Of a DNA stretch of 64,000 nt, positions 1 to 64,000 are shown one piece after another (positions within the stretch are counted from its first letter, which is position 1; every line of letters begins with the position of its first letter). The translations under genes were made by a program, and so were the position numbers. This DNA is from Sphingomonas sanxanigenens DSM 19645 = NX02. GTDB taxonomy: Bacteria > Pseudomonadota > Alphaproteobacteria > Sphingomonadales > Sphingomonadaceae. The DNA lies in NCBI RefSeq assembly GCF_000512205.2, contig NZ_CP006644.1, forward strand, positions 4,974,501-5,038,500. Reading direction: 5' to 3'. The notes below the pieces were generated by a model that did no database searches, was not told the origin of the DNA, and saw nothing but the letters and a program-made list of their open reading frames with translations.

Positions 1-286
1 TCGCCCGCGCCTCGTCGGTAAACGCCTCCTGCAGCACCACCACGTCGGGCGCGCGGCCCTCGGCGCGCAGCGCGGCGAGGCGATCGGCGATCTTCGCCAG
101 CGCCTCGGGCCGGCCGAAGGCCAGCGGCCATGGCAGCGCGCCGACATTGTAGGTCATGACGTCGATGCGATCGGTCGGTGCGCGGTGGTCGAGCGCCGGC
201 ATCGCGACGGTGCCATCCACACCGGCGCGGCCCACGGTGCCAAGCCCAAGCGCGACTGCCGCGAGAAGCCAAAGCTTCGCGTTCAT
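1..286 (-). CDS. Endonuclease/exonuclease/phosphatase family protein (N-terminal fragment, cut by window edge)
   Basis: The gene reads leftwards from an ATG at 286 and leaves the window, so only about 95 residues are visible. They start with a short hydrophobic signal-like stretch (MNAKLWLLAAVALGLG). A segment DVMTYNVGALPWP follows and, about 40 residues later, VVVLQEAF. The pairing of a YN(V/I)-type strand with a QE motif is the start of the Mg-dependent EEP fold shared by exonuclease III, sphingomyelinase C and inositol phosphatases; Asn and Glu are metal or phosphate ligands in that fold. The signal peptide points to an exported member, possibly a phosphodiesterase or sphingomyelinase-like enzyme, but the substrate cannot be read from this fragment. 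Confidence 0.75.
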   Translation of the reverse strand, partial: MNAKLWLLAAVALGLGTVGRAGVDGTVAMPALDHRAPTDRIDVMTYNVGALPWPLAFGRPEALAKIADRLAALRAEGRAPDVVVLQEAFTDEARA

Positions 287-531
287 AATCCGCCCTCCTT
301 TTCCGGGGGGCGTGCGTTGAACTCCGGCAGCCCGCCCCTCGGGTCCCCGCGTGCGCCGCTAGCGCATGGGCGCGTCAGCGGCATGACGAACAGGGGACTT
401 GGGGGTGACGCGGCTGTTACGGTTTGAGTTCGGCGCGACCGGGGCGAGCGCGAAGACCTGACCCGCGCTGACCGTCCGGCAGATCGCCGCGGACGCGGTG
501 GTGCGGTGGTGCCAGGCCGAACCCGGCTCGC

Positions 532-792
532 TCAGCTGAAGAAGTCGAAGTTCGCGGCGCTCACCCAGCCGTTCACATAGTTCGCATAGAACAGCCCGAA
601 CGCCACCGCGGACGCGAGGGTGACGATCAGCACCACCCGCCCCGGCCGGAAGTTCGCGGGGGCGCTGTCGGCCTGGCCGGGCACCTTCTCCACGCCCATC
701 TCGTCTGCGGTGCGGACGCCGAAGGGGAGGACGACGAAGCCCGTCATCACCCAGAACAGCAGGTAGATCGCCAGCGCCGACGAAAACGACAT
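532..792 (-). CDS. DUF1467 family small inner-membrane protein
   Basis: This 86-residue protein has two predicted transmembrane helices (about residues 5-25 and 52-72) separated by a polar loop with a PFGVRTADE motif typical of DUF1467. The function is unknown. The ATG lies four bases after the RNase J stop codon, so it is almost certainly co-transcribed with rnj. DUF1467 next to rnj is a recurring arrangement in alphaproteobacteria. No catalytic residues are evident. Confidence 0.85.
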   Translation of the reverse strand: MSFSSALAIYLLFWVMTGFVVLPFGVRTADEMGVEKVPGQADSAPANFRPGRVVLIVTLASAVAFGLFYANYVNGWVSAANFDFFS

Positions 793-796
793 CGCC

Positions 797-2437
797 TCAC
801 ACCCTGATCAGCAGCACGTCGACGATCGGCTTCTTGCCGGTCCACTGCGTCGCGACGCGGCGCACCGCCAGGCGGATGGCCTCGCGCAGCCGATCCTCAC
901 TGTTGCCGCCATCGGTCGCCGCCTTGCGCGCGGCATCGGCAGCATCGGCGAGAAAATCCTCGCGATCCTCCTCCACCGGCACGCCCTGCACGCGCACCTG
1001 CGGATCGCCGACGACCCGGCCGGCGCGATTGACCGCGACCGCGACCGAGATCTGGCCATTGAGCATCAGCTTGCGGCGCTCGTTCATGGTCGCGCCGCCT
1101 GCGGGCAGGATCACGTCGCCATCCAGCACCAGGCGGCCGACCGGCGCGTGGCCGACGATCGCGGGCTCGCCGGGGGCGAGGCGGACGATCTTGCCATTGT
1201 CCTGCACCACCGCCTTGGGCACGCCCTGCGACAGCGCGAAGCGCGCCTGCTCGGCCATATGGCGGATCTCGCCATGCACCGGCATCACGATCTCGGGCCG
1301 GATCCAGCCATACATCGCCGCCAGCTCGGGGCGACCGGGATGGCCGGAGACATGGACATGCGCCTGCCGGTCGGTGATCATCAGCACGCCCGCCGCCGCC
1401 AGCTTGTTCTGGATCAGCCCGATCGCCAGCTCGTTGCCGGGGATCTGCTTGGACGAGAAGACGACGAGATCGCCCGCCTCCAGCTTGATCGGATGGCTGT
1501 CGCCGGCGATGCGGCCGAGCGCCGCGCGCGGCTCTCCCTGCCCACCGGTGGCGACGATCATCACCTCGTAGCGCGGCAGCCGCATCGCCTCGTCGAAATC
1601 GACGACCCGCGGGAAATCGGCGAGATAGCCGACCGACTTGGCGACCTTGAGGATGCGATCGAGCGAACGGCCGGCGACACACAATGTGCGCCCGGTGTCG
1701 CGCGCGACCTGCCCCAATGTCTGCAGCCGCGCCGCATTGGAGGCGAAGGTGGTGACGAGCACCCGGCCCTTCGCCTCGCGGATCACCGCATCCAGCCCTT
1801 CGCGCACCGCGCCCTCTGAGCCCGACGCTTCGGGGTTGAACACATTGGTGGAATCGCCGACCAGCGCGAGGATGCCCTTGTCGCCGATCGCGCGCAGTTC
1901 CTCGACGGTGGAGGGGGTGCCGAGCTGCGGCGCCTCGTCCAGCTTCCAGTCGCCGGTGTGGAAGATGCGGCCGTACGGGGTTTCGATCAGCAGCGCATTG
2001 CCCTCGGGGATCGAATGGGCGAGCGGCACATAGGTGAAGCCGAACGGTCCGAGCTGGAAGCTGCCCTCATTCTCGATGATGTTGAGTTCGATCTTGTCGG
2101 CGATCCCCTCTTCCTCGAGCTTGCCCATGATCAGCCCGGCGGTGAAGGGCGTCGCGTAGAGCGGCACGCCGAGATCGAGCGCGAGATAGGGGATGGCGCC
2201 GATATGATCCTCATGGCCGTGCGTCAGCACGATGCCGAGCAGATCGTCGGCACGCTCCTCGATGAATTCGAGGTCGGGCAGGACGATCTCGACGCCGGGC
2301 AGGCCGGGGTCCGAGAAGGTGAGGCCGAGATCGACCATCACCCACTTGCCCTGCGTGCCATAGAGATTGACGTTCATGCCGATCTCGGCCGAGCCGCCGA
2401 GCGCCAGGAAGAGCAGTTCGTCTCCGGGAATTGTCAC
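797..2437 (-). CDS. rnj: Ribonuclease J (metallo-beta-lactamase/beta-CASP)
   Basis: RNase J is a 5'-3' exo- and endoribonuclease of mRNA decay and RNA maturation. The 546-residue protein has the normal family length. The metal-binding motif HGHEDHIG is at residues 73-80. HTGDWKLDEAP, GDSTN and a PVHGEIRH segment near residue 390 give the remaining metallo-beta-lactamase and beta-CASP signatures. A C-terminal RNase J domain of about 100 residues follows. Translation appears to start at a GTG with no obvious Shine-Dalgarno sequence. It sits 54 bases after coaX and just before DUF1467, the usual alphaproteobacterial neighbourhood. Confidence 0.95.
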   Translation of the reverse strand: MTIPGDELLFLALGGSAEIGMNVNLYGTQGKWVMVDLGLTFSDPGLPGVEIVLPDLEFIEERADDLLGIVLTHGHEDHIGAIPYLALDLGVPLYATPFTAGLIMGKLEEEGIADKIELNIIENEGSFQLGPFGFTYVPLAHSIPEGNALLIETPYGRIFHTGDWKLDEAPQLGTPSTVEELRAIGDKGILALVGDSTNVFNPEASGSEGAVREGLDAVIREAKGRVLVTTFASNAARLQTLGQVARDTGRTLCVAGRSLDRILKVAKSVGYLADFPRVVDFDEAMRLPRYEVMIVATGGQGEPRAALGRIAGDSHPIKLEAGDLVVFSSKQIPGNELAIGLIQNKLAAAGVLMITDRQAHVHVSGHPGRPELAAMYGWIRPEIVMPVHGEIRHMAEQARFALSQGVPKAVVQDNGKIVRLAPGEPAIVGHAPVGRLVLDGDVILPAGGATMNERRKLMLNGQISVAVAVNRAGRVVGDPQVRVQGVPVEEDREDFLADAADAARKAATDGGNSEDRLREAIRLAVRRVATQWTGKKPIVDVLLIRV

Positions 2438-2491
2438 GTGTGTTTTTGTTCTTTCATTTGTGGGCCGCGCGGCGGCGGCCGGATTCGCAGG

Positions 2492-3268
2492 TCAGCGAGC
2501 CAGCCTCGCATGCATGATGGCGAGCCCCTGGATGGTGAGGTCGGGCTCGATCGCGTCAAACACCGATGTATGCTGATCGAACAGCGACGCAAGCCCGCCG
2601 GTCGACACCACCGTTACCGGCCTGCCGATTTCCGCCTTGATCCGCGCCACCAGGCCCTCGATCATCGCGATATAGCCCCAGTAGACGCCGATCAGCATCT
2701 GATCCTCGGTCGTGCGGCCGACCACGCTTTCGGTTTCCGGGGCGGCGATGGCGATGCGGGGCAGCTTGGCCGCGGCGGCGACGAGCGCATCGAGCGACAG
2801 GTTGATGCCCGGCGCGATGATGCCGCCCTTATAGGCGCCTTCGTAATCGACGACGTCGAAGGTGGTGGCGGTGCCGAAATCGACGACGATCAGGTCGCCG
2901 GGATGGCGGGCATGCGCCGCGATGCTGTTCACAACGCGGTCCGCGCCCACCGTCTGCGGCTCCACCACGTCGAGCGCGATGCCCCATTCCACCGGCGCGC
3001 GGCCCGCGATCAGCGCCTCGGTGCCGAAATATTTGGAGGCGAGCACCTGCAGGTTGTGCAGCGCCCGCGGTACCACCGTGGCGACGATCACCGCATCGAC
3101 ATCGGCGCGGCGAAAGCCTTCGAGTTCGAGAAGCTGGTGCAACCAGACGGCATATTCGTCGGCGGTGCGGCGCGGATCGGTGGCGATGCGCCAGCGCGCG
3201 CGGATGTCGCCGCCATCGACCAGCGCGAAGACGACGTTGGTGTTCCCCGCGTCGATCGCAAGCAGCAT
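2492..3268 (-). CDS. coaX: Type III pantothenate kinase
   Basis: This enzyme phosphorylates pantothenate in the first step of coenzyme A synthesis. The 258-residue protein begins with the ASKHA-type phosphate loop [11 protein letters not shown] (residues 6-16). It also has [11 protein letters not shown] near residue 107 and [11 protein letters not shown] near residue 129, as expected for CoaX. It needs a monovalent cation and is not inhibited by CoA in characterised family members. It lies between birA and rnj in the same direction with short gaps, so all three probably share a transcript. Confidence 0.95.
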
Positions 3269-3296
3269 GGCGGCCCCCTCTTTCCCTTGCTGCGCC

Positions 3297-4007
3297 TTAC
3301 AGCATGAAGATGTCGGCGGCGTGGATCGTCTCCACCCGGCCGTCGCGCAGCCTTAGCCGCAGCGCCCCCTCCGCGTCCAATCCCTCGAACAACCCATCAT
3401 GGACGATGCTGCCGGGCAGGCGCGCGGAAAGCGCGGTGCCGATGGGATGGGCGCGCTGCAGCCAGCGATCGCGCACCGGCGCGAGCCCCTCGCCGCGCCA
3501 GCGGCCGAGCCAGCGCGCGAAGCTTTCGGCGAGGGTTTCGAGAAAGATCGCCGGGTCGGGCGCGACGCCGCCGATCGCGGCGATGCTGGTGACGGCGCGG
3601 CCGAGGCCCTCGGGATGATGCGCGAGGTTGACGCCGATGCCGACGATCACGGCATTGCCGCTGCGTTCGAGAAGGATACCAGAAAGCTTGGCGCCATCGA
3701 TCAGCAGGTCGTTGGGCCATTTGAGCATGACGCGGCCCGGCAGCCAGACGGCGACCGCATCGTCGAGCGCGACCGCGGCGACCATCGCCAGGGTCGCTGC
3801 GGTCGGATCGCCGGCGAGCGGGCGAACGACGGTGCTGGCGTAGAGATTGCCCGGCGGGGAGGCCCAGTCGCGCCCCAGCCGGCCACGGCCGGCGGTCTGC
3901 GTCACGGCCCGCAGCCAATGGCCTTCCGGCGCGCCGTCGGCGGCGCGGATGACCATGTCGTGGTTGGTCGAGGCGGTGCTCTCGACCGTGTCGATCAGGG
4001 TGATCAT
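3297..4007 (-). CDS. birA: Biotin-[acetyl-CoA-carboxylase] ligase
   Basis: This enzyme attaches biotin to the carrier protein of acetyl-CoA carboxylase. The 236-residue length matches the short (group I) class without an N-terminal DNA-binding domain, so it is unlikely to act as a repressor. Motifs are [17 protein letters not shown] near residue 40 (biotinyl-AMP binding), [19 protein letters not shown] near residue 97, and a C-terminal SH3-like segment. It is separated from nuoN by a terminator and a repeat, so it probably has its own promoter. Confidence 0.93.
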
Positions 4008-4083
4008 GGGATGGTGTCAGGCCGTGCGCTCATCGGGAAGCCAATATCCCGTTGCGGACATTACCATCTTCCACTCCCACTCC

Positions 4084-4190
4084 GTCGTCACCCCGGCTTC
4101 ACCCCGGGCCCCGCTGCCGCTTGTGGCGCGATTGCCTCGTTCGCTTCCGAGATCATAAGAAGCAGCGTCCCGGGTCAAGCCCGGGACGAC
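4084..4190. repeat. Short intergenic element with terminal inverted repeats
   Basis: Both ends begin GTCGTC when read inwards. The two ends (4084-4108 and 4167-4190) are imperfect inverted copies rich in CCCGGG. The right end itself contains a perfect 8-bp stem (GTCCCGGG/CCCGGGAC, 4167-4187, 5-nt loop). This resembles the small palindromic intergenic repeats common in sphingomonads. It lies between the nuo terminator and birA. Confidence 0.6.
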
Positions 4191-4227
4191 AAAAGGTGAT
4201 GCTTTCCAGTGTGTTCGAGACCGAACG

Positions 4228-4254
4228 AAAAAAGGGGTCGCGAGCCGCGGCCCC
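4228..4254 (-). terminator. Rho-independent terminator of the nuo operon
   Basis: Read on the minus strand, a GC-rich hairpin (GGGG...CGCG, loop GCT, CGCG...CCCC with small bulges) is followed directly by six T residues. It begins a few bases after the nuoN stop codon. Confidence 0.7.
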
Positions 4255-4261
4255 CGAAGCC

Positions 4262-5701
4262 TCAGAACAAGGCAGCCGCAGCCGCCGCCGATACGGTGCC
4301 GAGCACCGGGATCAGCAGATAGCCGAGCGGCGAGACGAACAGCGCCGCGACCGCGATCACGCCGCCCTCGACGACGCTCTCGGTCGGGTGGAAGGCTTCG
4401 CCCGGCTCGTCGAAATACATCGTCTTGACGATCTTGAGGTAATAGAAGGCGCCGATCACCGAGGTCGCGATGCCGATCGCGGCCAGCGGCACGAGGCCGG
4501 CGGCGACCGCCGCATCGAACACCAGGAACTTGGACCAGAAGCCGAGCAGCGGGGGGATGCCGGCAAGGCTGAACATGAAGATCGCGAACGCCGCAGCGAG
4601 CGCCGGCCGCGTACGCGACAGGCCCGAGAGGCTGGCGATCGTCTCGACATTCTGGCCATCCTGGTCGCGCATCTGCAGCACGCACAGGAAGCTGCCGAGC
4701 GTCATCGCGACATAGACCGCCATATAGGTCATCACCGCGGCGACGCCCTCGGGCGAACCGGCGGCGAGGCCGATCAGCGCGAAGCCGACATTGTTGATCG
4801 ACGAGTAGGCGAGCAGGCGCTTGATGTTGGTCTGGCCGATCGCAGCGACACCACCGAGGATGGTCGAGGCGAGCGCCGAGAAGATCACGATCTGGCGCCA
4901 CTGGTCGACGCCCGGGCCCATCGCCTCGACCGCGACGCGGACGAACAGCGCCATCGCCGCGACCTTGGGCGCGCTGGCGAAGAAGGCGGTGACCGGGGTC
5001 GGCGCGCCTTCGTAGACGTCCGGCGTCCACATGTGGAACGGCACGGCGCTGATCTTGAAGGCGATGCCGGCCAGCACGAACACCAGGCCGAACAGCTCGC
5101 CCATCGAGATGCCGTCCGCCATCGCGGCGGCGATGCCGTCGAACGCCGTGGTCGAGGTGAAGCCGTAGGTCAGCGAGATGCCGTAGAGCAGGATGCCCGA
5201 GGCCAGTGAACCCAGCACGAAATATTTGAGGCCCGCTTCGGCCGAACGCGTGTCGGTGCGCTGGAAGCTCGCCAGCACATAGGCGGCAAGGCTCTGCAGC
5301 TCGAGGCCGACATAGAGCGTCAGCAGATCCGACGCGGAGACCATCATCCCCATGCCGACCGCCGAGAAGAGGATCAGCACCGGATATTCGGCGCGGGCGC
5401 TGCCGCCCCGCGAGAAATAGGCGGGCGCCACCACCGCGGTCACCGCCGCCGCGATGTAGATCAGCAGCTTGGCATAGGCCGCGAAGGCATCCGCGCGGTA
5501 GAGGCCCCCGAACGCCTCGCCGCCATGGCCCGCGGGGCCGAGCAACGCGAGGCCGGCGCCGACGAACAGCAGCACCGCCAGCCAGCTGAGAGCCCGCGTC
5601 GACTTGTCACCGGCCCATGCCGCGACCAGCATCAGCACGATCCCGCCGATCGACAGGATCAGCTCGGGCAGCGTCATCATCAGGTTGGTTGCGTAGCTCA
5701 T
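4262..5701 (-). CDS. nuoN: NADH-quinone oxidoreductase subunit N
   Basis: This is an antiporter-like membrane subunit of complex I that takes part in proton translocation. The 479-residue, highly hydrophobic protein has about 14 transmembrane segments. The conserved Proton_antipo_M core includes KISAVPFHMWTPDVYEGAP (about residues 215-235) with the functional Lys, followed by LLAYSSINNVGFALIG. It is the last gene of the nuo operon, 76 bases after nuoM, and is followed by the terminator. Confidence 0.96.
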   Translation of the reverse strand: MSYATNLMMTLPELILSIGGIVLMLVAAWAGDKSTRALSWLAVLLFVGAGLALLGPAGHGGEAFGGLYRADAFAAYAKLLIYIAAAVTAVVAPAYFSRGGSARAEYPVLILFSAVGMGMMVSASDLLTLYVGLELQSLAAYVLASFQRTDTRSAEAGLKYFVLGSLASGILLYGISLTYGFTSTTAFDGIAAAMADGISMGELFGLVFVLAGIAFKISAVPFHMWTPDVYEGAPTPVTAFFASAPKVAAMALFVRVAVEAMGPGVDQWRQIVIFSALASTILGGVAAIGQTNIKRLLAYSSINNVGFALIGLAAGSPEGVAAVMTYMAVYVAMTLGSFLCVLQMRDQDGQNVETIASLSGLSRTRPALAAAFAIFMFSLAGIPPLLGFWSKFLVFDAAVAAGLVPLAAIGIATSVIGAFYYLKIVKTMYFDEPGEAFHPTESVVEGGVIAVAALFVSPLGYLLIPVLGTVSAAAAAALF

Positions 5702-5777
5702 CGGGCCAAATCACCAGTCACGTTCGTCTCGGCGTGGCGCACGGCAGCGCGCCACGAGCGGATATTGCAGGAGCGGA

Positions 5778-7325
5778 TCAATGCCCGCCCCCATGCGTCA
5801 CCCCTGCGCCATGCGCAGCGGCCGGCATCGGCTTGCCCAGCACGACCCGCGCATCGCCTTCCGGCTTCGCACGGCCGAGCCGCTCGACGAGCGTGCCGAT
5901 ATCGGCGCGCATCGGGGCCATGAAGCTTTCGGGATAGACGCCCATCCACATCACCACCGCGGCGATCGGCACCAGCAGCAGAAGCTCACGGCTGGAGAGA
6001 TCCGGCATCGCCTTCACATCCTCCTTGGTGAGTTCGCCATAGGCGACCCGGCGATAGAGATAGAGCATGTAGGCGGCGCCGAGGATGATGCCGGTGGTGC
6101 ATACCAGGGCGACGGTGCTCGACACCTCATAGGTCCCCATCAGCGAGAGGAACTCGCCGACGAAGCCGCTGGTCCCGGGCAGGCCGATCGACGCCATGGT
6201 GAACAGCAGGAACAGCACCGCATATCTGGGCATGTTGATCGAAAGGCCGCCGTAGCGGTCGATCTCGCGGGTGTGGAGGCGATCGTAGATCACGCCAACG
6301 CACAGGAAGAGCGCGCCCGAGACGAGGCCGTGGCTGAGCATCACGATCATCGCGCCTTCCAGCCCCTGCTGGTTGAACGCGAACAGGCCGATCGTGACGA
6401 TCGCCATGTGCGCGACCGACGAATAGGCGATCAGCTTCTTCATGTCCTGCTGCACCAGCGCGACGAGGCTGGTGTAGACCACCGCGACCATCGACAGCCC
6501 GAACATCAGCCATACGAGCTGCGCCGAGGCTTCCGGGAACATCGGCAGCGAGAAGCGGATGAAGCCGTAGCCGCCCATCTTGAGCATCACGCCTGCGAGG
6601 ATGACCGACCCCGCCGTCGGCGCTTCCACGTGGGCATCCGGCAGCCAGGTGTGGACCGGCCACATCGGCATCTTCACCGCGAAGCTCGCGAAGAAGGCCA
6701 GCCACAGCCAGGTCTGCGCCTGCACCGGGAAATCATAGTTCATCAGGTCGGGGATGTAGGTGCTGCCGGCTTCGCGCGTCATCCACAGCATCGCGATCAG
6801 CATCAGCACCGAGCCGAGCAGCGTGTAGAGGAAGAATTTGTAGCTGGCGTAGATCCGGCGTGCACCGCCCCAGATGCCGATGATCAGATACATCGGGATC
6901 AGGCCGGCTTCGAACATGATGTAGAACAGGAAGATATCCTGCGCCACGAACACGCCGATCATCAGCGCTTCCATCAGCAGGAAGGCCGCCATGTATTCCG
7001 GCACCCGCTTGCTGATCGCCTGCCAGCTCGCGCCGATGCAGATCGGCATGAGGAAGACGGTGAGCATGATCAGCATCAGCGCGATGCCGTCGATCCCCAG
7101 CGCCCAGGCGAAGCGCCCGAACAGCGCCTGATGCTCCACGAACTGCCACTGCGCGGCGCTGCCAGACTGGTCGAAATTCACCCAAAGCAGGATGCCGAGG
7201 ACGAAATCGACCAATGTCGCGAGCAGCGCGATCCACCGCGCGTTCGACGCGCTCGCATAGAGGCACGCGATCGCCGCCACCAGCGGCACCGCGAGCATCA
7301 CCGTGAGGATGGGAAAACCGTTCAT
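5778..7325 (-). CDS. nuoM: NADH-quinone oxidoreductase subunit M
   Basis: This is the second antiporter-like subunit of complex I, 515 residues with about 14 transmembrane helices. Recognisable motifs are the loop Glu in FLFYIMFEAGLIPMYLI, the KMPMWPVHTWLPDAHVEAPT segment and KKLIAYSSVAHMAI. The ATG overlaps the nuoL stop by four bases, indicating translational coupling. The C-terminal 25 residues are rich in Ala, Gly and His and extend slightly past the usual core. Confidence 0.96.
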   Translation of the reverse strand: MNGFPILTVMLAVPLVAAIACLYASASNARWIALLATLVDFVLGILLWVNFDQSGSAAQWQFVEHQALFGRFAWALGIDGIALMLIMLTVFLMPICIGASWQAISKRVPEYMAAFLLMEALMIGVFVAQDIFLFYIMFEAGLIPMYLIIGIWGGARRIYASYKFFLYTLLGSVLMLIAMLWMTREAGSTYIPDLMNYDFPVQAQTWLWLAFFASFAVKMPMWPVHTWLPDAHVEAPTAGSVILAGVMLKMGGYGFIRFSLPMFPEASAQLVWLMFGLSMVAVVYTSLVALVQQDMKKLIAYSSVAHMAIVTIGLFAFNQQGLEGAMIVMLSHGLVSGALFLCVGVIYDRLHTREIDRYGGLSINMPRYAVLFLLFTMASIGLPGTSGFVGEFLSLMGTYEVSSTVALVCTTGIILGAAYMLYLYRRVAYGELTKEDVKAMPDLSSRELLLLVPIAAVVMWMGVYPESFMAPMRADIGTLVERLGRAKPEGDARVVLGKPMPAAAHGAGVTHGGGH

Positions 7326-9451
7326 CGCACCATCATCCAGGTCGCGGCCGCGGCCAGGCCGAACAGCATCACGAGCGCATAAGTGTAGAGGTAGCCGGAC
7401 TGAAGCTTCGCGGTCAGCTTGCCGCCCTGGACGACGACGGCGGAGACGCCGTCGGGCCCGAAGCGGTCGATCGTGCCCTGATCACCGCGCTTCCAGAAGA
7501 AGCGGCCGATCGCGAAGGCGGGACGCACGAAGATGATGTCGTACAACTCGTCGAAATACCATTTGTGCAGCAGGAAGTCGTAGAGACCGCTGAACTGGTG
7601 GACGAACTTCGCCGGGACGTCGGTCCGCCGGATATAGGCGTACCAGGCGATGGCGAGACCGGTGAGCATGGCGATCGTCGAGGCCAGCTTCACCATCGTC
7701 GGCACCTCGTGCATCTCGTGCATCAGGTGGGTGTTGAAGGCGATCGCGCCCTTCCAGAACTCTACGCCACCTTCGGCATCGAGGAAGCTGTGGTGGAAGA
7801 CCTGGCCCGCGAAGATCGCGCCCAGCGAGAGGATGATCAGCGGGATCAGCATCACGACCGGGCTTTCGTGCGGGTGATAGCCCGCGGTGCCGGTCGCGGC
7901 ATGGCCGTGGCCATGATCGTCATGATGCGCGTGCGGATCGTGGCCCGCATCCTCGGCGGCCGGCGCGTCGTCATGCCCGTGGCCATGCGCGTCGTGCGCA
8001 TGATCGTCATGCCCGTGGCCGTGCGCGTCGTGGACGGCGTGCTGGATATGCTCGCTGCCCGCCCAGCGCGGCGTGCCGAAGAAGGTGAGGAACACCAGGC
8101 GCCACGAATAGAAGCTGGTCAGCAGCGCGGCGAAGACGCCGACGGCAAAGGCCACCCGGCCGGTGCCGCCCGCGGCCCAGGCCGCCTCGATGATCGCATC
8201 CTTCGAGAAGAAGCCGGCGAAGCCGATCTGCGGGATCGGGCCGATGGCAAGGATGCCGACGCCGGTGATCGCCAGCGTACCGAAGGTCATCGCCCAGAAG
8301 GTGATCGGGATGTGCTTACGCAGGCCGCCATAATAGCGCATGTCCTGCTCATGGTGCATCGCATGGATCACCGAGCCCGCACCCAGGAACAGCAGTGCCT
8401 TGAAGAAGGCGTGCGTGAACAGATGGAACATGGCGGCGCCATAGGCGCCGACGCCGGCGGCGAAGAACATGTAGCCGAGCTGCGAGCAGGTCGAATAGGC
8501 GATCACGCGCTTGATGTCGGTCTGAGTCGTGCCGACGGTCGCGGCGAACAGCGCGGTCGCGGCACCCACCAGGGTCACGACGGTGAGCGCGGTGTGGCTC
8601 ACCTCGAACATCGGCGAAAGGCGGCAGACCATGAAGACGCCGGCGGTGACCATCGTCGCCGCGTGGATCAGCGCCGACACCGGGGTCGGGCCCTCCATCG
8701 CGTCCGGCAGCCAGGTGTGCAGACCGAGCTGCGCCGACTTGCCCATCGCGCCGAGGAACAGCAGCAGGCAGAGCACCGTCATCAGGTCCGCACGCAGGCC
8801 GAAGGCGCCGATCGTGGCGCCCGCCATCGACGGCGCAGCGGCGAGGATCTCGGGGATCGAAATCGTGCCGAACACCAGGAAGGTGCCGAAGATGCCGAGC
8901 ATGAAGCCGAGATCGCCGACGCGGTTGACGACGAACGCCTTGATCGCGGCAGCATTGGCGCTGGGCTTGCGGAACCAGAAGCCGATGAGGAGGTAGGACG
9001 CGAGGCCCACGCCTTCCCAGCCGAAGAACATCTGCACCAGGTTGTTCGCGGTCACCAGCATCAGCATCGCGAAGGTGAACAGCGACAGATAGGCGAAGAA
9101 GCGGGGCTGGTCGGGATCTTCCGACATATAGCCCCAGCTATAGAGGTGGACGAGCGCCGAGACGCTGGTGACGACCACCAGCATGATCGCGGTCAGCGTG
9201 TCGACCCGGAGCGCCCAGGCGACGTTGAGGTCGCCCGAACGGATGAAGTCCAGCACATGGACGACGATCGCCTCGCCATGCCCGCCGAGCACGCCGATGA
9301 AGATCGGCCAGCTCAGCGCACAAGCGATCAACAGCGCGCCGGTGGTGATCGCCTTGGCGACCGTGTTGCCGAGCGCGCGGTTGCCGAAACCGGCAACGAT
9401 CGCTGCCAGCAGCGGCAGGAAGACGATGAGTTTGATGGAAGTTTCGGTCAC
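7322..9451 (-). CDS. nuoL: NADH-quinone oxidoreductase subunit L with a His-rich insertion
   Basis: This is the largest antiporter-like subunit of complex I and carries the C-terminal lateral helix. It is 709 residues against roughly 610-650 in many bacteria. Core motifs are MFFGWEGVGLASYLLIGFW, KSAQLGLHTWLPDAMEGPTP and IAYSTCSQLGYMF. The extra length includes a histidine/aspartate-rich block at about residues 465-520, in the loop before the C-terminal membrane segments. That block consists of repeated HGHxDH-like units and is absent from textbook NuoL. It may bind metal or be a low-complexity expansion. Confidence 0.96.
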   Translation of the reverse strand: MTETSIKLIVFLPLLAAIVAGFGNRALGNTVAKAITTGALLIACALSWPIFIGVLGGHGEAIVVHVLDFIRSGDLNVAWALRVDTLTAIMLVVVTSVSALVHLYSWGYMSEDPDQPRFFAYLSLFTFAMLMLVTANNLVQMFFGWEGVGLASYLLIGFWFRKPSANAAAIKAFVVNRVGDLGFMLGIFGTFLVFGTISIPEILAAAPSMAGATIGAFGLRADLMTVLCLLLFLGAMGKSAQLGLHTWLPDAMEGPTPVSALIHAATMVTAGVFMVCRLSPMFEVSHTALTVVTLVGAATALFAATVGTTQTDIKRVIAYSTCSQLGYMFFAAGVGAYGAAMFHLFTHAFFKALLFLGAGSVIHAMHHEQDMRYYGGLRKHIPITFWAMTFGTLAITGVGILAIGPIPQIGFAGFFSKDAIIEAAWAAGGTGRVAFAVGVFAALLTSFYSWRLVFLTFFGTPRWAGSEHIQHAVHDAHGHGHDDHAHDAHGHGHDDAPAAEDAGHDPHAHHDDHGHGHAATGTAGYHPHESPVVMLIPLIILSLGAIFAGQVFHHSFLDAEGGVEFWKGAIAFNTHLMHEMHEVPTMVKLASTIAMLTGLAIAWYAYIRRTDVPAKFVHQFSGLYDFLLHKWYFDELYDIIFVRPAFAIGRFFWKRGDQGTIDRFGPDGVSAVVVQGGKLTAKLQSGYLYTYALVMLFGLAAAATWMMVR
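7885..8045 (-). repeat. Tandem repeat encoding His/Asp-rich segment inside nuoL
   Basis: The DNA contains near-identical units built around CATGGCCACGGGCATGACG-like sequence on the coding strand. The reading frame is kept and encodes repeated His-Gly-His-Asp motifs (more than 15 His in about 50 residues). Repeat-unit slippage is a likely origin. Confidence 0.7.
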
Positions 9452-9458
9452 CGAATGA

Positions 9459-9764
9459 TCACCCCTTCATCCGGCTGGGATCATCGACCGCGATCGTGCC
9501 GCGGCCACGGAAATAGATGACGAGGATCGCGAGGCCGATCGCCGCCTCGCCGGCGGCGACGGTCAGCACGAACATCGCGAACACCTGGCCCACGAGGTCC
9601 CCCAGGAAGGCGCTGAACGCGACCAGGTTGATGTTCACGGACAGCAGGATCAGCTCGATCGCCATCAGGATGATGATGATGTTCTTCCGGTTGAGGAAGA
9701 TGCCGAGCACACCCATCACGAACAGGATGGCCGACACGCCGAGATAATGCTGGATGCCGATCAC
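9459..9764 (-). CDS. nuoK: NADH-quinone oxidoreductase subunit K
   Basis: This 101-residue complex I membrane subunit has three transmembrane helices. The second carries the conserved Glu of [11 protein letters not shown] and the third the conserved Glu of [13 protein letters not shown], both on the proton path. The start is a GTG (codon 9764-9762) overlapping the nuoJ stop as GTGA. An in-frame extension further upstream exists but runs out of frame through nuoJ and is not credible. The GTG start gives the family's standard length. Confidence 0.95.
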
Positions 9765-10378
9765 AGCTCCACCCCCTGCCCGACGGGCTGATTGATATTG
9801 CGGGTCGCGTCTTCCGGACGGCGACGGACCTGCTTGGTGATGTTCTGCGGACGGACGCCGCCGCGCGCGCGGTGGGTCAGCACGATCGCGCCGATCATCG
9901 CCACCAGCAGCACCAGGCCGGCCGCTTCGAAGATATAGAGATAGCGGCTGTAGAGCAGCCGGCCGATCGCCTGGATGTTGGGCACGACGGCCGCATCCGG
10001 GGTCGGCGCTGCGCCGGCGCCGATCTCGATCGCGCCCGCCTTCCACACGCCGAGGCCGAACGCGATCTCGACCGCGAGGACGATCGCGAGCAGCAGCCCG
10101 ATCGGCAGATATTTGGTGAAGCCCGCGCGCAGTTCCGCGAAGTCGACGTCGAGCATCATGACCACGAACAGAAACAGCACGGCGACCGCACCGACATAGA
10201 CGATGACGAGCAGCATCGCGATGAACTCGGCGCCGATGATCAGCATCAGCCCGGCCGCGTTGAAGAAGGCGAGGATCAGCCACAGCACGCTGTGAACCGG
10301 GTTGCGCGACGTAATCGTCATCGCCGCGGAGGCGATCACGACGGCCGCGAACACGTAGAAGGCTATTGCCTGGATCAC
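9761..10378 (-). CDS. nuoJ: NADH-quinone oxidoreductase subunit J
   Basis: This 205-residue complex I membrane subunit has five transmembrane helices. The first contains the run of residues found in NuoJ ([19 protein letters not shown]), and the third has the pi-bulge region [20 protein letters not shown] polar C-terminal tail of about 30 residues follows the last helix. It lies between nuoI and nuoK and overlaps nuoK by four bases. Confidence 0.95.
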
Positions 10379-10405
10379 TTGGAAGATGTCCCCTGGCTGC
10401 GGCGC

Positions 10406-10894
10406 TTAACGGTAGGGTGCGTCGGCGGCAAGGTTGGCAGCGACCGCGCGCTCCCACTTGTCACCGTTCTCGAGCAGCTTCGCCTTGTCGTAGAGAAGCT
10501 CCTCGCGAGTTTCGGTCGCGAACTCGAAGTTCGGCCCTTCGACGATCGCATCAACCGGACAGGCTTCCTGGCAGAAACCGCAATAGATGCACTTGGTCAT
10601 GTCGATGTCGTAGCGCGTCGTGCGGCGCGAGCCGTCCTCGCGCGGCTCGGCCTCGATCGTGATCGCCTGCGCCGGGCACACCGCTTCGCACAGCTTGCAC
10701 GCGATGCAGCGTTCCTCGCCGTTGGGATAGCGGCGCAGCACATGCTCGCCACGGAAGCGGGGCGACAGCGGGTTCTTCTCGTACGGGTAGTTGATCGTCG
10801 CCTTGGGCTTGAAGAAATACTTCAAGGTCAACCAGTGCGCCTTAACGAACTCCCAGAGCGTGAACGCTTTGATGAAGTGACCCAAACTGTTCAT
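10406..10894 (-). CDS. nuoI: NADH-quinone oxidoreductase subunit I (2x[4Fe-4S])
   Basis: This peripheral-arm subunit carries clusters N6a and N6b on the electron path to the quinone site. The 162-residue protein has two ferredoxin-type motifs, [12 protein letters not shown] from Cys63 and [12 protein letters not shown] from Cys102. Its N-terminal amphipathic segment is typical of the proteobacterial/mitochondrial TYKY subunit. It follows nuoH after about 40 bases. Confidence 0.97.
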
Positions 10895-10934
10895 CGAACC
10901 GCCTCGCTGCGGAAAATTGTCGTGTGTGCGGACA

Positions 10935-11978
10935 TCAGACCATCCACCGCGTCAGCATCAGGTAACCCGACACCAGGAACACCCAGAGAAGCGACAGCGG
11001 CAGGAAGATCTTCCAGCCCAGCCTCATCAACTGGTCGTAGCGGTAGCGCGGGACCGTGGCCTTCACCCATGAGAAGACGAAGAAGAAGAACAGGATCTTG
11101 GCGAACAGCCAGATGATCCCCGGCACGGCATAGAGCGGCGCCCAATCCACCGGCGGCAACCAGCCGCCCCAGAACAGCGTCGCGTTGAGCGCGCACATCA
11201 GCAGCACGTTGCCATATTCGCCGAGCCAGAACAGCGCGAACGCCATCGACGAATATTCGGTCTGGTAACCGGCGACCAGCTCGCTCTCCGCCTCGGTGAG
11301 GTCGAACGGTGCGCGCGCGGTTTCGGCCATCGCCGAGATCAGGAAGACCACCGCCATCGGGAACAGCAGCGGGTTGAAGCCGAAGCCGTTGATGAAACCG
11401 AAGATGTGCGCCTGCTGCGCCTCGACGATCGTCGACAGGTTGAACGAGCCCGCCCACAGCACCACCGAGATCAGCACGAAGCCGATCGAGACTTCGTAGC
11501 TCACCATCTGCGCGGCGGCGCGCAGTGCCGAGTAGAACGGATATTTCGAGTTGGACGCCCAGCCCGAGATGATCACGCCGTAGACGCCGATCGAGGAGAT
11601 CGCGAGAATATAGAGTAAGGCGACGTTGATGTTCGCCAGCACCACCCCGGCCTGGAACGGGATCACCGCCCAGGCGAGCAGCGCGACCGTGAAGAAGATG
11701 ATCGGCGCGAGCAGGAACAGGCCCTTGTTCGCGGCGGTCGGGATGATAGTTTCCTGCAGGAACACCTTCAGGCCATCCGCGAAGCTCTGCAGCAGGCCGA
11801 GCGGGCCGACCACGTTCGGGCCGCGGCGCAGCGCCATCGCCGCCCAGATCTTGCGGTCGGCATAGATGATCATCGCCACCGCCAGCATCAGCGGCAGCGC
11901 GATCAGCAGGATGCCGATCAGCGTGGCGACGAACCAGCCGAATTCGAAACCGAGAAAGGATTGGAACCAGGCGGTCAT
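10935..11978 (-). CDS. nuoH: NADH-quinone oxidoreductase subunit H
   Basis: This membrane subunit links the quinone site to the proton-pumping arm. The 347-residue protein has about eight transmembrane helices. Hallmark segments are [20 protein letters not shown] near residue 45, the acidic loop [20 protein letters not shown] near residue 215, and FFWVRATxPR-like [19 protein letters not shown] near the C-terminus. The ATG overlaps the nuoG stop by four bases. Confidence 0.97.
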
Positions 11979-13984
11979 TCCGCGGCCTCCAGGAACTGCT
12001 CACCATGCAGCAGCTCGGCCGAGCAGCGCTGCATCGTCGGGCTGGCGCGGCCGATCGAGCCGGTCAGATAGAAATCCTTGATCGGATAGCCGGCGACGCC
12101 CAACGGGCTGGCCGGCAGCGACGGTGGCGCCCACGGGAAGGCGACGAGACCTTCCTCGGCAAGTTCCGGGTGCGCTGCACCCATCTTCGCGCGAAGCGCG
12201 CCGAGCGTGTCGAACGGCAAGGTCTTGCCGAGCACGTCGGAGAGCGCACGGAAGATCGTCCAATCCTCGCGGGCGTCGCCCGGCGGGAAGACGGCGCGCT
12301 CGCCGCGCTGGACGCGGCCTTCCAGGTTCATCCAGGTGCCGCTCTTCTCGGTATAGGCCGCACCCGGCAGGATCACGTCCGCGGCATGCGCGCCCTTGTC
12401 GCCATGATGGCCGACATAGACCTTGAAGGCGGCGCCGAAGGCGGTGAAATCCACCTCGTCGGCACCCAGCAGGAACAGCAGCTTCGGCGCCTTATCGGCA
12501 ACCGTGGCGATGCCGCCGGCCTGCGCATAGCCGAGCACCAGGCCCGCCATGCGGCTGGCCGAGAAGTGCAGCACGTTGAAGCCGTTCCAGCCTTCGCGCA
12601 CGAGGTTGAACTGGCTCGCGAACGCCAGCGCCGCGCCATGCACGCCGTCCAGCTTGAGCGCGCCGCCGCCGACGATGATCGCCGGACGCTCGGCCTTGCC
12701 GAACAGGTCGGCAACCGCCTGGGGCAGGTTGGCGAGCACGCTCATGTCGTCGCCCAGCCACTCGACCTTGTAGGTCAGGTCGACCGGCGCGCCGATGCCA
12801 TAGACCCTGGCGCCCTTCTTGATCGCCTTGCGGATCCGCGTGTTCACCAGCGGCGCTTCCCAGCGCAGGTTGGAGCCCACGATCAGGATCGCGTCGGCGG
12901 TCTCGATGCCGGCGATGGTCGAATTGAAATTGACCGCCGAAAGGCTCGACACGTCGTAGGCGAGGCCGGTCTGGCGGCCTTCGAGCAGATCCGAGCCGAG
13001 TGAGGCGAGCAGCGCCTTGGCGGCGTACATCGCCTCGGCCTCGACATAGTCGCCCGCGATCGCGGCGACGCTCGAACCGGCATTGACCGCGGCGATCGCC
13101 CTGAACGCCTCTTCCCACGTCGCCGGCACCAGCTTGCCGTCGGCGCCGCGGACGAACGGACGATCGAGCCGCTTGCGGACGAGCCCGTCGACCGCATGGC
13201 GGGTCTTGTCGCTCGCCCATTCCTCGTTGACGTCGTCGTTGACGCGCGGAAGCACGCGCAGAACCTGGCGGCCGCGGCTGTCAATGCGGATGTTGGTGCC
13301 GACCGCGTCCATAACGTCGATCGACGGCGTCTTGCGCAGCTCCCACGGGCGCGCCTCGAACGCATAGGGCTTCGAGGTCAGCGCGCCGACCGGGCACAGG
13401 TCGACGACATTGCCGGACAGTTCGGAGGTGACCGCCTTCTCCATGTAGGAGACGATCTGCATGTTCTCGCCGCGATAGATCGCGCCGATCTCCTCTACGC
13501 CGGCGACTTCCTCGGCGAAGCGCACGCAGCGCGTGCACTGGATGCAGCGGGTCATCACCGTCTTGACGATGGGACCCATATATTTCTCGGTCACCGCCCG
13601 CTTGTTCTCGTCGTAGCGGCTATGGCCCTTGCCATAGGCGATCGACTGGTCCTGCAGGTCGCACTCGCCGCCCTGATCGCAGATCGGGCAGTCGAGCGGG
13701 TGGTTGATGAGCAGGAATTCCATCACGCCTTCGCGCGCCTTCTTGACCATCGGGCTGTCCGTACGGACCTCCTGATTGTCGGCGGCGGGCAGCGCGCACG
13801 ACGCCTGCGGTTTCGGCGGCCCCGGCTTCACCTCGACGAGGCACATGCGGCAGTTGCCGGCGATCGACAGCCGCTCATGATAGCAGAAACGGGGAATTTC
13901 CTTGCCCGCGGCCTCGCAGGCCTGGAGCACGGTGGCGCCGGCAGGTACCTCGACCTCGACACCGTCAACTTTGAGCTTGGGCAT
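11975..13984 (-). CDS. nuoG: NADH-quinone oxidoreductase subunit G
   Basis: This is the 669-residue large Fe-S subunit of complex I. The N-terminal 2Fe-2S domain has Cys in [19 protein letters not shown] and a further Cys near residue 63. The His/Cys cluster region [18 protein letters not shown] follows, then a 4Fe-4S motif [10 protein letters not shown]. The remainder is a molybdopterin-oxidoreductase-like domain that in complex I binds no cofactor. The start codon overlaps the stop of the upstream aspartic-protease-like gene in a TAATG arrangement. Confidence 0.97.
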
Positions 13985-14393
13985 TATTCGCCGTCCTTCC
14001 GACCCGCAACGGCGCCAACCGCCATCGAGCCGGGTATGTTCGGGTTCATCGGATTGGCCATCAGCGTGCGGCTGAGCGGATGGATCACCAGATCCATGTC
14101 TTCCATCGGAATCGCACCGAGCAGAACCTCTTCCCCCATGACCAGCGCGCCGGCGAACGCATTGCGATTGGCAAAGCGCACGCGCACGGGGCCGGCATAG
14201 GGAATGACGCGCTTGGCGCCGTCCGCGAGCGTAATCTCACGCTCTTCGAGCACCTGCAGGCGCAACTGATTGGCGACATGCTGCGGCACGACCAGCCATG
14301 TCGAACCGCGGTCGACGAGCGCCTTCTGGACGATCGGGCTCAACGCCGCGTCCGACGGGTTCGACAGTTCGATCTCTGCGTAGACGAGGCCCA

Positions 14394-14394
<1 letters not shown>
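13984..14394 (-). CDS. Clan AA (retropepsin-like) aspartic protease family protein, embedded in the nuo operon
   Basis: This 136-residue protein resembles the small single-domain retroviral-type aspartyl protease fold of bacteria. It has ALVDRGSTWLVVP near residues 27-39 where the family normally shows ALVD(T/S)G(A/S)T, then a segment with LADGAKRVIPYAGPVRVRF and a GEEVLLGAIPMEDMDL motif ending in a conserved PN-rich tail. The candidate catalytic Asp is present but the following Thr/Ser is Arg. Activity is therefore uncertain and it may be a structural or regulatory relative. It is joined to nuoF and nuoG by TAATG stop/start overlaps on both sides, so it must be co-translated with complex I. 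A role in assembly or turnover is conceivable but not shown. Confidence 0.72.
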
Positions 14395-15692
<1,298 letters not shown>

Positions 15693-16358
15693 TTACCAGC
15701 CCCCCCGATAGTCATGATTTTCGGAGACCATCTCCGTAAGCGTGGTCGGGCCGCCCTCGGGGCAGCTCGTCTGGCGGCCGTTCTGCGGGCCCGCCTTGGG
15801 CGAGCCGCCGGCCGCGAGCGCATCGAGGATCGCGGTCATGCTGTCATAGTCCAGGTCTTCGAAATTATCATCGTTGATCTGGACCATCGGCGCGTTGGTG
15901 CAGGCACCCAGGCACTCCACCTCGGTCAAGGTGAACAGCCCGTCGGGCGTGGTCTTGCCCTTGGCGAGGCCGCGGTTCTTGCACGCGGACATCACATCGT
16001 CCGACCCGCGCAGCATGCACGGCGTCGTACCGCAGACCTGCACATGATAGCGGCCGACCGGCGCCATGTTGTACATGGTGTAGAAGGTCACGACCTCGAA
16101 CGCCCGGATATAGGGCATGCCGAGCTGCGCCGCGACGAACTCGATCACCGGCACCGGAAGCCAGCCCTGCGTGTTCGTCTCCGCACCCACCTGACGCTGC
16201 GCGAGATCGAGCAGCGGCATCAGCGCCGACGCCTGCCGCCCCTCGGGGTAGCGGGCGATGACGGTCTTCGCCTGTTCGGCATTTTCGGGCGTCCACTGGA
16301 ACGCGCCCCAGCGCGCGCGAGTCTCGGCCTCATCGGGAATGTGAGCAGCGTCAGCCAT
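15693..16358 (-). CDS. nuoE: NADH-quinone oxidoreductase subunit E
   Basis: This 2Fe-2S (N1a) subunit of the NADH dehydrogenase module is 221 residues long. Cluster ligands are in CGTTPCMLRG and CLGACTNAP, about 40 residues apart, as in NuoE/24-kDa proteins. The C-terminal 50 residues after the thioredoxin-like fold are polar and variable (GGSPKAGPQNGRQ). The start overlaps the stop of the small membrane gene by eight bases. Confidence 0.96.
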   Translation of the reverse strand: MADAAHIPDEAETRARWGAFQWTPENAEQAKTVIARYPEGRQASALMPLLDLAQRQVGAETNTQGWLPVPVIEFVAAQLGMPYIRAFEVVTFYTMYNMAPVGRYHVQVCGTTPCMLRGSDDVMSACKNRGLAKGKTTPDGLFTLTEVECLGACTNAPMVQINDDNFEDLDYDSMTAILDALAAGGSPKAGPQNGRQTSCPEGGPTTLTEMVSENHDYRGGW

Positions 16359-16566
16359 GATTTTCCTCGGTCGACCGGCTCGGCAGCAGGCTCCAGACGA
16401 GCGCGCCGAGCCATCCGATCATTGTCCAGCCCGTCAGGATGTTGACGAGCAGGATCGCAACCCGCTGGCGATGGCCGCGGGCGAAGGCGATGATCGCGGG
16501 CACCGCATAAAGCGGCAGCATCACGACCAGCACGATCAGCCAGTGGATGATGGAGAGTCCGCCCAC
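16351..16566 (-). CDS. Superinfection-immunity (Imm_superinfect)-like small membrane protein inside the nuo operon
   Basis: This protein of about 71 residues has two hydrophobic helices (LIVLVVMLPLYAVPAIIAF and VAILLVNILTGWTMIGWLGALVW) joined by ARGHRQR. The motif N(I/L)LTGWTxIGW is characteristic of the family named after phage T4 Imm, which is common as a stand-alone bacterial protein of unknown role. The GTG at 16566 forms a TAGTG overlap with the nuoD stop and has GGGGAG at suitable distance. A GTG at 16578 is possible but too close to that ribosome site. The stop overlaps nuoE, so it is translationally embedded between nuoD and nuoE. The host function is unknown. Confidence 0.7.
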   Translation of the reverse strand: MGGLSIIHWLIVLVVMLPLYAVPAIIAFARGHRQRVAILLVNILTGWTMIGWLGALVWSLLPSRSTEENHG

Positions 16567-17804
16567 TAGCGGTCGCACTCCCCGAACACGATATCCATCG
16601 CACCCAGCACCGCGGTGGTGTCGGCAAGCATGTGGCCCTTCATCAGGAAGTCCATCGCCTGCAGGTGGCTGAACGCGGTCGGGCGGATCTTGCAGCGATA
16701 CGGCTTGTTGCTGCCGTCCGACACCAGATACACGCCGAATTCACCCTTGGGGCTCTCGGTCGCGACATAGACCTCGCCCGCCGGCACGTGGAAGCCCTCG
16801 GTGTAGAGCTTGAAGTGGTGGATCAGCGCCTCCATCGAGCGCTTCATCTCACCGCGCTTCGGCGGCACGACCTTGCGATCGAAGCTGGCGATCGGCCCGT
16901 CCGGCATTTCGGCCAGGCACTGCTTCATGATCCGCGCGGATTGGCGGACCTCCTCCACGCGCACCATGAAGCGATCGTAGCAATCGCCGCTGGTGCCGAC
17001 CGGCACGTCGAAGTCCATCTTCGCATAGACGTCGTAGGGCTGCGACTTGCGGATATCCCAGGGAATGCCCGAGCCGCGGATCATCGGGCCGGAGAAGCCC
17101 CAGCGCAGCGCGTCTTCCTTGCTGACGACGGCGATATCGACGTTGCGCTGCTTGAAGATGCGGTTGTCGGCCACCAGGCTGATCGCATCCTCGAACAGGC
17201 GCGGCAGGCGCGTGTCGAGCCAGTCGCCGATGTCGGCGAGCAGCTTGAGCGGCGCATCCTGGTGGACGCCGCCGGGACGGAACCACGCCGAGTGCATGCG
17301 CGCGCCGGAAACGCGCTCGAAGAAGTTGAGGCAGTCCTCGCGGATCTCGAACAGCCACAGGTTCGGCGTCATCGCGCCCACGTCCATCACATGGCTGCCC
17401 AGGTTGAGCATGTGATTGGAGATGCGGGTCAATTCCGCGAAGAACACACGCAGATACTGCGCGCGCAGCGGCACTTCGAGATCGAGCAGCTTCTCGACCG
17501 CGAGGACATAGCTGTGCTCCATGCCGAGCGGCGAACAATAGTCCAGCCGGTCGAAATAGGGCAGAGCCTGCAGATAGGTCTTGTACTCGATCAGCTTCTC
17601 GGTGCCGCGATGGAGCAGCCCGACATGCGGGTCGCAGCGCTCGACGATCTCGCCGTCAAGCTCCATCACCAGGCGCAGCACGCCGTGCGCGGCGGGGTGC
17701 TGCGGGCCGAAATTGATCGTGTAGTTCTGGATCTCGACATCGCCCGGCGTCGGATCCGCCGCCGTGACATGCGCTTCCAGCTCTTCGAGATGGCTCGCCA
17801 TCAC
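16566..17804 (-). CDS. nuoD: NADH-quinone oxidoreductase subunit D
   Basis: This 412-residue 49-kDa-type subunit forms the quinone-binding pocket with NuoB. It shows the conserved [22 protein letters not shown] near residue 30 with the quinone-site His, [25 protein letters not shown], and the C-terminal DIVFGECDR ending. It overlaps nuoC by four bases. NuoC and NuoD are separate here, unlike the fused form in E. coli. Confidence 0.97.
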
Positions 17805-18655
17805 TGGTCACCCTTGGGCTTGATCACCGTCTTCGGCTCGTCGCCATCGTCGCCGGGCTTGCCTTCGCCCGATTCCCTGGCGGCGAGCGTGCTGGCGGGC
17901 TCGCCCGCCCCGGTGTCGCTCTTCTTCTCGGTCGTCTTCGGCGTCTCTGCCGGCGTCGCCTTCGGCGACTGCGCGGCGTCGGCCTTCACGATGTCGTCGG
18001 CCTTCAGCGGCGTCGGCGCGCCCTTGGCTTCGGGCAGCTTCGCCTTCTCGTCGCCGGGCAGCACATATTCGGCGCCTTCCCATGGCGAGGTGAAGTCGAA
18101 GGTGCGGAAGTCCTGCGCCAGCTTCACCGGCTCATAGACGACGCGCTTCTCTTCCTCGGAATAACGCAGCTCGACATAGCCGGTCAGCGGGAAATCCTTG
18201 CGCTGCGGATGGCCGCGGAAGCCATAGTCGGTGAGGATGCGGCGCAGGTCCGAATTGCCTTCGAACAGCACGCCGTACATGTCGTACACCTCACGCTCGA
18301 GCCAGCCGGCGACAGGCCAGATCGCGGTGACGGACGGCACCGGCTTCTCCTCGTCGGTCATCACCTTCACGCGAACGCGATGGTTTTTCGTGACCGACAG
18401 CAAGTGGTAGCAGACCTCGAACCGCTCCGCGCGATCCGGATAGTCGACGCCGGCGATCTCCATGAGCTGCTGGTACTGCAGCGCCGGATCGTCGCGCAGC
18501 GCGATCATCGCGTCGTAGAGCGCGGTGCGCGCGACGACGAGCGAGACCTCACCCACCAGATCATAGGCATCGACGAGCGCCGCGCCGATCGCGGCACGCG
18601 CGGCATCGATCACGCCGTCATTGGGCGCATAGACAGGGGCCGGACTGCTGCTCAC
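17801..18655 (-). CDS. nuoC: NADH-quinone oxidoreductase subunit C with a low-complexity C-terminal tail
   Basis: This is the 30-kDa subunit of the peripheral arm. The family signature [19 protein letters not shown] and [17 protein letters not shown] is at about residues 120-165. The protein is 284 residues. After the folded domain (ending near residue 205) there is a Lys/Pro/Ala/Glu-rich tail of about 75 residues that looks disordered. Such tails occur in some alphaproteobacterial NuoC proteins. The role of the tail is unknown. Confidence 0.95.
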
Positions 18656-19203
18656 CGTTCGATCGTCCCCGCGCGGCGGATCTTCCGCTGCAATTGCATG
18701 ATGCCGTAAAGCAAGGCCTCGGCGGTCGGCGGGCAGCCGGGTACGTAGATATCGACCGGCACGATGCGGTCGCAGCCGCGCACGACGCTGTAGCTATAAT
18801 GATAGTAGCCGCCGCCATTGGCGCAGCTGCCCATCGAGATGACGTATTTCGGCTCCGACATCTGGTCGTAGACCCGGCGGAGCGCAGGCGCCATCTTGTT
18901 GCACAGCGTGCCGGCGACGATCATCACGTCCGACTGGCGCGGCGACGCGCGCGGCGCTGCACCGAAACGCTCCATGTCGTAACGCGGCATGTTCACATGG
19001 ATCATCTCGACCGCGCAGCAGGCGAGGCCGAACGTCATCCACCACAGCGAACCGGTGCGGGCCCACTGGAACAGTTCCTCGGTCGAGGTGACGAGAAAAC
19101 CCTTGTCACCCAGTTCCGCGTTGAGATCCTTGAAGAAGGCGGGATCGGGGTCCGTACCGGGAGCCACCGGCATCCGGACCTGGGGCGACAATTCTACTCC
19201 CAT
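18652..19203 (-). CDS. nuoB: NADH-quinone oxidoreductase subunit B
   Basis: This 183-residue subunit carries cluster N2, the last Fe-S centre before quinone. Ligands are the adjacent Cys62-Cys63 (ACCAVEM), Cys127 (GSCANGG) and Cys157 ([10 protein letters not shown]). The ATG at 19203 overlaps the end of nuoA by ten bases and gives the normal N-terminus. A longer open frame upstream is the out-of-frame shadow of nuoA. Confidence 0.96.
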
Positions 19204-19586
19204 TCGAGCGCCCCCTTCTTCCAGGCGTAAATGTAGCCGAGCACCAGCTCGGCAAGGAAAATCATCATGGCAATCCAACCGGCCCAGCCGATCCCGCCAT
19301 CCGCTTCCTTGCCCAGCGAAACCGCCCACGGAAACAGGAAGGCAGCTTCGAGGTCGAAGATGATGAACAGGATGGCGACGAGATAGAAGCGAACGTCGAA
19401 CTGGCTGCGCGAGTCCTCGAACGCAGGGAAGCCGCACTCATATTCGGTCAGCTTTTCCGGAGAAGGCTTGTGCGCGCCGGTGAACCGAGCGGCGATCATC
19501 GGCAGGAACACGAAGGCCGTCGAGAGCAGCAGGGCGACGCCAAGAAACAACAAGATGGGCAGATATCCAGCGGCGACGGACGCCAT
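19194..19586 (-). CDS. nuoA: NADH-quinone oxidoreductase subunit A
   Basis: This 130-residue complex I membrane subunit has three transmembrane helices. The conserved [39 protein letters not shown] region holds the loop Cys that reports the active/deactive transition in mitochondrial ND3. It is the first gene of the 15-kb operon. Confidence 0.96.
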
Positions 19587-19634
19587 GCGACTTTCTCCGG
19601 AATATACCGCTGGCCCGCGGCTTTTTCGGAGCCG

Positions 19635-19663
19635 GCTTTAGGACTGCTGCACGTGCGAAGCAA
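19635..19663 (-). promoter_or_regulatory. Possible sigma70-type promoter of the nuo operon
   Basis: On the minus strand TTGCTT (19663-19658) and TAAAGC (19640-19635) are separated by 17 bases and lie about 50 bases before the nuoA start. The match to consensus is weak (3/6 each). Position and spacing are the main support. Confidence 0.3.
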
Positions 19664-19690
19664 GGCTTCGGGAGTGTGAGAATGACTCGC

Positions 19691-19710
19691 AAAACCGCGG
19701 TGTTCCGCGG
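19691..19710 (-). terminator. Terminator of the YbjN-like gene
   Basis: On the minus strand CCGCGG-AACA-CCGCGG is followed by TTTT, eight bases downstream of the stop codon of the 178-residue gene. A second small inverted repeat (GCCTGA/TCAGGC) lies just before it. Confidence 0.55.
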
Positions 19711-19717
19711 CCTGAAA

Positions 19718-20254
19718 TCAGGCGCCGATGTGTCGCTCGAACGCCGCCATCAGGCGAATCCACTCGTCCACGCTGTCGGCGAGATTGTCGCGCGCGACGC
19801 CGCCCTTGGCAAGATTGACATCCATTTCGATGACCGCCTTGCCGGCCGGATCCAGATAGGCGCGGGCGAAGCGGTTGGCGGCATTCCAGCCGTTCAACGA
19901 TTCAAGCGTGGCGCCGGCGGCGGCGTAGTCGGCATAGAATTGGACGGTCGAACACGCACGGTTTTCCGTGCATCCCATGAGGATGACCGCGAAAGGGGAA
20001 CCCGCCGCGCTGCTGAAGATGTGCGGCATGCCATCCCGCTCGGACGCGACATCCGCCTTGTAGCCCTGAGCGGTCAGCACGCCGGCGAGCGTATCGAGTT
20101 CGGCGCCGACATTGCGGGTAACGGAGGGCTTGGGCGCGGCAGGCCGGGCGACCTCGGGCTCCGGCGGCCCCGCCTGGGCCGACGCTGCCGACGCAATCGG
20201 CAAGAGCGCCAACATCAATGGCGCCGCTCTCAATTGCGCATGCGACCGCCTCAT
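19718..20254 (-). CDS. Exported YbjN domain-containing protein
   Basis: This 178-residue protein has an N-terminal signal peptide (MRRSHAQLRAAPLMLALLPIA, cleavage likely after ASAQA). A proline-rich linker and a YbjN-type domain follow, with CSTVQFYADYAA, LNGWNAANRFARAYLD and AVIEMDVNLAKGGV. The family is described as a putative sensory transduction regulator and its biochemistry is unknown. The ATG at 20254 is preferred over an upstream one at 20290 because GGAGAGG precedes it and the signal peptide begins there. It is followed by its own terminator. Confidence 0.8.
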   Translation of the reverse strand: MRRSHAQLRAAPLMLALLPIASAASAQAGPPEPEVARPAAPKPSVTRNVGAELDTLAGVLTAQGYKADVASERDGMPHIFSSAAGSPFAVILMGCTENRACSTVQFYADYAAAGATLESLNGWNAANRFARAYLDPAGKAVIEMDVNLAKGGVARDNLADSVDEWIRLMAAFERHIGA

Positions 20255-20329
20255 GGCGCCTCTCCGTTTTATTCTGTTTCCAGCATGCATCCGCCGGCGT
20301 CCAATTACAACGCCGACTGCAGAGGCCGC

Positions 20330-21154
20330 TCAGCGCAGCCCCTTGAGCGCCCCTCCGACCAGCTTGTGCAGTTTCGAATGCAGGCTGTCGTTCGCCGCAA
20401 GCAGCTCGCGCCGGTCGATCGGGCGGTCGCCGCCGCGATAGTCGGTCACGAAGCCGCCGGCCTCGCGGACGAGCAATATGCCCGCCGCGGCGTCCCACGG
20501 CTGGAGATGGCTTTCCCAGAACCCGTCGAACCGGCCCGCCGCCACCCAGGCGAGGTCGAGCGCGGCGGAACCCAGGCGGCGGATGCCTGCCACTTCCGGC
20601 GCGACGGCGGCGAAGATCGCACTCCACGTCTTGAAGTCGCCGTGGCCGAGAAACGGAATGCCGGTGGCGATCAGCGAGTCGGCGAGGTCGCGCCGCGCGG
20701 ACACGCGCAGGCGGCGGTCCTGCAGCCAGGCACCGCGGCCCTTTTCCGCCCAGAAGCTCTCATCGGTCAGCGGCTGGTAGACGAGACCGTGCGTGATCTC
20801 GGACTTGCCGCCGGCACCGCGTGGATCCTCGACCGCGATCGCAATCGAGAAATGCGGGATGCCGTGCAGAAAGTTGCTGGTGCCGTCGAGCGGATCGATG
20901 ATCCAGCGCGGCTTGTCGGGATCGCCTTCGATCTCGCCGCCTTCCTCCAGCAGGAAGCCCCAGTCGGGCCGCGCCTTCTTGAGCTCTTCATACAGCGTCT
21001 GTTCGGCCTGCTTGTCGGCCATCGAGACGAAGTCCGCCGGCCCCTTGCGCGAGACCTGGAGGTTCTGGACCTCGTTGAAGTCACGACGCAGCCGCGGCGC
21101 CGCCTTGCGCGCCGCACGCTCCATGATGGTCAGAAGGCCGGAATGCGAAACCAT
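20330..21154 (-). CDS. Inositol monophosphatase family protein (SuhB-like)
   Basis: This Li-sensitive, Mg-dependent phosphatase fold is 274 residues. Metal-site motifs are LLEEGGE near residue 68, WIIDPLDGTSNFLHG near residue 87 and the C-terminal WDAAAGILLVREAGG near residue 213. Substrates in this family include inositol-1-phosphate and, for SuhB, a role in ribosomal RNA antitermination. The specific substrate cannot be read from sequence. It follows efp in the same direction, separated by an inverted-repeat element. Confidence 0.9.
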   Translation of the reverse strand: MVSHSGLLTIMERAARKAAPRLRRDFNEVQNLQVSRKGPADFVSMADKQAEQTLYEELKKARPDWGFLLEEGGEIEGDPDKPRWIIDPLDGTSNFLHGIPHFSIAIAVEDPRGAGGKSEITHGLVYQPLTDESFWAEKGRGAWLQDRRLRVSARRDLADSLIATGIPFLGHGDFKTWSAIFAAVAPEVAGIRRLGSAALDLAWVAAGRFDGFWESHLQPWDAAAGILLVREAGGFVTDYRGGDRPIDRRELLAANDSLHSKLHKLVGGALKGLR

Positions 21155-21171
21155 ATATTTTTCTTCCTTAG

Positions 21172-21295
21172 CCCTCTCCCCTCCGGGGAGAGGGACAGCG
21201 GCGGCGAAGCGGCCGCAGGGAGAGGGGCGGTATCATCAGGCGAGGAGCAGGAGGACAGCCCCCTCTCCCCGACCCTCTCCCCGGAGGGGAGAGGG
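21172..21295. repeat. Intergenic element bounded by perfect 23-bp inverted repeats
   Basis: The left arm (21172-21194, starting CCCTCTCCCC) and the right arm (21273-21295) are exact reverse complements. Each arm is itself almost palindromic (CCCTCTCCCC...GGGGAGAGGG). The 78-bp centre is not conserved with either neighbour. It occupies nearly the whole gap between efp and the phosphatase gene. It looks like a miniature non-autonomous repeat and may also stop transcription. Confidence 0.75.
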
Positions 21296-21302
21296 AGAAG
21301 GC

Positions 21303-21866
21303 TCAGTCAGCCCGCTTGACGTAGGTCTGCTCGTAGACGTCCACGACGATGCGGGTGCCGGCCGAGATGTGCGGCGGCACCATCACGCGCACGCCATTGT
21401 CGAGCACGGCGGGCTTGTAGCTGGATGAAGCGGTCTGGCCCTTCACGACGGCGTCGGCCTCGACGATCGTCGCTTCGATCTGGTCGGGGAGCTGAACACT
21501 GATCGGGCGCTCGTCGTAAAGCTCCATCACCACGTCCATGCCGTCCTGCAGGAAGGCCGCGGCATCGCCCAGGATGCCCTTGTCGAGCGTGACCTGGTCG
21601 TAATTGTCCTTGTCCATGAAGGTCAGCATGTCGCCATCAGCGAACAGGAACTGGAAATCCTTGGTGTCGAGGCGCACGCGCTCCACCGTCTCGGCCGAAC
21701 GGAAGCGGACATTGTTCTTGCGTCCGTCGATCAGGTTCTTCAGCTCCACCTGCATGTAGGCGCCGCCCTTGCCGGGCTGGGTGTGCTGGATCTTCACGGC
21801 GCGCCAAAGCCCGCCCTCATATTCGATGATGTTGCCGGGACGAATGTCCACGCCGCTGATCTTCAT
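21303..21866 (-). CDS. efp: Elongation factor P
   Basis: This factor rescues ribosomes stalled on polyproline. The 187-residue protein has the usual three beta-barrel domains: KOW-like N-domain, central OB domain and C-terminal ETxGxRVMVP-like [20 protein letters not shown]. The loop that carries the modified residue reads [11 protein letters not shown] with Lys33. An epmA/epmB-type lysylation pathway was not seen nearby. Confidence 0.97.
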
Positions 21867-22071
21867 GTTCGTCTCACGATGTTGAAAAGAGCCGGGTGCG
21901 GCCTTTACTCTTCGGCGCCGTCAACGGCAAGCATGGTGACCGCGGGGGAAAATTGCGGCCGGGACCGTCATTCGGTCGCTTCTGTCCAATCGCCCGCAAT
22001 CCGAATCACGTATTGCAGCCGCAACGAGGGCCGCCCGTCGAGGCGGCGATCAGGGATCATCGGAGCGCAAG

Positions 22072-22296
22072 ATGTCGGAGTGTGAGAAGGGGCGCGAGTC
22101 GCGTCCGGCGGATAAGTCGGTTCGGAATTCGGTGCCGGTGCGCCGGCCGCCGCCGGCGGCGGGACTGTTCGGAAAGCTTTGCCCGGCCGAGCCGGCCCCG
22201 CGCCGCGACTGCCGCGCGCTACCCACCACCGCCGAATTCCAGGCGCGCTTCGTGGCCGCCGCCATCCGCAACCCCGCCCCGCGGCAGCAGGCCTGA
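22072..22296 (+). CDS. Small basic hypothetical protein
   Basis: This 74-residue frame has GGAG six bases before the ATG and the high third-position GC of its neighbours. The product is Arg/Pro/Ala-rich with three Cys (positions 4, 37 and 47) and no recognised domain. It lies in the otherwise empty stretch 21867-22313 between the divergent efp promoter side and thiE, converging with thiE. It could be a genuine small gene or a chance frame in GC-rich DNA. The rest of 21867-22071 shows no other gene. Confidence 0.4.
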   Translation: MSECEKGRESRPADKSVRNSVPVRRPPPAAGLFGKLCPAEPAPRRDCRALPTTAEFQARFVAAAIRNPAPRQQA

Positions 22297-22313
22297 TCGT
22301 CAGACGGCGTGGC

Positions 22314-23033
22314 TCAGCCCAGCACCGCCGCGAACGCCTTCATTGCCGCCGCCTCGCCTTCGGGCGCTTGCCACACCGCGCCGCTCACCGCGAGGAAATC
22401 GGCGCCGGCGGCGATCAGTGGGGGCGCATTGGCAGGTGTGATGCCGCCGATCGCGACGCACGGCAGCTCGAACAGGGTCGTCCACCAGCTCAGGATCGAC
22501 GGTTCGGGCCGGTGGCGCGTCTGCTTGGTCGTGGTCGGAAAGAAGGCGCCGAACGCGACATAATCGGCCCCCGCCTCGCCGGCCGCCATCGCGAGATGCC
22601 GGCTGTCATGGCAGGTCACGCCGATCTGCGCGTCGGGCCCGAGCATCTGGCGCGCCTCGCGCGGATCGCCATCCTCCTGGCCCAGATGCACGCCGTCCGC
22701 ACCCAGCCGCTTCGCCAGCGCGGCACTGTCGTTGACGATGAACGCCACCTCGCGCGCGGCGCAGATCTTCTGCAGCGGCTCGGCCAGCCGCGCGGCCTGA
22801 TGCTGGTCGACGCCCTTCACCCGAAACTGGAACGCGGCGACCGGCGCCGCATCGAGCGCGCGCGAAAGCCGGTCGGCGAAATCGCCCGACACGTCGGCCG
22901 GCGAGACCAGATAGAGCTGGCAGGGCGGCCGCCGGTCGTCGCGCTCGAAGCGATCGGCAAAACCGGGGTCCAGCCTCAGTTCGTCCGCGATCGCCGGCAG
23001 GTCACCCTCGCCCGCATCGGTTCCGTTCTGCAT
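22314..23033 (-). CDS. thiE: Thiamine phosphate synthase
   Basis: This enzyme joins the thiazole and pyrimidine moieties of thiamine. The 239-residue TIM-barrel protein shows QFRVKGVDQ near residue 69, FIVNDSAALAKRLGADGVHLGQED near residue 97-120, GVTCHD and the C-terminal phosphate-binding IGGITPANAPPLIAAGADFLAV. The first 35 residues precede the usual core and may be an extended N-terminus or a slightly upstream start. No other thi gene and no TPP riboswitch was recognised nearby. Confidence 0.9.
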   Translation of the reverse strand: MQNGTDAGEGDLPAIADELRLDPGFADRFERDDRRPPCQLYLVSPADVSGDFADRLSRALDAAPVAAFQFRVKGVDQHQAARLAEPLQKICAAREVAFIVNDSAALAKRLGADGVHLGQEDGDPREARQMLGPDAQIGVTCHDSRHLAMAAGEAGADYVAFGAFFPTTTKQTRHRPEPSILSWWTTLFELPCVAIGGITPANAPPLIAAGADFLAVSGAVWQAPEGEAAAMKAFAAVLG

Positions 23034-23134
23034 GCCACACTCCCTTGCACTGATCCGCGCCCCTTCCCCCGCCGCGCTCCGGCGGTCAAGTCGGCAGCAT
23101 TTGCCCGCGCATGCCGGCGCGCTAGACAGCGGCG

Positions 23135-23464
23135 ATGGCCTATCTCTACCTGTTGATCGCGATCGTCGCCGAGGTGACGGCGACCTCCTTCCTCAAGCAG
23201 TCGGCCGGCTTCACCCGCCCGCTGGCGACGGCGGTGACGATCGCCGGCTACGGCATCGCCTTCTATTGCCTGTCGCTCACCCTGCGCGACGTGCCGACGG
23301 GCATCGCCTACGCGATCTGGTCGGGCATCGGCATCGTACTGGTCGCGGCGGTGGCGTGGATCGCCCAGGGCCAGAAGCTCGACGCACCGGCAATGATCGG
23401 CATGGCGCTGATCATCGCCGGCGTCGTCGTGATGAATCTGTTCTCGAAGACAGCCGCGCACTGA
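23135..23464 (+). CDS. SMR family multidrug/guanidinium-type efflux protein
   Basis: This 109-residue protein has four transmembrane helices and the SMR hallmarks: the substrate/proton Glu at residue 13 (IAIVAEVTAT), then GYGIAFYCLSLTLRDVPTGIAYAIWSGIGIV in helices 2-3. The WSGIGIV and AYAIW segments fit the EmrE/QacE side of the family rather than SugE/Gdx, but substrate cannot be assigned. It functions as a dual-topology dimer in the inner membrane. It is a single gene with no partner. Confidence 0.9.
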   Translation: MAYLYLLIAIVAEVTATSFLKQSAGFTRPLATAVTIAGYGIAFYCLSLTLRDVPTGIAYAIWSGIGIVLVAAVAWIAQGQKLDAPAMIGMALIIAGVVVMNLFSKTAAH

Positions 23465-23482
23465 CCGCCGGCGGCGCACACA

Positions 23483-23746
23483 TCACTGCGCCATGATCTC
23501 CGCCTGCGCGACACCGATCCGTTCCAGGGCATGGCTCATCGGTGCGAGCGACGCCGCGAGCTTCATCATGACTTCCGGCTTCGGCGATTTGCGAATTTAC
23601 GCCGCGGATTTGCGCAGCCGCCGGCCGAAGGCCGTGGACAATGTGAAGGTTTCGCGCTGCACGCCGGCGGCGGCGATCGCCTTGGCGAGCAGCGCTTTGG
23701 ACTGGGCCAGCTTGCTTCTGAGTTCGACCACCGTCGGGCGCACCAT
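23483..23746 (-). pseudogene. Small protein gene interrupted by an in-frame TAA (49 + 37 residues)
   Basis: From an ATG at 23746 a frame encodes 49 residues beginning MVRPTVVELRSKLAQSK and stops at TAA (23599-23597). The same frame then continues with protein-like sequence (37 codons, ending ALERIGVAQAEIMAQ) to TGA at 23485-23483. Both parts are Ala/Leu/Lys-rich, helix-forming and share the codon bias of the genome. Either a once single gene of 87 codons has gained a nonsense codon, or only the first 49 residues are expressed. An internal ATG pair at residues 60-61 could start the second part. It fills the gap between the SMR gene and the aldolase, and no homologue is recognised. Confidence 0.4.
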
Positions 23747-23837
23747 CGTCGACGCAGCCCCAAGGGTCGTTCTGGCCGATCATCCGGCCGCAGTCGAGCG
23801 GAGAGCGGCGCCGAAGCACCGCTCCCCCAAGCCGGAC

Positions 23838-24746
23838 TTATTCCTCGCCCTTGTAGATGCGGACGAGCTTGTCGAGCATCGCCAGCGCTTCGCCGCGCTC
23901 GCGCTGGAAGGTGTTGCGGCCGATGATCGAGCCGTTGCCGCCACCGTCACGGATGTCGATCGCATCTTGATAGACCGCGTCGGCGCCCTTGGCGGCGCCG
24001 CCCGAGAAGACCACGATGCGACGGCCGGCGAAGCAGCTCTGTACGACGTGCGCGACGCGCTTCGCCTGGGTGGAGCCGTCGAAGCCCTCATAGGCCTTCT
24101 TGGCGTCCTTCTGCTCGATATGGTCGGTCGGCAGCTTCACCTTGATGATGTGCGCGCCGAGCAGCGCCGCCATGTGCGCCGCATAGGCACCGACATCGAG
24201 CGCCAGTTCGCCGCTCTTGGGCAGCACGCCGCCGCGCGGGTAGGACCAGATCACGGTGGCGATGCCGACCGACTTGGCCTCCGCCGACATTTCCCGGATC
24301 TCTTCCATCATGTCGAACACGTCGTCCGCACCCGGATAGATGGTGAAGCCGATCGCCGAACAGCCGAGGCGCAGCGCGTCTTCGACGCCGCCGGTCACCG
24401 CCTGGTTGATGCCGGTCGCCCAGCTGTTGGAGCTGTTGACCTTGAGGATGGTCGGGATCTGGCCGGCGAAGGTCGCGGCGCCTGCTTCCAGCATGCCGAG
24501 CGGCGCGGCATAGGCCGACAGGCCGGCGTCGATCGCGAGCTGGAAATGATAATGGGGATCATAGGCCGGCGCATTCACGGAGAAGCTGCGCGCCGGGCCA
24601 TGCTCGAAGCCCTGATCGACGGGGAGGATGATCAGCTTGCCGGTGCCACCCAGACGCCCCTGCATCAGGATGCGGGCGAGATTCGCCTTCACGCCGGGAT
24701 TGTCGGACTCGTAGTTCGCGAGAATGGCCTTAACCGTCGGCGTCAT
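23838..24746 (-). CDS. fbaB: Class I fructose-bisphosphate aldolase (DhnA/FbaB type)
   Basis: This enzyme cleaves or condenses fructose-1,6-bisphosphate through a Schiff-base lysine. The 302-residue barrel protein has LPVDQGFEHGP near residue 43, the lysine-bearing strand IIKVKLPTDHI near residue 200 and the phosphate-binding VVFSGGAAKGAD with GGNGSIIGRNTFQR at the C-terminus. This is the archaeal/bacterial class I type and needs no metal. AGGGGA precedes the ATG. It is transcribed alone. Confidence 0.92.
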   Translation of the reverse strand: MTPTVKAILANYESDNPGVKANLARILMQGRLGGTGKLIILPVDQGFEHGPARSFSVNAPAYDPHYHFQLAIDAGLSAYAAPLGMLEAGAATFAGQIPTILKVNSSNSWATGINQAVTGGVEDALRLGCSAIGFTIYPGADDVFDMMEEIREMSAEAKSVGIATVIWSYPRGGVLPKSGELALDVGAYAAHMAALLGAHIIKVKLPTDHIEQKDAKKAYEGFDGSTQAKRVAHVVQSCFAGRRIVVFSGGAAKGADAVYQDAIDIRDGGGNGSIIGRNTFQRERGEALAMLDKLVRIYKGEE

Positions 24747-24972
24747 CGGAATCCCCTGTGTTGCTTGTGTCTGCGATGGGCCTGATAGCCACGCGATTGC
24801 TGCGTCGCAACAGGAGCGATTGCTGCGCTTTCCTGCCCTTTCCCTTCAGCGGAGCGGGCGGAGGCCGGGAATGACGGCAGGGTTCGATCCCTCCGGCGGC
24901 TCCAAGTTCCGGCCTTGCCGGAGGCTCGCTGCGCTCGCCCCAACCCCATCCCTCCCATGAAGAGGTCTGAAG

Positions 24973-27264
24973 CTACAACAGCTTGTCCAGCGTGATCGGC
25001 AAGTCCCTGATCCGCTTCCCCGTCGCGTTGAAGATCGCGTTGGCGATCGCGGCGGCGGTTCCGGTAATGCCGATCTCACCGATGCCGCGAGCGCCCAATG
25101 GCGTGTGCGGATCGGGTATGTCGGTCCAGATCACGTCGATCTCGGGAACGTCGAGGTGCACCGGCACATGATATTCGGCGAGGCTGGCGTTCATGATCCG
25201 GCCACTGCGCTCGTCGAACTCCGTCGCCTCGGTAAGGGCGAGACCGATCCCCATGATGATGCCGCCGCGGAACTGGCTGGTCGCGGTCTTGGGATTGAGG
25301 ATGCGTCCGCAATCGAAGGAGCCCAGGAAACGCCGCACCCGCACCTCGCCGGTGATTGCGTTCACCCCCACCTCGGCGAATTGGGCGGCGGTGGAGTGCA
25401 TCGAATATTTCATCAGCTCCAAAGGCATCGGCGCGCTCTCCTCCGCCTCGACGGAGGCGCGCTGCGCGCGCGCGAGGATCGAGGTGTAGGTTTCGAACCG
25501 CGTCGCATCCGTCGCATGGGCGAGCCCGCCATCGCGCGCGACCACCTCATCAGGCTTGAGGCCGGCGAGCGGGCTGTCGTTGCCGGCGAGCTTGAGCAGT
25601 TCGGCGATCACCGCTTCCGCCGATGCGATCACCGCAGCCAAGGTCGCGGCGGTCTGCGAGGAGCCGCCCGCCATCGCACCGGCGGGCAGGCTGCTCTCGC
25701 CATATTCGAAGGTGACGTCCTCCAGCGCGAGACCGAGCCGGTCGGCGACATGCTGCACCTGCACGGTCGCCGTGCCCATGCCCATCTCGTGCGCGGCGGT
25801 GGAGACGGTCGCGGTGCCGTCCGCATCCAGCCGCAGCCGCGCGGCGTTGCCCGGCATCCGGTAATAGGGGTAGGTGCCAGTGGCGACGCCCATGCCGATC
25901 AGCCATTCGCCCTCGCGCCGGCTGCCCGGCACCGGATTGCGCTTGTCCCAGCCGAAGCGGGCGGCGCCATCGGCATAGGCTTTCAACAGATGGCGCGCCG
26001 AAAAGGCATTGCCGCTCGTCGGATCCTTTTCCGGCTCGATCCGGCGGCGCAGCTCGATCGGATCGATGCCGAGGTCGAACGCCAGCTCGTCCAGCGCGGA
26101 TTCGAGCGCGAAGGTGCCGACAGATTCTCCCGGCGCGCGCATGAAGGTGTTGGCGAGCATGTCGAGCTCGGTGATCTTCTGCTCCAGCCGGAAATTCTCC
26201 GCGGCATAGAGATGCCGTGCCGGAAAGGTAAATTGCTCCGGACAATCGTTGTTCGCGCTCATCGCAGCCACGCCGCTGTGGATCAGCGCCGACAATGTGC
26301 CATCCGCGCTGGCGCCGAGCGCGACGCGCTGTTCGGTCAAGGTGCGGCCGCCGACCAGCCGGTAGACGCTCTCGCGGCTGAGCATGAGCTTGACCGGCCT
26401 GCCCGCCAGCTTCGACGCCGCCGCGGCGAGGATCTGGTGCGACCATAGCCCCTTGCCGCCGAACCCGCCGCCGACGAAGGGCGAGCTGACGCGTACCTGC
26501 TCCGGCTGCAGCCCGAAGATGTCCGCGACGTTGGCGGCGGTGCCGCCGATCATCTGCGTGGCATCGTGCAGGATCAGCGTCTCACCCTCCCACCGCACCG
26601 TCGCGGCGTGGAGTTCGATCGCGTTATGGTTGTGGCGCGGGGTGCGATAGACCTGATCGACCCTGAACGCCGCCGCCGCATGTGCGGCCTCGGCATCGCC
26701 GATCTCCATCAGCGGCGCCTCGCCAAGGATGGAGCCGGGATGCTTCGCCTGCGCTTTGGCGGCGCCGAAGGCGGTGGTCGCCGGTTCTGCCTCGTAGGTC
26801 ACGGTCACGAGGCTGGCGGCATGATCCGCCTGCTCCTGCGTTTCGGCGAGCACCACCGCTACCGCTTCGCCGTTCCAGTGGATCGCGGCGTCCTGCATGA
26901 CGGGCAGGTTGCTGCCCGAGACGCCGTTGCCGTCCATGAATGCCTTCGGCCGGTTGAGCCTTGGCGCGTTCCTGTAGGTCATCACCAGCGCAACACCCGG
27001 CGCGGCCTCGGCCGCAGCGGTCTCCAGCGTGGCGATACGGCCGCGGGCGATGCTCGAATGGACGATTGCGGCGTGGAGCAGCCCCTCCATCGCCACCTCG
27101 GCGGCGAAGCGCGCCTGGCCCTGCACCTTGAGATTGCCGTCGATCCGCGAGACCGGCGTGCCGACATGTCCGTGCCGCGCGCGCAGCGGCGCGTGCGTGG
27201 CGCCGGGCAGCAGGGTATCGGGCACGTAGCGCAGCGCGGTCTTCATGATGTCCATCAGCGTCAT
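24973..27264 (-). CDS. Xanthine dehydrogenase family molybdopterin-binding subunit (PaoC-like)
   Basis: This large subunit of a molybdenum hydroxylase is 763 residues. It contains GGGFGGKGLWSHQILAAAASKLAGRPVKLMLSR around residue 265 (cofactor binding), the dioxo-Mo region GAMAGGSSQTAATLAAV and, near the C-terminus, LGARGIGEIGITG with the catalytic Glu. The best relatives are aldehyde or isoquinoline dehydrogenase-type enzymes rather than xanthine dehydrogenase. The substrate is unknown. The start overlaps the FAD-subunit stop by four bases. No Tat signal is visible in this operon and no XdhC-type chaperone lies nearby. Confidence 0.88.
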   Translation of the reverse strand: MTLMDIMKTALRYVPDTLLPGATHAPLRARHGHVGTPVSRIDGNLKVQGQARFAAEVAMEGLLHAAIVHSSIARGRIATLETAAAEAAPGVALVMTYRNAPRLNRPKAFMDGNGVSGSNLPVMQDAAIHWNGEAVAVVLAETQEQADHAASLVTVTYEAEPATTAFGAAKAQAKHPGSILGEAPLMEIGDAEAAHAAAAFRVDQVYRTPRHNHNAIELHAATVRWEGETLILHDATQMIGGTAANVADIFGLQPEQVRVSSPFVGGGFGGKGLWSHQILAAAASKLAGRPVKLMLSRESVYRLVGGRTLTEQRVALGASADGTLSALIHSGVAAMSANNDCPEQFTFPARHLYAAENFRLEQKITELDMLANTFMRAPGESVGTFALESALDELAFDLGIDPIELRRRIEPEKDPTSGNAFSARHLLKAYADGAARFGWDKRNPVPGSRREGEWLIGMGVATGTYPYYRMPGNAARLRLDADGTATVSTAAHEMGMGTATVQVQHVADRLGLALEDVTFEYGESSLPAGAMAGGSSQTAATLAAVIASAEAVIAELLKLAGNDSPLAGLKPDEVVARDGGLAHATDATRFETYTSILARAQRASVEAEESAPMPLELMKYSMHSTAAQFAEVGVNAITGEVRVRRFLGSFDCGRILNPKTATSQFRGGIIMGIGLALTEATEFDERSGRIMNASLAEYHVPVHLDVPEIDVIWTDIPDPHTPLGARGIGEIGITGTAAAIANAIFNATGKRIRDLPITLDKLL

Positions 27265-28243
27265 GCCGCGTCTCCTGCAAGGCCCGCCAGCACGGCACTG
27301 ATCGTCCGCCGCGCGAGTTCGATCTTGAAGCCGTTATGGGCCAGCGGCACCGCCTGGCCGAGTTCCGCCTCGGCGGCCGCCTCGAACAGCGCCGGCGTCG
27401 CCTTCTCACCGCGCAGGCGCGCCTCCGCTGCGGCGGCGCGCCACGGCTTGTGCGCGACGCCGCCCAGCGCCAGCCGCACGTCGCGGATCGTGTCGTCGGC
27501 ATCGAGATCGAGCGCGGCGGCCACCGAGACGAGCGCGAAGGCATAGCTCGCCCGGTCGCGCACCTTGCGATAGGCAGAGCGCGTCGCGAAGGGCAGCGAC
27601 GGCACCTCGACGGCGATGATCAACTCTCCCGGCCGCAATGCGGTTTCCTGCCCCGGCGTGTCGCCGGGAAGGCGGTGGAAATCATCGAACGGCAGGCTGC
27701 GGGCACCGTCGGGCCCGTCGAGATGCACCGTTGCGCCGAGGGCGGCGAGCGCCACGCACATGTCCGACGGATGCGTCGCGACGCAGGCCGACGACGCGCC
27801 GAGGATCGCGTTGACGCGGTTGAAGCCCGCGATTGCGTCGCAGCCGGCGCCGGCCGCCCGCTTGTTGCAGGCGGCGGCATCGTCATAGAAATAGAGGCAA
27901 CGGGTGCGCTGGAGGATGTTGCCGCCCACCGTCGCCATGTTGCGGATCTGCGCGGAGGCGCCGGCGAGGATCGCACGGGCAAGCAGGGGGTAGCGCGTGC
28001 GCACGCGATGATCGCCGGCGACGGCGCTGTTCTTCGCCGCCGCACCGATCAGCAGCCCGCCATCGGCGGTGTCGGCAATATCGGCGGAAAGGCCGGTGAC
28101 GTCGACCAGCCGGTCCGGAGCCTCGATTCCCTCGCGCATCAGATCGACGAGATTGGTGCCGCCGCCGAGATATTTGGCGCCGGCGATCGCACCCTGGCGG
28201 ATGGCGGCCGTGGTGTCGGCGGCGCGGTCGTAACTGAAGGGTG

Positions 28244-28247
<4 letters not shown>
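27261..28247 (-). CDS. FAD-binding subunit of molybdenum hydroxylase with extra Fe-S motif (PaoB-like)
   Basis: This 328-residue medium subunit has the FAD-binding AKYLGGGTNLVDLM near residue 24 and MATVGGNILQRTRCLYFYDD near residue 105. After that a Cys-rich insert (CLYFYDDAAACNKRAAGAGC) matches the extra 4Fe-4S site described for E. coli PaoB. That points to the periplasmic aldehyde oxidoreductase branch, although no export signal is seen here. It overlaps both neighbouring genes by four bases. Confidence 0.88.
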
Positions 28248-28762
<515 letters not shown>

Positions 28763-28955
28763 GAATTCGCCTCCGCCGTGACGGACGCCTGCCGAAGGCG
28801 CCGCAGATGGAAACACCGTGCGATCGAATTGGGTCCCCAAGTGCCGCGCATGGTCCGTCGATATGCTGTATGACAGATTTGCAGGAATCCTCGCGAAATC
28901 GGCCAAAGACCGCGCGATTTTCTTGAACTTGCCAGACAGATTATCTAGCCTCCGC

Positions 28956-28967
28956 GTTAGCGCTACC
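28956..28967. promoter_or_regulatory. LacI-family-like operator palindrome
   Basis: GTTAGCGCTACC contains the perfect 8-bp palindrome TAGCGCTA, the type of site bound by LacI/GalR regulators. It lies about 80 bases before the oxidoreductase start and 190 before the divergent molybdenum-enzyme operon. A half-match (GTTAGCGCTCGC) occurs at 39968-39979 before the second beta-helix gene. No LacI-type regulator is encoded in the window. Confidence 0.35.
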
Positions 28968-29043
28968 GCCGTACCGGTCGCGACGATCAAGGATGCCGCA
29001 ACGGCACTGGCGGACACGCGGATCCTATAGGGGAGGAAGACGG

Positions 29044-30153
29044 ATGGATTTCGATCGACGCGACATCCTGTTGTCGGCCGCGGCGGCTTTGGTCGCCGGG
29101 TCGAGCGGCGCGGCACGGGCGGCCACCGGGCGGCCGTTCGGCTACGCGATCGTCGGCCTCGGCCAATACGGCCTCAAGACGATCATCCCGCAATTCGCGA
29201 ACTGCGCGCACAGCCGGCTGGCGGCGGTGGTCAGCGGCGATCCCGCGAAGGCCGCGCGCGTCGCGGCCGAACATGGCCTGCCCGCGAGCGCAATCTATTC
29301 CTACGAGACGTTCGACACCATCCGGAACAACCCGGACGTCGACATCGTCTATGTCTGCCTGCCCAATTCGATGCATGCCGAATACACGATCCGCGCCGCG
29401 CGCGCGGGCAAGCATGTGATGTGCGAGAAGCCGATGGCGATTTCGGTCGCCGAGTGCGAGGCGATGATCGCGGCATGCAAGACGGCGAAGCGCAAGCTGA
29501 TGATCGGCTATCGCTGCCATTTCGAGGCCACCAATCTGGAAGCGATTCGGCTGGCTTCGAGCGGCGCGATCGGCAAGCTGCGCTACGTTCGATCCGAACA
29601 TGGCTTCGTGATGCGCGATCCGTCGCTCTGGCGGCTGAAGCGGGCGCTTTCCGGTGGGGGGTCGCTGATGGATATCGGCATCTATGCGCTGCAGGCCTCG
29701 CGCTACCTGACCGGCGAGGAGCCGGTCGCCGTGTATGCGCGGGAATCGACGGATCGCAGCGATCCGCGCTTCACCGAGGTGGAGGACATGATCGACTTCA
29801 CGCTGGAATTCCCATCCGGCGTGATGGCCGGCTGCTATTCGATGTACAGCGCCAACCAGAACCGCGTGCTGGTGATGGGCGACAAGGGCCGCGTCGAGCT
29901 GGAACCGGCGACCCGCTACGCAGGCAACCGGATGTGGACCGGGCGCGACGGGCGCGAGCAGGAAGTGACGCCGCCTGCCACCCCGCACAAGACCCAGTTC
30001 GCCGGGCAGCTCGACCATCTCGTGCAATGCGTGAGGACCGGCAACGAGCCGATCGTGTCGGGCGAGGAAGGGCTACGCGACATGCGGATCATCGAGGCGA
30101 TCTATCGATCCGCGCGCGAAGGGCGGCGGATCCAGCTGGGCGCCAAGGCATGA
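29044..30153 (+). CDS. Gfo/Idh/MocA family oxidoreductase, Tat-exported, glucose-fructose-oxidoreductase-like
   Basis: This 369-residue protein starts at an ATG with GGGGAGG upstream and has a twin-arginine leader (MDFDRRDILLSAAAALVA). The mature part opens with the Rossmann motif YAIVGLGQYG and has VCLPNSMHAEYTIRAARAGK, the catalytic-region MCEKPMAISVAEC and KLMIGYRCH, then GGGSLMDIGIY. These segments closely follow Zymomonas mobilis GFOR, which is also periplasmic and keeps NADP bound. Related Caulobacter enzymes oxidise aldoses to aldonolactones. A periplasmic sugar oxidation step is therefore likely. The preferred donor and acceptor sugars are not readable. It is coupled to the cupin gene by ATGA. 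Confidence 0.88.
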   Translation: MDFDRRDILLSAAAALVAGSSGAARAATGRPFGYAIVGLGQYGLKTIIPQFANCAHSRLAAVVSGDPAKAARVAAEHGLPASAIYSYETFDTIRNNPDVDIVYVCLPNSMHAEYTIRAARAGKHVMCEKPMAISVAECEAMIAACKTAKRKLMIGYRCHFEATNLEAIRLASSGAIGKLRYVRSEHGFVMRDPSLWRLKRALSGGGSLMDIGIYALQASRYLTGEEPVAVYARESTDRSDPRFTEVEDMIDFTLEFPSGVMAGCYSMYSANQNRVLVMGDKGRVELEPATRYAGNRMWTGRDGREQEVTPPATPHKTQFAGQLDHLVQCVRTGNEPIVSGEEGLRDMRIIEAIYRSAREGRRIQLGAKA

Positions 30154-30617
30154 TCGCGCGCGTCGCCGCCGCGGCGCTGCTGGCGCTTGCCCTCCCGGCC
30201 GCCGCGCAGGCACCGGCCGGTTTCGCCCCATCTGCCGAGGTCCGCGAGAAGGTGGCGGCGATGGCGCAGGCGATGAAGCCCGATCAGGGGTTCATCGCCC
30301 AGCCCCTGGTCGGTGACGGCAAGACCGTCGCCGCGCTGGAATATTGGCGCAAGCCCGGGCGGCCGGCGGTGCATCCCGACGAAGCCGAATATGCGATCGT
30401 CGTCGAGGGCGCGGGCACGCTGATCATGGGCGGCACGCTGGTCGATCCCGTGGTGCGGCGGCCGGGGCTGACCGAGGGCAGCCGGATCGAGGGCGGCACG
30501 ACCCACAGGCTTGCCCCTGGCGACGTCATGCTGATCCCGGCGGGCGCGCCGCACTGGTTCGGAATCGAGGACACCCACCTGGTGCTGCTGGGAATCAAGC
30601 TGCCGAAGGGTCCCTGA
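30150..30617 (+). CDS. Exported cupin-domain protein
   Basis: This 155-residue protein has a signal peptide (MIARVAAAALLALALPAAAQA) and a single cupin barrel with motif 1 HPDEAEYAIVVEGAGTL and motif 2 HRLAPGDVMLIPAGAPHWFG. The His residues could hold one metal ion. Its ATG overlaps the oxidoreductase stop (ATGA), so the two are co-translated and probably act together in the periplasm, for example on a sugar or acid intermediate. The reaction is unknown. Confidence 0.82.
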   Translation: MIARVAAAALLALALPAAAQAPAGFAPSAEVREKVAAMAQAMKPDQGFIAQPLVGDGKTVAALEYWRKPGRPAVHPDEAEYAIVVEGAGTLIMGGTLVDPVVRRPGLTEGSRIEGGTTHRLAPGDVMLIPAGAPHWFGIEDTHLVLLGIKLPKGP

Positions 30618-30637
30618 CCGCGCGGCGCGTCACGGGT

Positions 30638-33600
30638 TCAGGGCATGCGCCATGCATAGAGCCCGTGATGCGCCAGCACATACAGCGTCTTGCGGTCGGC
30701 GCCGCCGAACAGGATCTGCAGCGGGCGTTCGGGCACGTCGATGCGGCCGACTTCCTTGCCGTCCGCCGCATAGACGAACACCTGCCCGTTCGCGACATAG
30801 ACGCGGCCGGCACCATCGCTCGCCACACCCTCGCCGCCGCGTTCGGCAAAAGGCTTGAGCCCGGTCACCGTGCCGCCCGCGCCGACAACACCGCTATAGG
30901 TGCGGTTCTCCGAGCCGTTGGTCAGATAGACGCGCTCGCCCGGCTTGCCCTGGATGAAGCCATAGCTGTCGAGCGGGTCCGAGAAGCGCCGCCCGCGATG
31001 GTCGGACGGCCCCTGCGCGAACACACGCCATGCCGGCAGCACCAGCGATCCATCCGGCGAGGCATATTCCTGCGCCTTGGGCAGCGCCATATCGCGCGCG
31101 AACATCTCTGCGAGGGTGGTGAACCGATAGGTCGCGGGATCGAGCTGATCCTTGAACTCGCCATTGTTCCACCAGTTGACCGGCAGCACCGTCGCCGCGC
31201 CCGCGCGGGGCGCCACCGGAGTCGGCGCGATCACCGTAACCTGGGTGTCGGGCGCGTCGGGGGTGACGCTGTAGACCGTGCCGCGGCGCCCGAACGAGGA
31301 CAGCACCAGCAGATTGCCTGACGCGTCGATCGTCAGGTTGACCGGATCGAGCGTGGCATCGCGCACGATCTCGAGCTTGCGCTCCTCGGACCAGCGCCAG
31401 ATGCGCTGGAAGTGGCGGTCGATGAAATAGAGCCGGCCCTGCGCGTCCACCGCGCCGCCGCCGATCGAATAGAAGCCATCCGCCAACCGCTCGACCTTGC
31501 CGTCGAGATAGCTGACCGGCGCTACCGGTTCGGGCTTCGCGGCCACGTCGAGCACCGCGAACTCGCGCTCGCGCACGTCGAGCCCGCTGGTGACGTCGCG
31601 GATCGCGTTCTCGAACGGGAATTTGGTCAGCCGCAGGAAGGTGGCGCAGCCATTCTCGTCGCAGGTGCCGAGTCCGCTCTCGCCGTTCACATGGACGTTG
31701 CGAAAGCGGATATCCTGCGAATTGTAGAGCGTGACCGCCGCGGGCGCCGGCTTGCGGGTGCGGGTGACGCGATAGCCATGGAAGTTGGCGACGAGGATGT
31801 TGCGCGAGTTGCGGATCTCCAGCGCCACCGCATCGCCGCTTTCACCCCCCTCGCCTTCGGTCTGCGGCGCCAGCAATTCCCAGTTGGCGACGCGGTTGAG
31901 GCCGATCTCGGTGCGGACATGATGTTCGACCGAGGCCTGGATGATCCGGCCCGGCGTCTCGGTGTCCGAAATCAGGATGCCGGGATGGCCGAAGGTGCTG
32001 GGACTCCAGACATTGGCGAAGGTGCCGCCGCCGCCGTCGGTTACCCACAGGCTGGCATATTGCCCGTCCCAGCGCTTCGCCGCATCGGGATCGCCGGTGC
32101 CATTGTTGTTGTAGGGCATCGTCCGGCTGCCGTCGAACAGGTTGGTGCCGTGGCCGCCCTGGAACTTGACGTCGTTGACCATCGAACCGGCGCCGGCCTT
32201 CCACAGCAGCGCTGTCGCGCGCGGATTGATGCCATTGGTGTTGAGCCCGACGCCGGCGACGATCGCATCGCCCCCCTTCGCGCTCTCGACCAGGGCCTTC
32301 GGCGCGCCGACGCCCTGGAAGCCGGGCGTGCCATCGGGCAGCGAGATCTGTGTCAGGCTGGGGTGGAGCCCCACCAGCACCGTGTCCGGCCGCAGCCGCA
32401 GCGTGTCGCTGACCTTGTAGAAGCCGGCGGGCAGATAGACGACGCGGTTGCCGTCGATCGCCTTCTGGATCGCGGCGGTATCGTCGGTCTTGTCGTCGCC
32501 CTTCGCACCGAGGCTGCGCACGCTCACCCAGTCCGACACCGGCGGCAGCGCGCGTATTGCCGGCGCGGACGGCGCGGACGGCGCGGGCAGCGCGGCGATG
32601 CGCTCGGCCTTCATCACGGTCCTGTAATCGCCGATGCGGCCGAGGCCGGGCAGGGTCAGGCCATGGGTGAAGGAGGCGACCTTGTAAGCCGCGCCGCTGC
32701 CCGCCACGGTCTTGCCGCTGTCCCGAAAGCGCGCGAACACCGGGGTGTTGGCGGCGACGACATTCTGGAAGCCGACCTGCGTGTAGACATTCGTCTCGTT
32801 GGAGATGATCACGCCCGCCTTCGACACATTCTCGAAGCGGATATCCTGCCCCCACAGCCAGTCGCCGTAGCCGCGGTCGATCTCGATGCCGACGGGGGTG
32901 TTGCGGATCGCGACGTTGACGAGCGTCAGCCCCGCCTCATGCTCGCGGATCGCGGCGTCGCGCTGCCCCTCGAAGGTCGCATCGACCAGCGCGAACGGCC
33001 AGGCGGGCGAAGGCTTCTCGGCGAGGATGCCATAGCGGCCGCCGCGGAAATGCAGATCCTCCGCCTCGTTCGCGACATGGTAGAGCCCGGCGAGCCCAGA
33101 GCCGATATCGAAATCGACATGGCTGACGAAGCTGTGCTGCGCGGAATGGAAACGGATCGCGGTGGCGGCCGCATTGCCTTCGAGTATGCGGAAATCGATA
33201 TTGCCCAGCGCCGAATAGAAGGTTCCCGGGTTGGCGTCGGGAACATCCTTGTTGAACGGCACGCTGCCCGGCGGCGGGAAGGCCACGGGCCGCGCATCCT
33301 TGGGGTCGCGTTCGCGCCGGGCGCCCGCGAAGATCAGCATGTGCGCGACGCCGCGCTGGAAGCCGGGCGTGTTGCGGCCGAGCAGGATCACCGGGCGCTG
33401 CTCGCCGATGCCGAAGATGCGCACGCCGGGCCACAGGAAGATCGTGCGGGTGATCCGATAGGTCCCCGCGGGCAGGAAGACGATGCCGCCGCCGCCCTTT
33501 TCCGCCGCCTTGTCGATCGCCGCCTGGATCGCGGCGCTATCATCGGCGCGGCCGTCGCCAACACCCGCCACCTTGACCGCCGCCGGCTCGTCGGGCGCGG

Positions 33601-33691
33601 TGCGGTAGACGGACGGGGACGCATAAGCGGTTCCCGCCGCCGCCAGAAACAGCAGCACCGAGGCACAGGCTCCACTCAATCCGCGATACAT
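30638..33691 (-). CDS. Exported tandem beta-helix (pectate-lyase superfamily/GH55-like) protein fused to a gluconolactonase-like propeller
   Basis: This 1017-residue protein has a signal peptide (MYRGLSGACASVLLFLAAA). The first Pectate_lyase_3-type domain starts near residue 35 (GVGDGRADDSAAIQAAI, then GIVFLPAGTYRITRT). A second starts near residue 385 (SLGAKGDDKTDDTAAIQKAI, YLPAGFYKVSDTL). Two such helices in tandem is the architecture of GH55 exo-beta-1,3-glucanases. From about residue 730 there are SMP-30/gluconolactonase-like strands (GGGAVDAQGRLYFIDRHFQRIWRW, GRVYVANGQVFVYA). The start at 33691 is chosen because the signal peptide begins there. It lies directly downstream of the TonB receptor. 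Substrate and catalytic residues are not certain. Confidence 0.72.
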   Translation of the reverse strand: MYRGLSGACASVLLFLAAAGTAYASPSVYRTAPDEPAAVKVAGVGDGRADDSAAIQAAIDKAAEKGGGGIVFLPAGTYRITRTIFLWPGVRIFGIGEQRPVILLGRNTPGFQRGVAHMLIFAGARRERDPKDARPVAFPPPGSVPFNKDVPDANPGTFYSALGNIDFRILEGNAAATAIRFHSAQHSFVSHVDFDIGSGLAGLYHVANEAEDLHFRGGRYGILAEKPSPAWPFALVDATFEGQRDAAIREHEAGLTLVNVAIRNTPVGIEIDRGYGDWLWGQDIRFENVSKAGVIISNETNVYTQVGFQNVVAANTPVFARFRDSGKTVAGSGAAYKVASFTHGLTLPGLGRIGDYRTVMKAERIAALPAPSAPSAPAIRALPPVSDWVSVRSLGAKGDDKTDDTAAIQKAIDGNRVVYLPAGFYKVSDTLRLRPDTVLVGLHPSLTQISLPDGTPGFQGVGAPKALVESAKGGDAIVAGVGLNTNGINPRATALLWKAGAGSMVNDVKFQGGHGTNLFDGSRTMPYNNNGTGDPDAAKRWDGQYASLWVTDGGGGTFANVWSPSTFGHPGILISDTETPGRIIQASVEHHVRTEIGLNRVANWELLAPQTEGEGGESGDAVALEIRNSRNILVANFHGYRVTRTRKPAPAAVTLYNSQDIRFRNVHVNGESGLGTCDENGCATFLRLTKFPFENAIRDVTSGLDVREREFAVLDVAAKPEPVAPVSYLDGKVERLADGFYSIGGGAVDAQGRLYFIDRHFQRIWRWSEERKLEIVRDATLDPVNLTIDASGNLLVLSSFGRRGTVYSVTPDAPDTQVTVIAPTPVAPRAGAATVLPVNWWNNGEFKDQLDPATYRFTTLAEMFARDMALPKAQEYASPDGSLVLPAWRVFAQGPSDHRGRRFSDPLDSYGFIQGKPGERVYLTNGSENRTYSGVVGAGGTVTGLKPFAERGGEGVASDGAGRVYVANGQVFVYAADGKEVGRIDVPERPLQILFGGADRKTLYVLAHHGLYAWRMP

Positions 33692-33710
33692 GCAGTTACT
33701 CCGGCAGACC

Positions 33711-33742
33711 AAACAAATGTCCCGGCCGGTGAGGGCCGGGAC
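33711..33742 (-). terminator. Hairpin between TonB receptor and downstream beta-helix gene
   Basis: A perfect 9-bp stem (GTCCCGGCC, 33719-33727, with GGCCGGGAC, 33734-33742; 6-nt loop) is followed on the minus strand by the U-rich ATTTGTTT. It could terminate or attenuate transcription from the receptor into the next gene, or stabilise the upstream message. Confidence 0.45.
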
Positions 33743-33791
33743 GAGGTGGGGGGAGGGGACTGGGAATGGGGGTGATCGATCCGATGATGCC

Positions 33792-36770
33792 TCAGAAGCT
33801 GAAGCGAAGGCCTGCGCGATACGTCCGCCCCAGCGTGTCGTAGAGCGCCGGGTTCACGTCGAGGCCGGTGTTGGTCTGCGGGCTCGCCTCCGGATCGCGA
33901 TCGAACAGATTGTCGACCTTGAAGTAGAAGCGCACCTGCTCGTTGAGGTTGTAGGAGCCGCCGATATCGACATAGAAGGCGCCCTTCATGCGATTATAGT
34001 CGATCGTCGGATTGTTCTGGGTCGATGCCGGGCAGCTTCCCGCCTGGCATTCGATATACTGGTTGCCGAAGGTGCCGCTGGAGAACCAGCGTTCCTGCAC
34101 GGTGAAGCTGAACTGGTCGTTCTCGTAGGTCTGGATCGCCAGCCACTTCCAGTCGGGCGTCGCGCCGGTGTTGTTGCCGGCAGTATCGACCGGGATGGTG
34201 CCGGGAATGCCGGGGTCGGTCACGAACTTGCGGACATGGGTGGCGAGGGCACGCACGGTCAGCGACCCGTCCAGCCCCAGCGGCCTGCGCCACTGATAGC
34301 TCGCCTCGATGTCGAAGCCGTCGGTCTTGATCGAGGCGAGGTTGAACGACTGGACGTTGACGAACTTGAAATCGCTGTCGAGGTCGAAGGCGCCGCAGGT
34401 GGAGGTAATGCCTTCGAGGAAACAGAGGTTGACGATCTGCTGCGCCGACAGGCTGGAGATCACCCCCTCGAGCTTGATCTTGTAATAGTCGAAGGAAAGG
34501 CTGAATCCCGGCAGCCAGGGCGGATTGGAGAGCACCGCGCCGACTTCGGTGTTGCGCGCGATCTCGGGCCGCAGGTCGGGGTTGCCGACCGTGTTCTGGA
34601 TGATCAGCACCTGCTGACCGCTGCCGCGCGGGTCGGTAAAGTTGGGAACGGTGGTCGTCACCGGCGCGGCGAACAGCTCGGAAAGGTTGGGCGCCCGAAC
34701 GTCGCGCGACGTCACCGCGCGCAGGCGGAACCCGTCGAGCGGCGTATCCCAGGTGCCGCCCACCTTCCACGACCAGACCGTGCCGGAGGTGCTGTAATCA
34801 GTCACGCGCGCCGCGCCGTTGATGTTGGCGCGCCCTGCGCCTTCTGAGTCGATCAGCGGGACATCGACCTCGACGAAGCCTTCGACCACCTCATATCGGC
34901 CGCGGCCATTCTTGTAGTTGCCGGCATACCAGTTGCTGCCATCCACCGCGTTGAGCAGCGGGTCCGCGGGATATTCGGCGCTGTTGGGGCTCGCATCCAT
35001 CACGCCCGCGCCATAGGGATCGGCGTTGACCCGATAATATTCGCGGCGATATTCGCCACCGAACGCCACCGACAACGGCCCCGCCCACAGTTCGAAGGGT
35101 GAGCCCGAGATGTTGAGGCTGGCAACATCCTGCGTCTGCTTGGTGTGCTGGAACGGGCCGTTCTCGGGGGTGATATAGGCGAGCGCCGCCGTCGACGGGA
35201 TGTTGTTGCCGAAGATGTTGATCGGCGCGCAACCATTGGCCCGCGCCACCGGATCGCGACAGACGATCTCGCCGTTCAGCCGGATCGCGTCCGCCGCCTG
35301 GTTGTAGCGGCGGTTGAGCATGATGTTCTCGACATCGATGTCGGTGATGTTGATGCCATGCTCATAATAGGCGTCGTAGTTCCAGTTGCTCGCGATCTTG
35401 CCCTTGGCACCCGCGACGAAGCGATACTGCCTGCGGTTGGTGTAAACCTGGATGTTGGGCAGGATCGCGTTGCTCAGGCCATAGCGGAAGTTGGTGATGC
35501 CCGCGGTCGCGCAGGCCGTCGCAACCGATTCCGGCAGGTAGGGATTGCTGCACTGGACGGTCAGGTCGGTGCGCGCGGCACCCGGGTTGGGCTGGTTGTT
35601 GGTCTTCACCCGCGCGATGTTGACGGTCGCATAGAGTTCATTGTCCGGCGCGAACTCATAGGCGATGCGGGTAAAGCCGTTGATGCGCTCCAGCGCGGAC
35701 TGCAGCGAGGTGCCCGAGCCGACATGCCCGGACATGTCGCCGCCGACGCAGAAGCCGACGAAGCAGCCATTGACGTTGCCGGCTGCATTGCGCGCCGGCG
35801 TGCCGTTGGAGCCGTACGCGAAATTATAGGGATTCCCAGCGGCATCGAACGCGATGCCCTGCAGCGGCCCCGTGTTGATCAGGCCATATTTGGCATATTG
35901 ATAGGGCTGGCCGAAATCGCGGTACAGATATTGCGGGTTGTTGCTGTTGAGCACGCCGGTGTTGACGAGCGTCGTCGCGCGATACCAGTCGCGATCCCCG
36001 GCAAGGTCGGTGCCGAAATTGCCCGGCCCCACGCCTTCCTCATGATCATATTCGCCGCTGACGATCACATGCAGCCGGCCGAAGGACTTGCCCCAGGCAC
36101 CCTGGATCAGGACCTGCTGATTGTCCTTATAGTCGGTGATGCCGCCCTGGATGTTGCCCTTGAAGCCTTCGAACTTGGTGTTGGTGATGAAGTTGACGAC
36201 ACCGCCCACCGCATCCGATCCGTAGGAGGCCGAGGCGCCGCCCGTCACCACGTCGACGCGCTGGATCAGCAGTTGCGGGAACAGGCTGATATCGGGCACG
36301 CCGGTGACGTTGGCGCCGACCACGCGCTGGCCGTCGAGCAGGGTCAGCGTGCGGATCGTGCCGAGGCCGCGCAGCGAGAAGGAGCTGAGGCCCTGCTGGC
36401 CGCTCGACGTGCTGAACGTACCCGTGGCGGCGCCGGTCGAGCCCTGCAGCGAGGGCAGCTGCGCGATCGTGTTGAAAATGTTGGGCTGCGCATTGTTGGC
36501 GATCTGCTCGGCCCCGATCACGGTGGTCGGCGTCGGCGCGTTGAATCCGCTCGTGGTGATGCGCGATCCGGTGACGATGATGTCGGCATTTTGCCGTTCC
36601 TGCGCCCCCGTATCGGGCGCCTCGTCGGCAACCGTCACCGTGTCGGTCTGCTGCGGAGCCGGCGCGGGCGCCTCCTGCGCATGCGCCGCGCCGCTGAATG
36701 TGATCGCTATCAATGCCGCGAAGCTGACACCTGCAAGATGTCGGCAGGTTCCGATCGTCGCCTTCATCAT
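33792..36770 (-). CDS. TonB-dependent receptor (carbohydrate-type, CUT locus)
   Basis: This 992-residue outer-membrane receptor has a signal peptide (MMKATIGTCRHLAG, hydrophobic core, GAAHAQ) and the TonB-box-like DIIVTGSRI near residue 65. The plug has LLDGQRVVG and VDVVTGGASASYGSDAVGGVVNF. The large barrel ends in an aromatic terminus (RAGLRFSF). Size and plug motifs match sphingomonad/Caulobacter receptors for plant-derived oligosaccharides rather than siderophore receptors. It is flanked by two paralogous beta-helix proteins, so it probably imports their oligomeric products. The ATG at 36770 has AAGGGG upstream; an adjacent ATG at 36767 is equally possible. Confidence 0.88.
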   Translation of the reverse strand: MMKATIGTCRHLAGVSFAALIAITFSGAAHAQEAPAPAPQQTDTVTVADEAPDTGAQERQNADIIVTGSRITTSGFNAPTPTTVIGAEQIANNAQPNIFNTIAQLPSLQGSTGAATGTFSTSSGQQGLSSFSLRGLGTIRTLTLLDGQRVVGANVTGVPDISLFPQLLIQRVDVVTGGASASYGSDAVGGVVNFITNTKFEGFKGNIQGGITDYKDNQQVLIQGAWGKSFGRLHVIVSGEYDHEEGVGPGNFGTDLAGDRDWYRATTLVNTGVLNSNNPQYLYRDFGQPYQYAKYGLINTGPLQGIAFDAAGNPYNFAYGSNGTPARNAAGNVNGCFVGFCVGGDMSGHVGSGTSLQSALERINGFTRIAYEFAPDNELYATVNIARVKTNNQPNPGAARTDLTVQCSNPYLPESVATACATAGITNFRYGLSNAILPNIQVYTNRRQYRFVAGAKGKIASNWNYDAYYEHGINITDIDVENIMLNRRYNQAADAIRLNGEIVCRDPVARANGCAPINIFGNNIPSTAALAYITPENGPFQHTKQTQDVASLNISGSPFELWAGPLSVAFGGEYRREYYRVNADPYGAGVMDASPNSAEYPADPLLNAVDGSNWYAGNYKNGRGRYEVVEGFVEVDVPLIDSEGAGRANINGAARVTDYSTSGTVWSWKVGGTWDTPLDGFRLRAVTSRDVRAPNLSELFAAPVTTTVPNFTDPRGSGQQVLIIQNTVGNPDLRPEIARNTEVGAVLSNPPWLPGFSLSFDYYKIKLEGVISSLSAQQIVNLCFLEGITSTCGAFDLDSDFKFVNVQSFNLASIKTDGFDIEASYQWRRPLGLDGSLTVRALATHVRKFVTDPGIPGTIPVDTAGNNTGATPDWKWLAIQTYENDQFSFTVQERWFSSGTFGNQYIECQAGSCPASTQNNPTIDYNRMKGAFYVDIGGSYNLNEQVRFYFKVDNLFDRDPEASPQTNTGLDVNPALYDTLGRTYRAGLRFSF

Positions 36771-36842
36771 CCATCCCCTTCTTTTGTTTGACGGCTGCGC
36801 CCGGTGCCTTGCCATGCCCCATAGCGAGCGTTTCGTTGTAAG

Positions 36843-36873
36843 ATTATCGCGCGGACCGACGCGCCGCATGCAA
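36843..36873 (-). promoter_or_regulatory. Candidate promoter of the TonB receptor gene
   Basis: On the minus strand GATAAT (36848-36843) is a 5/6 match to the -10 consensus. TTGCAT (36873-36868) lies 19 bases upstream, with a wide spacer and a weak -35. It would give a leader of about 65 bases before the ATG. Confidence 0.35.
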
Positions 36874-36890
36874 GACAATGGTCGTAGTCG
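36874..36890 (-). promoter_or_regulatory. Shared upstream motif, copy 1 (before TonB receptor)
   Basis: GACAATGGTCGTAGTCG (plus-strand reading) matches GACGATGGTCGTAATTC at 40009-40025 at 13 of 17 positions. In both places, 17-19 bases downstream on the minus strand, the sequence CCGCGCGAT follows. The TGGT half resembles FadR-class GntR operators (TGGTNNNACCA), and a GntR/FadR regulator is encoded at 40659-41336. Confidence 0.4.
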
Positions 36891-36911
36891 TCCGCGACCG
36901 TAGCGGTGAGC

Positions 36912-39900
36912 TCAAGGCCGGGCCGAATACAGCGCGTGGTGCGTCAAGATGAACAAGGTGCGGCCACCGGCTCCGCCGAACAGAATCTGCAGCGGCCGTT
37001 CGGGAACATCGATCCGCCCCACTTCCTTGCCGTTCGGATCATAGACGAACACCTGCCCGTTCGCGACATAGACGCGCCCCTGCCCATCCACCGCGACGCT
37101 TTCTCCACCTCGGTTGGCGAAGCGCTTCAGGTCGGTCAACGTGCCACCGGGGCCGACCTTGCCGCTATAGGTGACGTTCTCGGAACCGTTGGTGACGAAC
37201 AGCCGCTCGCCCGGCTTCGCGCCGACCAGGCCGTTGGCGTTCAGCCCATCCGACCAGCGCCAGCCGACATGATCGATCGGCCCCTGCTGCCAGACGCGGA
37301 ACGCGGGCAGCGAGAGGCTGCCATCGGGCGAGACATATTCCTGCGCCTTGGGCGTGCCGACATCGCGCGCGAACATCTCGGCAAGCGTCGTGAACTCATA
37401 GGTCTTGTGATCGAGCTGGTCGCGGAATTCGCCATTGTTCCACCAGTTGACCGGCAGCAGCGTCGTCGCCGCGGCAGCGCCGCGCGCCGGCGTCGGCGGG
37501 ATCAATGTGATCTTGTCCTGTGGCGCGGCCGGATCGAAGGAATAGACCCCGCCCTTGGGACCGAGCGACGACAGCACCAGCAGATGGCCTGAGGCATCGA
37601 CCGCGAGGTTGACCGGATCGAGCGCATGATCGCGCACGATCTCCAGCCCCTTGCCCTCGGTCCAGCGGTGGATGCGCTGGAAGCGGCGATCGATGAAGTA
37701 GAGCGCGCCGGCGGCGTCGACCGCGGCGCCCGAGATCGACCAGAAACCATCCTCCAGCTTGCTCACCCTCGCGCTGCTGGCGGGAGGCGGCGCGATGCGA
37801 CGGTCTGCGGCACCGATGTCGAGGCTGGCAAACTCGCGCTCGCGGACGAACAGCTTGCGCGTCACATCCTCGATCGCATTGTCGAACGGATATTTGCTCG
37901 CGCGCAGGAACGTGCCGCAGCCCTCGTCGTCGCAGGTGGCGTAGCCGCTTTCGGCGTTGATGTGGACGTTGCGGAAGCGGATGTCGCTGGAATTGATCAG
38001 CTTCACCGCGCTTTCCGCCGGGGCATAGCTGCGCGTCACGCGATAGCCGTGATAATTGGCGAACAGCAGGTTGCGCGAATTGCGGATCTCCAGCGACACC
38101 GCATTGGGGCCGTCGCCCACTTCCTGCTCGGTCTGCGGCGCCAGAAATTCCCAGTTCTGGACATTGTCGAGCACGAACTCGTTGCGCGCGTGGTGCTCGA
38201 CCGACATCTCGTAGACATGGCCGGGCGTGCTGGTGTCGGTGATGTAGAAGCCGGCCTGCGCGAAGGTGTTGGGGCTCCACACATCGGCGAAGGTGCCGCC
38301 GCCGCCATCCGTCACCCAGATGCTGGGATATTGCGCGTCCCACCGCCCATCCGACACCGGATCGCCGCTGCGCGCGGAAAGCGATCCCAGCGGCTTGCCG
38401 TCCGAGGTCGGCGTGCCGCCGCCACCCATGATCTTCACGTCTTCCACAAGGCTGGTCTCGCCCGATCGCCACAGCAGGGCGGCGGCGCGCGGGTTGATGC
38501 GACCGGTGAACAGGCCGAGGCCGGAGAGGATGTTGTCGCCGCCGCGCGGCGTTTCGAGGATCGGCAGCACCGCGCCGAGCCCGGCATGGTTCGGGTTGCC
38601 GTCCGGGATGTAGAGCTGCGTCAGCGCGGGGTGCAGGCCGATCAGCACCGTATCCGGCCGCAGGGTCAGCCGATCGGTCACCTTGTAGAAGCCGGCCGGG
38701 AAATAGAGGATGCGCTGGCCGTCGATCGCCTTCTGGATGGCGGCCGTATCGTCGGTCTTGCCATCGCCCACCACGCCCAGCGACTTCACATTCACCCATT
38801 GCGCCATCGCCGGCAGATCGCGGATCGCCGGCGTGCGCGGCGCGGGCATGGCGGGCAGCGCTTCGATCTTCGCTTCCGTGGCGTAGCTGCCGGTGTGGCC
38901 GAGATCGGGGATGGCGAGGCCATAGGAGAAGGAGGAGACCTTGTAGGCGCGCCCCTTGCCGGAGATCGTCTTGCCGCTGTCGCGGAAGCGCGCGAACACC
39001 GGGCTGTTGCTGGCCAGCGCATTCTCGAAGCCGACCTGGGTGAAGACGTTGTTCTCGTTGGAGATGATGACGGCCGCCTTCGAGACATTCTCGAAGCGCA
39101 CATCCTTGCCCCACAGCGAGTCGCCGTAGCCGCGATCGATCTCGATCCCCACCGGCGTGTCGCGGATGCTGACATTGACCAATGTCAGGTCCACCTCATG
39201 CTCGCGGATCGCAGCATCGCGCTGCCCGTCGAAGCTGGAATCGAGCAAGGTGAACTGCCAGGCGGGCGAGGTCTTCTCGGTGACGATGCCGTAGCGGCCG
39301 CCATGGAAATGGACATTCTCGATGACGTTGCCGGATTGATAGACGCCGGCGAAGGCCGATCCCAGGCGGAAGTCCATGTGACTGAGAAAGGCATGCTGCG
39401 CCATGCGGAAGCGCACGCCTGCGGCGGCGGGATTGCCCGCGCCGATCTCGATGTCGACATTGCTCATGGACGAATAGAAGGTGCCCGAATTGGCGTCGCG
39501 CACCACCTTGTCGCGCGGCACCACCGTCGGCACCGGCACCGGCACCTGCCCGACATTGTACTGGTCGCCGCCGGCGAAGACGATCATCGTCGATACGCCC
39601 TGCTGAAAACCGGGCGTGTTGGGCGCGAGCAGGATCACCGGACGCTTCTGGCCCACGCCATAGACGCGAACGCCGGCTGGCACCGTCAGGGTGCGGGTGA
39701 TGCGATAGGTGCCGGCGGGCAGGAAGACGATGCCGTGGCCGGTTGCGTCCCGCGCCTCGTTGAACGCCTGCTGCAACGCCTCGCTATCATCGCTGCGGCC
39801 GTCGCCCCGCGCCTTCACGGTCACGGCACGCGGCTCGTCGGGCGCCACGGGAAACACCGACTCTCCAGCCGCCCATGCGGGTCCGCCGCCACCGAGCGCG

Positions 39901-39941
39901 GTTGCCGCCAGCAGCGCCGCCATCATGCTGCGTGCCATCAT
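36912..39941 (-). CDS. Second exported tandem beta-helix protein with gluconolactonase-like propeller (paralogue)
   Basis: This 1009-residue paralogue of the 30638-33691 product is aligned along its whole length. It has a signal peptide (MMARSMMAALLAATALGG), a first domain with ARGDGRSDDSEALQQAF and IVFLPAGTYRITRTL, and a second near residue 380 with LGVVGDGKTDDTAAIQKAI. The C-terminal propeller runs from about residue 725 (GAAVDAAGALYFIDRRFQ), and both end with a VPERPLQILFGGA segment. The ATG at 39941 is preferred to 39956 because GGGAGAG sits six bases before it. The two proteins may split the work on one polymer (different linkages or chain ends). Activity is untested. Confidence 0.72.
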   Translation of the reverse strand: MMARSMMAALLAATALGGGGPAWAAGESVFPVAPDEPRAVTVKARGDGRSDDSEALQQAFNEARDATGHGIVFLPAGTYRITRTLTVPAGVRVYGVGQKRPVILLAPNTPGFQQGVSTMIVFAGGDQYNVGQVPVPVPTVVPRDKVVRDANSGTFYSSMSNVDIEIGAGNPAAAGVRFRMAQHAFLSHMDFRLGSAFAGVYQSGNVIENVHFHGGRYGIVTEKTSPAWQFTLLDSSFDGQRDAAIREHEVDLTLVNVSIRDTPVGIEIDRGYGDSLWGKDVRFENVSKAAVIISNENNVFTQVGFENALASNSPVFARFRDSGKTISGKGRAYKVSSFSYGLAIPDLGHTGSYATEAKIEALPAMPAPRTPAIRDLPAMAQWVNVKSLGVVGDGKTDDTAAIQKAIDGQRILYFPAGFYKVTDRLTLRPDTVLIGLHPALTQLYIPDGNPNHAGLGAVLPILETPRGGDNILSGLGLFTGRINPRAAALLWRSGETSLVEDVKIMGGGGTPTSDGKPLGSLSARSGDPVSDGRWDAQYPSIWVTDGGGGTFADVWSPNTFAQAGFYITDTSTPGHVYEMSVEHHARNEFVLDNVQNWEFLAPQTEQEVGDGPNAVSLEIRNSRNLLFANYHGYRVTRSYAPAESAVKLINSSDIRFRNVHINAESGYATCDDEGCGTFLRASKYPFDNAIEDVTRKLFVREREFASLDIGAADRRIAPPPASSARVSKLEDGFWSISGAAVDAAGALYFIDRRFQRIHRWTEGKGLEIVRDHALDPVNLAVDASGHLLVLSSLGPKGGVYSFDPAAPQDKITLIPPTPARGAAAATTLLPVNWWNNGEFRDQLDHKTYEFTTLAEMFARDVGTPKAQEYVSPDGSLSLPAFRVWQQGPIDHVGWRWSDGLNANGLVGAKPGERLFVTNGSENVTYSGKVGPGGTLTDLKRFANRGGESVAVDGQGRVYVANGQVFVYDPNGKEVGRIDVPERPLQILFGGAGGRTLFILTHHALYSARP

Positions 39942-40008
39942 CGCGTTCTCTCCCATGTTGTCGCACCGTTAGCGCTCGCTAGATCGCGCGGCCCGCTTTG
40001 GCACGCGC

Positions 40009-40025
40009 GACGATGGTCGTAATTC
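40009..40025 (-). promoter_or_regulatory. Shared upstream motif, copy 2 (between beta-helix gene and gluconokinase)
   Basis: GACGATGGTCGTAATTC lies about 70 bases before the minus-strand beta-helix gene and 45 bases before gluconokinase on the plus strand. It could therefore serve both. The minus-strand sequence downstream again has CCGCGCGAT, here 17 bases away. Confidence 0.4.
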
Positions 40026-40070
40026 ACGGGCGCGCGGGCATGCCTATGATGGCGCGACGAATTCATCGCG

Positions 40071-40649
40071 ATGCTTGCTTGGTTCAGGCCATCGCTCGTC
40101 TGCGAGGACGCACTCTTGTCATCACCCGCCGATCAGATCGACGCACAACCTTTTGCCGTTATCGTCATGGGCGTCAGCGGCTGCGGCAAATCGACGCTCG
40201 GCGCGCTGCTGGCCGCCGAACTCAATTGCCCCTTCCTCGAAGGGGACAGCTTCCATTCGGACGATGCGGTGGAAAAGATGCGCGGCGGCCGCGCGCTGAC
40301 CGACGAGGATCGCTGGCCCTGGCTCGACCGGCTGGGCGCCGCTGCCGCGGCGGCGGTTGCCGAACACGGCGTGGTCGTCACAGCCTGCTCGGCGCTGCGC
40401 AAGGCCTATCGCGACCGGCTCCGCGCCGCGATCGGCGATCCGGTGCGCTTCATCCTGCTCGACAACAGCCGCGACCAGATTCTCGCGCGCCTTGCCAACC
40501 GCCCCGGCCATTATATGCCGCCAAGCCTGCTCGACAGCCAGTTGGCGACGCTCGAACGGCCGCTGGCGGAAGAGGGGGTGCTGATCCTCGAGACCAATGC
40601 GGAGCCCGATGCGCTGCGCGATGCGGCGCTGGGATGGGTGCGGGGGTAG
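40071..40649 (+). CDS. gntK: Gluconokinase
   Basis: This enzyme phosphorylates D-gluconate to 6-phosphogluconate, the entry to the Entner-Doudoroff pathway. The 192-residue protein has the P-loop GVSGCGKS (residues 34-41), then FLEGDSFHSDDAVEKMRGGRALTDEDRWPWL, and VVTACSALRKAYRDRLR, all typical of GntK. The N-terminal 27 residues precede the usual core. A TTG at 40116 is an alternative start. Its position among gluconate permease, GntR regulator and the sugar-oxidation genes supports the call. Confidence 0.93.
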   Translation: MLAWFRPSLVCEDALLSSPADQIDAQPFAVIVMGVSGCGKSTLGALLAAELNCPFLEGDSFHSDDAVEKMRGGRALTDEDRWPWLDRLGAAAAAAVAEHGVVVTACSALRKAYRDRLRAAIGDPVRFILLDNSRDQILARLANRPGHYMPPSLLDSQLATLERPLAEEGVLILETNAEPDALRDAALGWVRG

Positions 40650-40658
40650 CGAAGCGGA

Positions 40659-41336
40659 CTACGGCATCAGCCGCCGCCGGCCTTCCCACAAATGCCAGCG
40701 CATCGCGAGCGCCGCGCCTTCCGGATCCTGCGCGCGGATCGCATCGACGATTACTTCATGCTCGCCCAGCATCGTCGCGATCACTTCGGGCGGCCGGGAT
40801 CGGGAGATGTCGACGCCGGCGCGCATGATCCGCTCGATGTCCGATCGCAGCGCGTCGAACACCAGCAGGAAGGCCGGATTGCCCGTCGCCTTGGCGATGC
40901 GACGGTGCAATTCCATATCCTCCGCGTGCGCCGGCGCGCTGGAGAGCAAGGCCGCGCGCAGCAGCGCCAGCCCTTCCTCGACATGCGCCATCTCCACCGC
41001 GGTGCGGCGGATGGCGGCGAGGCGCGCCGCTTCCGCCTCAAGCACGAAGCGCACCTCATAGCTGCCCAAAGTGGTCGGCAGTTCGGCGAGCGGCATGAAG
41101 GCGGCCAGCCGGTCCGACGGCCGGCTCTTGACGAAGGAACCGGCGCCGCGCCGCGCCTCGGTGATGCCGTCCGCGGCGAGGCGGACCAGCGCCTCGCGGA
41201 CGATCGCGCGGGATACGCCGAACATCTCCGCCAGCCCCGCTTCGGAGGGCAGGCGCGCGCCGACCTCCAGCGCCTCCGCCTTTATGATCTCGACGATGCC
41301 GGCATAGACCTGATCGGAAAGCCGCGCCTGGCTCAT
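40659..41336 (-). CDS. GntR/FadR-subfamily transcriptional regulator
   Basis: This 225-residue regulator has an N-terminal winged helix (LPSEAGLAEMFGVSRAIVREALVRLAADGI, about residues 29-58) and an all-helical FCD ligand domain (ELHRRIAKATGNPAFLLVFD, LGEHEVIVDAIRAQDPEGAALAM). FCD domains usually sense small carboxylates such as gluconate or hexuronates. GGGAG precedes the ATG at 41336. It follows the gluconate permease gene by 41 bases on the same strand and probably controls the locus, perhaps through the TGGT-containing motifs. Confidence 0.9.
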   Translation of the reverse strand: MSQARLSDQVYAGIVEIIKAEALEVGARLPSEAGLAEMFGVSRAIVREALVRLAADGITEARRGAGSFVKSRPSDRLAAFMPLAELPTTLGSYEVRFVLEAEAARLAAIRRTAVEMAHVEEGLALLRAALLSSAPAHAEDMELHRRIAKATGNPAFLLVFDALRSDIERIMRAGVDISRSRPPEVIATMLGEHEVIVDAIRAQDPEGAALAMRWHLWEGRRRLMP

Positions 41337-41377
41337 CGCGCTCCCTTTCCCATCGCTCGCCTCATCGCCTTGCCATG

Positions 41378-42724
41378 TTAGAAGATGCTGCTCGCCACAA
41401 GCACCAACAGCAGGCCGACCACCGCAACGACGGTTTCCATGATCGACCAGGTCTTGAAGGTGCCGGGCATGTCGGTGCCGAGATAGGACTTGACCAGCCA
41501 GAAGCCGGGATCGTTGACGTGCGAGAAGAAGAGCGAGCCCGCGCCGATCGCCAGCACCATCCATTCCGGGGCGACGCCCGATGTCGCGACCAGCCCCTGC
41601 ATCACGCCCGCAGTGGTGATCGTCGCCACGGTCGCCGATCCCGTCGCAAGCCGGATGCACACCGATACGCCCCAGGCAAGCAGCAGCGGCGAGATCGCGC
41701 CGCCCGCCGCCACCCGCACCAGCATGTCGGAGAGACCGGCGGAGACCAGCACCTGCTTCAGCGCACCGCCGGCGCCGATCGCCAGCAGAATGCCGCCCGC
41801 CGGGGCCATCGCCTCCGTCCAGATCGCGTTCTGGATCTCGCGATCGGCGATACGGCGGCCGAACAACAGCGGCAGCGCAGCCAGCACGGCGATAAGCAGG
41901 GCGATGACGGGATCGCTGACCCAGGCCAGCCACTGGAAATAGACCGCGACATCGGGCGGCAGCATCGCCACCGCCTGGCCGGCGGCGATCAGCACCACCG
42001 GCAGCAGCACCGCGGTCAGCGCCCGGCCGACCGACGGGGTCGCGACGTCGACCTTCGCCGGTTCGAGCAGCGGGGGGCTGAGCTTGACGCCGGGGGCGGT
42101 GAAGCGCGCGAGCAGCGGCCCCGCGATGATCGCGGTCGGGATGCCGACGATCAGGCCGTAGAACAAGGTCAGCCCCAGGCTTGCGCCGAGCGCGTCGACC
42201 GCGAGGAGCGGGCCGGGATGCGGCGGCACCAGCGCATGGACCACCGACAGGCCGGCGAGCGCGGGCAGCATCAGCCGCAGCTTGGCGGCATCGTCGTTCT
42301 GACCGCTGGGCAGCGCCGCGGCGGCGGAGGCGACGATCGGCAGCAGCAGCACCAACCCGGTCTCGAAGAACAGCGGCAGGCCGATCAGCAGTGCGGTGAA
42401 CAGACTTGCCCACGGCGCGCCGCGCACACCGGACAGGCGCAGGGCCGAGCGGGCGAGGCCGCCGGCACCATCGGACAATTGCAGCATGGCGCCGAGGCCG
42501 AGGCCGAGCGCGACCACGAGCCCGGTGCCGCCCAATATGGCGCCGGCGCCTTTCTCCACCGCATCGGCGGTCTCCGTCATCGGGATGCCCGCAAGGACGC
42601 CGACGGTGAAGGCGCCGCACAACAAGCCGACGAACGGATGGAGCCGGATGCGGATAATCAGGAAGATCGAAAGCGCGATGCCCGCGATGGCGGCCAGGAC
42701 CAGCCGATAATCCTCCGCCGTCAT
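41378..42724 (-). CDS. GntP family gluconate:H+ symporter
   Basis: This 448-residue inner-membrane transporter has about 12-13 helices. GntP-family segments include HPFVGLLCGAFTVGVLAGIP near residue 30, the signature PPHPGPLLAVDALGASLG near residue 170 and SGVAPEWMVLAIGAGSLFFSHVNDPGFWLVKSYLG near residue 385. It would carry gluconate (or a related aldonate) into the cytoplasm for GntK. It is first in a two-gene unit with the GntR regulator. Confidence 0.92.
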   Translation of the reverse strand: MTAEDYRLVLAAIAGIALSIFLIIRIRLHPFVGLLCGAFTVGVLAGIPMTETADAVEKGAGAILGGTGLVVALGLGLGAMLQLSDGAGGLARSALRLSGVRGAPWASLFTALLIGLPLFFETGLVLLLPIVASAAAALPSGQNDDAAKLRLMLPALAGLSVVHALVPPHPGPLLAVDALGASLGLTLFYGLIVGIPTAIIAGPLLARFTAPGVKLSPPLLEPAKVDVATPSVGRALTAVLLPVVLIAAGQAVAMLPPDVAVYFQWLAWVSDPVIALLIAVLAALPLLFGRRIADREIQNAIWTEAMAPAGGILLAIGAGGALKQVLVSAGLSDMLVRVAAGGAISPLLLAWGVSVCIRLATGSATVATITTAGVMQGLVATSGVAPEWMVLAIGAGSLFFSHVNDPGFWLVKSYLGTDMPGTFKTWSIMETVVAVVGLLLVLVASSIF

Positions 42725-42928
42725 CTCGCAGGCGATCCGCCGGCGGAACCGCGGGACATCGTCGCGTCACTTCGTGCCGGGCGACGGAGCGCAGCCTTCA
42801 TCCTTATCCTCTCCTTCGGATGCCACCGCACCGGATCGGCGCGCGCGATCCTTCGATCTGTTGGACATGTTATCGCCGGCTTACCCGCATGCACGCGGAA
42901 AATGGTCTATCTTGCGCGACCACCGAAC

Positions 42929-42941
42929 AATCTGTCAGACT
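42929..42941. promoter_or_regulatory. Palindromic site upstream of gluconate permease
   Basis: AATCTGTCAGACT is an odd-centred palindrome (TCTG-N-CAGA). It is in the 245-base gap between the permease start and the 3' end of the LysR gene. The same gap holds GAAAATGGTC (42896-42905), which matches nine of the first ten bases of the motif before the TonB receptor. The function is not established. Confidence 0.25.
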
Positions 42942-42969
42942 GGTTTAGCGCCTGCACTACAGTTGCGAT

Positions 42970-43863
42970 TCAGCCCCGATACCGGAGTGCGTCGACCAAC
43001 AGCGCGAAGGCGGCAGAGGGCTGGCGCCGGCTGGGATAATAGAGGTGATAGCCCGCGAACGGCGGGCACCAGTCCTCGAGCACGCGTTCCAGCCGCCCGT
43101 CTGCCAACTGCGCCGCGACATGATCCTCCATGAGGAAGCCCAGCCCCGCCCCGGCTTCCGCTGCGCATGCGATCATATCGACGTCATTGAACGCCAACTG
43201 TCCTTCCACCCGCACGCGCAGTTCCCGGCCATCCTTCTCCAGTTCCCACACATAGAATGCGCCAGCGGTGTTGAGGCGCAGATTGATGCAGTCGTGCCGG
43301 GCGAGATCCTGCGGGACCGAGGGTTTGGGGTGCGTCTTGAAATAGGACGGCGCGCCGACGACGGCCATCCGCAGATCGGGGCCGATGCGCACCGCGATCA
43401 TGTCCTTCGCCAGCGCTTCCCCCAATCTCACGCCGGCATCGAACCTGTCGCTGACGATGTCGGCGAACCCGGAATCGATGCTCAGTTCGATATGGATATC
43501 GGGATAGTCGGGCAGCAGCTTCGCGATGACCGGCCACAATATGGTGTTGGCGGCATGCCGCGCGGTGGTGATGCGGATCGTGCCCGATGGCTTGTCCCGG
43601 AAATCGCTGAGCGCGGCGAGCTGCGTATCGATGCTCTCGATCGCCGGCACCAATGTGGTCAGCAGCCTTTCCCCCGCCTCGGTGGGCGCGACGCTGCGCG
43701 TCGTGCGGGTCAGCAGGCGCACGCCCAGCCGCGCCTCCAGCCGCCGCATCATATGGCTCAGCGCCGATTGCGACGTGCCCAGCCTGGCGGCCGCGCGCGT
43801 GAAGCTCTTTTCTTCGGCCACCGCCATGAAGGCGGCGAGATCGGTCAGATCCTCCCTGCGCAT
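42970..43863 (-). CDS. LysR family transcriptional regulator
   Basis: This 297-residue regulator has an N-terminal helix-turn-helix (FTRAAARLGTSQSALSHMMRRLEARLGVRLLTRTTRSV, about residues 21-58) and a periplasmic-binding-like effector domain. The effector domain contains IELSIDSGFADIVSDRFDAGVRLGE. It is divergent to the Tat-tagged aldehyde oxidoreductase operon with a 363-base shared intergenic region. That is the usual sign that a LysR protein controls its neighbour. Confidence 0.92.
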   Translation of the reverse strand: MRREDLTDLAAFMAVAEEKSFTRAAARLGTSQSALSHMMRRLEARLGVRLLTRTTRSVAPTEAGERLLTTLVPAIESIDTQLAALSDFRDKPSGTIRITTARHAANTILWPVIAKLLPDYPDIHIELSIDSGFADIVSDRFDAGVRLGEALAKDMIAVRIGPDLRMAVVGAPSYFKTHPKPSVPQDLARHDCINLRLNTAGAFYVWELEKDGRELRVRVEGQLAFNDVDMIACAAEAGAGLGFLMEDHVAAQLADGRLERVLEDWCPPFAGYHLYYPSRRQPSAAFALLVDALRYRG

Positions 43864-44226
43864 TCATGAATCATAGACATAGGCTTATGCGACTTCCAGC
43901 GTCTAATCGCATCACCGCCGCGCTGCGGCCCTGCCATTCTTCCCGTACGCCGCGCGTTCGCGATCGATACGACCTTGTCCCAAGTCCGATCGCACGCCAC
44001 GCGCGGCGCGGTCGCCGGGGGTGGCGAGGGGCAGCAATCCGCGTCCGCCGCTACGCGAGGCCGCATCCGGTCGCGATTAATGAATTTTCTTCACGGCCTC
44101 ATGCAATGAACGACACATATTCGTGTCCTCATTCCGCGTTTAGGATCATAACGCCAGTGCCTTGGCCCGACGATCGCCATAAGGCGGCGCAAGCGGGTCG
44201 AGCTAAAAGGATAAGGGATCGACCAT
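43864..44226. other. Intergenic region between LysR regulator and paoABC-like operon, with possible operator
   Basis: No convincing gene is present; the open frames here have no protein character. Near the LysR start there is the palindrome ATTCATGAAT (43862-43871) and ATA-N10-TAT (43873-43888), a spacing compatible with LysR-type binding. AAGGATAAGGGA just before 44227 supplies the ribosome site of the downstream gene. Confidence 0.3.
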
Positions 44227-44865
44227 ATGCCAGGTCCAGCCGGTTTCGAAATTTCACGCCGCGGCGTTCTCGTCGCGGGTACAGCCACGGTCGCGCTCGG
44301 CGCGACACCCGCCGAAAGCCAGGCGCCGGCCTCTGCCGCCGCCGCCGCGCCGCCATCCATGCCCGTGGCGCTTACGGTGAACGGCGAACGCCGCGAGCTG
44401 ACGGTCGACACGCGGACGACCCTGCTCGATGCGCTGCGGGAGCATCTGAAGCTCACCGGCACCAAGAAGGGCTGTGACCATGGCCAGTGCGGCGCCTGCA
44501 CGGTGATCGTCAACGGCCAGCGGATCAATTCCTGCCTCAGCCTCGCGCTCCAGCACCAGGGCGACGAGGTGACGACGATCGAGGGGCTCGGCACACCCGG
44601 GAAGCTCCATCCGATGCAGGCGGCCTTCATCAAGCATGACGGCTACCAGTGCGGCTATTGCACCCCCGGCCAGATCTGTTCGGCGGTGGCGGTGCTCGAC
44701 GAGATCCGTGCGGGCGTGCCGAGCCATGTCCAGGCGGACGTCGCCGCGCGCCCCGGCTTCACCAACATCGAGATGCGCGAGCGGATGAGCGGCAACATCT
44801 GCCGCTGCGGCGCCTATTCCAACATTGCCGAGGCGATGGCCGAGGTTGCGGGAGAGCAGGCATGA
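44227..44865 (+). CDS. paoA: Aldehyde oxidoreductase [2Fe-2S] subunit with Tat signal (PaoA-like)
   Basis: This 212-residue protein has a twin-arginine leader ([19 protein letters not shown]) that would carry the folded complex to the periplasm. The ferredoxin cluster [15 protein letters not shown] and helical-domain Cys in [12 protein letters not shown] and CRCGAYSN follow. Layout and leader match E. coli PaoA (YagT), the small subunit of periplasmic aromatic aldehyde oxidoreductase. It is the first gene of a four-gene unit and overlaps the next start. Confidence 0.88.
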
Positions 44866-45812
44866 AATCCTTCACCTACGAACGCGCGACTTCCCCCGCG
44901 CAGGCCGCGGCGGCGGTAGCGGGCCGCACCGGCGCGAAGTTCCTCGCCGGCGGCACCAACCTGCTCGACCTGATGAAGCTTGAGATCGAGACGCCGACGC
45001 ATCTTGTCGACGTTCAGGATCTGAAACTCGACAAGATCGAGAAGACGCAGGAGGGCGGGCTGCGCATCGGCGCGCTCGTCACCAACACCGCGCTCGCCAG
45101 CGACGATCGCGTGCGGCGCGACTATGGCGTGCTGACCCGCGCGATCGTCGCGGGCGCCTCCGGCCAGTTGCGCAACAAGGCGACGACGGCGGGCAATCTG
45201 CTGCAGCGCACCCGTTGCCCCTATTTCTATGACACCAACCAGGCCTGCAACAAGCGCAAGCCGGGTTCGGGTTGCGCCGCCATCGGCGGCTTCTCCCGCC
45301 AGCTCGGCGTCGTCGGCACGTCCGACGCGTGCATCGCCACCTATCCCGGCGACATGGCGGTGGGGCTGCGGGTGCTCGACGCGATGGTCGAGACGGTGAA
45401 GCCCGACGGCGCGACGCGGGCAATCCCGATCGCCGATTTCCACCGCCTGCCGGGCGACACCCCGCAGCGCGACACCGTGCTGGACGCGGGCGAGTTGATC
45501 ACCGCGGTGACCTTGCCCAAGCCGATCGGCGGCACGCATCTCTATCACAAGGTGCGCGACCGGGCGTCCTACGCCTTCGCGCTCGTCTCCGTCGCGGCGG
45601 TGATCCAGAAGGACGGCAAGGGCCGCGTCGCCTTCGGCGGCGTCGCCCCGCGCCCCTGGCGCGTCGAGGCTGCGGAGACGGAGATGCCGAAGGGTGCCGC
45701 CGCCGTTGCCGCCCGTATGTTCGCGGGCGCCCGCCCCACCGAGGAAAACCGGTTCAAGATCACGCTGGCCGAGCGAACGCTCGCCTCGCTGATCGCCGAG
45801 GCGAGGAGCTGA
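44862..45812 (+). CDS. paoB: Aldehyde oxidoreductase FAD-binding subunit with extra 4Fe-4S motif (PaoB-like)
   Basis: This 316-residue protein has [17 protein letters not shown] and [19 protein letters not shown] for FAD binding. These are followed by the Cys set [20 protein letters not shown] that provides an additional 4Fe-4S cluster in PaoB. The ATG overlaps the small-subunit stop by four bases. It is about half identical by eye to the 27261-28247 product, so the two operons are paralogous. Confidence 0.88.
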
Positions 45813-45817
45813 TCGCC

Positions 45818-48022
45818 ATGGAATTCAACGCACCCGCAGGCACCAACCTGTTCGACCAGTCGAAGATCGTCGGCAAATCCACGCCCCGCATCGACGGCCC
45901 GCTCAAGACCACCGGCACCGCGCCCTACGCCTATGAACGGCACGACGTCGTCGCCAACCAGGCCTATGGCTATATCGTCGGCGCGGCGATCGCCAAGGGC
46001 CGCATCGTCTCGATGGACACGTCTGCGGCGCGCGCTGCGCCCGGCGTGCTCGCCGTGATCGCGGCACCCGAGACCAAACCGGTCGGCAAGGGCATGGGGA
46101 ACAACGCGCCCCTGTTCGGCGGCAGCGAGGTCGCCCATTATCATCAGGCGGTCGCCTGCGTCGTCGCCGAGACGTTCGAGCAGGCGCGCGCCGCCGCCGG
46201 CCTGATCCGGACACGTTACCAGCGCGCCGACGGCAGCTTCGACCTTGCCGGCGCGGCACCCGCCGCACCGCTCGCCAAGGGCCGCGACGGCAAGCCGGAC
46301 CAGTCGACGCTGGGCGATTTCGCCACCGCTTTCGCCGCCGCGCCGGTCAAGATCGACGCGCGCTACACCACGCCCGACGAGAGCCATGCGATGATGGAGC
46401 CGCATGCGACCATCGCCGCGTGGGAGGGCGAGAAGCTGACGCTCTGGACATCGAACCAGATGATCGCCTGGGGCAAGGGCAGCATGGGCCAGATCCTGGG
46501 CATCGATCCAGCCAATGTCCGGCTCGATTCGCCCTATATCGGCGGCGGCTTCGGCGGAAAGCTGTTCGTCCGGGCCGATGCGGTGCTGGCGGCGCTGGCC
46601 GCGAAGGCGGCCGCCCGCCCGGTCAAGATCGCGCTGCAGCGGCCGCTGATGGCCAACAACACCTCGCACCGCCACGCCACCATCCAGCGCATCCGCATCG
46701 GCGCCGGGCGTGACGGCCGCATCACCGCGATCGCGCACGAGAACTGGTCGGGCAACCTCAATGGCGAGGATGGCGAGAACGGCACCGCGCAGACGCCGTC
46801 GCTCTATGCCGGCGCCAACCGGATGACCGCCAACTATATCGCCACGCTCGACCTGCCCGAAGGCAATGCGATGCGCGCGCCCGGCGAGGCGCCGGGGCAT
46901 CTGGCGCTGGAGGTCGCGATCGACGAACTCGCCGAGGCGGTCGGCATGGATCCGATCGCATTGCGCATCCTCAACGAACCCAAGCCCGAAGCCGTGCCCG
47001 GCACGCCGGATCAGCGCTTTTCGGACCGCAATCTGGTGCGCTGCCTGCGCGAGGGGGCGGAACGCTTCGGCTGGTCGAAGCGCAGCGCGAAACCCGGCCA
47101 GATGCGCGAGGGGCGCTGGCTGATCGGCATGGGCGTCGCCGCCGGCTATCGCGGCGCGCCCACCGGCACCTCCGGCGCGCGCATCAAGCTGGAGGCGGAT
47201 GGACGGATCATCGTCGAGACCGACATGACCGACATCGGCACGGGCACCTACACGATCATCGCGCAGACCGCGGCGGAAACCATGGGCGTGCCGCTCGAGC
47301 GGGTAAGCGTCGTGCTGGGCGATTCCGACTTCCCCGTCTCCGCCGGCTCCGGCGGCCAGTGGGGCGCCGCCAGCTCGACCGCGGGCACTTATGCCGCCTG
47401 CGTCGCGCTGCGCCGCGCGATCGGCCAGAAGCTGGGGTTCGATGGCGATGCCGCGAGCTTCGTCAACGGGCAGATCACCGCCGGCGGCCGCACGCGGCCG
47501 CTGACCGACGCCGGCGCGCTCTCCGCCGAGGACTCGATCAAGTTCGGCGACTTCAAGCGCGGCTATGACATCGGCACCTATGCCGGCCATTTCTGCGAGG
47601 TCGCGGTCGACGCCTATACCGGCGAAACGCGCATCCGCCGAATGCTGGCGGTGTGCGATGCCGGGCGCGTGCTCAACCCGCTGTCGGCGCGCAGCCAGGT
47701 GGTGGGTGCGATGGTGATGTCGGCAGGCGCGGCGCTGATGGAGGAACTGGCGGTCGACAAGCGCTTCGGCTTCTTCGTCAACCATGATCTGGCCGGTTAC
47801 GAGGTGCCCGTCCATGCCGACATCCCGCATCAGGAATGCCTGTTCCTCGACACGCTCGATCCGGTCGTCTCGCCGATGAAGGCGAAGGGCGTGGGTGAAC
47901 TCGGCATTTGCGGCCCGGGCGCCGCGGTCGCCAACGCGATCTACAACGCCACCGGCATCCGGGTGAGAGACTATCCGCTGACGCTCGACAAATATCTGGA
48001 TAAACTGCCCAAAATCGCCTGA
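45818..48022 (+). CDS. paoC: Aldehyde oxidoreductase molybdenum-binding subunit (PaoC-like)
   Basis: This 734-residue catalytic subunit has GGGFGGKLFVRADAVLAALAAKAAARPVKIALQR near residue 235, GSGGQWGAASSTAGTYAAC near residue 510, and the catalytic Glu in KAKGVGELGICG near residue 685. GAGGAGCT lies ahead of the ATG. Exported PaoABC enzymes oxidise aromatic and other aldehydes to acids in the periplasm and use the MCD cofactor. A dedicated PaoD/XdhC chaperone is not encoded next to it, which is unusual. Confidence 0.88.
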   Translation: MEFNAPAGTNLFDQSKIVGKSTPRIDGPLKTTGTAPYAYERHDVVANQAYGYIVGAAIAKGRIVSMDTSAARAAPGVLAVIAAPETKPVGKGMGNNAPLFGGSEVAHYHQAVACVVAETFEQARAAAGLIRTRYQRADGSFDLAGAAPAAPLAKGRDGKPDQSTLGDFATAFAAAPVKIDARYTTPDESHAMMEPHATIAAWEGEKLTLWTSNQMIAWGKGSMGQILGIDPANVRLDSPYIGGGFGGKLFVRADAVLAALAAKAAARPVKIALQRPLMANNTSHRHATIQRIRIGAGRDGRITAIAHENWSGNLNGEDGENGTAQTPSLYAGANRMTANYIATLDLPEGNAMRAPGEAPGHLALEVAIDELAEAVGMDPIALRILNEPKPEAVPGTPDQRFSDRNLVRCLREGAERFGWSKRSAKPGQMREGRWLIGMGVAAGYRGAPTGTSGARIKLEADGRIIVETDMTDIGTGTYTIIAQTAAETMGVPLERVSVVLGDSDFPVSAGSGGQWGAASSTAGTYAACVALRRAIGQKLGFDGDAASFVNGQITAGGRTRPLTDAGALSAEDSIKFGDFKRGYDIGTYAGHFCEVAVDAYTGETRIRRMLAVCDAGRVLNPLSARSQVVGAMVMSAGAALMEELAVDKRFGFFVNHDLAGYEVPVHADIPHQECLFLDTLDPVVSPMKAKGVGELGICGPGAAVANAIYNATGIRVRDYPLTLDKYLDKLPKIA

Positions 48023-48036
48023 CCGGGAGATTGTGC

Positions 48037-48639
48037 ATGGATCCGAAGACCACCGCGCTGGTGCTGATCGAATATCAGAATGATTTCGTGACGCCCGGCG
48101 GCGTGCAGCATGACGCCGTGAAGGGCGTGATGGCGTCGACCGACATGCTCGCCAACAGCGTCGCGCTGCTGGAAGGCGCGCGCGAGGCGGGCATCACCGT
48201 GCTGCACGTGCCGATCGCCTTTGCCGAGGGCTATCCCGAAGTCCCCGCCGAGCCCTATGGCATCCTGGCGGGCGTGGTCGGCGCCAAGGCTTTCCGCAAG
48301 GGAAGCTGGGGCGCCGAGATCGCCGGGCCAATGGCACCGCTGGACGGCGAGATCATCGTCGAGGGCAAACGCGGGCTCGATTGCTTCGCCAGCACCAACA
48401 TCGACTTCATCCTGCGCCAGCGCGGCATCGCCAATGTCGCGATCGCCGGCTTCCTCACCAATTGCTGCGTCGAATCGACGATGCGATCCGCCTATGAACG
48501 CGGCTTCCGCGTGGTGACGCTGACGGATTGCTGCGCGACCGTGGGCGAGGAAGAGCAGAGGGTAGCGATCACCAAGGACTTCCCGATGTTCTCGCTGCCG
48601 ATGACGCAGGGGGCGTTTCTCGAGGGTGTGGCCGGGTAG
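48037..48639 (+). CDS. Cysteine hydrolase, isochorismatase-like fold
   Basis: This 200-residue hydrolase has the full catalytic triad of the superfamily: Asp16 (LIEYQNDF), Lys111 (VEGKRGLDCF) and Cys144 (TNCCVESTMRSAYERGF). Members hydrolyse isochorismate, nicotinamide, N-carbamoyl amines or ureido acids. The exact substrate is unknown. The ATG at 48037 follows GGGAGA and lies 14 bases after paoC, so it belongs to that operon and may process an amide or a product linked to the aldehyde pathway. It has no signal peptide and acts in the cytoplasm. Confidence 0.88.
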   Translation: MDPKTTALVLIEYQNDFVTPGGVQHDAVKGVMASTDMLANSVALLEGAREAGITVLHVPIAFAEGYPEVPAEPYGILAGVVGAKAFRKGSWGAEIAGPMAPLDGEIIVEGKRGLDCFASTNIDFILRQRGIANVAIAGFLTNCCVESTMRSAYERGFRVVTLTDCCATVGEEEQRVAITKDFPMFSLPMTQGAFLEGVAG

Positions 48640-48762
48640 GGCGGAGCAGGGCCAAACCCATCCGTTCAATTCTCACCTCCTGCGTTCGCGCCGGGGGCGT
48701 TCATTGCCCGATCCTCCGGGCGCGGTTTACGCAGACGCGCGACCCGCTTTATCGTGCCGCGC

Positions 48763-49656
48763 ATGACAGACGCGCTGCTCACCGCGATTCGCCGCTATGC
48801 CGAAGCCAATGCCGATGCCGGCGGCATCGCGCGCACGCCGATCCCGGGGATGACGGTGGTGCGCGCCACCCGCGTCGGCGAACTGCAATATGCGATTCAG
48901 CGGCCTTTGATCTGCCTCGTCGCGCAGGGCACCAAACAGGTGACGATGGGCAGCAGCAGCCTGACCTTCCGCGGCGGCGATTTGATGCTGATCACTGCGG
49001 ACGTGCCGACGATCAGCCAGATCAGCCGCGCGACGTCGATGGCGCCCTATCTGTCGTTCGCGCTCCATCTCGATCCCGCGCTGATCGCCGATCTCTCCGC
49101 CGAGATGAAGGCGGCGCCGATCGAGGCCGGCGCGGCGCTGCGCCTCCAGCCGACCGACGCCGAGGTGGCGGATACCGCGCTGCGGCTGGTGCGGTTGCTC
49201 GATCGTCCCGCCTCGATCCCCGTGCTGCAGGCGCAACTGGTGCGTGAGATGCACCATTGGCTGCTCGCCGGCCGCCATGGTCCCGCGATCCGCCATCTCG
49301 GCTTCCCCGACAGCCACGCCCAGCGCATCGCCCGCGCGGTGGACGTGATCCGCAGCGACTTCGCGGCGACGCTGCCGGTCGAACGGCTCGCCGCGATCGC
49401 GGGGATGAGCCAGTCGACCTTCCACCTCCACTTCCGCAACGTGACCTCGCTGTCGCCGCTGCAGTTCCAGAAGCAGCTGCGGCTGATCGAGGCACGTCGG
49501 CTGATGCTGGCGGAGGGCGCGACACCGGGAAACGCGGCCTATGCCGTGGGCTATGAAAGCGTGCCGCAGTTCACCCGCGAATATCGCCGGCTGTTCGGGC
49601 TGCCGCCGGTGCGCGAGACGGAAGAGGCGCGGCGGCGCACGCAGATCGCAGCATAA
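48763..49656 (+). CDS. AraC family transcriptional regulator
   Basis: This 297-residue protein has an N-terminal AraC_N-type cupin domain (LICLVAQGTKQVTMGSSSLTFRGGDLMLI, FALHLDPALIADL). It also has a C-terminal double helix-turn-helix (LAAIAGMSQSTFHLHFRNVTSLSPLQFQKQLRLIEARRLM ... NAAYAVGYESVPQFTREYRRLFG). The ATG at 48763 is chosen; a GTG nine bases upstream is possible and no strong ribosome site is seen for either. It converges on the MFS gene. The target is unknown. Confidence 0.9.
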   Translation: MTDALLTAIRRYAEANADAGGIARTPIPGMTVVRATRVGELQYAIQRPLICLVAQGTKQVTMGSSSLTFRGGDLMLITADVPTISQISRATSMAPYLSFALHLDPALIADLSAEMKAAPIEAGAALRLQPTDAEVADTALRLVRLLDRPASIPVLQAQLVREMHHWLLAGRHGPAIRHLGFPDSHAQRIARAVDVIRSDFAATLPVERLAAIAGMSQSTFHLHFRNVTSLSPLQFQKQLRLIEARRLMLAEGATPGNAAYAVGYESVPQFTREYRRLFGLPPVRETEEARRRTQIAA

Positions 49657-49728
49657 CGCCTTTTTGCATGCCCGCGTGGCGCCCCGGGCGCCCCCCTCCC
49701 GATCGATCGCAGGCCAGGCGGAAGGGCA

Positions 49729-50952
49729 TTACGCCATGCGCGCGTGGAACAGCTGCCCGCGCTCCACGACGAACACGATGGCCAGCGCGCCCAGCCCGAT
49801 CGCGAGATAACCCAAGGCGAAGGGGAAGGTCGTGCCGTCGAACGCCTGTCCGATCACCGAGGCGACCAGCACCGCGACGAGGCTGGTGATGAAGCCCTGC
49901 ACCGAGGATGCGGTGCCGGCTATATGGCCCACCGGCTCCATCGCCATCGCGCCGAAATTGGGGCCGCACAGGCCGACGCAGGTCATGCTCAGCGCCTGGA
50001 TCGCGAGATAGGTCCACAAGGTTTCGAGCCCCGCCAGGTTGATCGCGACATGGATCAGAGAGAGCAGGATCAGCAGCAGCAGGCCGGTCTGCGAGATCAT
50101 GCGCGTGCCCAGTCGCTCGACCAGCCGGCTGTTGGCGAACGCCGCCCAGCCCATCGCGAAGGCGCACACGCCGAACAGGATGGCGAAATGGCTGCCCTGG
50201 CGAAACACGTCGGTGAAGATCTGCTGCGAGGCGGAAACATAGGCGATGATCGCGCCGAAGGTCAGCCCGCCGGCCAGCGAATAGCCCAGCGAGTAACGGT
50301 TCGCGAGCGTCTGGCGATAGGCATCGGTCAGCGAGGCGACCGAGATCGGACGGCGATATTCGGCCTGCAACGTTTCGGGCAGGCGCATCAGCACCCAGGC
50401 GAAGACGAGCGCGGCGAAGGTGCCGAGCGCGTAGAAGATGAAGCGCCACGGCCCGAATTCCATCAGCACCTGGCCGATGCTGGGCGCGAGGATCGGCACA
50501 AGGAAGAAGATCATCTGCGCCAGCGAGGAGGTGCGTGCCATCTTGCGGCCCGAGTAGCTGTCGCGAATGATCGCAACCGAGAGCACGCGCGATGAGGCCG
50601 ACATCAGCCCCTGCAGCAGCCGCGCGGCGAGCATCGTGCCGAAGGTGGGCGCAGCGGCGGAGAGGATGCAGGCGCCGACGAAGCCCGCCAGCGTCACCAG
50701 CAACACCGGCTTGCGCCCCAATCGGTCGGACAGCGGCCCATAGACGAGCTGGCCGAGCCCGAAGCCGAGCACGTAGATGGTGACGATCCACTGCCGGTGA
50801 TTGGCGCTGGCGATGCCGAGTTCGTGGCCGATCTCCGGCAGCGCCGGCAGCATCAGATCCACCCCCAGCGCATTGACCGCCATGATCGCGGCGACGAGCG
50901 CCACGAATTCTCGGGCATGCATGCCGGGATGGGGCGTGACAGGGGTACTCAT
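49729..50952 (-). CDS. Bcr/CflA-type multidrug efflux MFS transporter
   Basis: This 407-residue inner-membrane protein has 12 helices. The MFS motif A is GQLVYGPLSDRLGRKPVLL near residue 70, preceded by DLMLPALPEIGHELG in helix 1. RLLQGLMSASSRVLSVAIIRD in helix 4 is characteristic of the DHA1 Bcr/CflA group. The ATG at 50952 is selected over far upstream starts because the helix 1 leader fits. The drug range cannot be predicted. Confidence 0.88.
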   Translation of the reverse strand: MSTPVTPHPGMHAREFVALVAAIMAVNALGVDLMLPALPEIGHELGIASANHRQWIVTIYVLGFGLGQLVYGPLSDRLGRKPVLLVTLAGFVGACILSAAAPTFGTMLAARLLQGLMSASSRVLSVAIIRDSYSGRKMARTSSLAQMIFFLVPILAPSIGQVLMEFGPWRFIFYALGTFAALVFAWVLMRLPETLQAEYRRPISVASLTDAYRQTLANRYSLGYSLAGGLTFGAIIAYVSASQQIFTDVFRQGSHFAILFGVCAFAMGWAAFANSRLVERLGTRMISQTGLLLLILLSLIHVAINLAGLETLWTYLAIQALSMTCVGLCGPNFGAMAMEPVGHIAGTASSVQGFITSLVAVLVASVIGQAFDGTTFPFALGYLAIGLGALAIVFVVERGQLFHARMA

Positions 50953-51140
50953 GCGGGGTCGCCTATCGCTTATGCGGCATAACCGCCAGCATCTTGGCCG
51001 AGCATCTTCAACAGTTCGGGCGACCGCGGCATCGTCGACTGATCGGCAGGTTGGGTGGGCGGCGCCTAATCGCTTCCGGCTGATCGATCGTGCGTGGAAG
51101 ATCGATTCGATCGGAGCATGGATCACCTGACGCCGACTTA

Positions 51141-51157
51141 TTGCTAACGCCTCGCAA
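51141..51157. promoter_or_regulatory. Possible Fur-type site upstream of the ECF sigma gene
   Basis: TTGC-N9-GCAA followed by TTCTC sits about 45 bases before the sigma factor start. It loosely resembles TTGC/GCAA-containing iron-regulator sites of alphaproteobacteria. Support is weak and rests mostly on the nature of the operon. Confidence 0.28.
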
Positions 51158-51198
51158 TTCTCTTACTGGCGAGTCAGGGATGACGCGAGGGGACTGAG

Positions 51199-51711
51199 AT
51201 GAACGGCGCGGCGGTTGCCGGCGACGAGATCGGGCGAATCTATGCAGCGCACGCGCCCTGGCTGCGGCGCTGGCTGCAGCGTCGCACCCGGTGCGGCAAC
51301 CGCGCGGCGGATCTGGCGCAGGACACGTTCTGCCGGCTGCTCGAAGGCTTCGACGGCGACGCCATCCGCGACATGCGCAATTATCTGGCCGTCATCGCCA
51401 GACGGCTGCTGATCGATGACATCCGTCACCGCGAGGTGGAGCGTGCCTTCCTGATCGCGCAGGCCGAGATCGGCGGCGGCGTCGACGAGATGACGCCGGA
51501 CCGGATCGCCGAGGCGGTGCAACTGCTCGATGCGCTCGCGCTGCTGCTCGGGCAATTGGCGCCGGAGGTGCGCGAGGCGTTTCTGCTGCGCCGGCTGGAC
51601 GGGCTGAGCCATCGCGAAATCGCCGCGCGGCTGGGCATTTCGGACCGCACCGTCAAACGCCACGTCGCCCGCGCCTATGCCACCTGCTACGCGCTGGCCT
51701 ATCCCGACTGA
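51199..51711 (+). CDS. FecI-like ECF RNA polymerase sigma factor
   Basis: This 170-residue sigma70-family protein has a region 2 segment (RAADLAQDTFCRLLEGF, RNYLAVIARRLLIDDIRHREVERAF) and a region 4 helix-turn-helix (LSHREIAARLGISDRTVKRHVARAYATC). It is the cytoplasmic output of a cell-surface signalling circuit. With FecR and an STN-domain receptor it would activate transcription of the receptor when the ferric ligand binds. The stop overlaps the FecR start (TGATG). Confidence 0.92.
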   Translation: MNGAAVAGDEIGRIYAAHAPWLRRWLQRRTRCGNRAADLAQDTFCRLLEGFDGDAIRDMRNYLAVIARRLLIDDIRHREVERAFLIAQAEIGGGVDEMTPDRIAEAVQLLDALALLLGQLAPEVREAFLLRRLDGLSHREIAARLGISDRTVKRHVARAYATCYALAYPD

Positions 51712-52688
51712 TGGTCGACGCCCACCGCCTTCGCCCGACGCCGGATATCGTGCGCCGCGCCGCCGAATGGGCGGCCGAGCTCGACGATGCGCGCGTGGCG
51801 GCGGCGCGGCGCGATGCCTGCGAGGCCTGGTGCGCCGAGGACCAGCGCCACCGGCTGGCATTCGACCGGATGCGGCTGATCGGCGGCCGCTTCGAGGGGC
51901 TCGATCCCGTCGGCCGCAACGCGCTGGCGCGGGTCGGCCGGGCGACGACGCATGGAAAGCGCGCGGCGGGCGGCCTGCTCGCCATCGCGCTGCTCGCGGT
52001 CGGCGGCGGCTGGCTGGCGATGCAGAGCTTCACATTGCGCAGCCTGCTCCCCGATCACCGCACCGCGCCGGGCGAGCAACGACCTGTCATATTGGCGGAC
52101 GGATCGCGGCTCGATCTCGACACCGGCACTGCGGTCAGCCTGCGCGAGAGCGGATCCGCGCGGCGGATCGACCTCTATGAGGGCCGGTTGATGGCAGAGG
52201 TCATGCGTGACCGCGACCGCCCCTTCACGATCGTAACGCATGACGGCACCGCGACCGCGCTCGGCACGCGCTTCAGCGTCCGGCGCGAGGGCCGGGCCAC
52301 GATCGTGACGGTGATCGAATCGCGCGTCCGGGTCTGCCCTGGCGCGGAAACCGGCGGGCCGAACTGCCGTGACCTCGGCGCGGGCGAGCGCGCGCTGATC
52401 AGGAGGGGCGCGGTACGGCGCATGGCTCCGGTGGGTGTCGAACAGGCCTCGGCATGGACCAAGGGCTGGCTTGAGGCGGACGACATGCCGATCGCCGAAG
52501 CGCTCGCCGAGCTCAACCGCTATCGCACGCGACCCGCGCGCATCGCCTCCACCACTTCCCGCGACATCCGCATCACCGGCAGCTTCTCGCTGACCGACAG
52601 CGACGCCTCGCTGCGCGCGATCGCCGCGACCAACGGGCTGATCGTGACGCCGACAGCGGATGGCGTGGTGCTGCACCGCGCGCACTGA
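51711..52688 (+). CDS. FecR-like anti-sigma/signal-transducing membrane protein
   Basis: This 325-residue protein has a cytoplasmic N-terminus (DUF4880-type; EWAAELDD, EDQRHRLAFDRM), one membrane helix near residues 85-105 and a periplasmic FecR domain with ILADGSRLDLDTGTAVSLRES. The C-terminal STN-like segment (DIRITGSFSLTDSDASLRAIA) contacts the receptor signalling domain. It keeps the sigma factor in check until the receptor is occupied. It is coupled to the sigma gene by overlap. Confidence 0.92.
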   Translation: MVDAHRLRPTPDIVRRAAEWAAELDDARVAAARRDACEAWCAEDQRHRLAFDRMRLIGGRFEGLDPVGRNALARVGRATTHGKRAAGGLLAIALLAVGGGWLAMQSFTLRSLLPDHRTAPGEQRPVILADGSRLDLDTGTAVSLRESGSARRIDLYEGRLMAEVMRDRDRPFTIVTHDGTATALGTRFSVRREGRATIVTVIESRVRVCPGAETGGPNCRDLGAGERALIRRGAVRRMAPVGVEQASAWTKGWLEADDMPIAEALAELNRYRTRPARIASTTSRDIRITGSFSLTDSDASLRAIAATNGLIVTPTADGVVLHRAH

Positions 52689-52767
52689 ACATTTTTTCGC
52701 AACGGCTGTCCCGATCGGCAACATTCGCCCGTCCCACCGGCGAACGACACATCGATCGGGGGTTACC

Positions 52768-55137
52768 ATGGCATCCAATTTCGCGGCCTCGCTGGCCGTA
52801 CTCGCCCAGGCGCTGGCCTTGTCCGGCGCGATTCTGCCTGCCACCGCCATCGCGCAATCGCACGCGACGCGCCGGTTCGACGTGCCGGCGGGGCCGCTGG
52901 GTTCGGCCATCGCCCGCCTCGGCCGCCAGGCCGGGCTGGTCGTCGCGGTCGATCCCGCGCTGGTCCGCGGCAAGCGCAGCGCGGCGCTCAGCGGCGATTT
53001 CACCGCCTCGGCGGCGCTCGACCGCCTGCTGACACCTGCCGGGTTGCAGGCCGCGCCCGATGGTGATGGCGGCTATCGCGTCTCCGCGCGCGCCGCGCCC
53101 GCCGCGCCGCGTGCGCAACCGCGCAGGCCGCTGGCGAGCAGCGCGCCGATCGGCACGCCGATCGTGGCGGAGGATGATGGCGGCGCGGACAGCCAGATCG
53201 TCGTCGTCGGCGCGCTGACCGACGTCGAGATCGACGAGGACCAGATCGAGTTTCGCCAGGCCGCGAGCCTGACCGACCTGTTCCGGCAGGTGCCCTCGGT
53301 CGCGGTCGGCGGATCGCTGGGGATCGCCCAGAAGATCTATGTGCGCGGCCTCGAGGACAATATGCTCAACGTCACGGTGGATGGCGCGCCGCAGCGCGGC
53401 ACCCTGTTCCACCATATCGGCCGCGTCTCGATCGAGCCGGAACTGCTCAAGACGGTCGACGTGAAGGCCGGTGCCGGCGAATCGACATTGGGCTTCGGCG
53501 CGATCGGCGGCGCAATCCGCTTCCGCACGCGCGATGCCGACGATCTGCTGGCGCCCGGCAAGTCCGTGGGCGGCATGGCCAAGGCGGGCTGGTTCTCCAA
53601 CGACGGCTACAAGCTCAGCGCCACGCTCTATGCGCGGCTGGTGGGCGACATCGGCGTGGTCGGATCCTACACCTATGTCGACCGCAGCAATATGGAGGAC
53701 GGATCGGGCCGCGAACTGCTCGGCACGGCGGCGAAGCAGGAACTCGGCTTCGTCAAGGTCGGCGGCGACCTTGGTGGCAGCCACCGCATCTCGCTGAGCT
53801 ATGAGCAGCGCAATGAGGAAGCGGCGTTCGGCCAGCGCCCCAACTGGCCGGTGCTCGTCGGCGATCCGCTTTTCCCCGCCGAGGGCAAGCGCCAGACCGC
53901 GACGCTCAACTATGGCTTCGCCGCCGGTGACGGCATCGATCTGGAAGCCACCGCCTATTGGACGCGATCGCGCTTCGAGCAGGATCGCTTCGATCGCTGG
54001 GGTCGCTATGGCGCCGCGATCCGCTCCGCCGGGTTCGACGCGCGCGCCCGCTTCCGCCAGGCCGGGCATGACCTGATCGTCGGCGCCGAATATCGCAGCG
54101 ACAAGGTGGTCAGCCGCTATCTGGACGATGCGAGCGTCTGGGGGCCATGGGCGTGGGATCCGGCGATTGGCCGCTTCGAGGAGCGCGGCAGCGTGTTCGG
54201 CCTCTATGCGCAGGATCATTGGCGCGTCGCCGATCCGCTGACGCTCAGCTATGGCCTGCGCTATGACGGTTATGACCTCAAGCAGGTCACCTACGCCACC
54301 GGCACCGACAGCGACGGGGTGAGCTGGAACGCCGGCCTTCGCTACGAACCGATCGACGGCCTGGCGCTTCACGCCAGCTTCGCCGAGGCGTTTCGCGGCA
54401 AGGAGATCGGCGACGCCTTCACCTTGGAAACGCGCCCCGGCCGCATCGCGCTGGCGCCCGACCTCCAGCCCGAGCGCGTCGACAATTATGAGGTGGGCGC
54501 CTCGTTCGACCGCGACGGTTTCCGTGCCTCGGCGGTCTATTACCACATGGCCATCGACGATGTGATCCTCGACCAGATCGGCAGCGGGCCCGCCCCGCAG
54601 GCGGCGAATTATTTCGAGAATGTCGGCCGCTTCAAGGCGAACGGCGTGGAAGTGCGCGCCGGCTATTCGAGCGGGCCCTTCTCGGTCGACGCCTATTACA
54701 ACCACTACCGATCGCGGCTGAACGGCGACCAGATCGAGGGCTATGAGCATATCGGCCTCGGCACCTCGGTGGGCGACAACTGGAACGTCACCGCCGGCTA
54801 TCGGCCGCTGCCGACGCTGGGGTTCGAGGTGAGCGTCAACCATTATGACGACCTCAACGATATCGAGGTGCTCCAGCGCAATGTCGAGATCGGCTGGGCG
54901 CCGACCACGCAGTTCGTGGACAAGCCCGGCTACACCGTGATCGACCTGTTCGCGCGCTGGCAGCCGCTGGGCGACGAACGGCTGACCCTGCTGGCCGGCG
55001 TCTACAACCTGTTCGACGTCACCTACCGCGCGCATGCCAGCGTGGCGGATTATACCGCGATCCCCGATTTCGAGGGCGTGGTCGGCGTGCGCGAGCCAGG
55101 GCGGGATATCAGGCTGACGGCGGCAGTACGGTTCTGA
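52768..55137 (+). CDS. TonB-dependent receptor with N-terminal STN signalling domain (ferric siderophore/heme type)
   Basis: This 789-residue outer-membrane receptor has a signal peptide ending near ATAIAQ. The STN domain (FDVPAGPLGSAIARLGRQAGLVVAVDPALV) spans about residues 35-105, and a Pro/Ala linker and plug with QKIYVRGLEDNMLNVTVDGAPQ follow. The barrel contains the heme-receptor-like LAPDLQPERVDNYEVG and LFDVTYRAHA segments and ends in Phe (RLTAAVRF). The presence of sigma, FecR and a PepSY protein points to iron uptake. Heme or siderophore cannot be decided by eye. The ATG at 52768 follows GGGGGTT. Confidence 0.9.
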   Translation: MASNFAASLAVLAQALALSGAILPATAIAQSHATRRFDVPAGPLGSAIARLGRQAGLVVAVDPALVRGKRSAALSGDFTASAALDRLLTPAGLQAAPDGDGGYRVSARAAPAAPRAQPRRPLASSAPIGTPIVAEDDGGADSQIVVVGALTDVEIDEDQIEFRQAASLTDLFRQVPSVAVGGSLGIAQKIYVRGLEDNMLNVTVDGAPQRGTLFHHIGRVSIEPELLKTVDVKAGAGESTLGFGAIGGAIRFRTRDADDLLAPGKSVGGMAKAGWFSNDGYKLSATLYARLVGDIGVVGSYTYVDRSNMEDGSGRELLGTAAKQELGFVKVGGDLGGSHRISLSYEQRNEEAAFGQRPNWPVLVGDPLFPAEGKRQTATLNYGFAAGDGIDLEATAYWTRSRFEQDRFDRWGRYGAAIRSAGFDARARFRQAGHDLIVGAEYRSDKVVSRYLDDASVWGPWAWDPAIGRFEERGSVFGLYAQDHWRVADPLTLSYGLRYDGYDLKQVTYATGTDSDGVSWNAGLRYEPIDGLALHASFAEAFRGKEIGDAFTLETRPGRIALAPDLQPERVDNYEVGASFDRDGFRASAVYYHMAIDDVILDQIGSGPAPQAANYFENVGRFKANGVEVRAGYSSGPFSVDAYYNHYRSRLNGDQIEGYEHIGLGTSVGDNWNVTAGYRPLPTLGFEVSVNHYDDLNDIEVLQRNVEIGWAPTTQFVDKPGYTVIDLFARWQPLGDERLTLLAGVYNLFDVTYRAHASVADYTAIPDFEGVVGVREPGRDIRLTAAVRF

Positions 55138-56246
55138 TGCGGACACGCGGTCGCGCGATGCAACGCGCACGGTGGGGCCTTCGGCTGTGGCACCGCGGCT
55201 TCGGCATCGGCGCCGGTCTCTGGCTGCTGCTGCTCGCCCTCACCGGCACGGCGATCGCCTTCTACGACGAACTCGACCGCGCGCTGGTGCCCGAACTGCG
55301 CACGATCCCGGGGGAGTTCACCGCCCTGCCCCGCGTCGATCTCGCGCTCGCCACCGCGCAGGTGCGCCATCCCGGCTTCGTGCCGCGCCACATCGATCTG
55401 CCCAACCGTCCCCGCGACAGCATCATGATCATCGGCAGCGAGAACGGCCAGGCGGCTCAACTCTTCTCCGATCCGCGCGACGGCGCCATGCTCGGCTTGC
55501 GGTCAAGCGGCAGCTTCGCGTTCGACCGGCGCCATTTGATGGACACGCTCTACGCGCTGCACATGGATCTGCTGCTTGGTCCGACAATGGCGTGGGTCCT
55601 CGGGTTGGTTGCCCTGCTTTGGGCAATCGACCATGTTCCGGCCGCCATCCTCGCCATTCCCCGCCTCGCGCGCTGGTGGCGGGCACTGCGGGTGAAGCCG
55701 CGCGGGCGGCGGGCGCTGTATGACCGCCATCGCGCGCCGGGTCTGTGGCTGATGCCGGTCACATTGATGCTCGCGGTCAGCGGCTTGTGCCTGTCATGGC
55801 AGGAGGAGACGCGCGCGGTCGTCTCGCTGGTTTCGCCCGTATCCGAACGGCTGCACTATGATTTCCCCGACGCCCCGGTGCCCTCCCGGCCGATCGGCGT
55901 CGATCGCGCGCTCGCCCGAGTCCGCGGAGCTGGTGTGTGGCGCGTCGACAGCGTGCAGATCCTGCCCGCCAAGGCGGTCTATGCCGTGCGGGCGTTCGAC
56001 GAGCGCGACCTCGACGGCATCGGCCGCCGCTGGATCTACGTCGCGATGGCCGATGGCCGCATCCTCGCCGAGCGCCACGACAATGGCAGCAGCGCCGGCG
56101 ATGCCTTCTTTGCGTGGCAGTATCCGCTGCATTCGGGAAAGGCGTTGGGGTTGGCCGGCCGTGCGCTCATCTGCATTGCCGGGCTGGTCACGGCTTCGCT
56201 GTGCCTCACCGGAATCGCGCTTCTGCTGCTCCGGACGAGCCGCTGA
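55137..56246 (+). CDS. PepSY-associated TM helix protein (PiuB/ferric-reductase-like)
   Basis: This 369-residue inner-membrane protein has about four helices: an N-terminal one after RLWHRGFGIGAGLWLLLLALTGTAIAFYDELD, a central pair around residues 150-170 and 195-220, and one at the C-terminus. Two periplasmic PepSY-like stretches lie between them. Conserved His residues in LYALHMDL, LWLMP-region DRHR and YPLHSG fit the family thought to reduce iron from imported ferric complexes. It overlaps the receptor gene by one base (TGATG), forming a four-gene operon. Confidence 0.88.
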   Translation: MRTRGRAMQRARWGLRLWHRGFGIGAGLWLLLLALTGTAIAFYDELDRALVPELRTIPGEFTALPRVDLALATAQVRHPGFVPRHIDLPNRPRDSIMIIGSENGQAAQLFSDPRDGAMLGLRSSGSFAFDRRHLMDTLYALHMDLLLGPTMAWVLGLVALLWAIDHVPAAILAIPRLARWWRALRVKPRGRRALYDRHRAPGLWLMPVTLMLAVSGLCLSWQEETRAVVSLVSPVSERLHYDFPDAPVPSRPIGVDRALARVRGAGVWRVDSVQILPAKAVYAVRAFDERDLDGIGRRWIYVAMADGRILAERHDNGSSAGDAFFAWQYPLHSGKALGLAGRALICIAGLVTASLCLTGIALLLLRTSR

Positions 56247-56305
56247 TCGCGGCGGCGGACAAACAACCGGGTGGCGTTCAGCGCATCATAGGGGCGGCAT
56301 AGGGT

Positions 56306-56332
56306 GGGCAGCGGCCGAGCGGCCGCCTGCCC
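56306..56332 (+). terminator. Hairpin terminator after the PepSY gene
   Basis: GGGCAGCGGCCG pairs with CGGCCGCCTGCCC across a 2-nt loop, with a single bulged base. It lies about 60 bases after the PepSY stop codon. The stem is very stable but lacks a clear U tract. Confidence 0.45.
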
Positions 56333-56369
56333 GTTCCGGAAACGCGATGAAGCGCCATCGCGGGACGGG

Positions 56370-56399
56370 CTGACAATGCTTTGATCGATCTGGCATAAT
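56370..56399 (+). promoter_or_regulatory. Candidate sigma70 promoter for the DUF1800-DUF1501 operon
   Basis: CTGACA (56370-56375) and CATAAT (56394-56399) are separated by 18 bases, each a 5/6 match to consensus. They lie 115 bases before the DUF1800 start. Confidence 0.45.
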
Positions 56400-56513
56400 G
56401 GCCCGTCGGAATGCCGTCCGGATCGGACGCGGCTGGCGGGGGTAACAGGGGAGGCAGTTGAGCGATCCCATGCGCGCACCCGTAGCTGCGCATGCGACGA
56501 GGCGGAGTGACGG

Positions 56514-57992
56514 ATGACCGATGTTGCGATCGCATTGAACCGGTTCGGGCTGGGCGCACGCCCCTCGGACGCCGCGCCTGCCGATCCGCGTGCCTTTCTG
56601 CTCGACCAGTTCGATCGCTATCGTCCGCGCCCGCCCGCCATCGCCGCGGTGCCGCCGCGCGCCGAGGTGGCGGGCCGGTTGGCGGATTTCCTCGCCGACC
56701 GGCGCGAGATGAACGAAGCGGCGCGCAAGGCGCAGCGGGCAGCGGCGGGCGATGCCGCCAAACCCGGCGTGGCGCCCCGGGCGAAACCCGCCGCGATGCC
56801 GCCCGCCGGCGCCAACGCGGCGGCGGGCGATGCGCGGCTCGACATGCGCGCCGATCACCTCGCGATGGTGGCGGCACGCACCGATCAGGCGCTGGGCGCC
56901 GAGGCACCCTTCGTCGAGCGGCTCGTCCATTTCTGGGCGAACCATTTCGCGATCTCGGTCGACAAGTTCGCGGTGATCGGGCTCGGCGGGCTGCTCGAAT
57001 TCGAAGCGATCCGCCCGCACGTGCTGGGCCGGTTCGGCGACATGCTGATCGCGGTCGAGAGCCACCCCGCGATGCTGCTCTATCTCGATCAGGCGCAATC
57101 GATCGGGCCCGAGAGCGCGATCGGTGCCCGCATCGGCGCGCGGGGCAAGCGCAACGCGGGGCTCAACGAGAATCTGGCGCGCGAGATTCTGGAACTGCAC
57201 ACGCTGGGCGTCCGCACCAGCTATGATCAGGCCGACGTCACCGAATTCGCCCGCGCGCTGACCGGCCGTACGGTGCCGCGGCTCACGCGCGTGCCGGGCA
57301 TCGACCGGTTGGGGCTCGACAGCCGTCCGGCGGGCGAAACCCTGTTCGTACCCGAGATTCACGAACCCGGCCCGCGGCGCATCATGGGCAAGGCCTATGC
57401 GCAGGAGGGGGCGGCGCAGGCCGATGCGGTGCTCGCCGACCTTGCCGTGCATCCGGCAACCGCGCGCCACATCGCCACCAAGCTCGCCCGGCATTTCGCC
57501 GGGGACGATCCATCGCCCGCGCTGGTCGGACGCCTCGAACGCGCCTTCCTCACCAGCGGGGGCGATCTGCCGACCGTCTATCGCGCGCTGGTGGAGGCGC
57601 CCGAGGCGTGGGCGCCCGCCCCCGTCCGCTTCAAGACCCCGTGGGACTGGTATGTCTCCGCGTTGCGCGCGGCGGGCACGCGCGAGGCCGCCGGGCAGGC
57701 GACCGTGGGGCTGCTCACCCAGCTCGGCCAGCCTGTGTGGCGGCCGGGATCGCCGGCGGGCTATGACGATATCGACGCGAGCTGGCTCGGGCCCGACGCG
57801 CTCTCGCGGCGCGTCGCCGTGGCGGAACGGCTGGCGGCGCGCACGCCGCCCGCGGTCGACGCGCGGACATTGGCGCCGCGGCTGATGCCGGGGCCGATCC
57901 GCCCCGCCACCAGCGAAGCGATCGCGCGCGCCGAAGGCCCCGCACAGGCGTTTGCCCTGATGCTGGTCTCGCCCGAATTCCTGAGGAGATAA
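56514..57992 (+). CDS. DUF1800 domain-containing protein
   Basis: This 492-residue protein covers the DUF1800 domain: ALNRFGLGARPSD at the N-terminus, FVERLVHFWANHFAISVDK near residue 135, NENLAREILELHTLGV near residue 215, and RHIATKLARHFAGDDP near residue 315. An Ala/Pro-rich insert lies at residues 75-110. Function is unknown. The family almost always sits next to DUF1501, as here (two-base gap), and the pair is thought to act in the periplasm or at the envelope. No clear signal peptide is visible. Confidence 0.88.
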   Translation: MTDVAIALNRFGLGARPSDAAPADPRAFLLDQFDRYRPRPPAIAAVPPRAEVAGRLADFLADRREMNEAARKAQRAAAGDAAKPGVAPRAKPAAMPPAGANAAAGDARLDMRADHLAMVAARTDQALGAEAPFVERLVHFWANHFAISVDKFAVIGLGGLLEFEAIRPHVLGRFGDMLIAVESHPAMLLYLDQAQSIGPESAIGARIGARGKRNAGLNENLAREILELHTLGVRTSYDQADVTEFARALTGRTVPRLTRVPGIDRLGLDSRPAGETLFVPEIHEPGPRRIMGKAYAQEGAAQADAVLADLAVHPATARHIATKLARHFAGDDPSPALVGRLERAFLTSGGDLPTVYRALVEAPEAWAPAPVRFKTPWDWYVSALRAAGTREAAGQATVGLLTQLGQPVWRPGSPAGYDDIDASWLGPDALSRRVAVAERLAARTPPAVDARTLAPRLMPGPIRPATSEAIARAEGPAQAFALMLVSPEFLRR

Positions 57993-57994
57993 GC

Positions 57995-59152
57995 ATGAGC
58001 ATGATCACCCGTCGCGCGCTGATCGCCGCGGGAGCCGCGGGCGGGCTCGGCTACGCCCTGCTGCCCGGCTTCAGCGTTGCCGCCGCGGCGACCGACCAGC
58101 GCTTCATCTTCATCATCATGCGGGGCGCCGCCGACGGCCTCTCGATCGTCGCGCCCACGGGCGATCCCGATTTCGCCGCGGCGCGCGGGGGCCGCAACGT
58201 CGATTCGACGGGCGGCGCCCGGCTCGATCCGATGTTCACGTTGCACCCGTCGCTGGTCGAGATGGGCAAGCTTTACCAGGCAAACGAGGCGCTGTTCGTC
58301 CATGCCGTCGCCTCGCCCTATCGCGATCGATCGCATTTCGATGGCCAGAACGTGCTCGAGACCGGCGGAGAATCGCCCTATGTGCTCAAGGACGGCTGGC
58401 TGAACCGCATGCTCGCGCTGCTGCCCGTCGACGAATCGCGCGCCCTGGCGATCGCCCCGGCGGTGCCGATGGCGCTGCGCGGCCCGCGGCCGGTGGAGAC
58501 CTATGCGGCAGGGCCGCAACCGCGCGTGACCGACGACCTGCTGGCGCGTGTCGGCCGGATGTATCAGGGCGATGCCGAACTGGACGAGGTCTGGGCGCGT
58601 GCACAATCGACGCGTGCGCTGGCGGGCGACCTTGGTGCCGACGCCGGGCGCAACGCGATCGCGCTGGGCGCGCTTGCCGGCAAGCTGCTCGGCGCCGAAT
58701 CGGGGCCGCGAATCGCGATGATCGAGACGGGCGGCTGGGACACGCATGTCTCGCAGCGTTCGCGCCTCGAGGGGCAACTCAAGGGACTCGATGGCATGAT
58801 CGCCGCGCTGCGCACCGGGCTCGGCCCCGCCTGGCGTCGGACGACGGTGCTGGTGGCGACCGAGTTCGGCCGCACCGTCGCGATCAACGGCACCGGCGGC
58901 ACCGATCATGGCACGGCGTCGGTCGCGATGCTGCTGGGCGGCGCCGTGAAGGGCGGCCGGGTCATCGCCGACTGGCCGGGGCTCAAGCCGGCGGCGCTCT
59001 ATGAAGGGCGCGATCTCAAGCCGACCGAATCGCTGCACGGCGTGATCGCCGGCGCGGTGGCGGGCCATTTCGGGCTTGAGCCGAAGCGCGTCGTCGCCGG
59101 GCTGTTCCCGGGATCGCCTGCGAGCGCGACCGAGGGGCTCGCTCGGGCGTAA
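57995..59152 (+). CDS. DUF1501 domain-containing protein, Tat-exported
   Basis: This 385-residue protein has a twin-arginine leader (MITRRALIAAGAAGGLGYALL). It belongs to the alkaline-phosphatase-like fold with FIIMRGAADGLSIVAP near residue 35, SHFDGQNVLE, IETGGWDTHVSQR near residue 245, and ATEFGRTVAINGTGGTDHGTAS near residue 287. Asp and His residues in the last two are candidate metal ligands, so a sulfatase/phosphatase-like role is possible. It is co-transcribed with DUF1800. Confidence 0.88.
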   Translation: MSMITRRALIAAGAAGGLGYALLPGFSVAAAATDQRFIFIIMRGAADGLSIVAPTGDPDFAAARGGRNVDSTGGARLDPMFTLHPSLVEMGKLYQANEALFVHAVASPYRDRSHFDGQNVLETGGESPYVLKDGWLNRMLALLPVDESRALAIAPAVPMALRGPRPVETYAAGPQPRVTDDLLARVGRMYQGDAELDEVWARAQSTRALAGDLGADAGRNAIALGALAGKLLGAESGPRIAMIETGGWDTHVSQRSRLEGQLKGLDGMIAALRTGLGPAWRRTTVLVATEFGRTVAINGTGGTDHGTASVAMLLGGAVKGGRVIADWPGLKPAALYEGRDLKPTESLHGVIAGAVAGHFGLEPKRVVAGLFPGSPASATEGLARA

Positions 59153-59200
59153 GCCCACGCTTCGCGCCCGCTGGCGGACGGATCGGATGCCGAAACGCGA

Positions 59201-59242
59201 ACGGCCCGCCAGCCTGTGCCGAAGCACGTGCTGGCGGGCCGT
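59201..59242. terminator. Bidirectional hairpin between convergent genes
   Basis: A perfect 13-bp stem (ACGGCCCGCCAGC at 59201-59213 with GCTGGCGGGCCGT at 59230-59242) lies between the ends of the DUF1501 gene and the 95-residue gene. It can act for both, although a U tract is poor on either side. Confidence 0.6.
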
Positions 59243-59281
59243 ACGATGCGCCCAGCCGTAAAGCGGCCAGACGAGTGCGGC

Positions 59282-59569
59282 TTAGCGCGAAGCGATTTCC
59301 TCGCTGCTCGCGTCGGCGACGCGGAACGAAACCGGCATGCCGCCCGAAACGCCCGAAACGCGGCCGTTGTTGACGGTCAGCGAGAAGCGCTTGCCGTCGG
59401 GATAGCGGCGGCCATTGATCATGGTGCGCTCGCCCTTGGTCGAGACGGTGTAGACATAGGTCATACCGTCGCGCTCGAACGACTTGGACGGAGCGGCGGG
59501 CTCCGCCGAAGCGACGGTGGCGAGCAGAGCGGCGGCAGCGGCGGAAACGATGACGTACGACATTCTCAT
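59282..59569 (-). CDS. Small exported hypothetical protein (95 aa)
   Basis: It begins MRMSYVIVSAAAAALLATVASA, a clear Sec signal peptide with likely cleavage after ASA. The mature part of about 70 residues has a beta-rich segment (MTYVYTVSTKGERTMINGRR, FSLTVNNGRVSG). No family is recognised. GGGAG precedes the ATG. A shorter gene at 59836-59958 starts with almost the same leader and shares the upstream element, so the two are duplicates. A soluble periplasmic role is likely. Confidence 0.75.
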   Translation of the reverse strand: MRMSYVIVSAAAAALLATVASAEPAAPSKSFERDGMTYVYTVSTKGERTMINGRRYPDGKRFSLTVNNGRVSGVSGGMPVSFRVADASSEEIASR

Positions 59570-59639
59570 GGATCAAACTCCCTATGGAATGCCGATCAGG
59601 ACTCTCGAATGATTTTCTGGTTTGTGTTGACCCGCTTTT

Positions 59640-59670
59640 GCTGCGGTGCAGCTTTGCTCTCAAGCGCAAA
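59640..59670 (-). promoter_or_regulatory. Duplicated upstream element, copy 1
   Basis: On the minus strand TTTGCGCTTG-N8-GCTGCACCGCAGC, ending 70 bases before the ATG of the 95-residue gene. The 3' half is a short hairpin-capable palindrome. The same arrangement, with identical spacing, occurs at 60024-60054. Confidence 0.55.
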
Positions 59671-59750
59671 TTGCAACCAATGGAGTGCATGAAATGCAAT
59701 CACTGGCCGCGAATCTCTGCACCGCGTAAAGCGGGTGTGCGCAGATGCAG

Positions 59751-59780
59751 AAAAGCCCCCGGCGACGCGCCGAGGGCTCT
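59751..59780 (-). terminator. Rho-independent terminator of the 40-residue gene
   Basis: On the minus strand a 10-bp stem with one mismatch (GCCCTCGGCG, 3-nt loop, CGCCGGGGGC) is followed by TTTT. It lies about 55 bases after the stop codon of the 40-residue gene. Confidence 0.75.
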
Positions 59781-59835
59781 TCGATGAATTCTGGACCGCC
59801 CACTGGCGGCACTGCGGCCGCCGGGGCGAGTCGGA

Positions 59836-59958
59836 TCAGCTATTCCGTGCGGAAACCGGCTCCCCGCGCTTCGCCGGCGCGGCTTCGGGCTTGCTGGGAA
59901 CGGTGGCGGCAAGAACGACGGCGGCCGCACCGGCAGCGACGACATAAGACATGCGCAT
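59836..59958 (-). CDS. Very small exported protein (40 aa), paralogue of the neighbouring 95-aa protein
   Basis: The ATG at 59958 has GGAGGAAA five bases ahead. The product starts MRMSYVVAAGAAAVVLAATV, like the leader of the 95-residue neighbour, and continues as a short Ala/Pro/Lys-rich tail (PSKPEAAPAKRGEPVSARNS). It has its own terminator and a copy of the shared upstream element, which argues for a real, expressed gene. It may be a truncated copy or a secreted peptide. The function is unknown. Confidence 0.62.
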   Translation of the reverse strand: MRMSYVVAAGAAAVVLAATVPSKPEAAPAKRGEPVSARNS

Positions 59959-60023
59959 TGACGTTTCCTCCAACCAGAGACCCGTGTTCAGGCCCTCTCC
60001 GGCTTCTTTTCGCTATAAGGCAT

Positions 60024-60054
60024 GCTGCGATGCAGCGAAGATTGCAAGCGCAAA
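60024..60054 (-). promoter_or_regulatory. Duplicated upstream element, copy 2
   Basis: On the minus strand TTTGCGCTTG-N8-GCTGCATCGCAGC, ending 65 bases before the ATG of the 40-residue gene. It differs from copy 1 at one base in the conserved parts and has the same 8-base spacer length. Confidence 0.55.
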
Positions 60055-60227
60055 ACGGCTAAGCTGGCATGCAGAATGTTGAATCGGGCGAGATTCACGA
60101 TGGGCAGTGCAGCACGGCAACAGGTCCGATCCGGAGGAAATTCCACGCCGAAGCGGTATCGATCCCGCTTGCCGGCCACAGGCGCCGGGCGCATCCTTCA
60201 GGGCATAATCCAGATCGGGAGAGCCCC

Positions 60228-62039
60228 ATGCCTCTGTCGCGTCGCCTGCCCCTGCCGCGTCTGCTGCTCTCGCTTGCACTCGTTCTGCCCGCGCCCGCGC
60301 TGCTGGCGCAGGACCAGCCGCCGCAGGAGGAGGAACAGGAGGGTTTGGACAATGTCATCGTTACCGGCATGCGCGTGCGGCAGGGCGGCGCGCAGGACAT
60401 CCGCCATTTCCGCAAGGTCGCGCTCGAATCGGGCATTCCCCAACCCGATTCGCTGACCGTCGAAGGGTTGATGGGCGAGCATGATTTGACGATCGCGACC
60501 GCGACGCCTTGCGCGCAGCTTTTCTGCCTGGCGACCGAAGCGATGCCGGCCGCGCTGCCCGGGCGGCCGGACGACCGGCTGTTCGTCGGGCTTGGCTTCG
60601 GATCCAATATCGATGCCGACACATGGCGGCGCGCGCCGCTCAACCTCGTCGCGGTGGTCGACAAGTCAGGATCGATGGATGGTCAGCCGCTCGACCTGGT
60701 CCGCAAGAGCCTCCGCCAGATCGCCGGCCAGATGCGCACGGGCGATCGCATCGCGATCGTCCTCTATGGCGATGAGAGCCATGTCTGGCTCAAGCCCACC
60801 GACGCCGGCCGGGACCGGGCGGCCGTGCTCGCGGCGATCGACGGGATCAAGAGCGAAGGCTCGACCAACATGGAGGAAGGGCTCAAGATCGGTTACGAGA
60901 CCGCTTTCGCCGACGCCGCCCGGTTCGAGGGCAATACCCGCGTGATGCTGTTCACCGATGAGCAGCCCAATGTCGGTAGCACCGATGCGGGCAGCTTCAT
61001 GGGAATGGCGCTGGATGCCTCACGGCGCGGCATCGGCCTGACGACGATCGGCGTCGGGCTGCAATTCGATGCCGAACTCGCCACCACCATTTCGAGCGTG
61101 CGCGGCGGCAACCTGTTCTTCATCGGCAATGCCGACGAGGTAAAGAGCGTGTTCGTCCGTCAGCTCGATACGATGGTGAGCGAATTGGCGCATGACGTGG
61201 TGCTGACGATGGTCCCGACCGCCGGCTACAGCATCACCGGCGTATTCGGCGTGCCCGACGGACTGATGCAGGAGGGCAAGGACGGCGCGATCGCGATCAC
61301 CGTGCCCACCGCCTTTCTCAGCACCAATGGCGGCGGGATCTTCGTATCGCTGGGCAAGGAAAGCGCGCGCGACCATCTTCCCGCCATCGCGCTTGCTGCC
61401 GGCGAGCCGCTGATGCGCGTCGATCTCAGCTATGTCGGCGCCGCGGACGGCAAGGCGGGGCGCGATTCGGTGACGGTTGCGGCGCCCGCCGGCACGCCGA
61501 GCACGGCGCTGCGATCCGCGCAGCTGCTCGTCGACGAGTATCTCTCGATGCAGGGGGCAGCGGCGGCCTATCATTCGAACAACGATCCCAAGGCCGCTTA
61601 TGCACTGCTGGCGGGGCTCGACAAAAGACTGGCGGCCAGCGGCCTATCCGGCCTCGAGGGCGAACGCACATTGGTCGGCAAGCTTCTCGAACAAACAGCC
61701 TTCTATGCGGGTTATGCCGGCGAACGGCCCAAATCCCTGAGCCATCTGGGCGTGATCGGCGACTGGCGGATCATCAGCGCTGTGGGGTTCGAGGATCTTC
61801 GCCGCGGCGACCAGGTCAGCTTTTCGGACGATGAGGAATTCACCGTCGTTCGCGCCAATCCGCGGCGGGGCGAAGAGGCGGAGGATTATGAGAGCTATGA
61901 GATCAATGAGCGGAAGATCCACCTGCCCGAATCGAAGCTCGTCATGTCCTACCGCGCCGACCGCGACCGGCTCTACCTCAACGGCGACGATGCGCAGGGC
62001 AGGCTGCGGCTGGTGATGGCGCGGCTGGAAACCGAGTGA
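60228..62039 (+). CDS. Exported von Willebrand factor A domain protein with a TonB-box-like N-terminal motif
   Basis: This 603-residue protein has a signal peptide (MPLSRRLPLPRLLLSLALVL ... LLAQ). A Glu/Gln-rich stretch and NVIVTGMRVRQGGAQDI at residues 42-58 follow, resembling the IVTG motif before the plug of sphingomonad TonB receptors. The vWA domain begins near residue 138 with the MIDAS DKSGSM (145-150), a second metal-site segment SEGSTNMEEG and LFTDEQPN. A C-terminal region resembles YfbK/Ca-activated-channel-like proteins. GGGAGAG precedes the ATG at 60228; longer upstream starts lack protein character. Role: probably metal-dependent adhesion or complex assembly in the envelope. Confidence 0.85.
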   Translation: MPLSRRLPLPRLLLSLALVLPAPALLAQDQPPQEEEQEGLDNVIVTGMRVRQGGAQDIRHFRKVALESGIPQPDSLTVEGLMGEHDLTIATATPCAQLFCLATEAMPAALPGRPDDRLFVGLGFGSNIDADTWRRAPLNLVAVVDKSGSMDGQPLDLVRKSLRQIAGQMRTGDRIAIVLYGDESHVWLKPTDAGRDRAAVLAAIDGIKSEGSTNMEEGLKIGYETAFADAARFEGNTRVMLFTDEQPNVGSTDAGSFMGMALDASRRGIGLTTIGVGLQFDAELATTISSVRGGNLFFIGNADEVKSVFVRQLDTMVSELAHDVVLTMVPTAGYSITGVFGVPDGLMQEGKDGAIAITVPTAFLSTNGGGIFVSLGKESARDHLPAIALAAGEPLMRVDLSYVGAADGKAGRDSVTVAAPAGTPSTALRSAQLLVDEYLSMQGAAAAYHSNNDPKAAYALLAGLDKRLAASGLSGLEGERTLVGKLLEQTAFYAGYAGERPKSLSHLGVIGDWRIISAVGFEDLRRGDQVSFSDDEEFTVVRANPRRGEEAEDYESYEINERKIHLPESKLVMSYRADRDRLYLNGDDAQGRLRLVMARLETE

Positions 62040-62082
62040 AGGGCGGCCCAGCCATTGCGGTCGCGATGGGGGACGAAGGCAT

Positions 62083-62925
62083 ATGATACGGTGGATGGGC
62101 GCGGCGGCGCTGGCGACTGGGCTGGTGGGGCCTGCCCCTCCCGCGCATGCGGGCATTCCGGTATCGCAGCAAATGACCTGCGCGATCGGCAGTGAGAGCT
62201 TCGCGTTCGAGACGACCGCATCCTATTCCACCTTCGGCGAACGCCCCGACGGGCGTCCCTATGGCAGCTGGTTCTTCCCGCTCGCGCTCCCCGTGTGTCC
62301 TGGAAACGGCCTCGTCATGTATCGCCCGTTCACCGACGACGAGAAATTCCGCTTGCCGGCATTGCTCGCGAGTGCCGACTTCAAGGCGCTCGCGGGTGAG
62401 ACAGCCTATTATCGCGCCTGGTGGATCGAGAAGGCGCTGGTGCCCGCTTCCGACGAGGCGGCCTGGCTGTTGCTCTCGGCGGTTTGGGAAGCATCGGACC
62501 AAGCGGCGCCGGCCGACGCTCGCTGGTCGCCGCGCCACACGCGCTATCGCGACAGCTTCATCGCAGAGGCCGATGCGCAACGTGCCCGTGCCCGGCCCGG
62601 CACGCCGATCTGGCTGGCGCTGTCCTACCGCGCGGCCAATGCCGAGCGCGAGTCGGGCCGTTTCGATGCGGCCGCGCAGCGGCTGCGGGCGATCGCCGAC
62701 GCGCCGGAAATATCCGGTGCGAACGAGAAGGATATGAAGAACAGCCGCGGGTGGAAAGGCCGGGCGGCTAAGCTCATGGCGACGGTCGCGCAACGCAACA
62801 CCGCCTTGGAACCGGTCGCCATGCTCCCGCCAGGCCAGGCGAAATATCTGTGCGAACGGCAGCGCGCTGCGCTCGACCCGATCGATCAGGCGGCGTGCGA
62901 CGCGCTGCCGAAGGCCGGGGGATAA
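62083..62925 (+). CDS. Exported hypothetical protein (280 aa)
   Basis: It has a signal peptide (MIRWMGAAALATGLVGPAPPAHA) and then a helix-rich mature region with Trp/Tyr/Arg-rich motifs (YYRAWWIEKALVP, LALSYRAANAERESGRFDAAAQRL) that look like TPR-type repeats. Four Cys (in MTCAIG, PVCPGNG, KYLCERQ and AACDALP) could form disulfides in the periplasm. No family is recognised. It lies 43 bases after the vWA gene and is probably co-transcribed. Confidence 0.75.
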   Translation: MIRWMGAAALATGLVGPAPPAHAGIPVSQQMTCAIGSESFAFETTASYSTFGERPDGRPYGSWFFPLALPVCPGNGLVMYRPFTDDEKFRLPALLASADFKALAGETAYYRAWWIEKALVPASDEAAWLLLSAVWEASDQAAPADARWSPRHTRYRDSFIAEADAQRARARPGTPIWLALSYRAANAERESGRFDAAAQRLRAIADAPEISGANEKDMKNSRGWKGRAAKLMATVAQRNTALEPVAMLPPGQAKYLCERQRAALDPIDQAACDALPKAGG

Positions 62926-62980
62926 AGCGGCGGGATCTGCGAGGACGGGCCGATACCGTCCGATATCGCCGGTGGCTGGG

Positions 62981-63448
62981 TCAGCGCACTACGCTGCGAA
63001 AGGTGACGCTGCCCGCCTCGCCCGCGGGCAGCACACGGCGCCAGCGCAGGTGCGTCACATCCTCCGGCCGGGCGGCGCGCAGGCGGCCCGACAGGTCGCG
63101 CCGCGTCAGCGTTGCAAGCGCGCCCCAGCTTCGGCCGCCATCGACCGAGACGATCGCGCCGGGATCGCTGCTGTCCTCGAAGCGGAGCGGCCGCGGCAGC
63201 GGGTTGGTGATGGTGAAGGCGGACCGCGCCCGATCGCCGACGGTGCGATAGGAGAGCACGAACACCAGCCGGTCGCCGCGCGTCACCGTCTCCGGCGTTT
63301 CCAGCACGATGCGCGTCGCGCCATGGGCATCGGCGACGGCGCGCTCGACGAACATGGCGCTGCTCAACGCCACCTCGCCATCCGCCGCGCCACGGGGCGC
63401 GGCACCGATCAGCGTCAGCGGCACCAGCGCCGCGATTGCCTTCTTCAT
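62981..63448 (-). CDS. Exported hypothetical protein, DUF11-like beta-sandwich (155 aa)
   Basis: It starts MKKAIAALVPLTLIGAA (signal peptide) with GGAGGGG upstream. The mature part reads as a conserved-repeat/DUF11-type immunoglobulin-like fold: ETVTRGDRLVFVLSYRTVG, FTITNPLPRPLRFEDSS, VSVDGGRSWG and the C-terminal LRWRRVLPAGEAGSVTFRSVVR. Such domains occur in surface or periplasmic proteins. It converges with the 280-residue gene. The function is unknown. Confidence 0.75.
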   Translation of the reverse strand: MKKAIAALVPLTLIGAAPRGAADGEVALSSAMFVERAVADAHGATRIVLETPETVTRGDRLVFVLSYRTVGDRARSAFTITNPLPRPLRFEDSSDPGAIVSVDGGRSWGALATLTRRDLSGRLRAARPEDVTHLRWRRVLPAGEAGSVTFRSVVR

Positions 63449-63805
63449 AGCCCCTCCGTCCTGTGGTCCCGTCCCGCCCGGTCTGCGACCGATCGGGAGC
63501 GGGTTCGCTCGGGCGCCGCGCGGGCTTATCCAGGTGCGATGAAGCATATTCATCGCACCTGGATAAGCGGCCGCCGGCTCCCCCCGAAGCCAGCGGCCGC
63601 TCCCCCCAGAAGTCCGCGACCGACCCCATCCCCACACAGCGGGATCGATCGCCACCCGTTCGATCTGCATCTGCCGCGCGCACGCGAAATGGTGCATAGC
63701 GCCTGACAGGCATCGAACCGGCGGGATCATCGTGCACGCAAGAAGCGAACAGACAGTTAATGTCGCCATGCCAATTTATCGTTTCGATCGAAAGGGTAGC
63801 CGTCC
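63449..63805. other. Intergenic region with a strong palindrome and imperfect direct repeats
   Basis: No convincing gene is seen in these 357 bases. They hold the 45-base palindrome described separately. Just after it are two imperfect tandem copies of a GCGGCCGC...CTCCCCCC unit (about 63567-63611). The right part contains the leader of the partial transporter gene. Confidence 0.5.
63524..63568. repeat. Perfect 20-bp inverted repeat with 5-nt loop
   Basis: The arms 63524-63543 and 63549-63568 are exact reverse complements starting GCTTATCCAG, with loop GCATA. It lies 76 bases upstream of the divergent 155-residue gene. There is no U tract, so simple termination is unlikely. It may be a cruciform-forming or mobile palindromic element, or a leader hairpin. 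Confidence 0.75.
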
Positions 63806-64000
63806 GTGCTGAGCGACGAGGACCATCATGGCGAGGATCACCATGAGGGCATGCTCACCCCCGTCGAGCAGGTGGGGCTGCGCCGCGCCGCGTTGCGGCG
63901 TGACCGGCTGCTCGCCGCGCTGACGCTGATCGCCGGCGTCGGGCTGATCGTCGGCCTGCCCTTCGCGCTGAAAGCGGGCGCCGAATTCTTCCTGCCGGTC
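63806..64000 (+). CDS. Probable AI-2E family transporter, N-terminal fragment (cut by window edge)
   Basis: The visible 65 residues start at a GTG (63806) and show an acidic/His-rich N-terminus (SDEDHHGEDHHEG). A short basic stretch and a first membrane helix (LLAALTLIAGVGLIVGLPFAL) follow, then KAGAEFFLPV. The last motif is typical of the beginning of AI-2E (DUF20) family permeases of sphingomonads. The family exports or imports small molecules, and the quorum-signal role is established only for a few members. An ATG at codon 16 is an alternative start. Confidence 0.55.
   Translation, partial: MLSDEDHHGEDHHEGMLTPVEQVGLRRAALRRDRLLAALTLIAGVGLIVGLPFALKAGAEFFLPV

Follow-up and report, generated by a model that had tools for sequence, protein, structure and literature searches.

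The window, by which we mean the whole stretch of 64,000 nucleotides analysed here (contig NZ_CP006644.1 of Sphingomonas sanxanigenens DSM 19645 = NX02), encodes two large paralogous fusion proteins on either side of a TonB-dependent receptor, alongside several gluconate genes:

28993..30153, (+): GFOR/AAOR-type oxidoreductase (5a02, 458 bits; 1h6a, 342.6 bits)
30150..30617, (+): small cupin-like protein (assigned by eye), secreted; gene follows that of the oxidoreductase
30638..33712, (-): B-type GH55-propeller fusion protein P0001, 1024 aa from TTG; conserved E596-H597 and E619; propeller ligand positions G751/Y917/E961
33792..36878, (-): TonB-dependent outer-membrane receptor (Pfam Plug and barrel), between the two copies
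36912..39956, (-): A-type GH55-propeller fusion protein P0002, 1014 aa, with a Sec-like signal peptide seen by eye
36912..37793, (-): A-type C-terminal gluconolactonase-like propeller, residues 722-1014; ligand positions S742/N908/E952
37812..38843, (-): A-type second beta-helix, residues about 372-715; holds E587-H588 and E610
38844..39866, (-): A-type first beta-helix, residues about 31-371; holds Q187
40071..40649, (+): gluconokinase, GntK/IdnK type (TIGR01313, 169.2 bits; cut-off 113.75)
40659..41342, (-): GntR-superfamily regulator, FadR/FCD kind (nearest models NanR, LldR, UxuR and PdhR, all below their cut-offs)
41378..42724, (-): GntP-family gluconate:H+ symporter (TIGR00791, 359.9 bits; cut-off 292.75)

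The initial annotation had described a pair of 1010-residue proteins; the pair stood, while the lengths became 1014 residues for the A copy and 1017 for the B copy, whose likelier start is an ATG at 33691. As it had also proposed, the two share one domain order, can be aligned end to end (622 identities over 989 aligned positions, E = 0, both reading frames open) and flank a single receptor ORF. Two Pfam models match both copies above their cut-offs: Pect-lyase_RHGA_epim at 127.7 and 129.4 bits against 27, and SGL at 43.2 and 47.5 bits against 26.3. An AlphaFold2 model of the A copy (mean pLDDT 87.3, pTM 0.89) consists of two beta-helices and a propeller, and the alignment of the copies implies that the B copy adopts the same fold. 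The gaps between the receptor gene and the fusion genes measure 33 and 79 bp, and the three probably form an operon. The gluconokinase gene is transcribed away from the A-type gene, with 114 bp between them. The oxidoreductase has a Gfo/Idh fold; beyond GFOR and AAOR, the next protein it matched scored 125.9 bits. It carries a putative RR (Tat-like) leader with FDRRDILLSAAA, seen by eye, and its gene is the only close one of its type in the genome; the cupin-like protein had no NCBIfam match.

Residue conservation was assessed across 122 homologues, the window's own two included, each alignable to both copies across 950 residues or more, a rule that makes them full-length by construction. Partial or broken copies in loci L017, L054, L055, L058, L066 and L072 were left out of the residue counts; 53 of the 122 were used for the profile and model, and 34 for the propeller alignment.

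The A model displays the tandem right-handed beta-helices of GH55 in their rib-cage arrangement. It superimposed on PcLam55A (3eqn) with a Z score of 32.3 (3.0 Å over 614 residues), on MnLam55A (8jhh) with Z 31.6 and on SacteLam55A (4pew) with Z 22.9, against 17.6 for the best non-GH55 beta-helix among the matches listed. The profile likewise matched GH55 chains (E 5.7e-22, 2e-16 and 7.4e-9); SacteLam55A was absent from its 29 sequence matches and was retrieved by fold only. The GH55 general acid (Glu-502 of SacteLam55A) corresponds to E610 in the A copy and E619 in the B copy, and the Glu-480/His-481 pair to E587-H588 in the A copy; both are present in 122/122 homologues, and in MnLam55A the aligned residues are E614 and E591-H592. 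Q187, invariant as well (122/122), occupies the position of the relay Gln-174, an assignment based on the alignment with PcLam55A and CtLam55 (5m5z), whose aligned Gln we take to be the relay Gln of GH55. Among Trp-444, Trp-446 and Asp-449, which belong to subsite -1 and the aromatic block of GH55, one Trp, aligned to MnLam55A Trp-554, is found in 121 homologues, with one gap. The general acid, the Glu-His pair, the relay Gln and one cleft Trp of the GH55 beta-1,3-glucanases are likewise placed in the fusions, which bear out the GH55-like tandem helices of the initial annotation but differ from these enzymes in their added C-terminal propeller.

Several further residues of the pocket depart from those of GH55, some of them in different ways in the two copies. 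Tyr-505, which orients the acid, is found in none of the 122 (Val in 64 and Ala in one of 65 A-type proteins; Ala in 49 and Gly in 8 of 57 B-type proteins). At the Ser-198 relay position, where the alignment is weak, 121 of 122 carry Ala or Val, the single Ser being that of the window's A copy. The partner Trp of the aromatic block is missing from the fusion proteins, its position falling in an insertion; the subsite -1 Trp is given as Trp-446 for SacteLam55A and Trp-552 for MnLam55A (PMC10637969). The Asp-449 position holds Asp in 62/65 A-type proteins and has lost it in most B-type members, with the window's B copy among the 8 of 57 that retain it, and Thr-149 is replaced by Pro in 43/57 B-type proteins. 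GH55-type activity could differ, or be lost, in the fusion proteins.

When the full-length model was compared with known structures, gluconolactonase and NHL propellers were not separated (Z 16.9 and 16.8), so the propeller was folded alone. Two gluconolactonases then came out nearest, 3e5z at Z 17.7 and 3dr2 at Z 17.4, with the best NHL protein slightly below, at 16.5, a lead of only about 1.2 Z. The domain is a propeller of the SGL type with six blades, as counted from predicted strands; Pfam NHL was listed for P0002 only, at 12.2 bits (cut-off 20), and a propeller profile matched the separate gluconolactonases of related loci at E 7.5e-9. The C-terminus lies somewhat nearer to gluconolactonases than to NHL proteins, in line with the gluconolactonase-like propeller of the initial annotation, but the catalytic side of that proposal is not supported. 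The full Glu/Asn/Asp triad, which we take to be the SMP-30 metal ligands, occurs in 0/122 homologues. In the column of the blade-1 Glu, all 122 have Ser, Gly or Ala (it is placed at S742 by HMMER and at I741 by hhalign, with no acid in either column); the blade-4 Asn is kept in 38, all A-type; and the Asp is retained once, being Glu (E952 in the A copy) in 121. In the 17 of 20 separate locus-linked gluconolactonases that were aligned, the same three residues are invariant. There is thus no support for the fused domain acting as a lactonase, and the missing ligands rule out an ordinary gluconolactonase. Of the two sets of catalytic residues whose absence was to be checked, those of GH55 are largely kept and those of the lactonase are gone.

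The propeller nonetheless keeps conserved positions: N783 (121/122), N837 (118/122) and E952 (Glu in 121/122) sit at the inner ends of blades 2, 3 and 5, as assigned from predicted strands, and 76 of its 299 columns are at least 97% conserved, compared with 105/340 and 107/344 in the helices (122 homologues). It also contains a long insertion with a conserved stretch (W839, N841, E843, F844, D846). This insertion and the missing triad set the fusions apart from the secreted SMP-30-family gluconolactonases (XC5397, 3dr2; 3e5z), with which they share the SGL propeller. In Deinococcus, a beta-propeller lactonase is reported to be joined to a Cu/Zn superoxide dismutase (PMC12362111), likewise a natural fusion of an enzyme and a lactonase-type propeller; its partner domain is unrelated.

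In a tree built by a quick method with midpoint rooting, A-type and B-type proteins fell into separate groups, each containing sphingomonads and Caulobacteraceae, indicative of old paralogues. While paralogues do flank the receptor, the duplication around it envisaged at the outset was thus not a recent local event. One Acidobacteriaceae protein (L073) is A-type by best BLAST score but groups with B on a long branch, making its placement unsure; owing to it, the A/B label requires two changes on the tree rather than one. In evenly drawn genome samples, each including the window's genome or the centre, fusion homologues were found in 3/398 genomes across the phylum, 15/298 across the family and 6/299 across the order of genome G351, and all matches spanned the profile except those in G453 (5-564) and G524 (127-1004).

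Together with the gluconate genes, the fusion genes form a conserved cluster. We took the best 80 of 113 relatives, seeded by P0002 peptides, which gave 70 loci and counts that consequently favour close relatives; genes were called roughly, by GC3 bias, and since 15 of the 70 loci are shorter than 18 kb, 'absent' means not within the fetched stretch. In this sample a gluconokinase was present in 65/70 loci, in sphingomonads and Caulobacteraceae alike, and in all 65 of them it pointed away from the closest gene of the operon. The TonB receptor (at least 50% identity) was found in 63 of the 70, the GntR-superfamily regulator in 54, GntP in 32, the GFOR/AAOR-type oxidoreductase in 27 and the cupin-like gene in 4. 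A separate gluconolactonase was found in 20, all of which also had the oxidoreductase (20/20); the latter was missing from the fetched stretch in 43/70, including 16/16 listed Caulobacter-type loci. The MFS carrier of the one Caulobacter locus scanned scored 257.8 bits as an HpaX aromatic-acid permease and 257.2 as a D-galactonate transporter, both below cut-off.

No separate gluconolactonase gene lies in the window. Two gluconolactonase-type genes elsewhere in the genome (L074 and L075) match the locus-linked gluconolactonases at 34% or less over part of the length and are not close relatives. A search of the genome found no membrane PQQ glucose dehydrogenase and no LPMO_10 gene. It does encode, elsewhere, a homologue of soluble PQQ aldose dehydrogenase, which could perform the oxidation.

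Since gluconokinase, gluconate permease and GFOR/AAOR-type genes adjoin the fusion genes, the link to an oxidised sugar suggested by the initial annotation is strengthened, while the channelling of that sugar to a fused lactonase finds no support at the level of residues. The conserved cluster suggests that the freed sugar is oxidised outside the cell interior before import. We tentatively favour, at a little under even chances, a locus by which a beta-glucan-type substrate is turned into gluconate at the outer membrane and in the periplasm. Both fusion proteins would be exported GH55-type glycosidases, served by the receptor they flank, and, because their pockets differ, would probably act on different linkages or on different ends of the chain. 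Cutting would free glucose outside the cytoplasm, where the GFOR/AAOR-type enzyme would convert it to gluconolactone; this would open spontaneously or, in loci that have one, through a separate gluconolactonase. Import of the gluconate would fall to GntP (in Caulobacter perhaps to the MFS carrier) and its phosphorylation to GntK, presumably feeding the Entner-Doudoroff pathway. The propeller of the fusions would descend from a gluconolactonase-type domain that lost its metal site, and may be a sugar- or aldonate-binding or docking module repurposed from it rather than a working gluconolactonase. The single close GFOR/AAOR-type gene of the genome and its lack of a membrane PQQ glucose dehydrogenase speak for this route. 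Against it stand the altered pocket residues of the GH55-type domain, the 43 loci without a visible oxidoreductase, the near-equal scores of the Caulobacter carrier with two models for other substrates, the soluble dehydrogenase homologue that could oxidise instead, and the window's want of a separate gluconolactonase.

That last point also speaks for an active lactonase whose metal site has changed (candidates N783, N837, N908 and E952 in A-type, N792, N846, Y917 and E961 in B-type proteins), one molecule both cutting a glycoside and opening an aldonolactone. The nearest structures and the almost invariant polar residues at the inner blade ends fit this reading. We nevertheless consider it rather unlikely, given the complete loss of the blade-1 Glu, an Asn retained by a minority of the homologues, all A-type, the near-universal Asp-to-Glu change and the intact triad of the separate gluconolactonases in related loci; moreover, among 52 long loci, Asn at 908 bore no evident relation to the presence of such a gene. 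A plain non-catalytic NHL/Pizza-like scaffold, co-located with its neighbours without functional link, would account for the lost ligands and the close NHL scores. It appears improbable, however, in view of the SGL matches in both copies, the sub-threshold NHL match, the similarity to locus-linked gluconolactonases and the gluconokinase kept across two bacterial groups. C1-oxidised oligosaccharides could alternatively enter through the receptor, for example as lytic oxygenase products or from a GFOR-type enzyme acting on oligosaccharides, with the GH55-type domain freeing gluconate directly. The lactonase-like propeller on the same chain agrees with this, as does the gluconokinase, the most constant partner, found also where a locus showed no GFOR. 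The genome's lack of LPMO_10 argues against an oxygenase-fed substrate of its own making, and published exo-acting GH55 enzymes free glucose from non-reducing ends (PMC10637969); we regard this route, too, as improbable.

The Caulobacter aldose-aldose oxidoreductase (5a02) and Zymomonas glucose-fructose oxidoreductase are of the same type as the window's RR-leader protein, which differs in being linked to a locus with GH55-type, TonB receptor and gluconokinase genes. A gnl-gfo operon forms part of a predicted Caulobacter regulon (PMC4052901). We did not find the context seen here in print for such enzymes, and a literature search by title and start of abstract, with subscription papers outside it, yielded no paper describing the fusion or the locus.

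A bolder reading, which we judge unlikely, is a two-step enzyme on one chain, its GH55-type half cutting a possibly C1-oxidised beta-gluco-oligosaccharide and its propeller opening or binding the aldonolactone through a rebuilt metal site, within a dedicated 'oxidise outside, import as gluconate' locus that moved as a unit between sphingomonads and Caulobacteraceae. To our knowledge, such a site would be unlike the Glu/Asn/Asp of known SMP-30 lactonases. If this were true, both paralogues, the receptor, the GFOR-type oxidoreductase, the permease and the kinase would make up one dedicated polysaccharide locus. Polysaccharide loci are usually read as cutting, followed by sugar import and phosphorylation; a beta-glucan-type hydrolase and gluconate genes in one conserved locus point to oxidation before import. 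This would also provide a role for GFOR/AAOR-type enzymes, the physiological function of the Caulobacter enzyme having been termed currently unclear (PMC4628093). The fusions further define a GH55-like group of two sub-types, in which a lactonase-type propeller with altered residues is fused on, and they offer exact residues for mutation.

The two fusion genes and the TonB-dependent receptor gene lie on one strand, in the following transcription order, with intergenic gaps of 33 and 79 bp.

36912-39956, minus strand: A-type fusion P0002, 1014 residues (first)
33792-36878, minus strand: TonB-dependent receptor (second)
30638-33712, minus strand: B-type fusion P0001, 1024 residues from TTG or 1017 from the likelier ATG (third)

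The fusion proteins are identical at 622 of 989 aligned positions (63%), both score above the Pfam thresholds for SGL and the beta-helix family, and both have predicted Sec-like N-terminal signal peptides (by eye); a lipobox pattern was looked for in the two and found in neither. When a profile of 53 homologues was searched against PDB sequences, it matched GH55 enzymes (5m5z, E 5.7e-22; 3eqn, 2e-16; 8jhh, 7.4e-9), among which ranked the gluconolactonase 3e5z (5.4e-9). For the A copy, an AlphaFold2 model (pLDDT 87.3, pTM 0.89) matched PcLam55A with Z 32.3 (3.0 Å, 614 residues), MnLam55A with 31.6 and SacteLam55A with 22.9; the top non-GH55 beta-helix among the matches listed scored 17.6.

Catalytic roles were taken from PMC10637969, with which the MnLam55A numbering in our alignment agrees (E591, E614, Y617, W552, W554, D557). 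The profile alignment places E614 at A-copy E610 (the general acid position), E591-H592 at E587-H588, W554 at W547, D557 at D550 and Y617 at V613, with W552 inside an insertion. Across 122 proteins (65 A-type and 57 B-type, the window's two included), E587, H588, E610 and the relay-Gln match Q187 are each present in 122/122. D550 is Asp in 62/65 A-type versus 8/57 B-type proteins, the window's B copy among the eight. The GH55 Thr-149 position, inferred from its spacing to Phe-152, is Ser in 64/65 A-type and Pro in 43/57 B-type proteins, and the Tyr-505 position is Tyr in 0/122. The presumed Ser-198 position, where the alignment is weak, is Ala or Val in 121/122, the sole Ser being in the window's A copy. 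These counts show that the general acid is kept together with some of the water-activating residues and that the remaining pocket set is altered, with the paralogues differing in their pockets.

Folded alone (34 sequences; pLDDT 88.4), the propeller was structurally closest to two gluconolactonases, 3e5z and 3dr2 (Z 17.7 and 17.4), with NHL domains scoring at most 16.5, and comparing its profile with one built from 17 of the 20 locus-linked gluconolactonases gave E 7.5e-9. The canonical metal triad was found in 0 of 122 fusion homologues: the ligand columns hold S/G/A at the expected Glu, N/H/Y/T at Asn and E at Asp (D once), and all 38 proteins with the ligand-column Asn are A-type. Near-invariant N783 (121/122), N837 (118/122) and E952 (121/122) would mark the inner ends of the second, third and fifth blades, as drawn from predicted strands, and probably face the pore; a long insertion carries W839, N841, E843, F844 and D846 in 122/122. 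Columns at least 97% conserved number 76/299 in the propeller versus 105/340 and 107/344 in the helices. By these counts, the propeller is a constrained domain, but not a canonical gluconolactonase.

Turning to other genomes, neighbours were scored at at least 50% identity in the fetched stretches of 70 loci (from the best 80 of 113 relatives). Gluconokinase was present in 65, in all 65 divergent from the nearest fusion or receptor operon gene (spacing 72-382 bases), the TonB receptor in 63, a FadR-type regulator in 54, GntP in 32 and a GFOR/AAOR-type gene in 27. A separate gluconolactonase occurred in 20 loci, together with GFOR in 20/20, and one of these enzymes matched 3e5z (3.1e-37) and 3dr2 (1e-34) in the PDB. 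Both fusion genes are adjacent in 12 Caulobacter-type loci, followed by the receptor. A LacI-type regulator occurs in 12 loci and an MFS carrier in 10; the one carrier scanned scored equally with the HpaX and D-galactonate transporter models, both below cut-off. Eleven loci encode a ThuA-like protein (by eye), in one case directly downstream of the B-type gene (L009:19284-20057), where an NCBIfam scan gave no match; at another locus, the protein at L022:1661-3376 comes close to the threshold for GH35 (463.1 bits against 500).

In a quick-method, midpoint-rooted tree of the 122 proteins, A and B types separate with SH-aLRT 99, excepting locus L073, whose place is unsure, and Caulobacteraceae nest inside sphingomonads within both groups, as if the pair had moved together between lineages; vertical descent with losses may also account for this nesting. 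The L073 protein, a full-length homologue (56% identical) from an Acidobacteriaceae metagenome bin, reflects either transfer or mis-binning; gluconate genes sought in its fetched 18.9 kb gave no match. Evenly drawn genome samples contained the fusion in 3/398 genomes of the phylum, 15/298 of the family and 6/299 of the order of G351, which shows that this protein family is uncommon.

In the host genome, the protein at 28993-30153 is the sole close GFOR/AAOR member (458 bits to Caulobacter aldose-aldose oxidoreductase, 343 to Zymomonas GFOR). The same genome encodes one protein strongly homologous to soluble PQQ aldose dehydrogenase; searches of it for a membrane PQQ glucose dehydrogenase and for LPMO_10 found neither. 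Also in the window are two molybdenum hydroxylase sets, on opposite flanks of the locus, and a further group spanning 52660-62039.

24973-29116, minus strand: second, more divergent PaoABC-kind set (PaoC model 605.8 bits, cut-off 1180)
44227-48022, plus strand: operon for a periplasmic aldehyde oxidase of PaoABC type (NCBIfam cut-offs exceeded by PaoA and PaoC)
52660-55137, plus strand: TonB receptor with STN domain
55137-56246, plus strand: PepSY_TM protein
57995-59152, plus strand: DUF1501 protein
60069-62039, plus strand: VWA protein

In the pathway we propose, GH55-type hydrolysis of a beta-glucan-type substrate would be followed by GFOR/AAOR-type oxidation to gluconolactone, ring opening, and a GntP and then a GntK step. 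Glucono-1,5-lactone opens spontaneously with a half-life of 45 min, according to PMC8529709; PMC4052901 describes predicted beta-glucoside regulators in Caulobacter and a gnl-gfo operon within a predicted regulon, and PMC4628093 calls the role of AAOR unclear. Oxidation outside the cytoplasm is the simplest account of why a predicted beta-glucan-type hydrolase is tied to gluconate genes.
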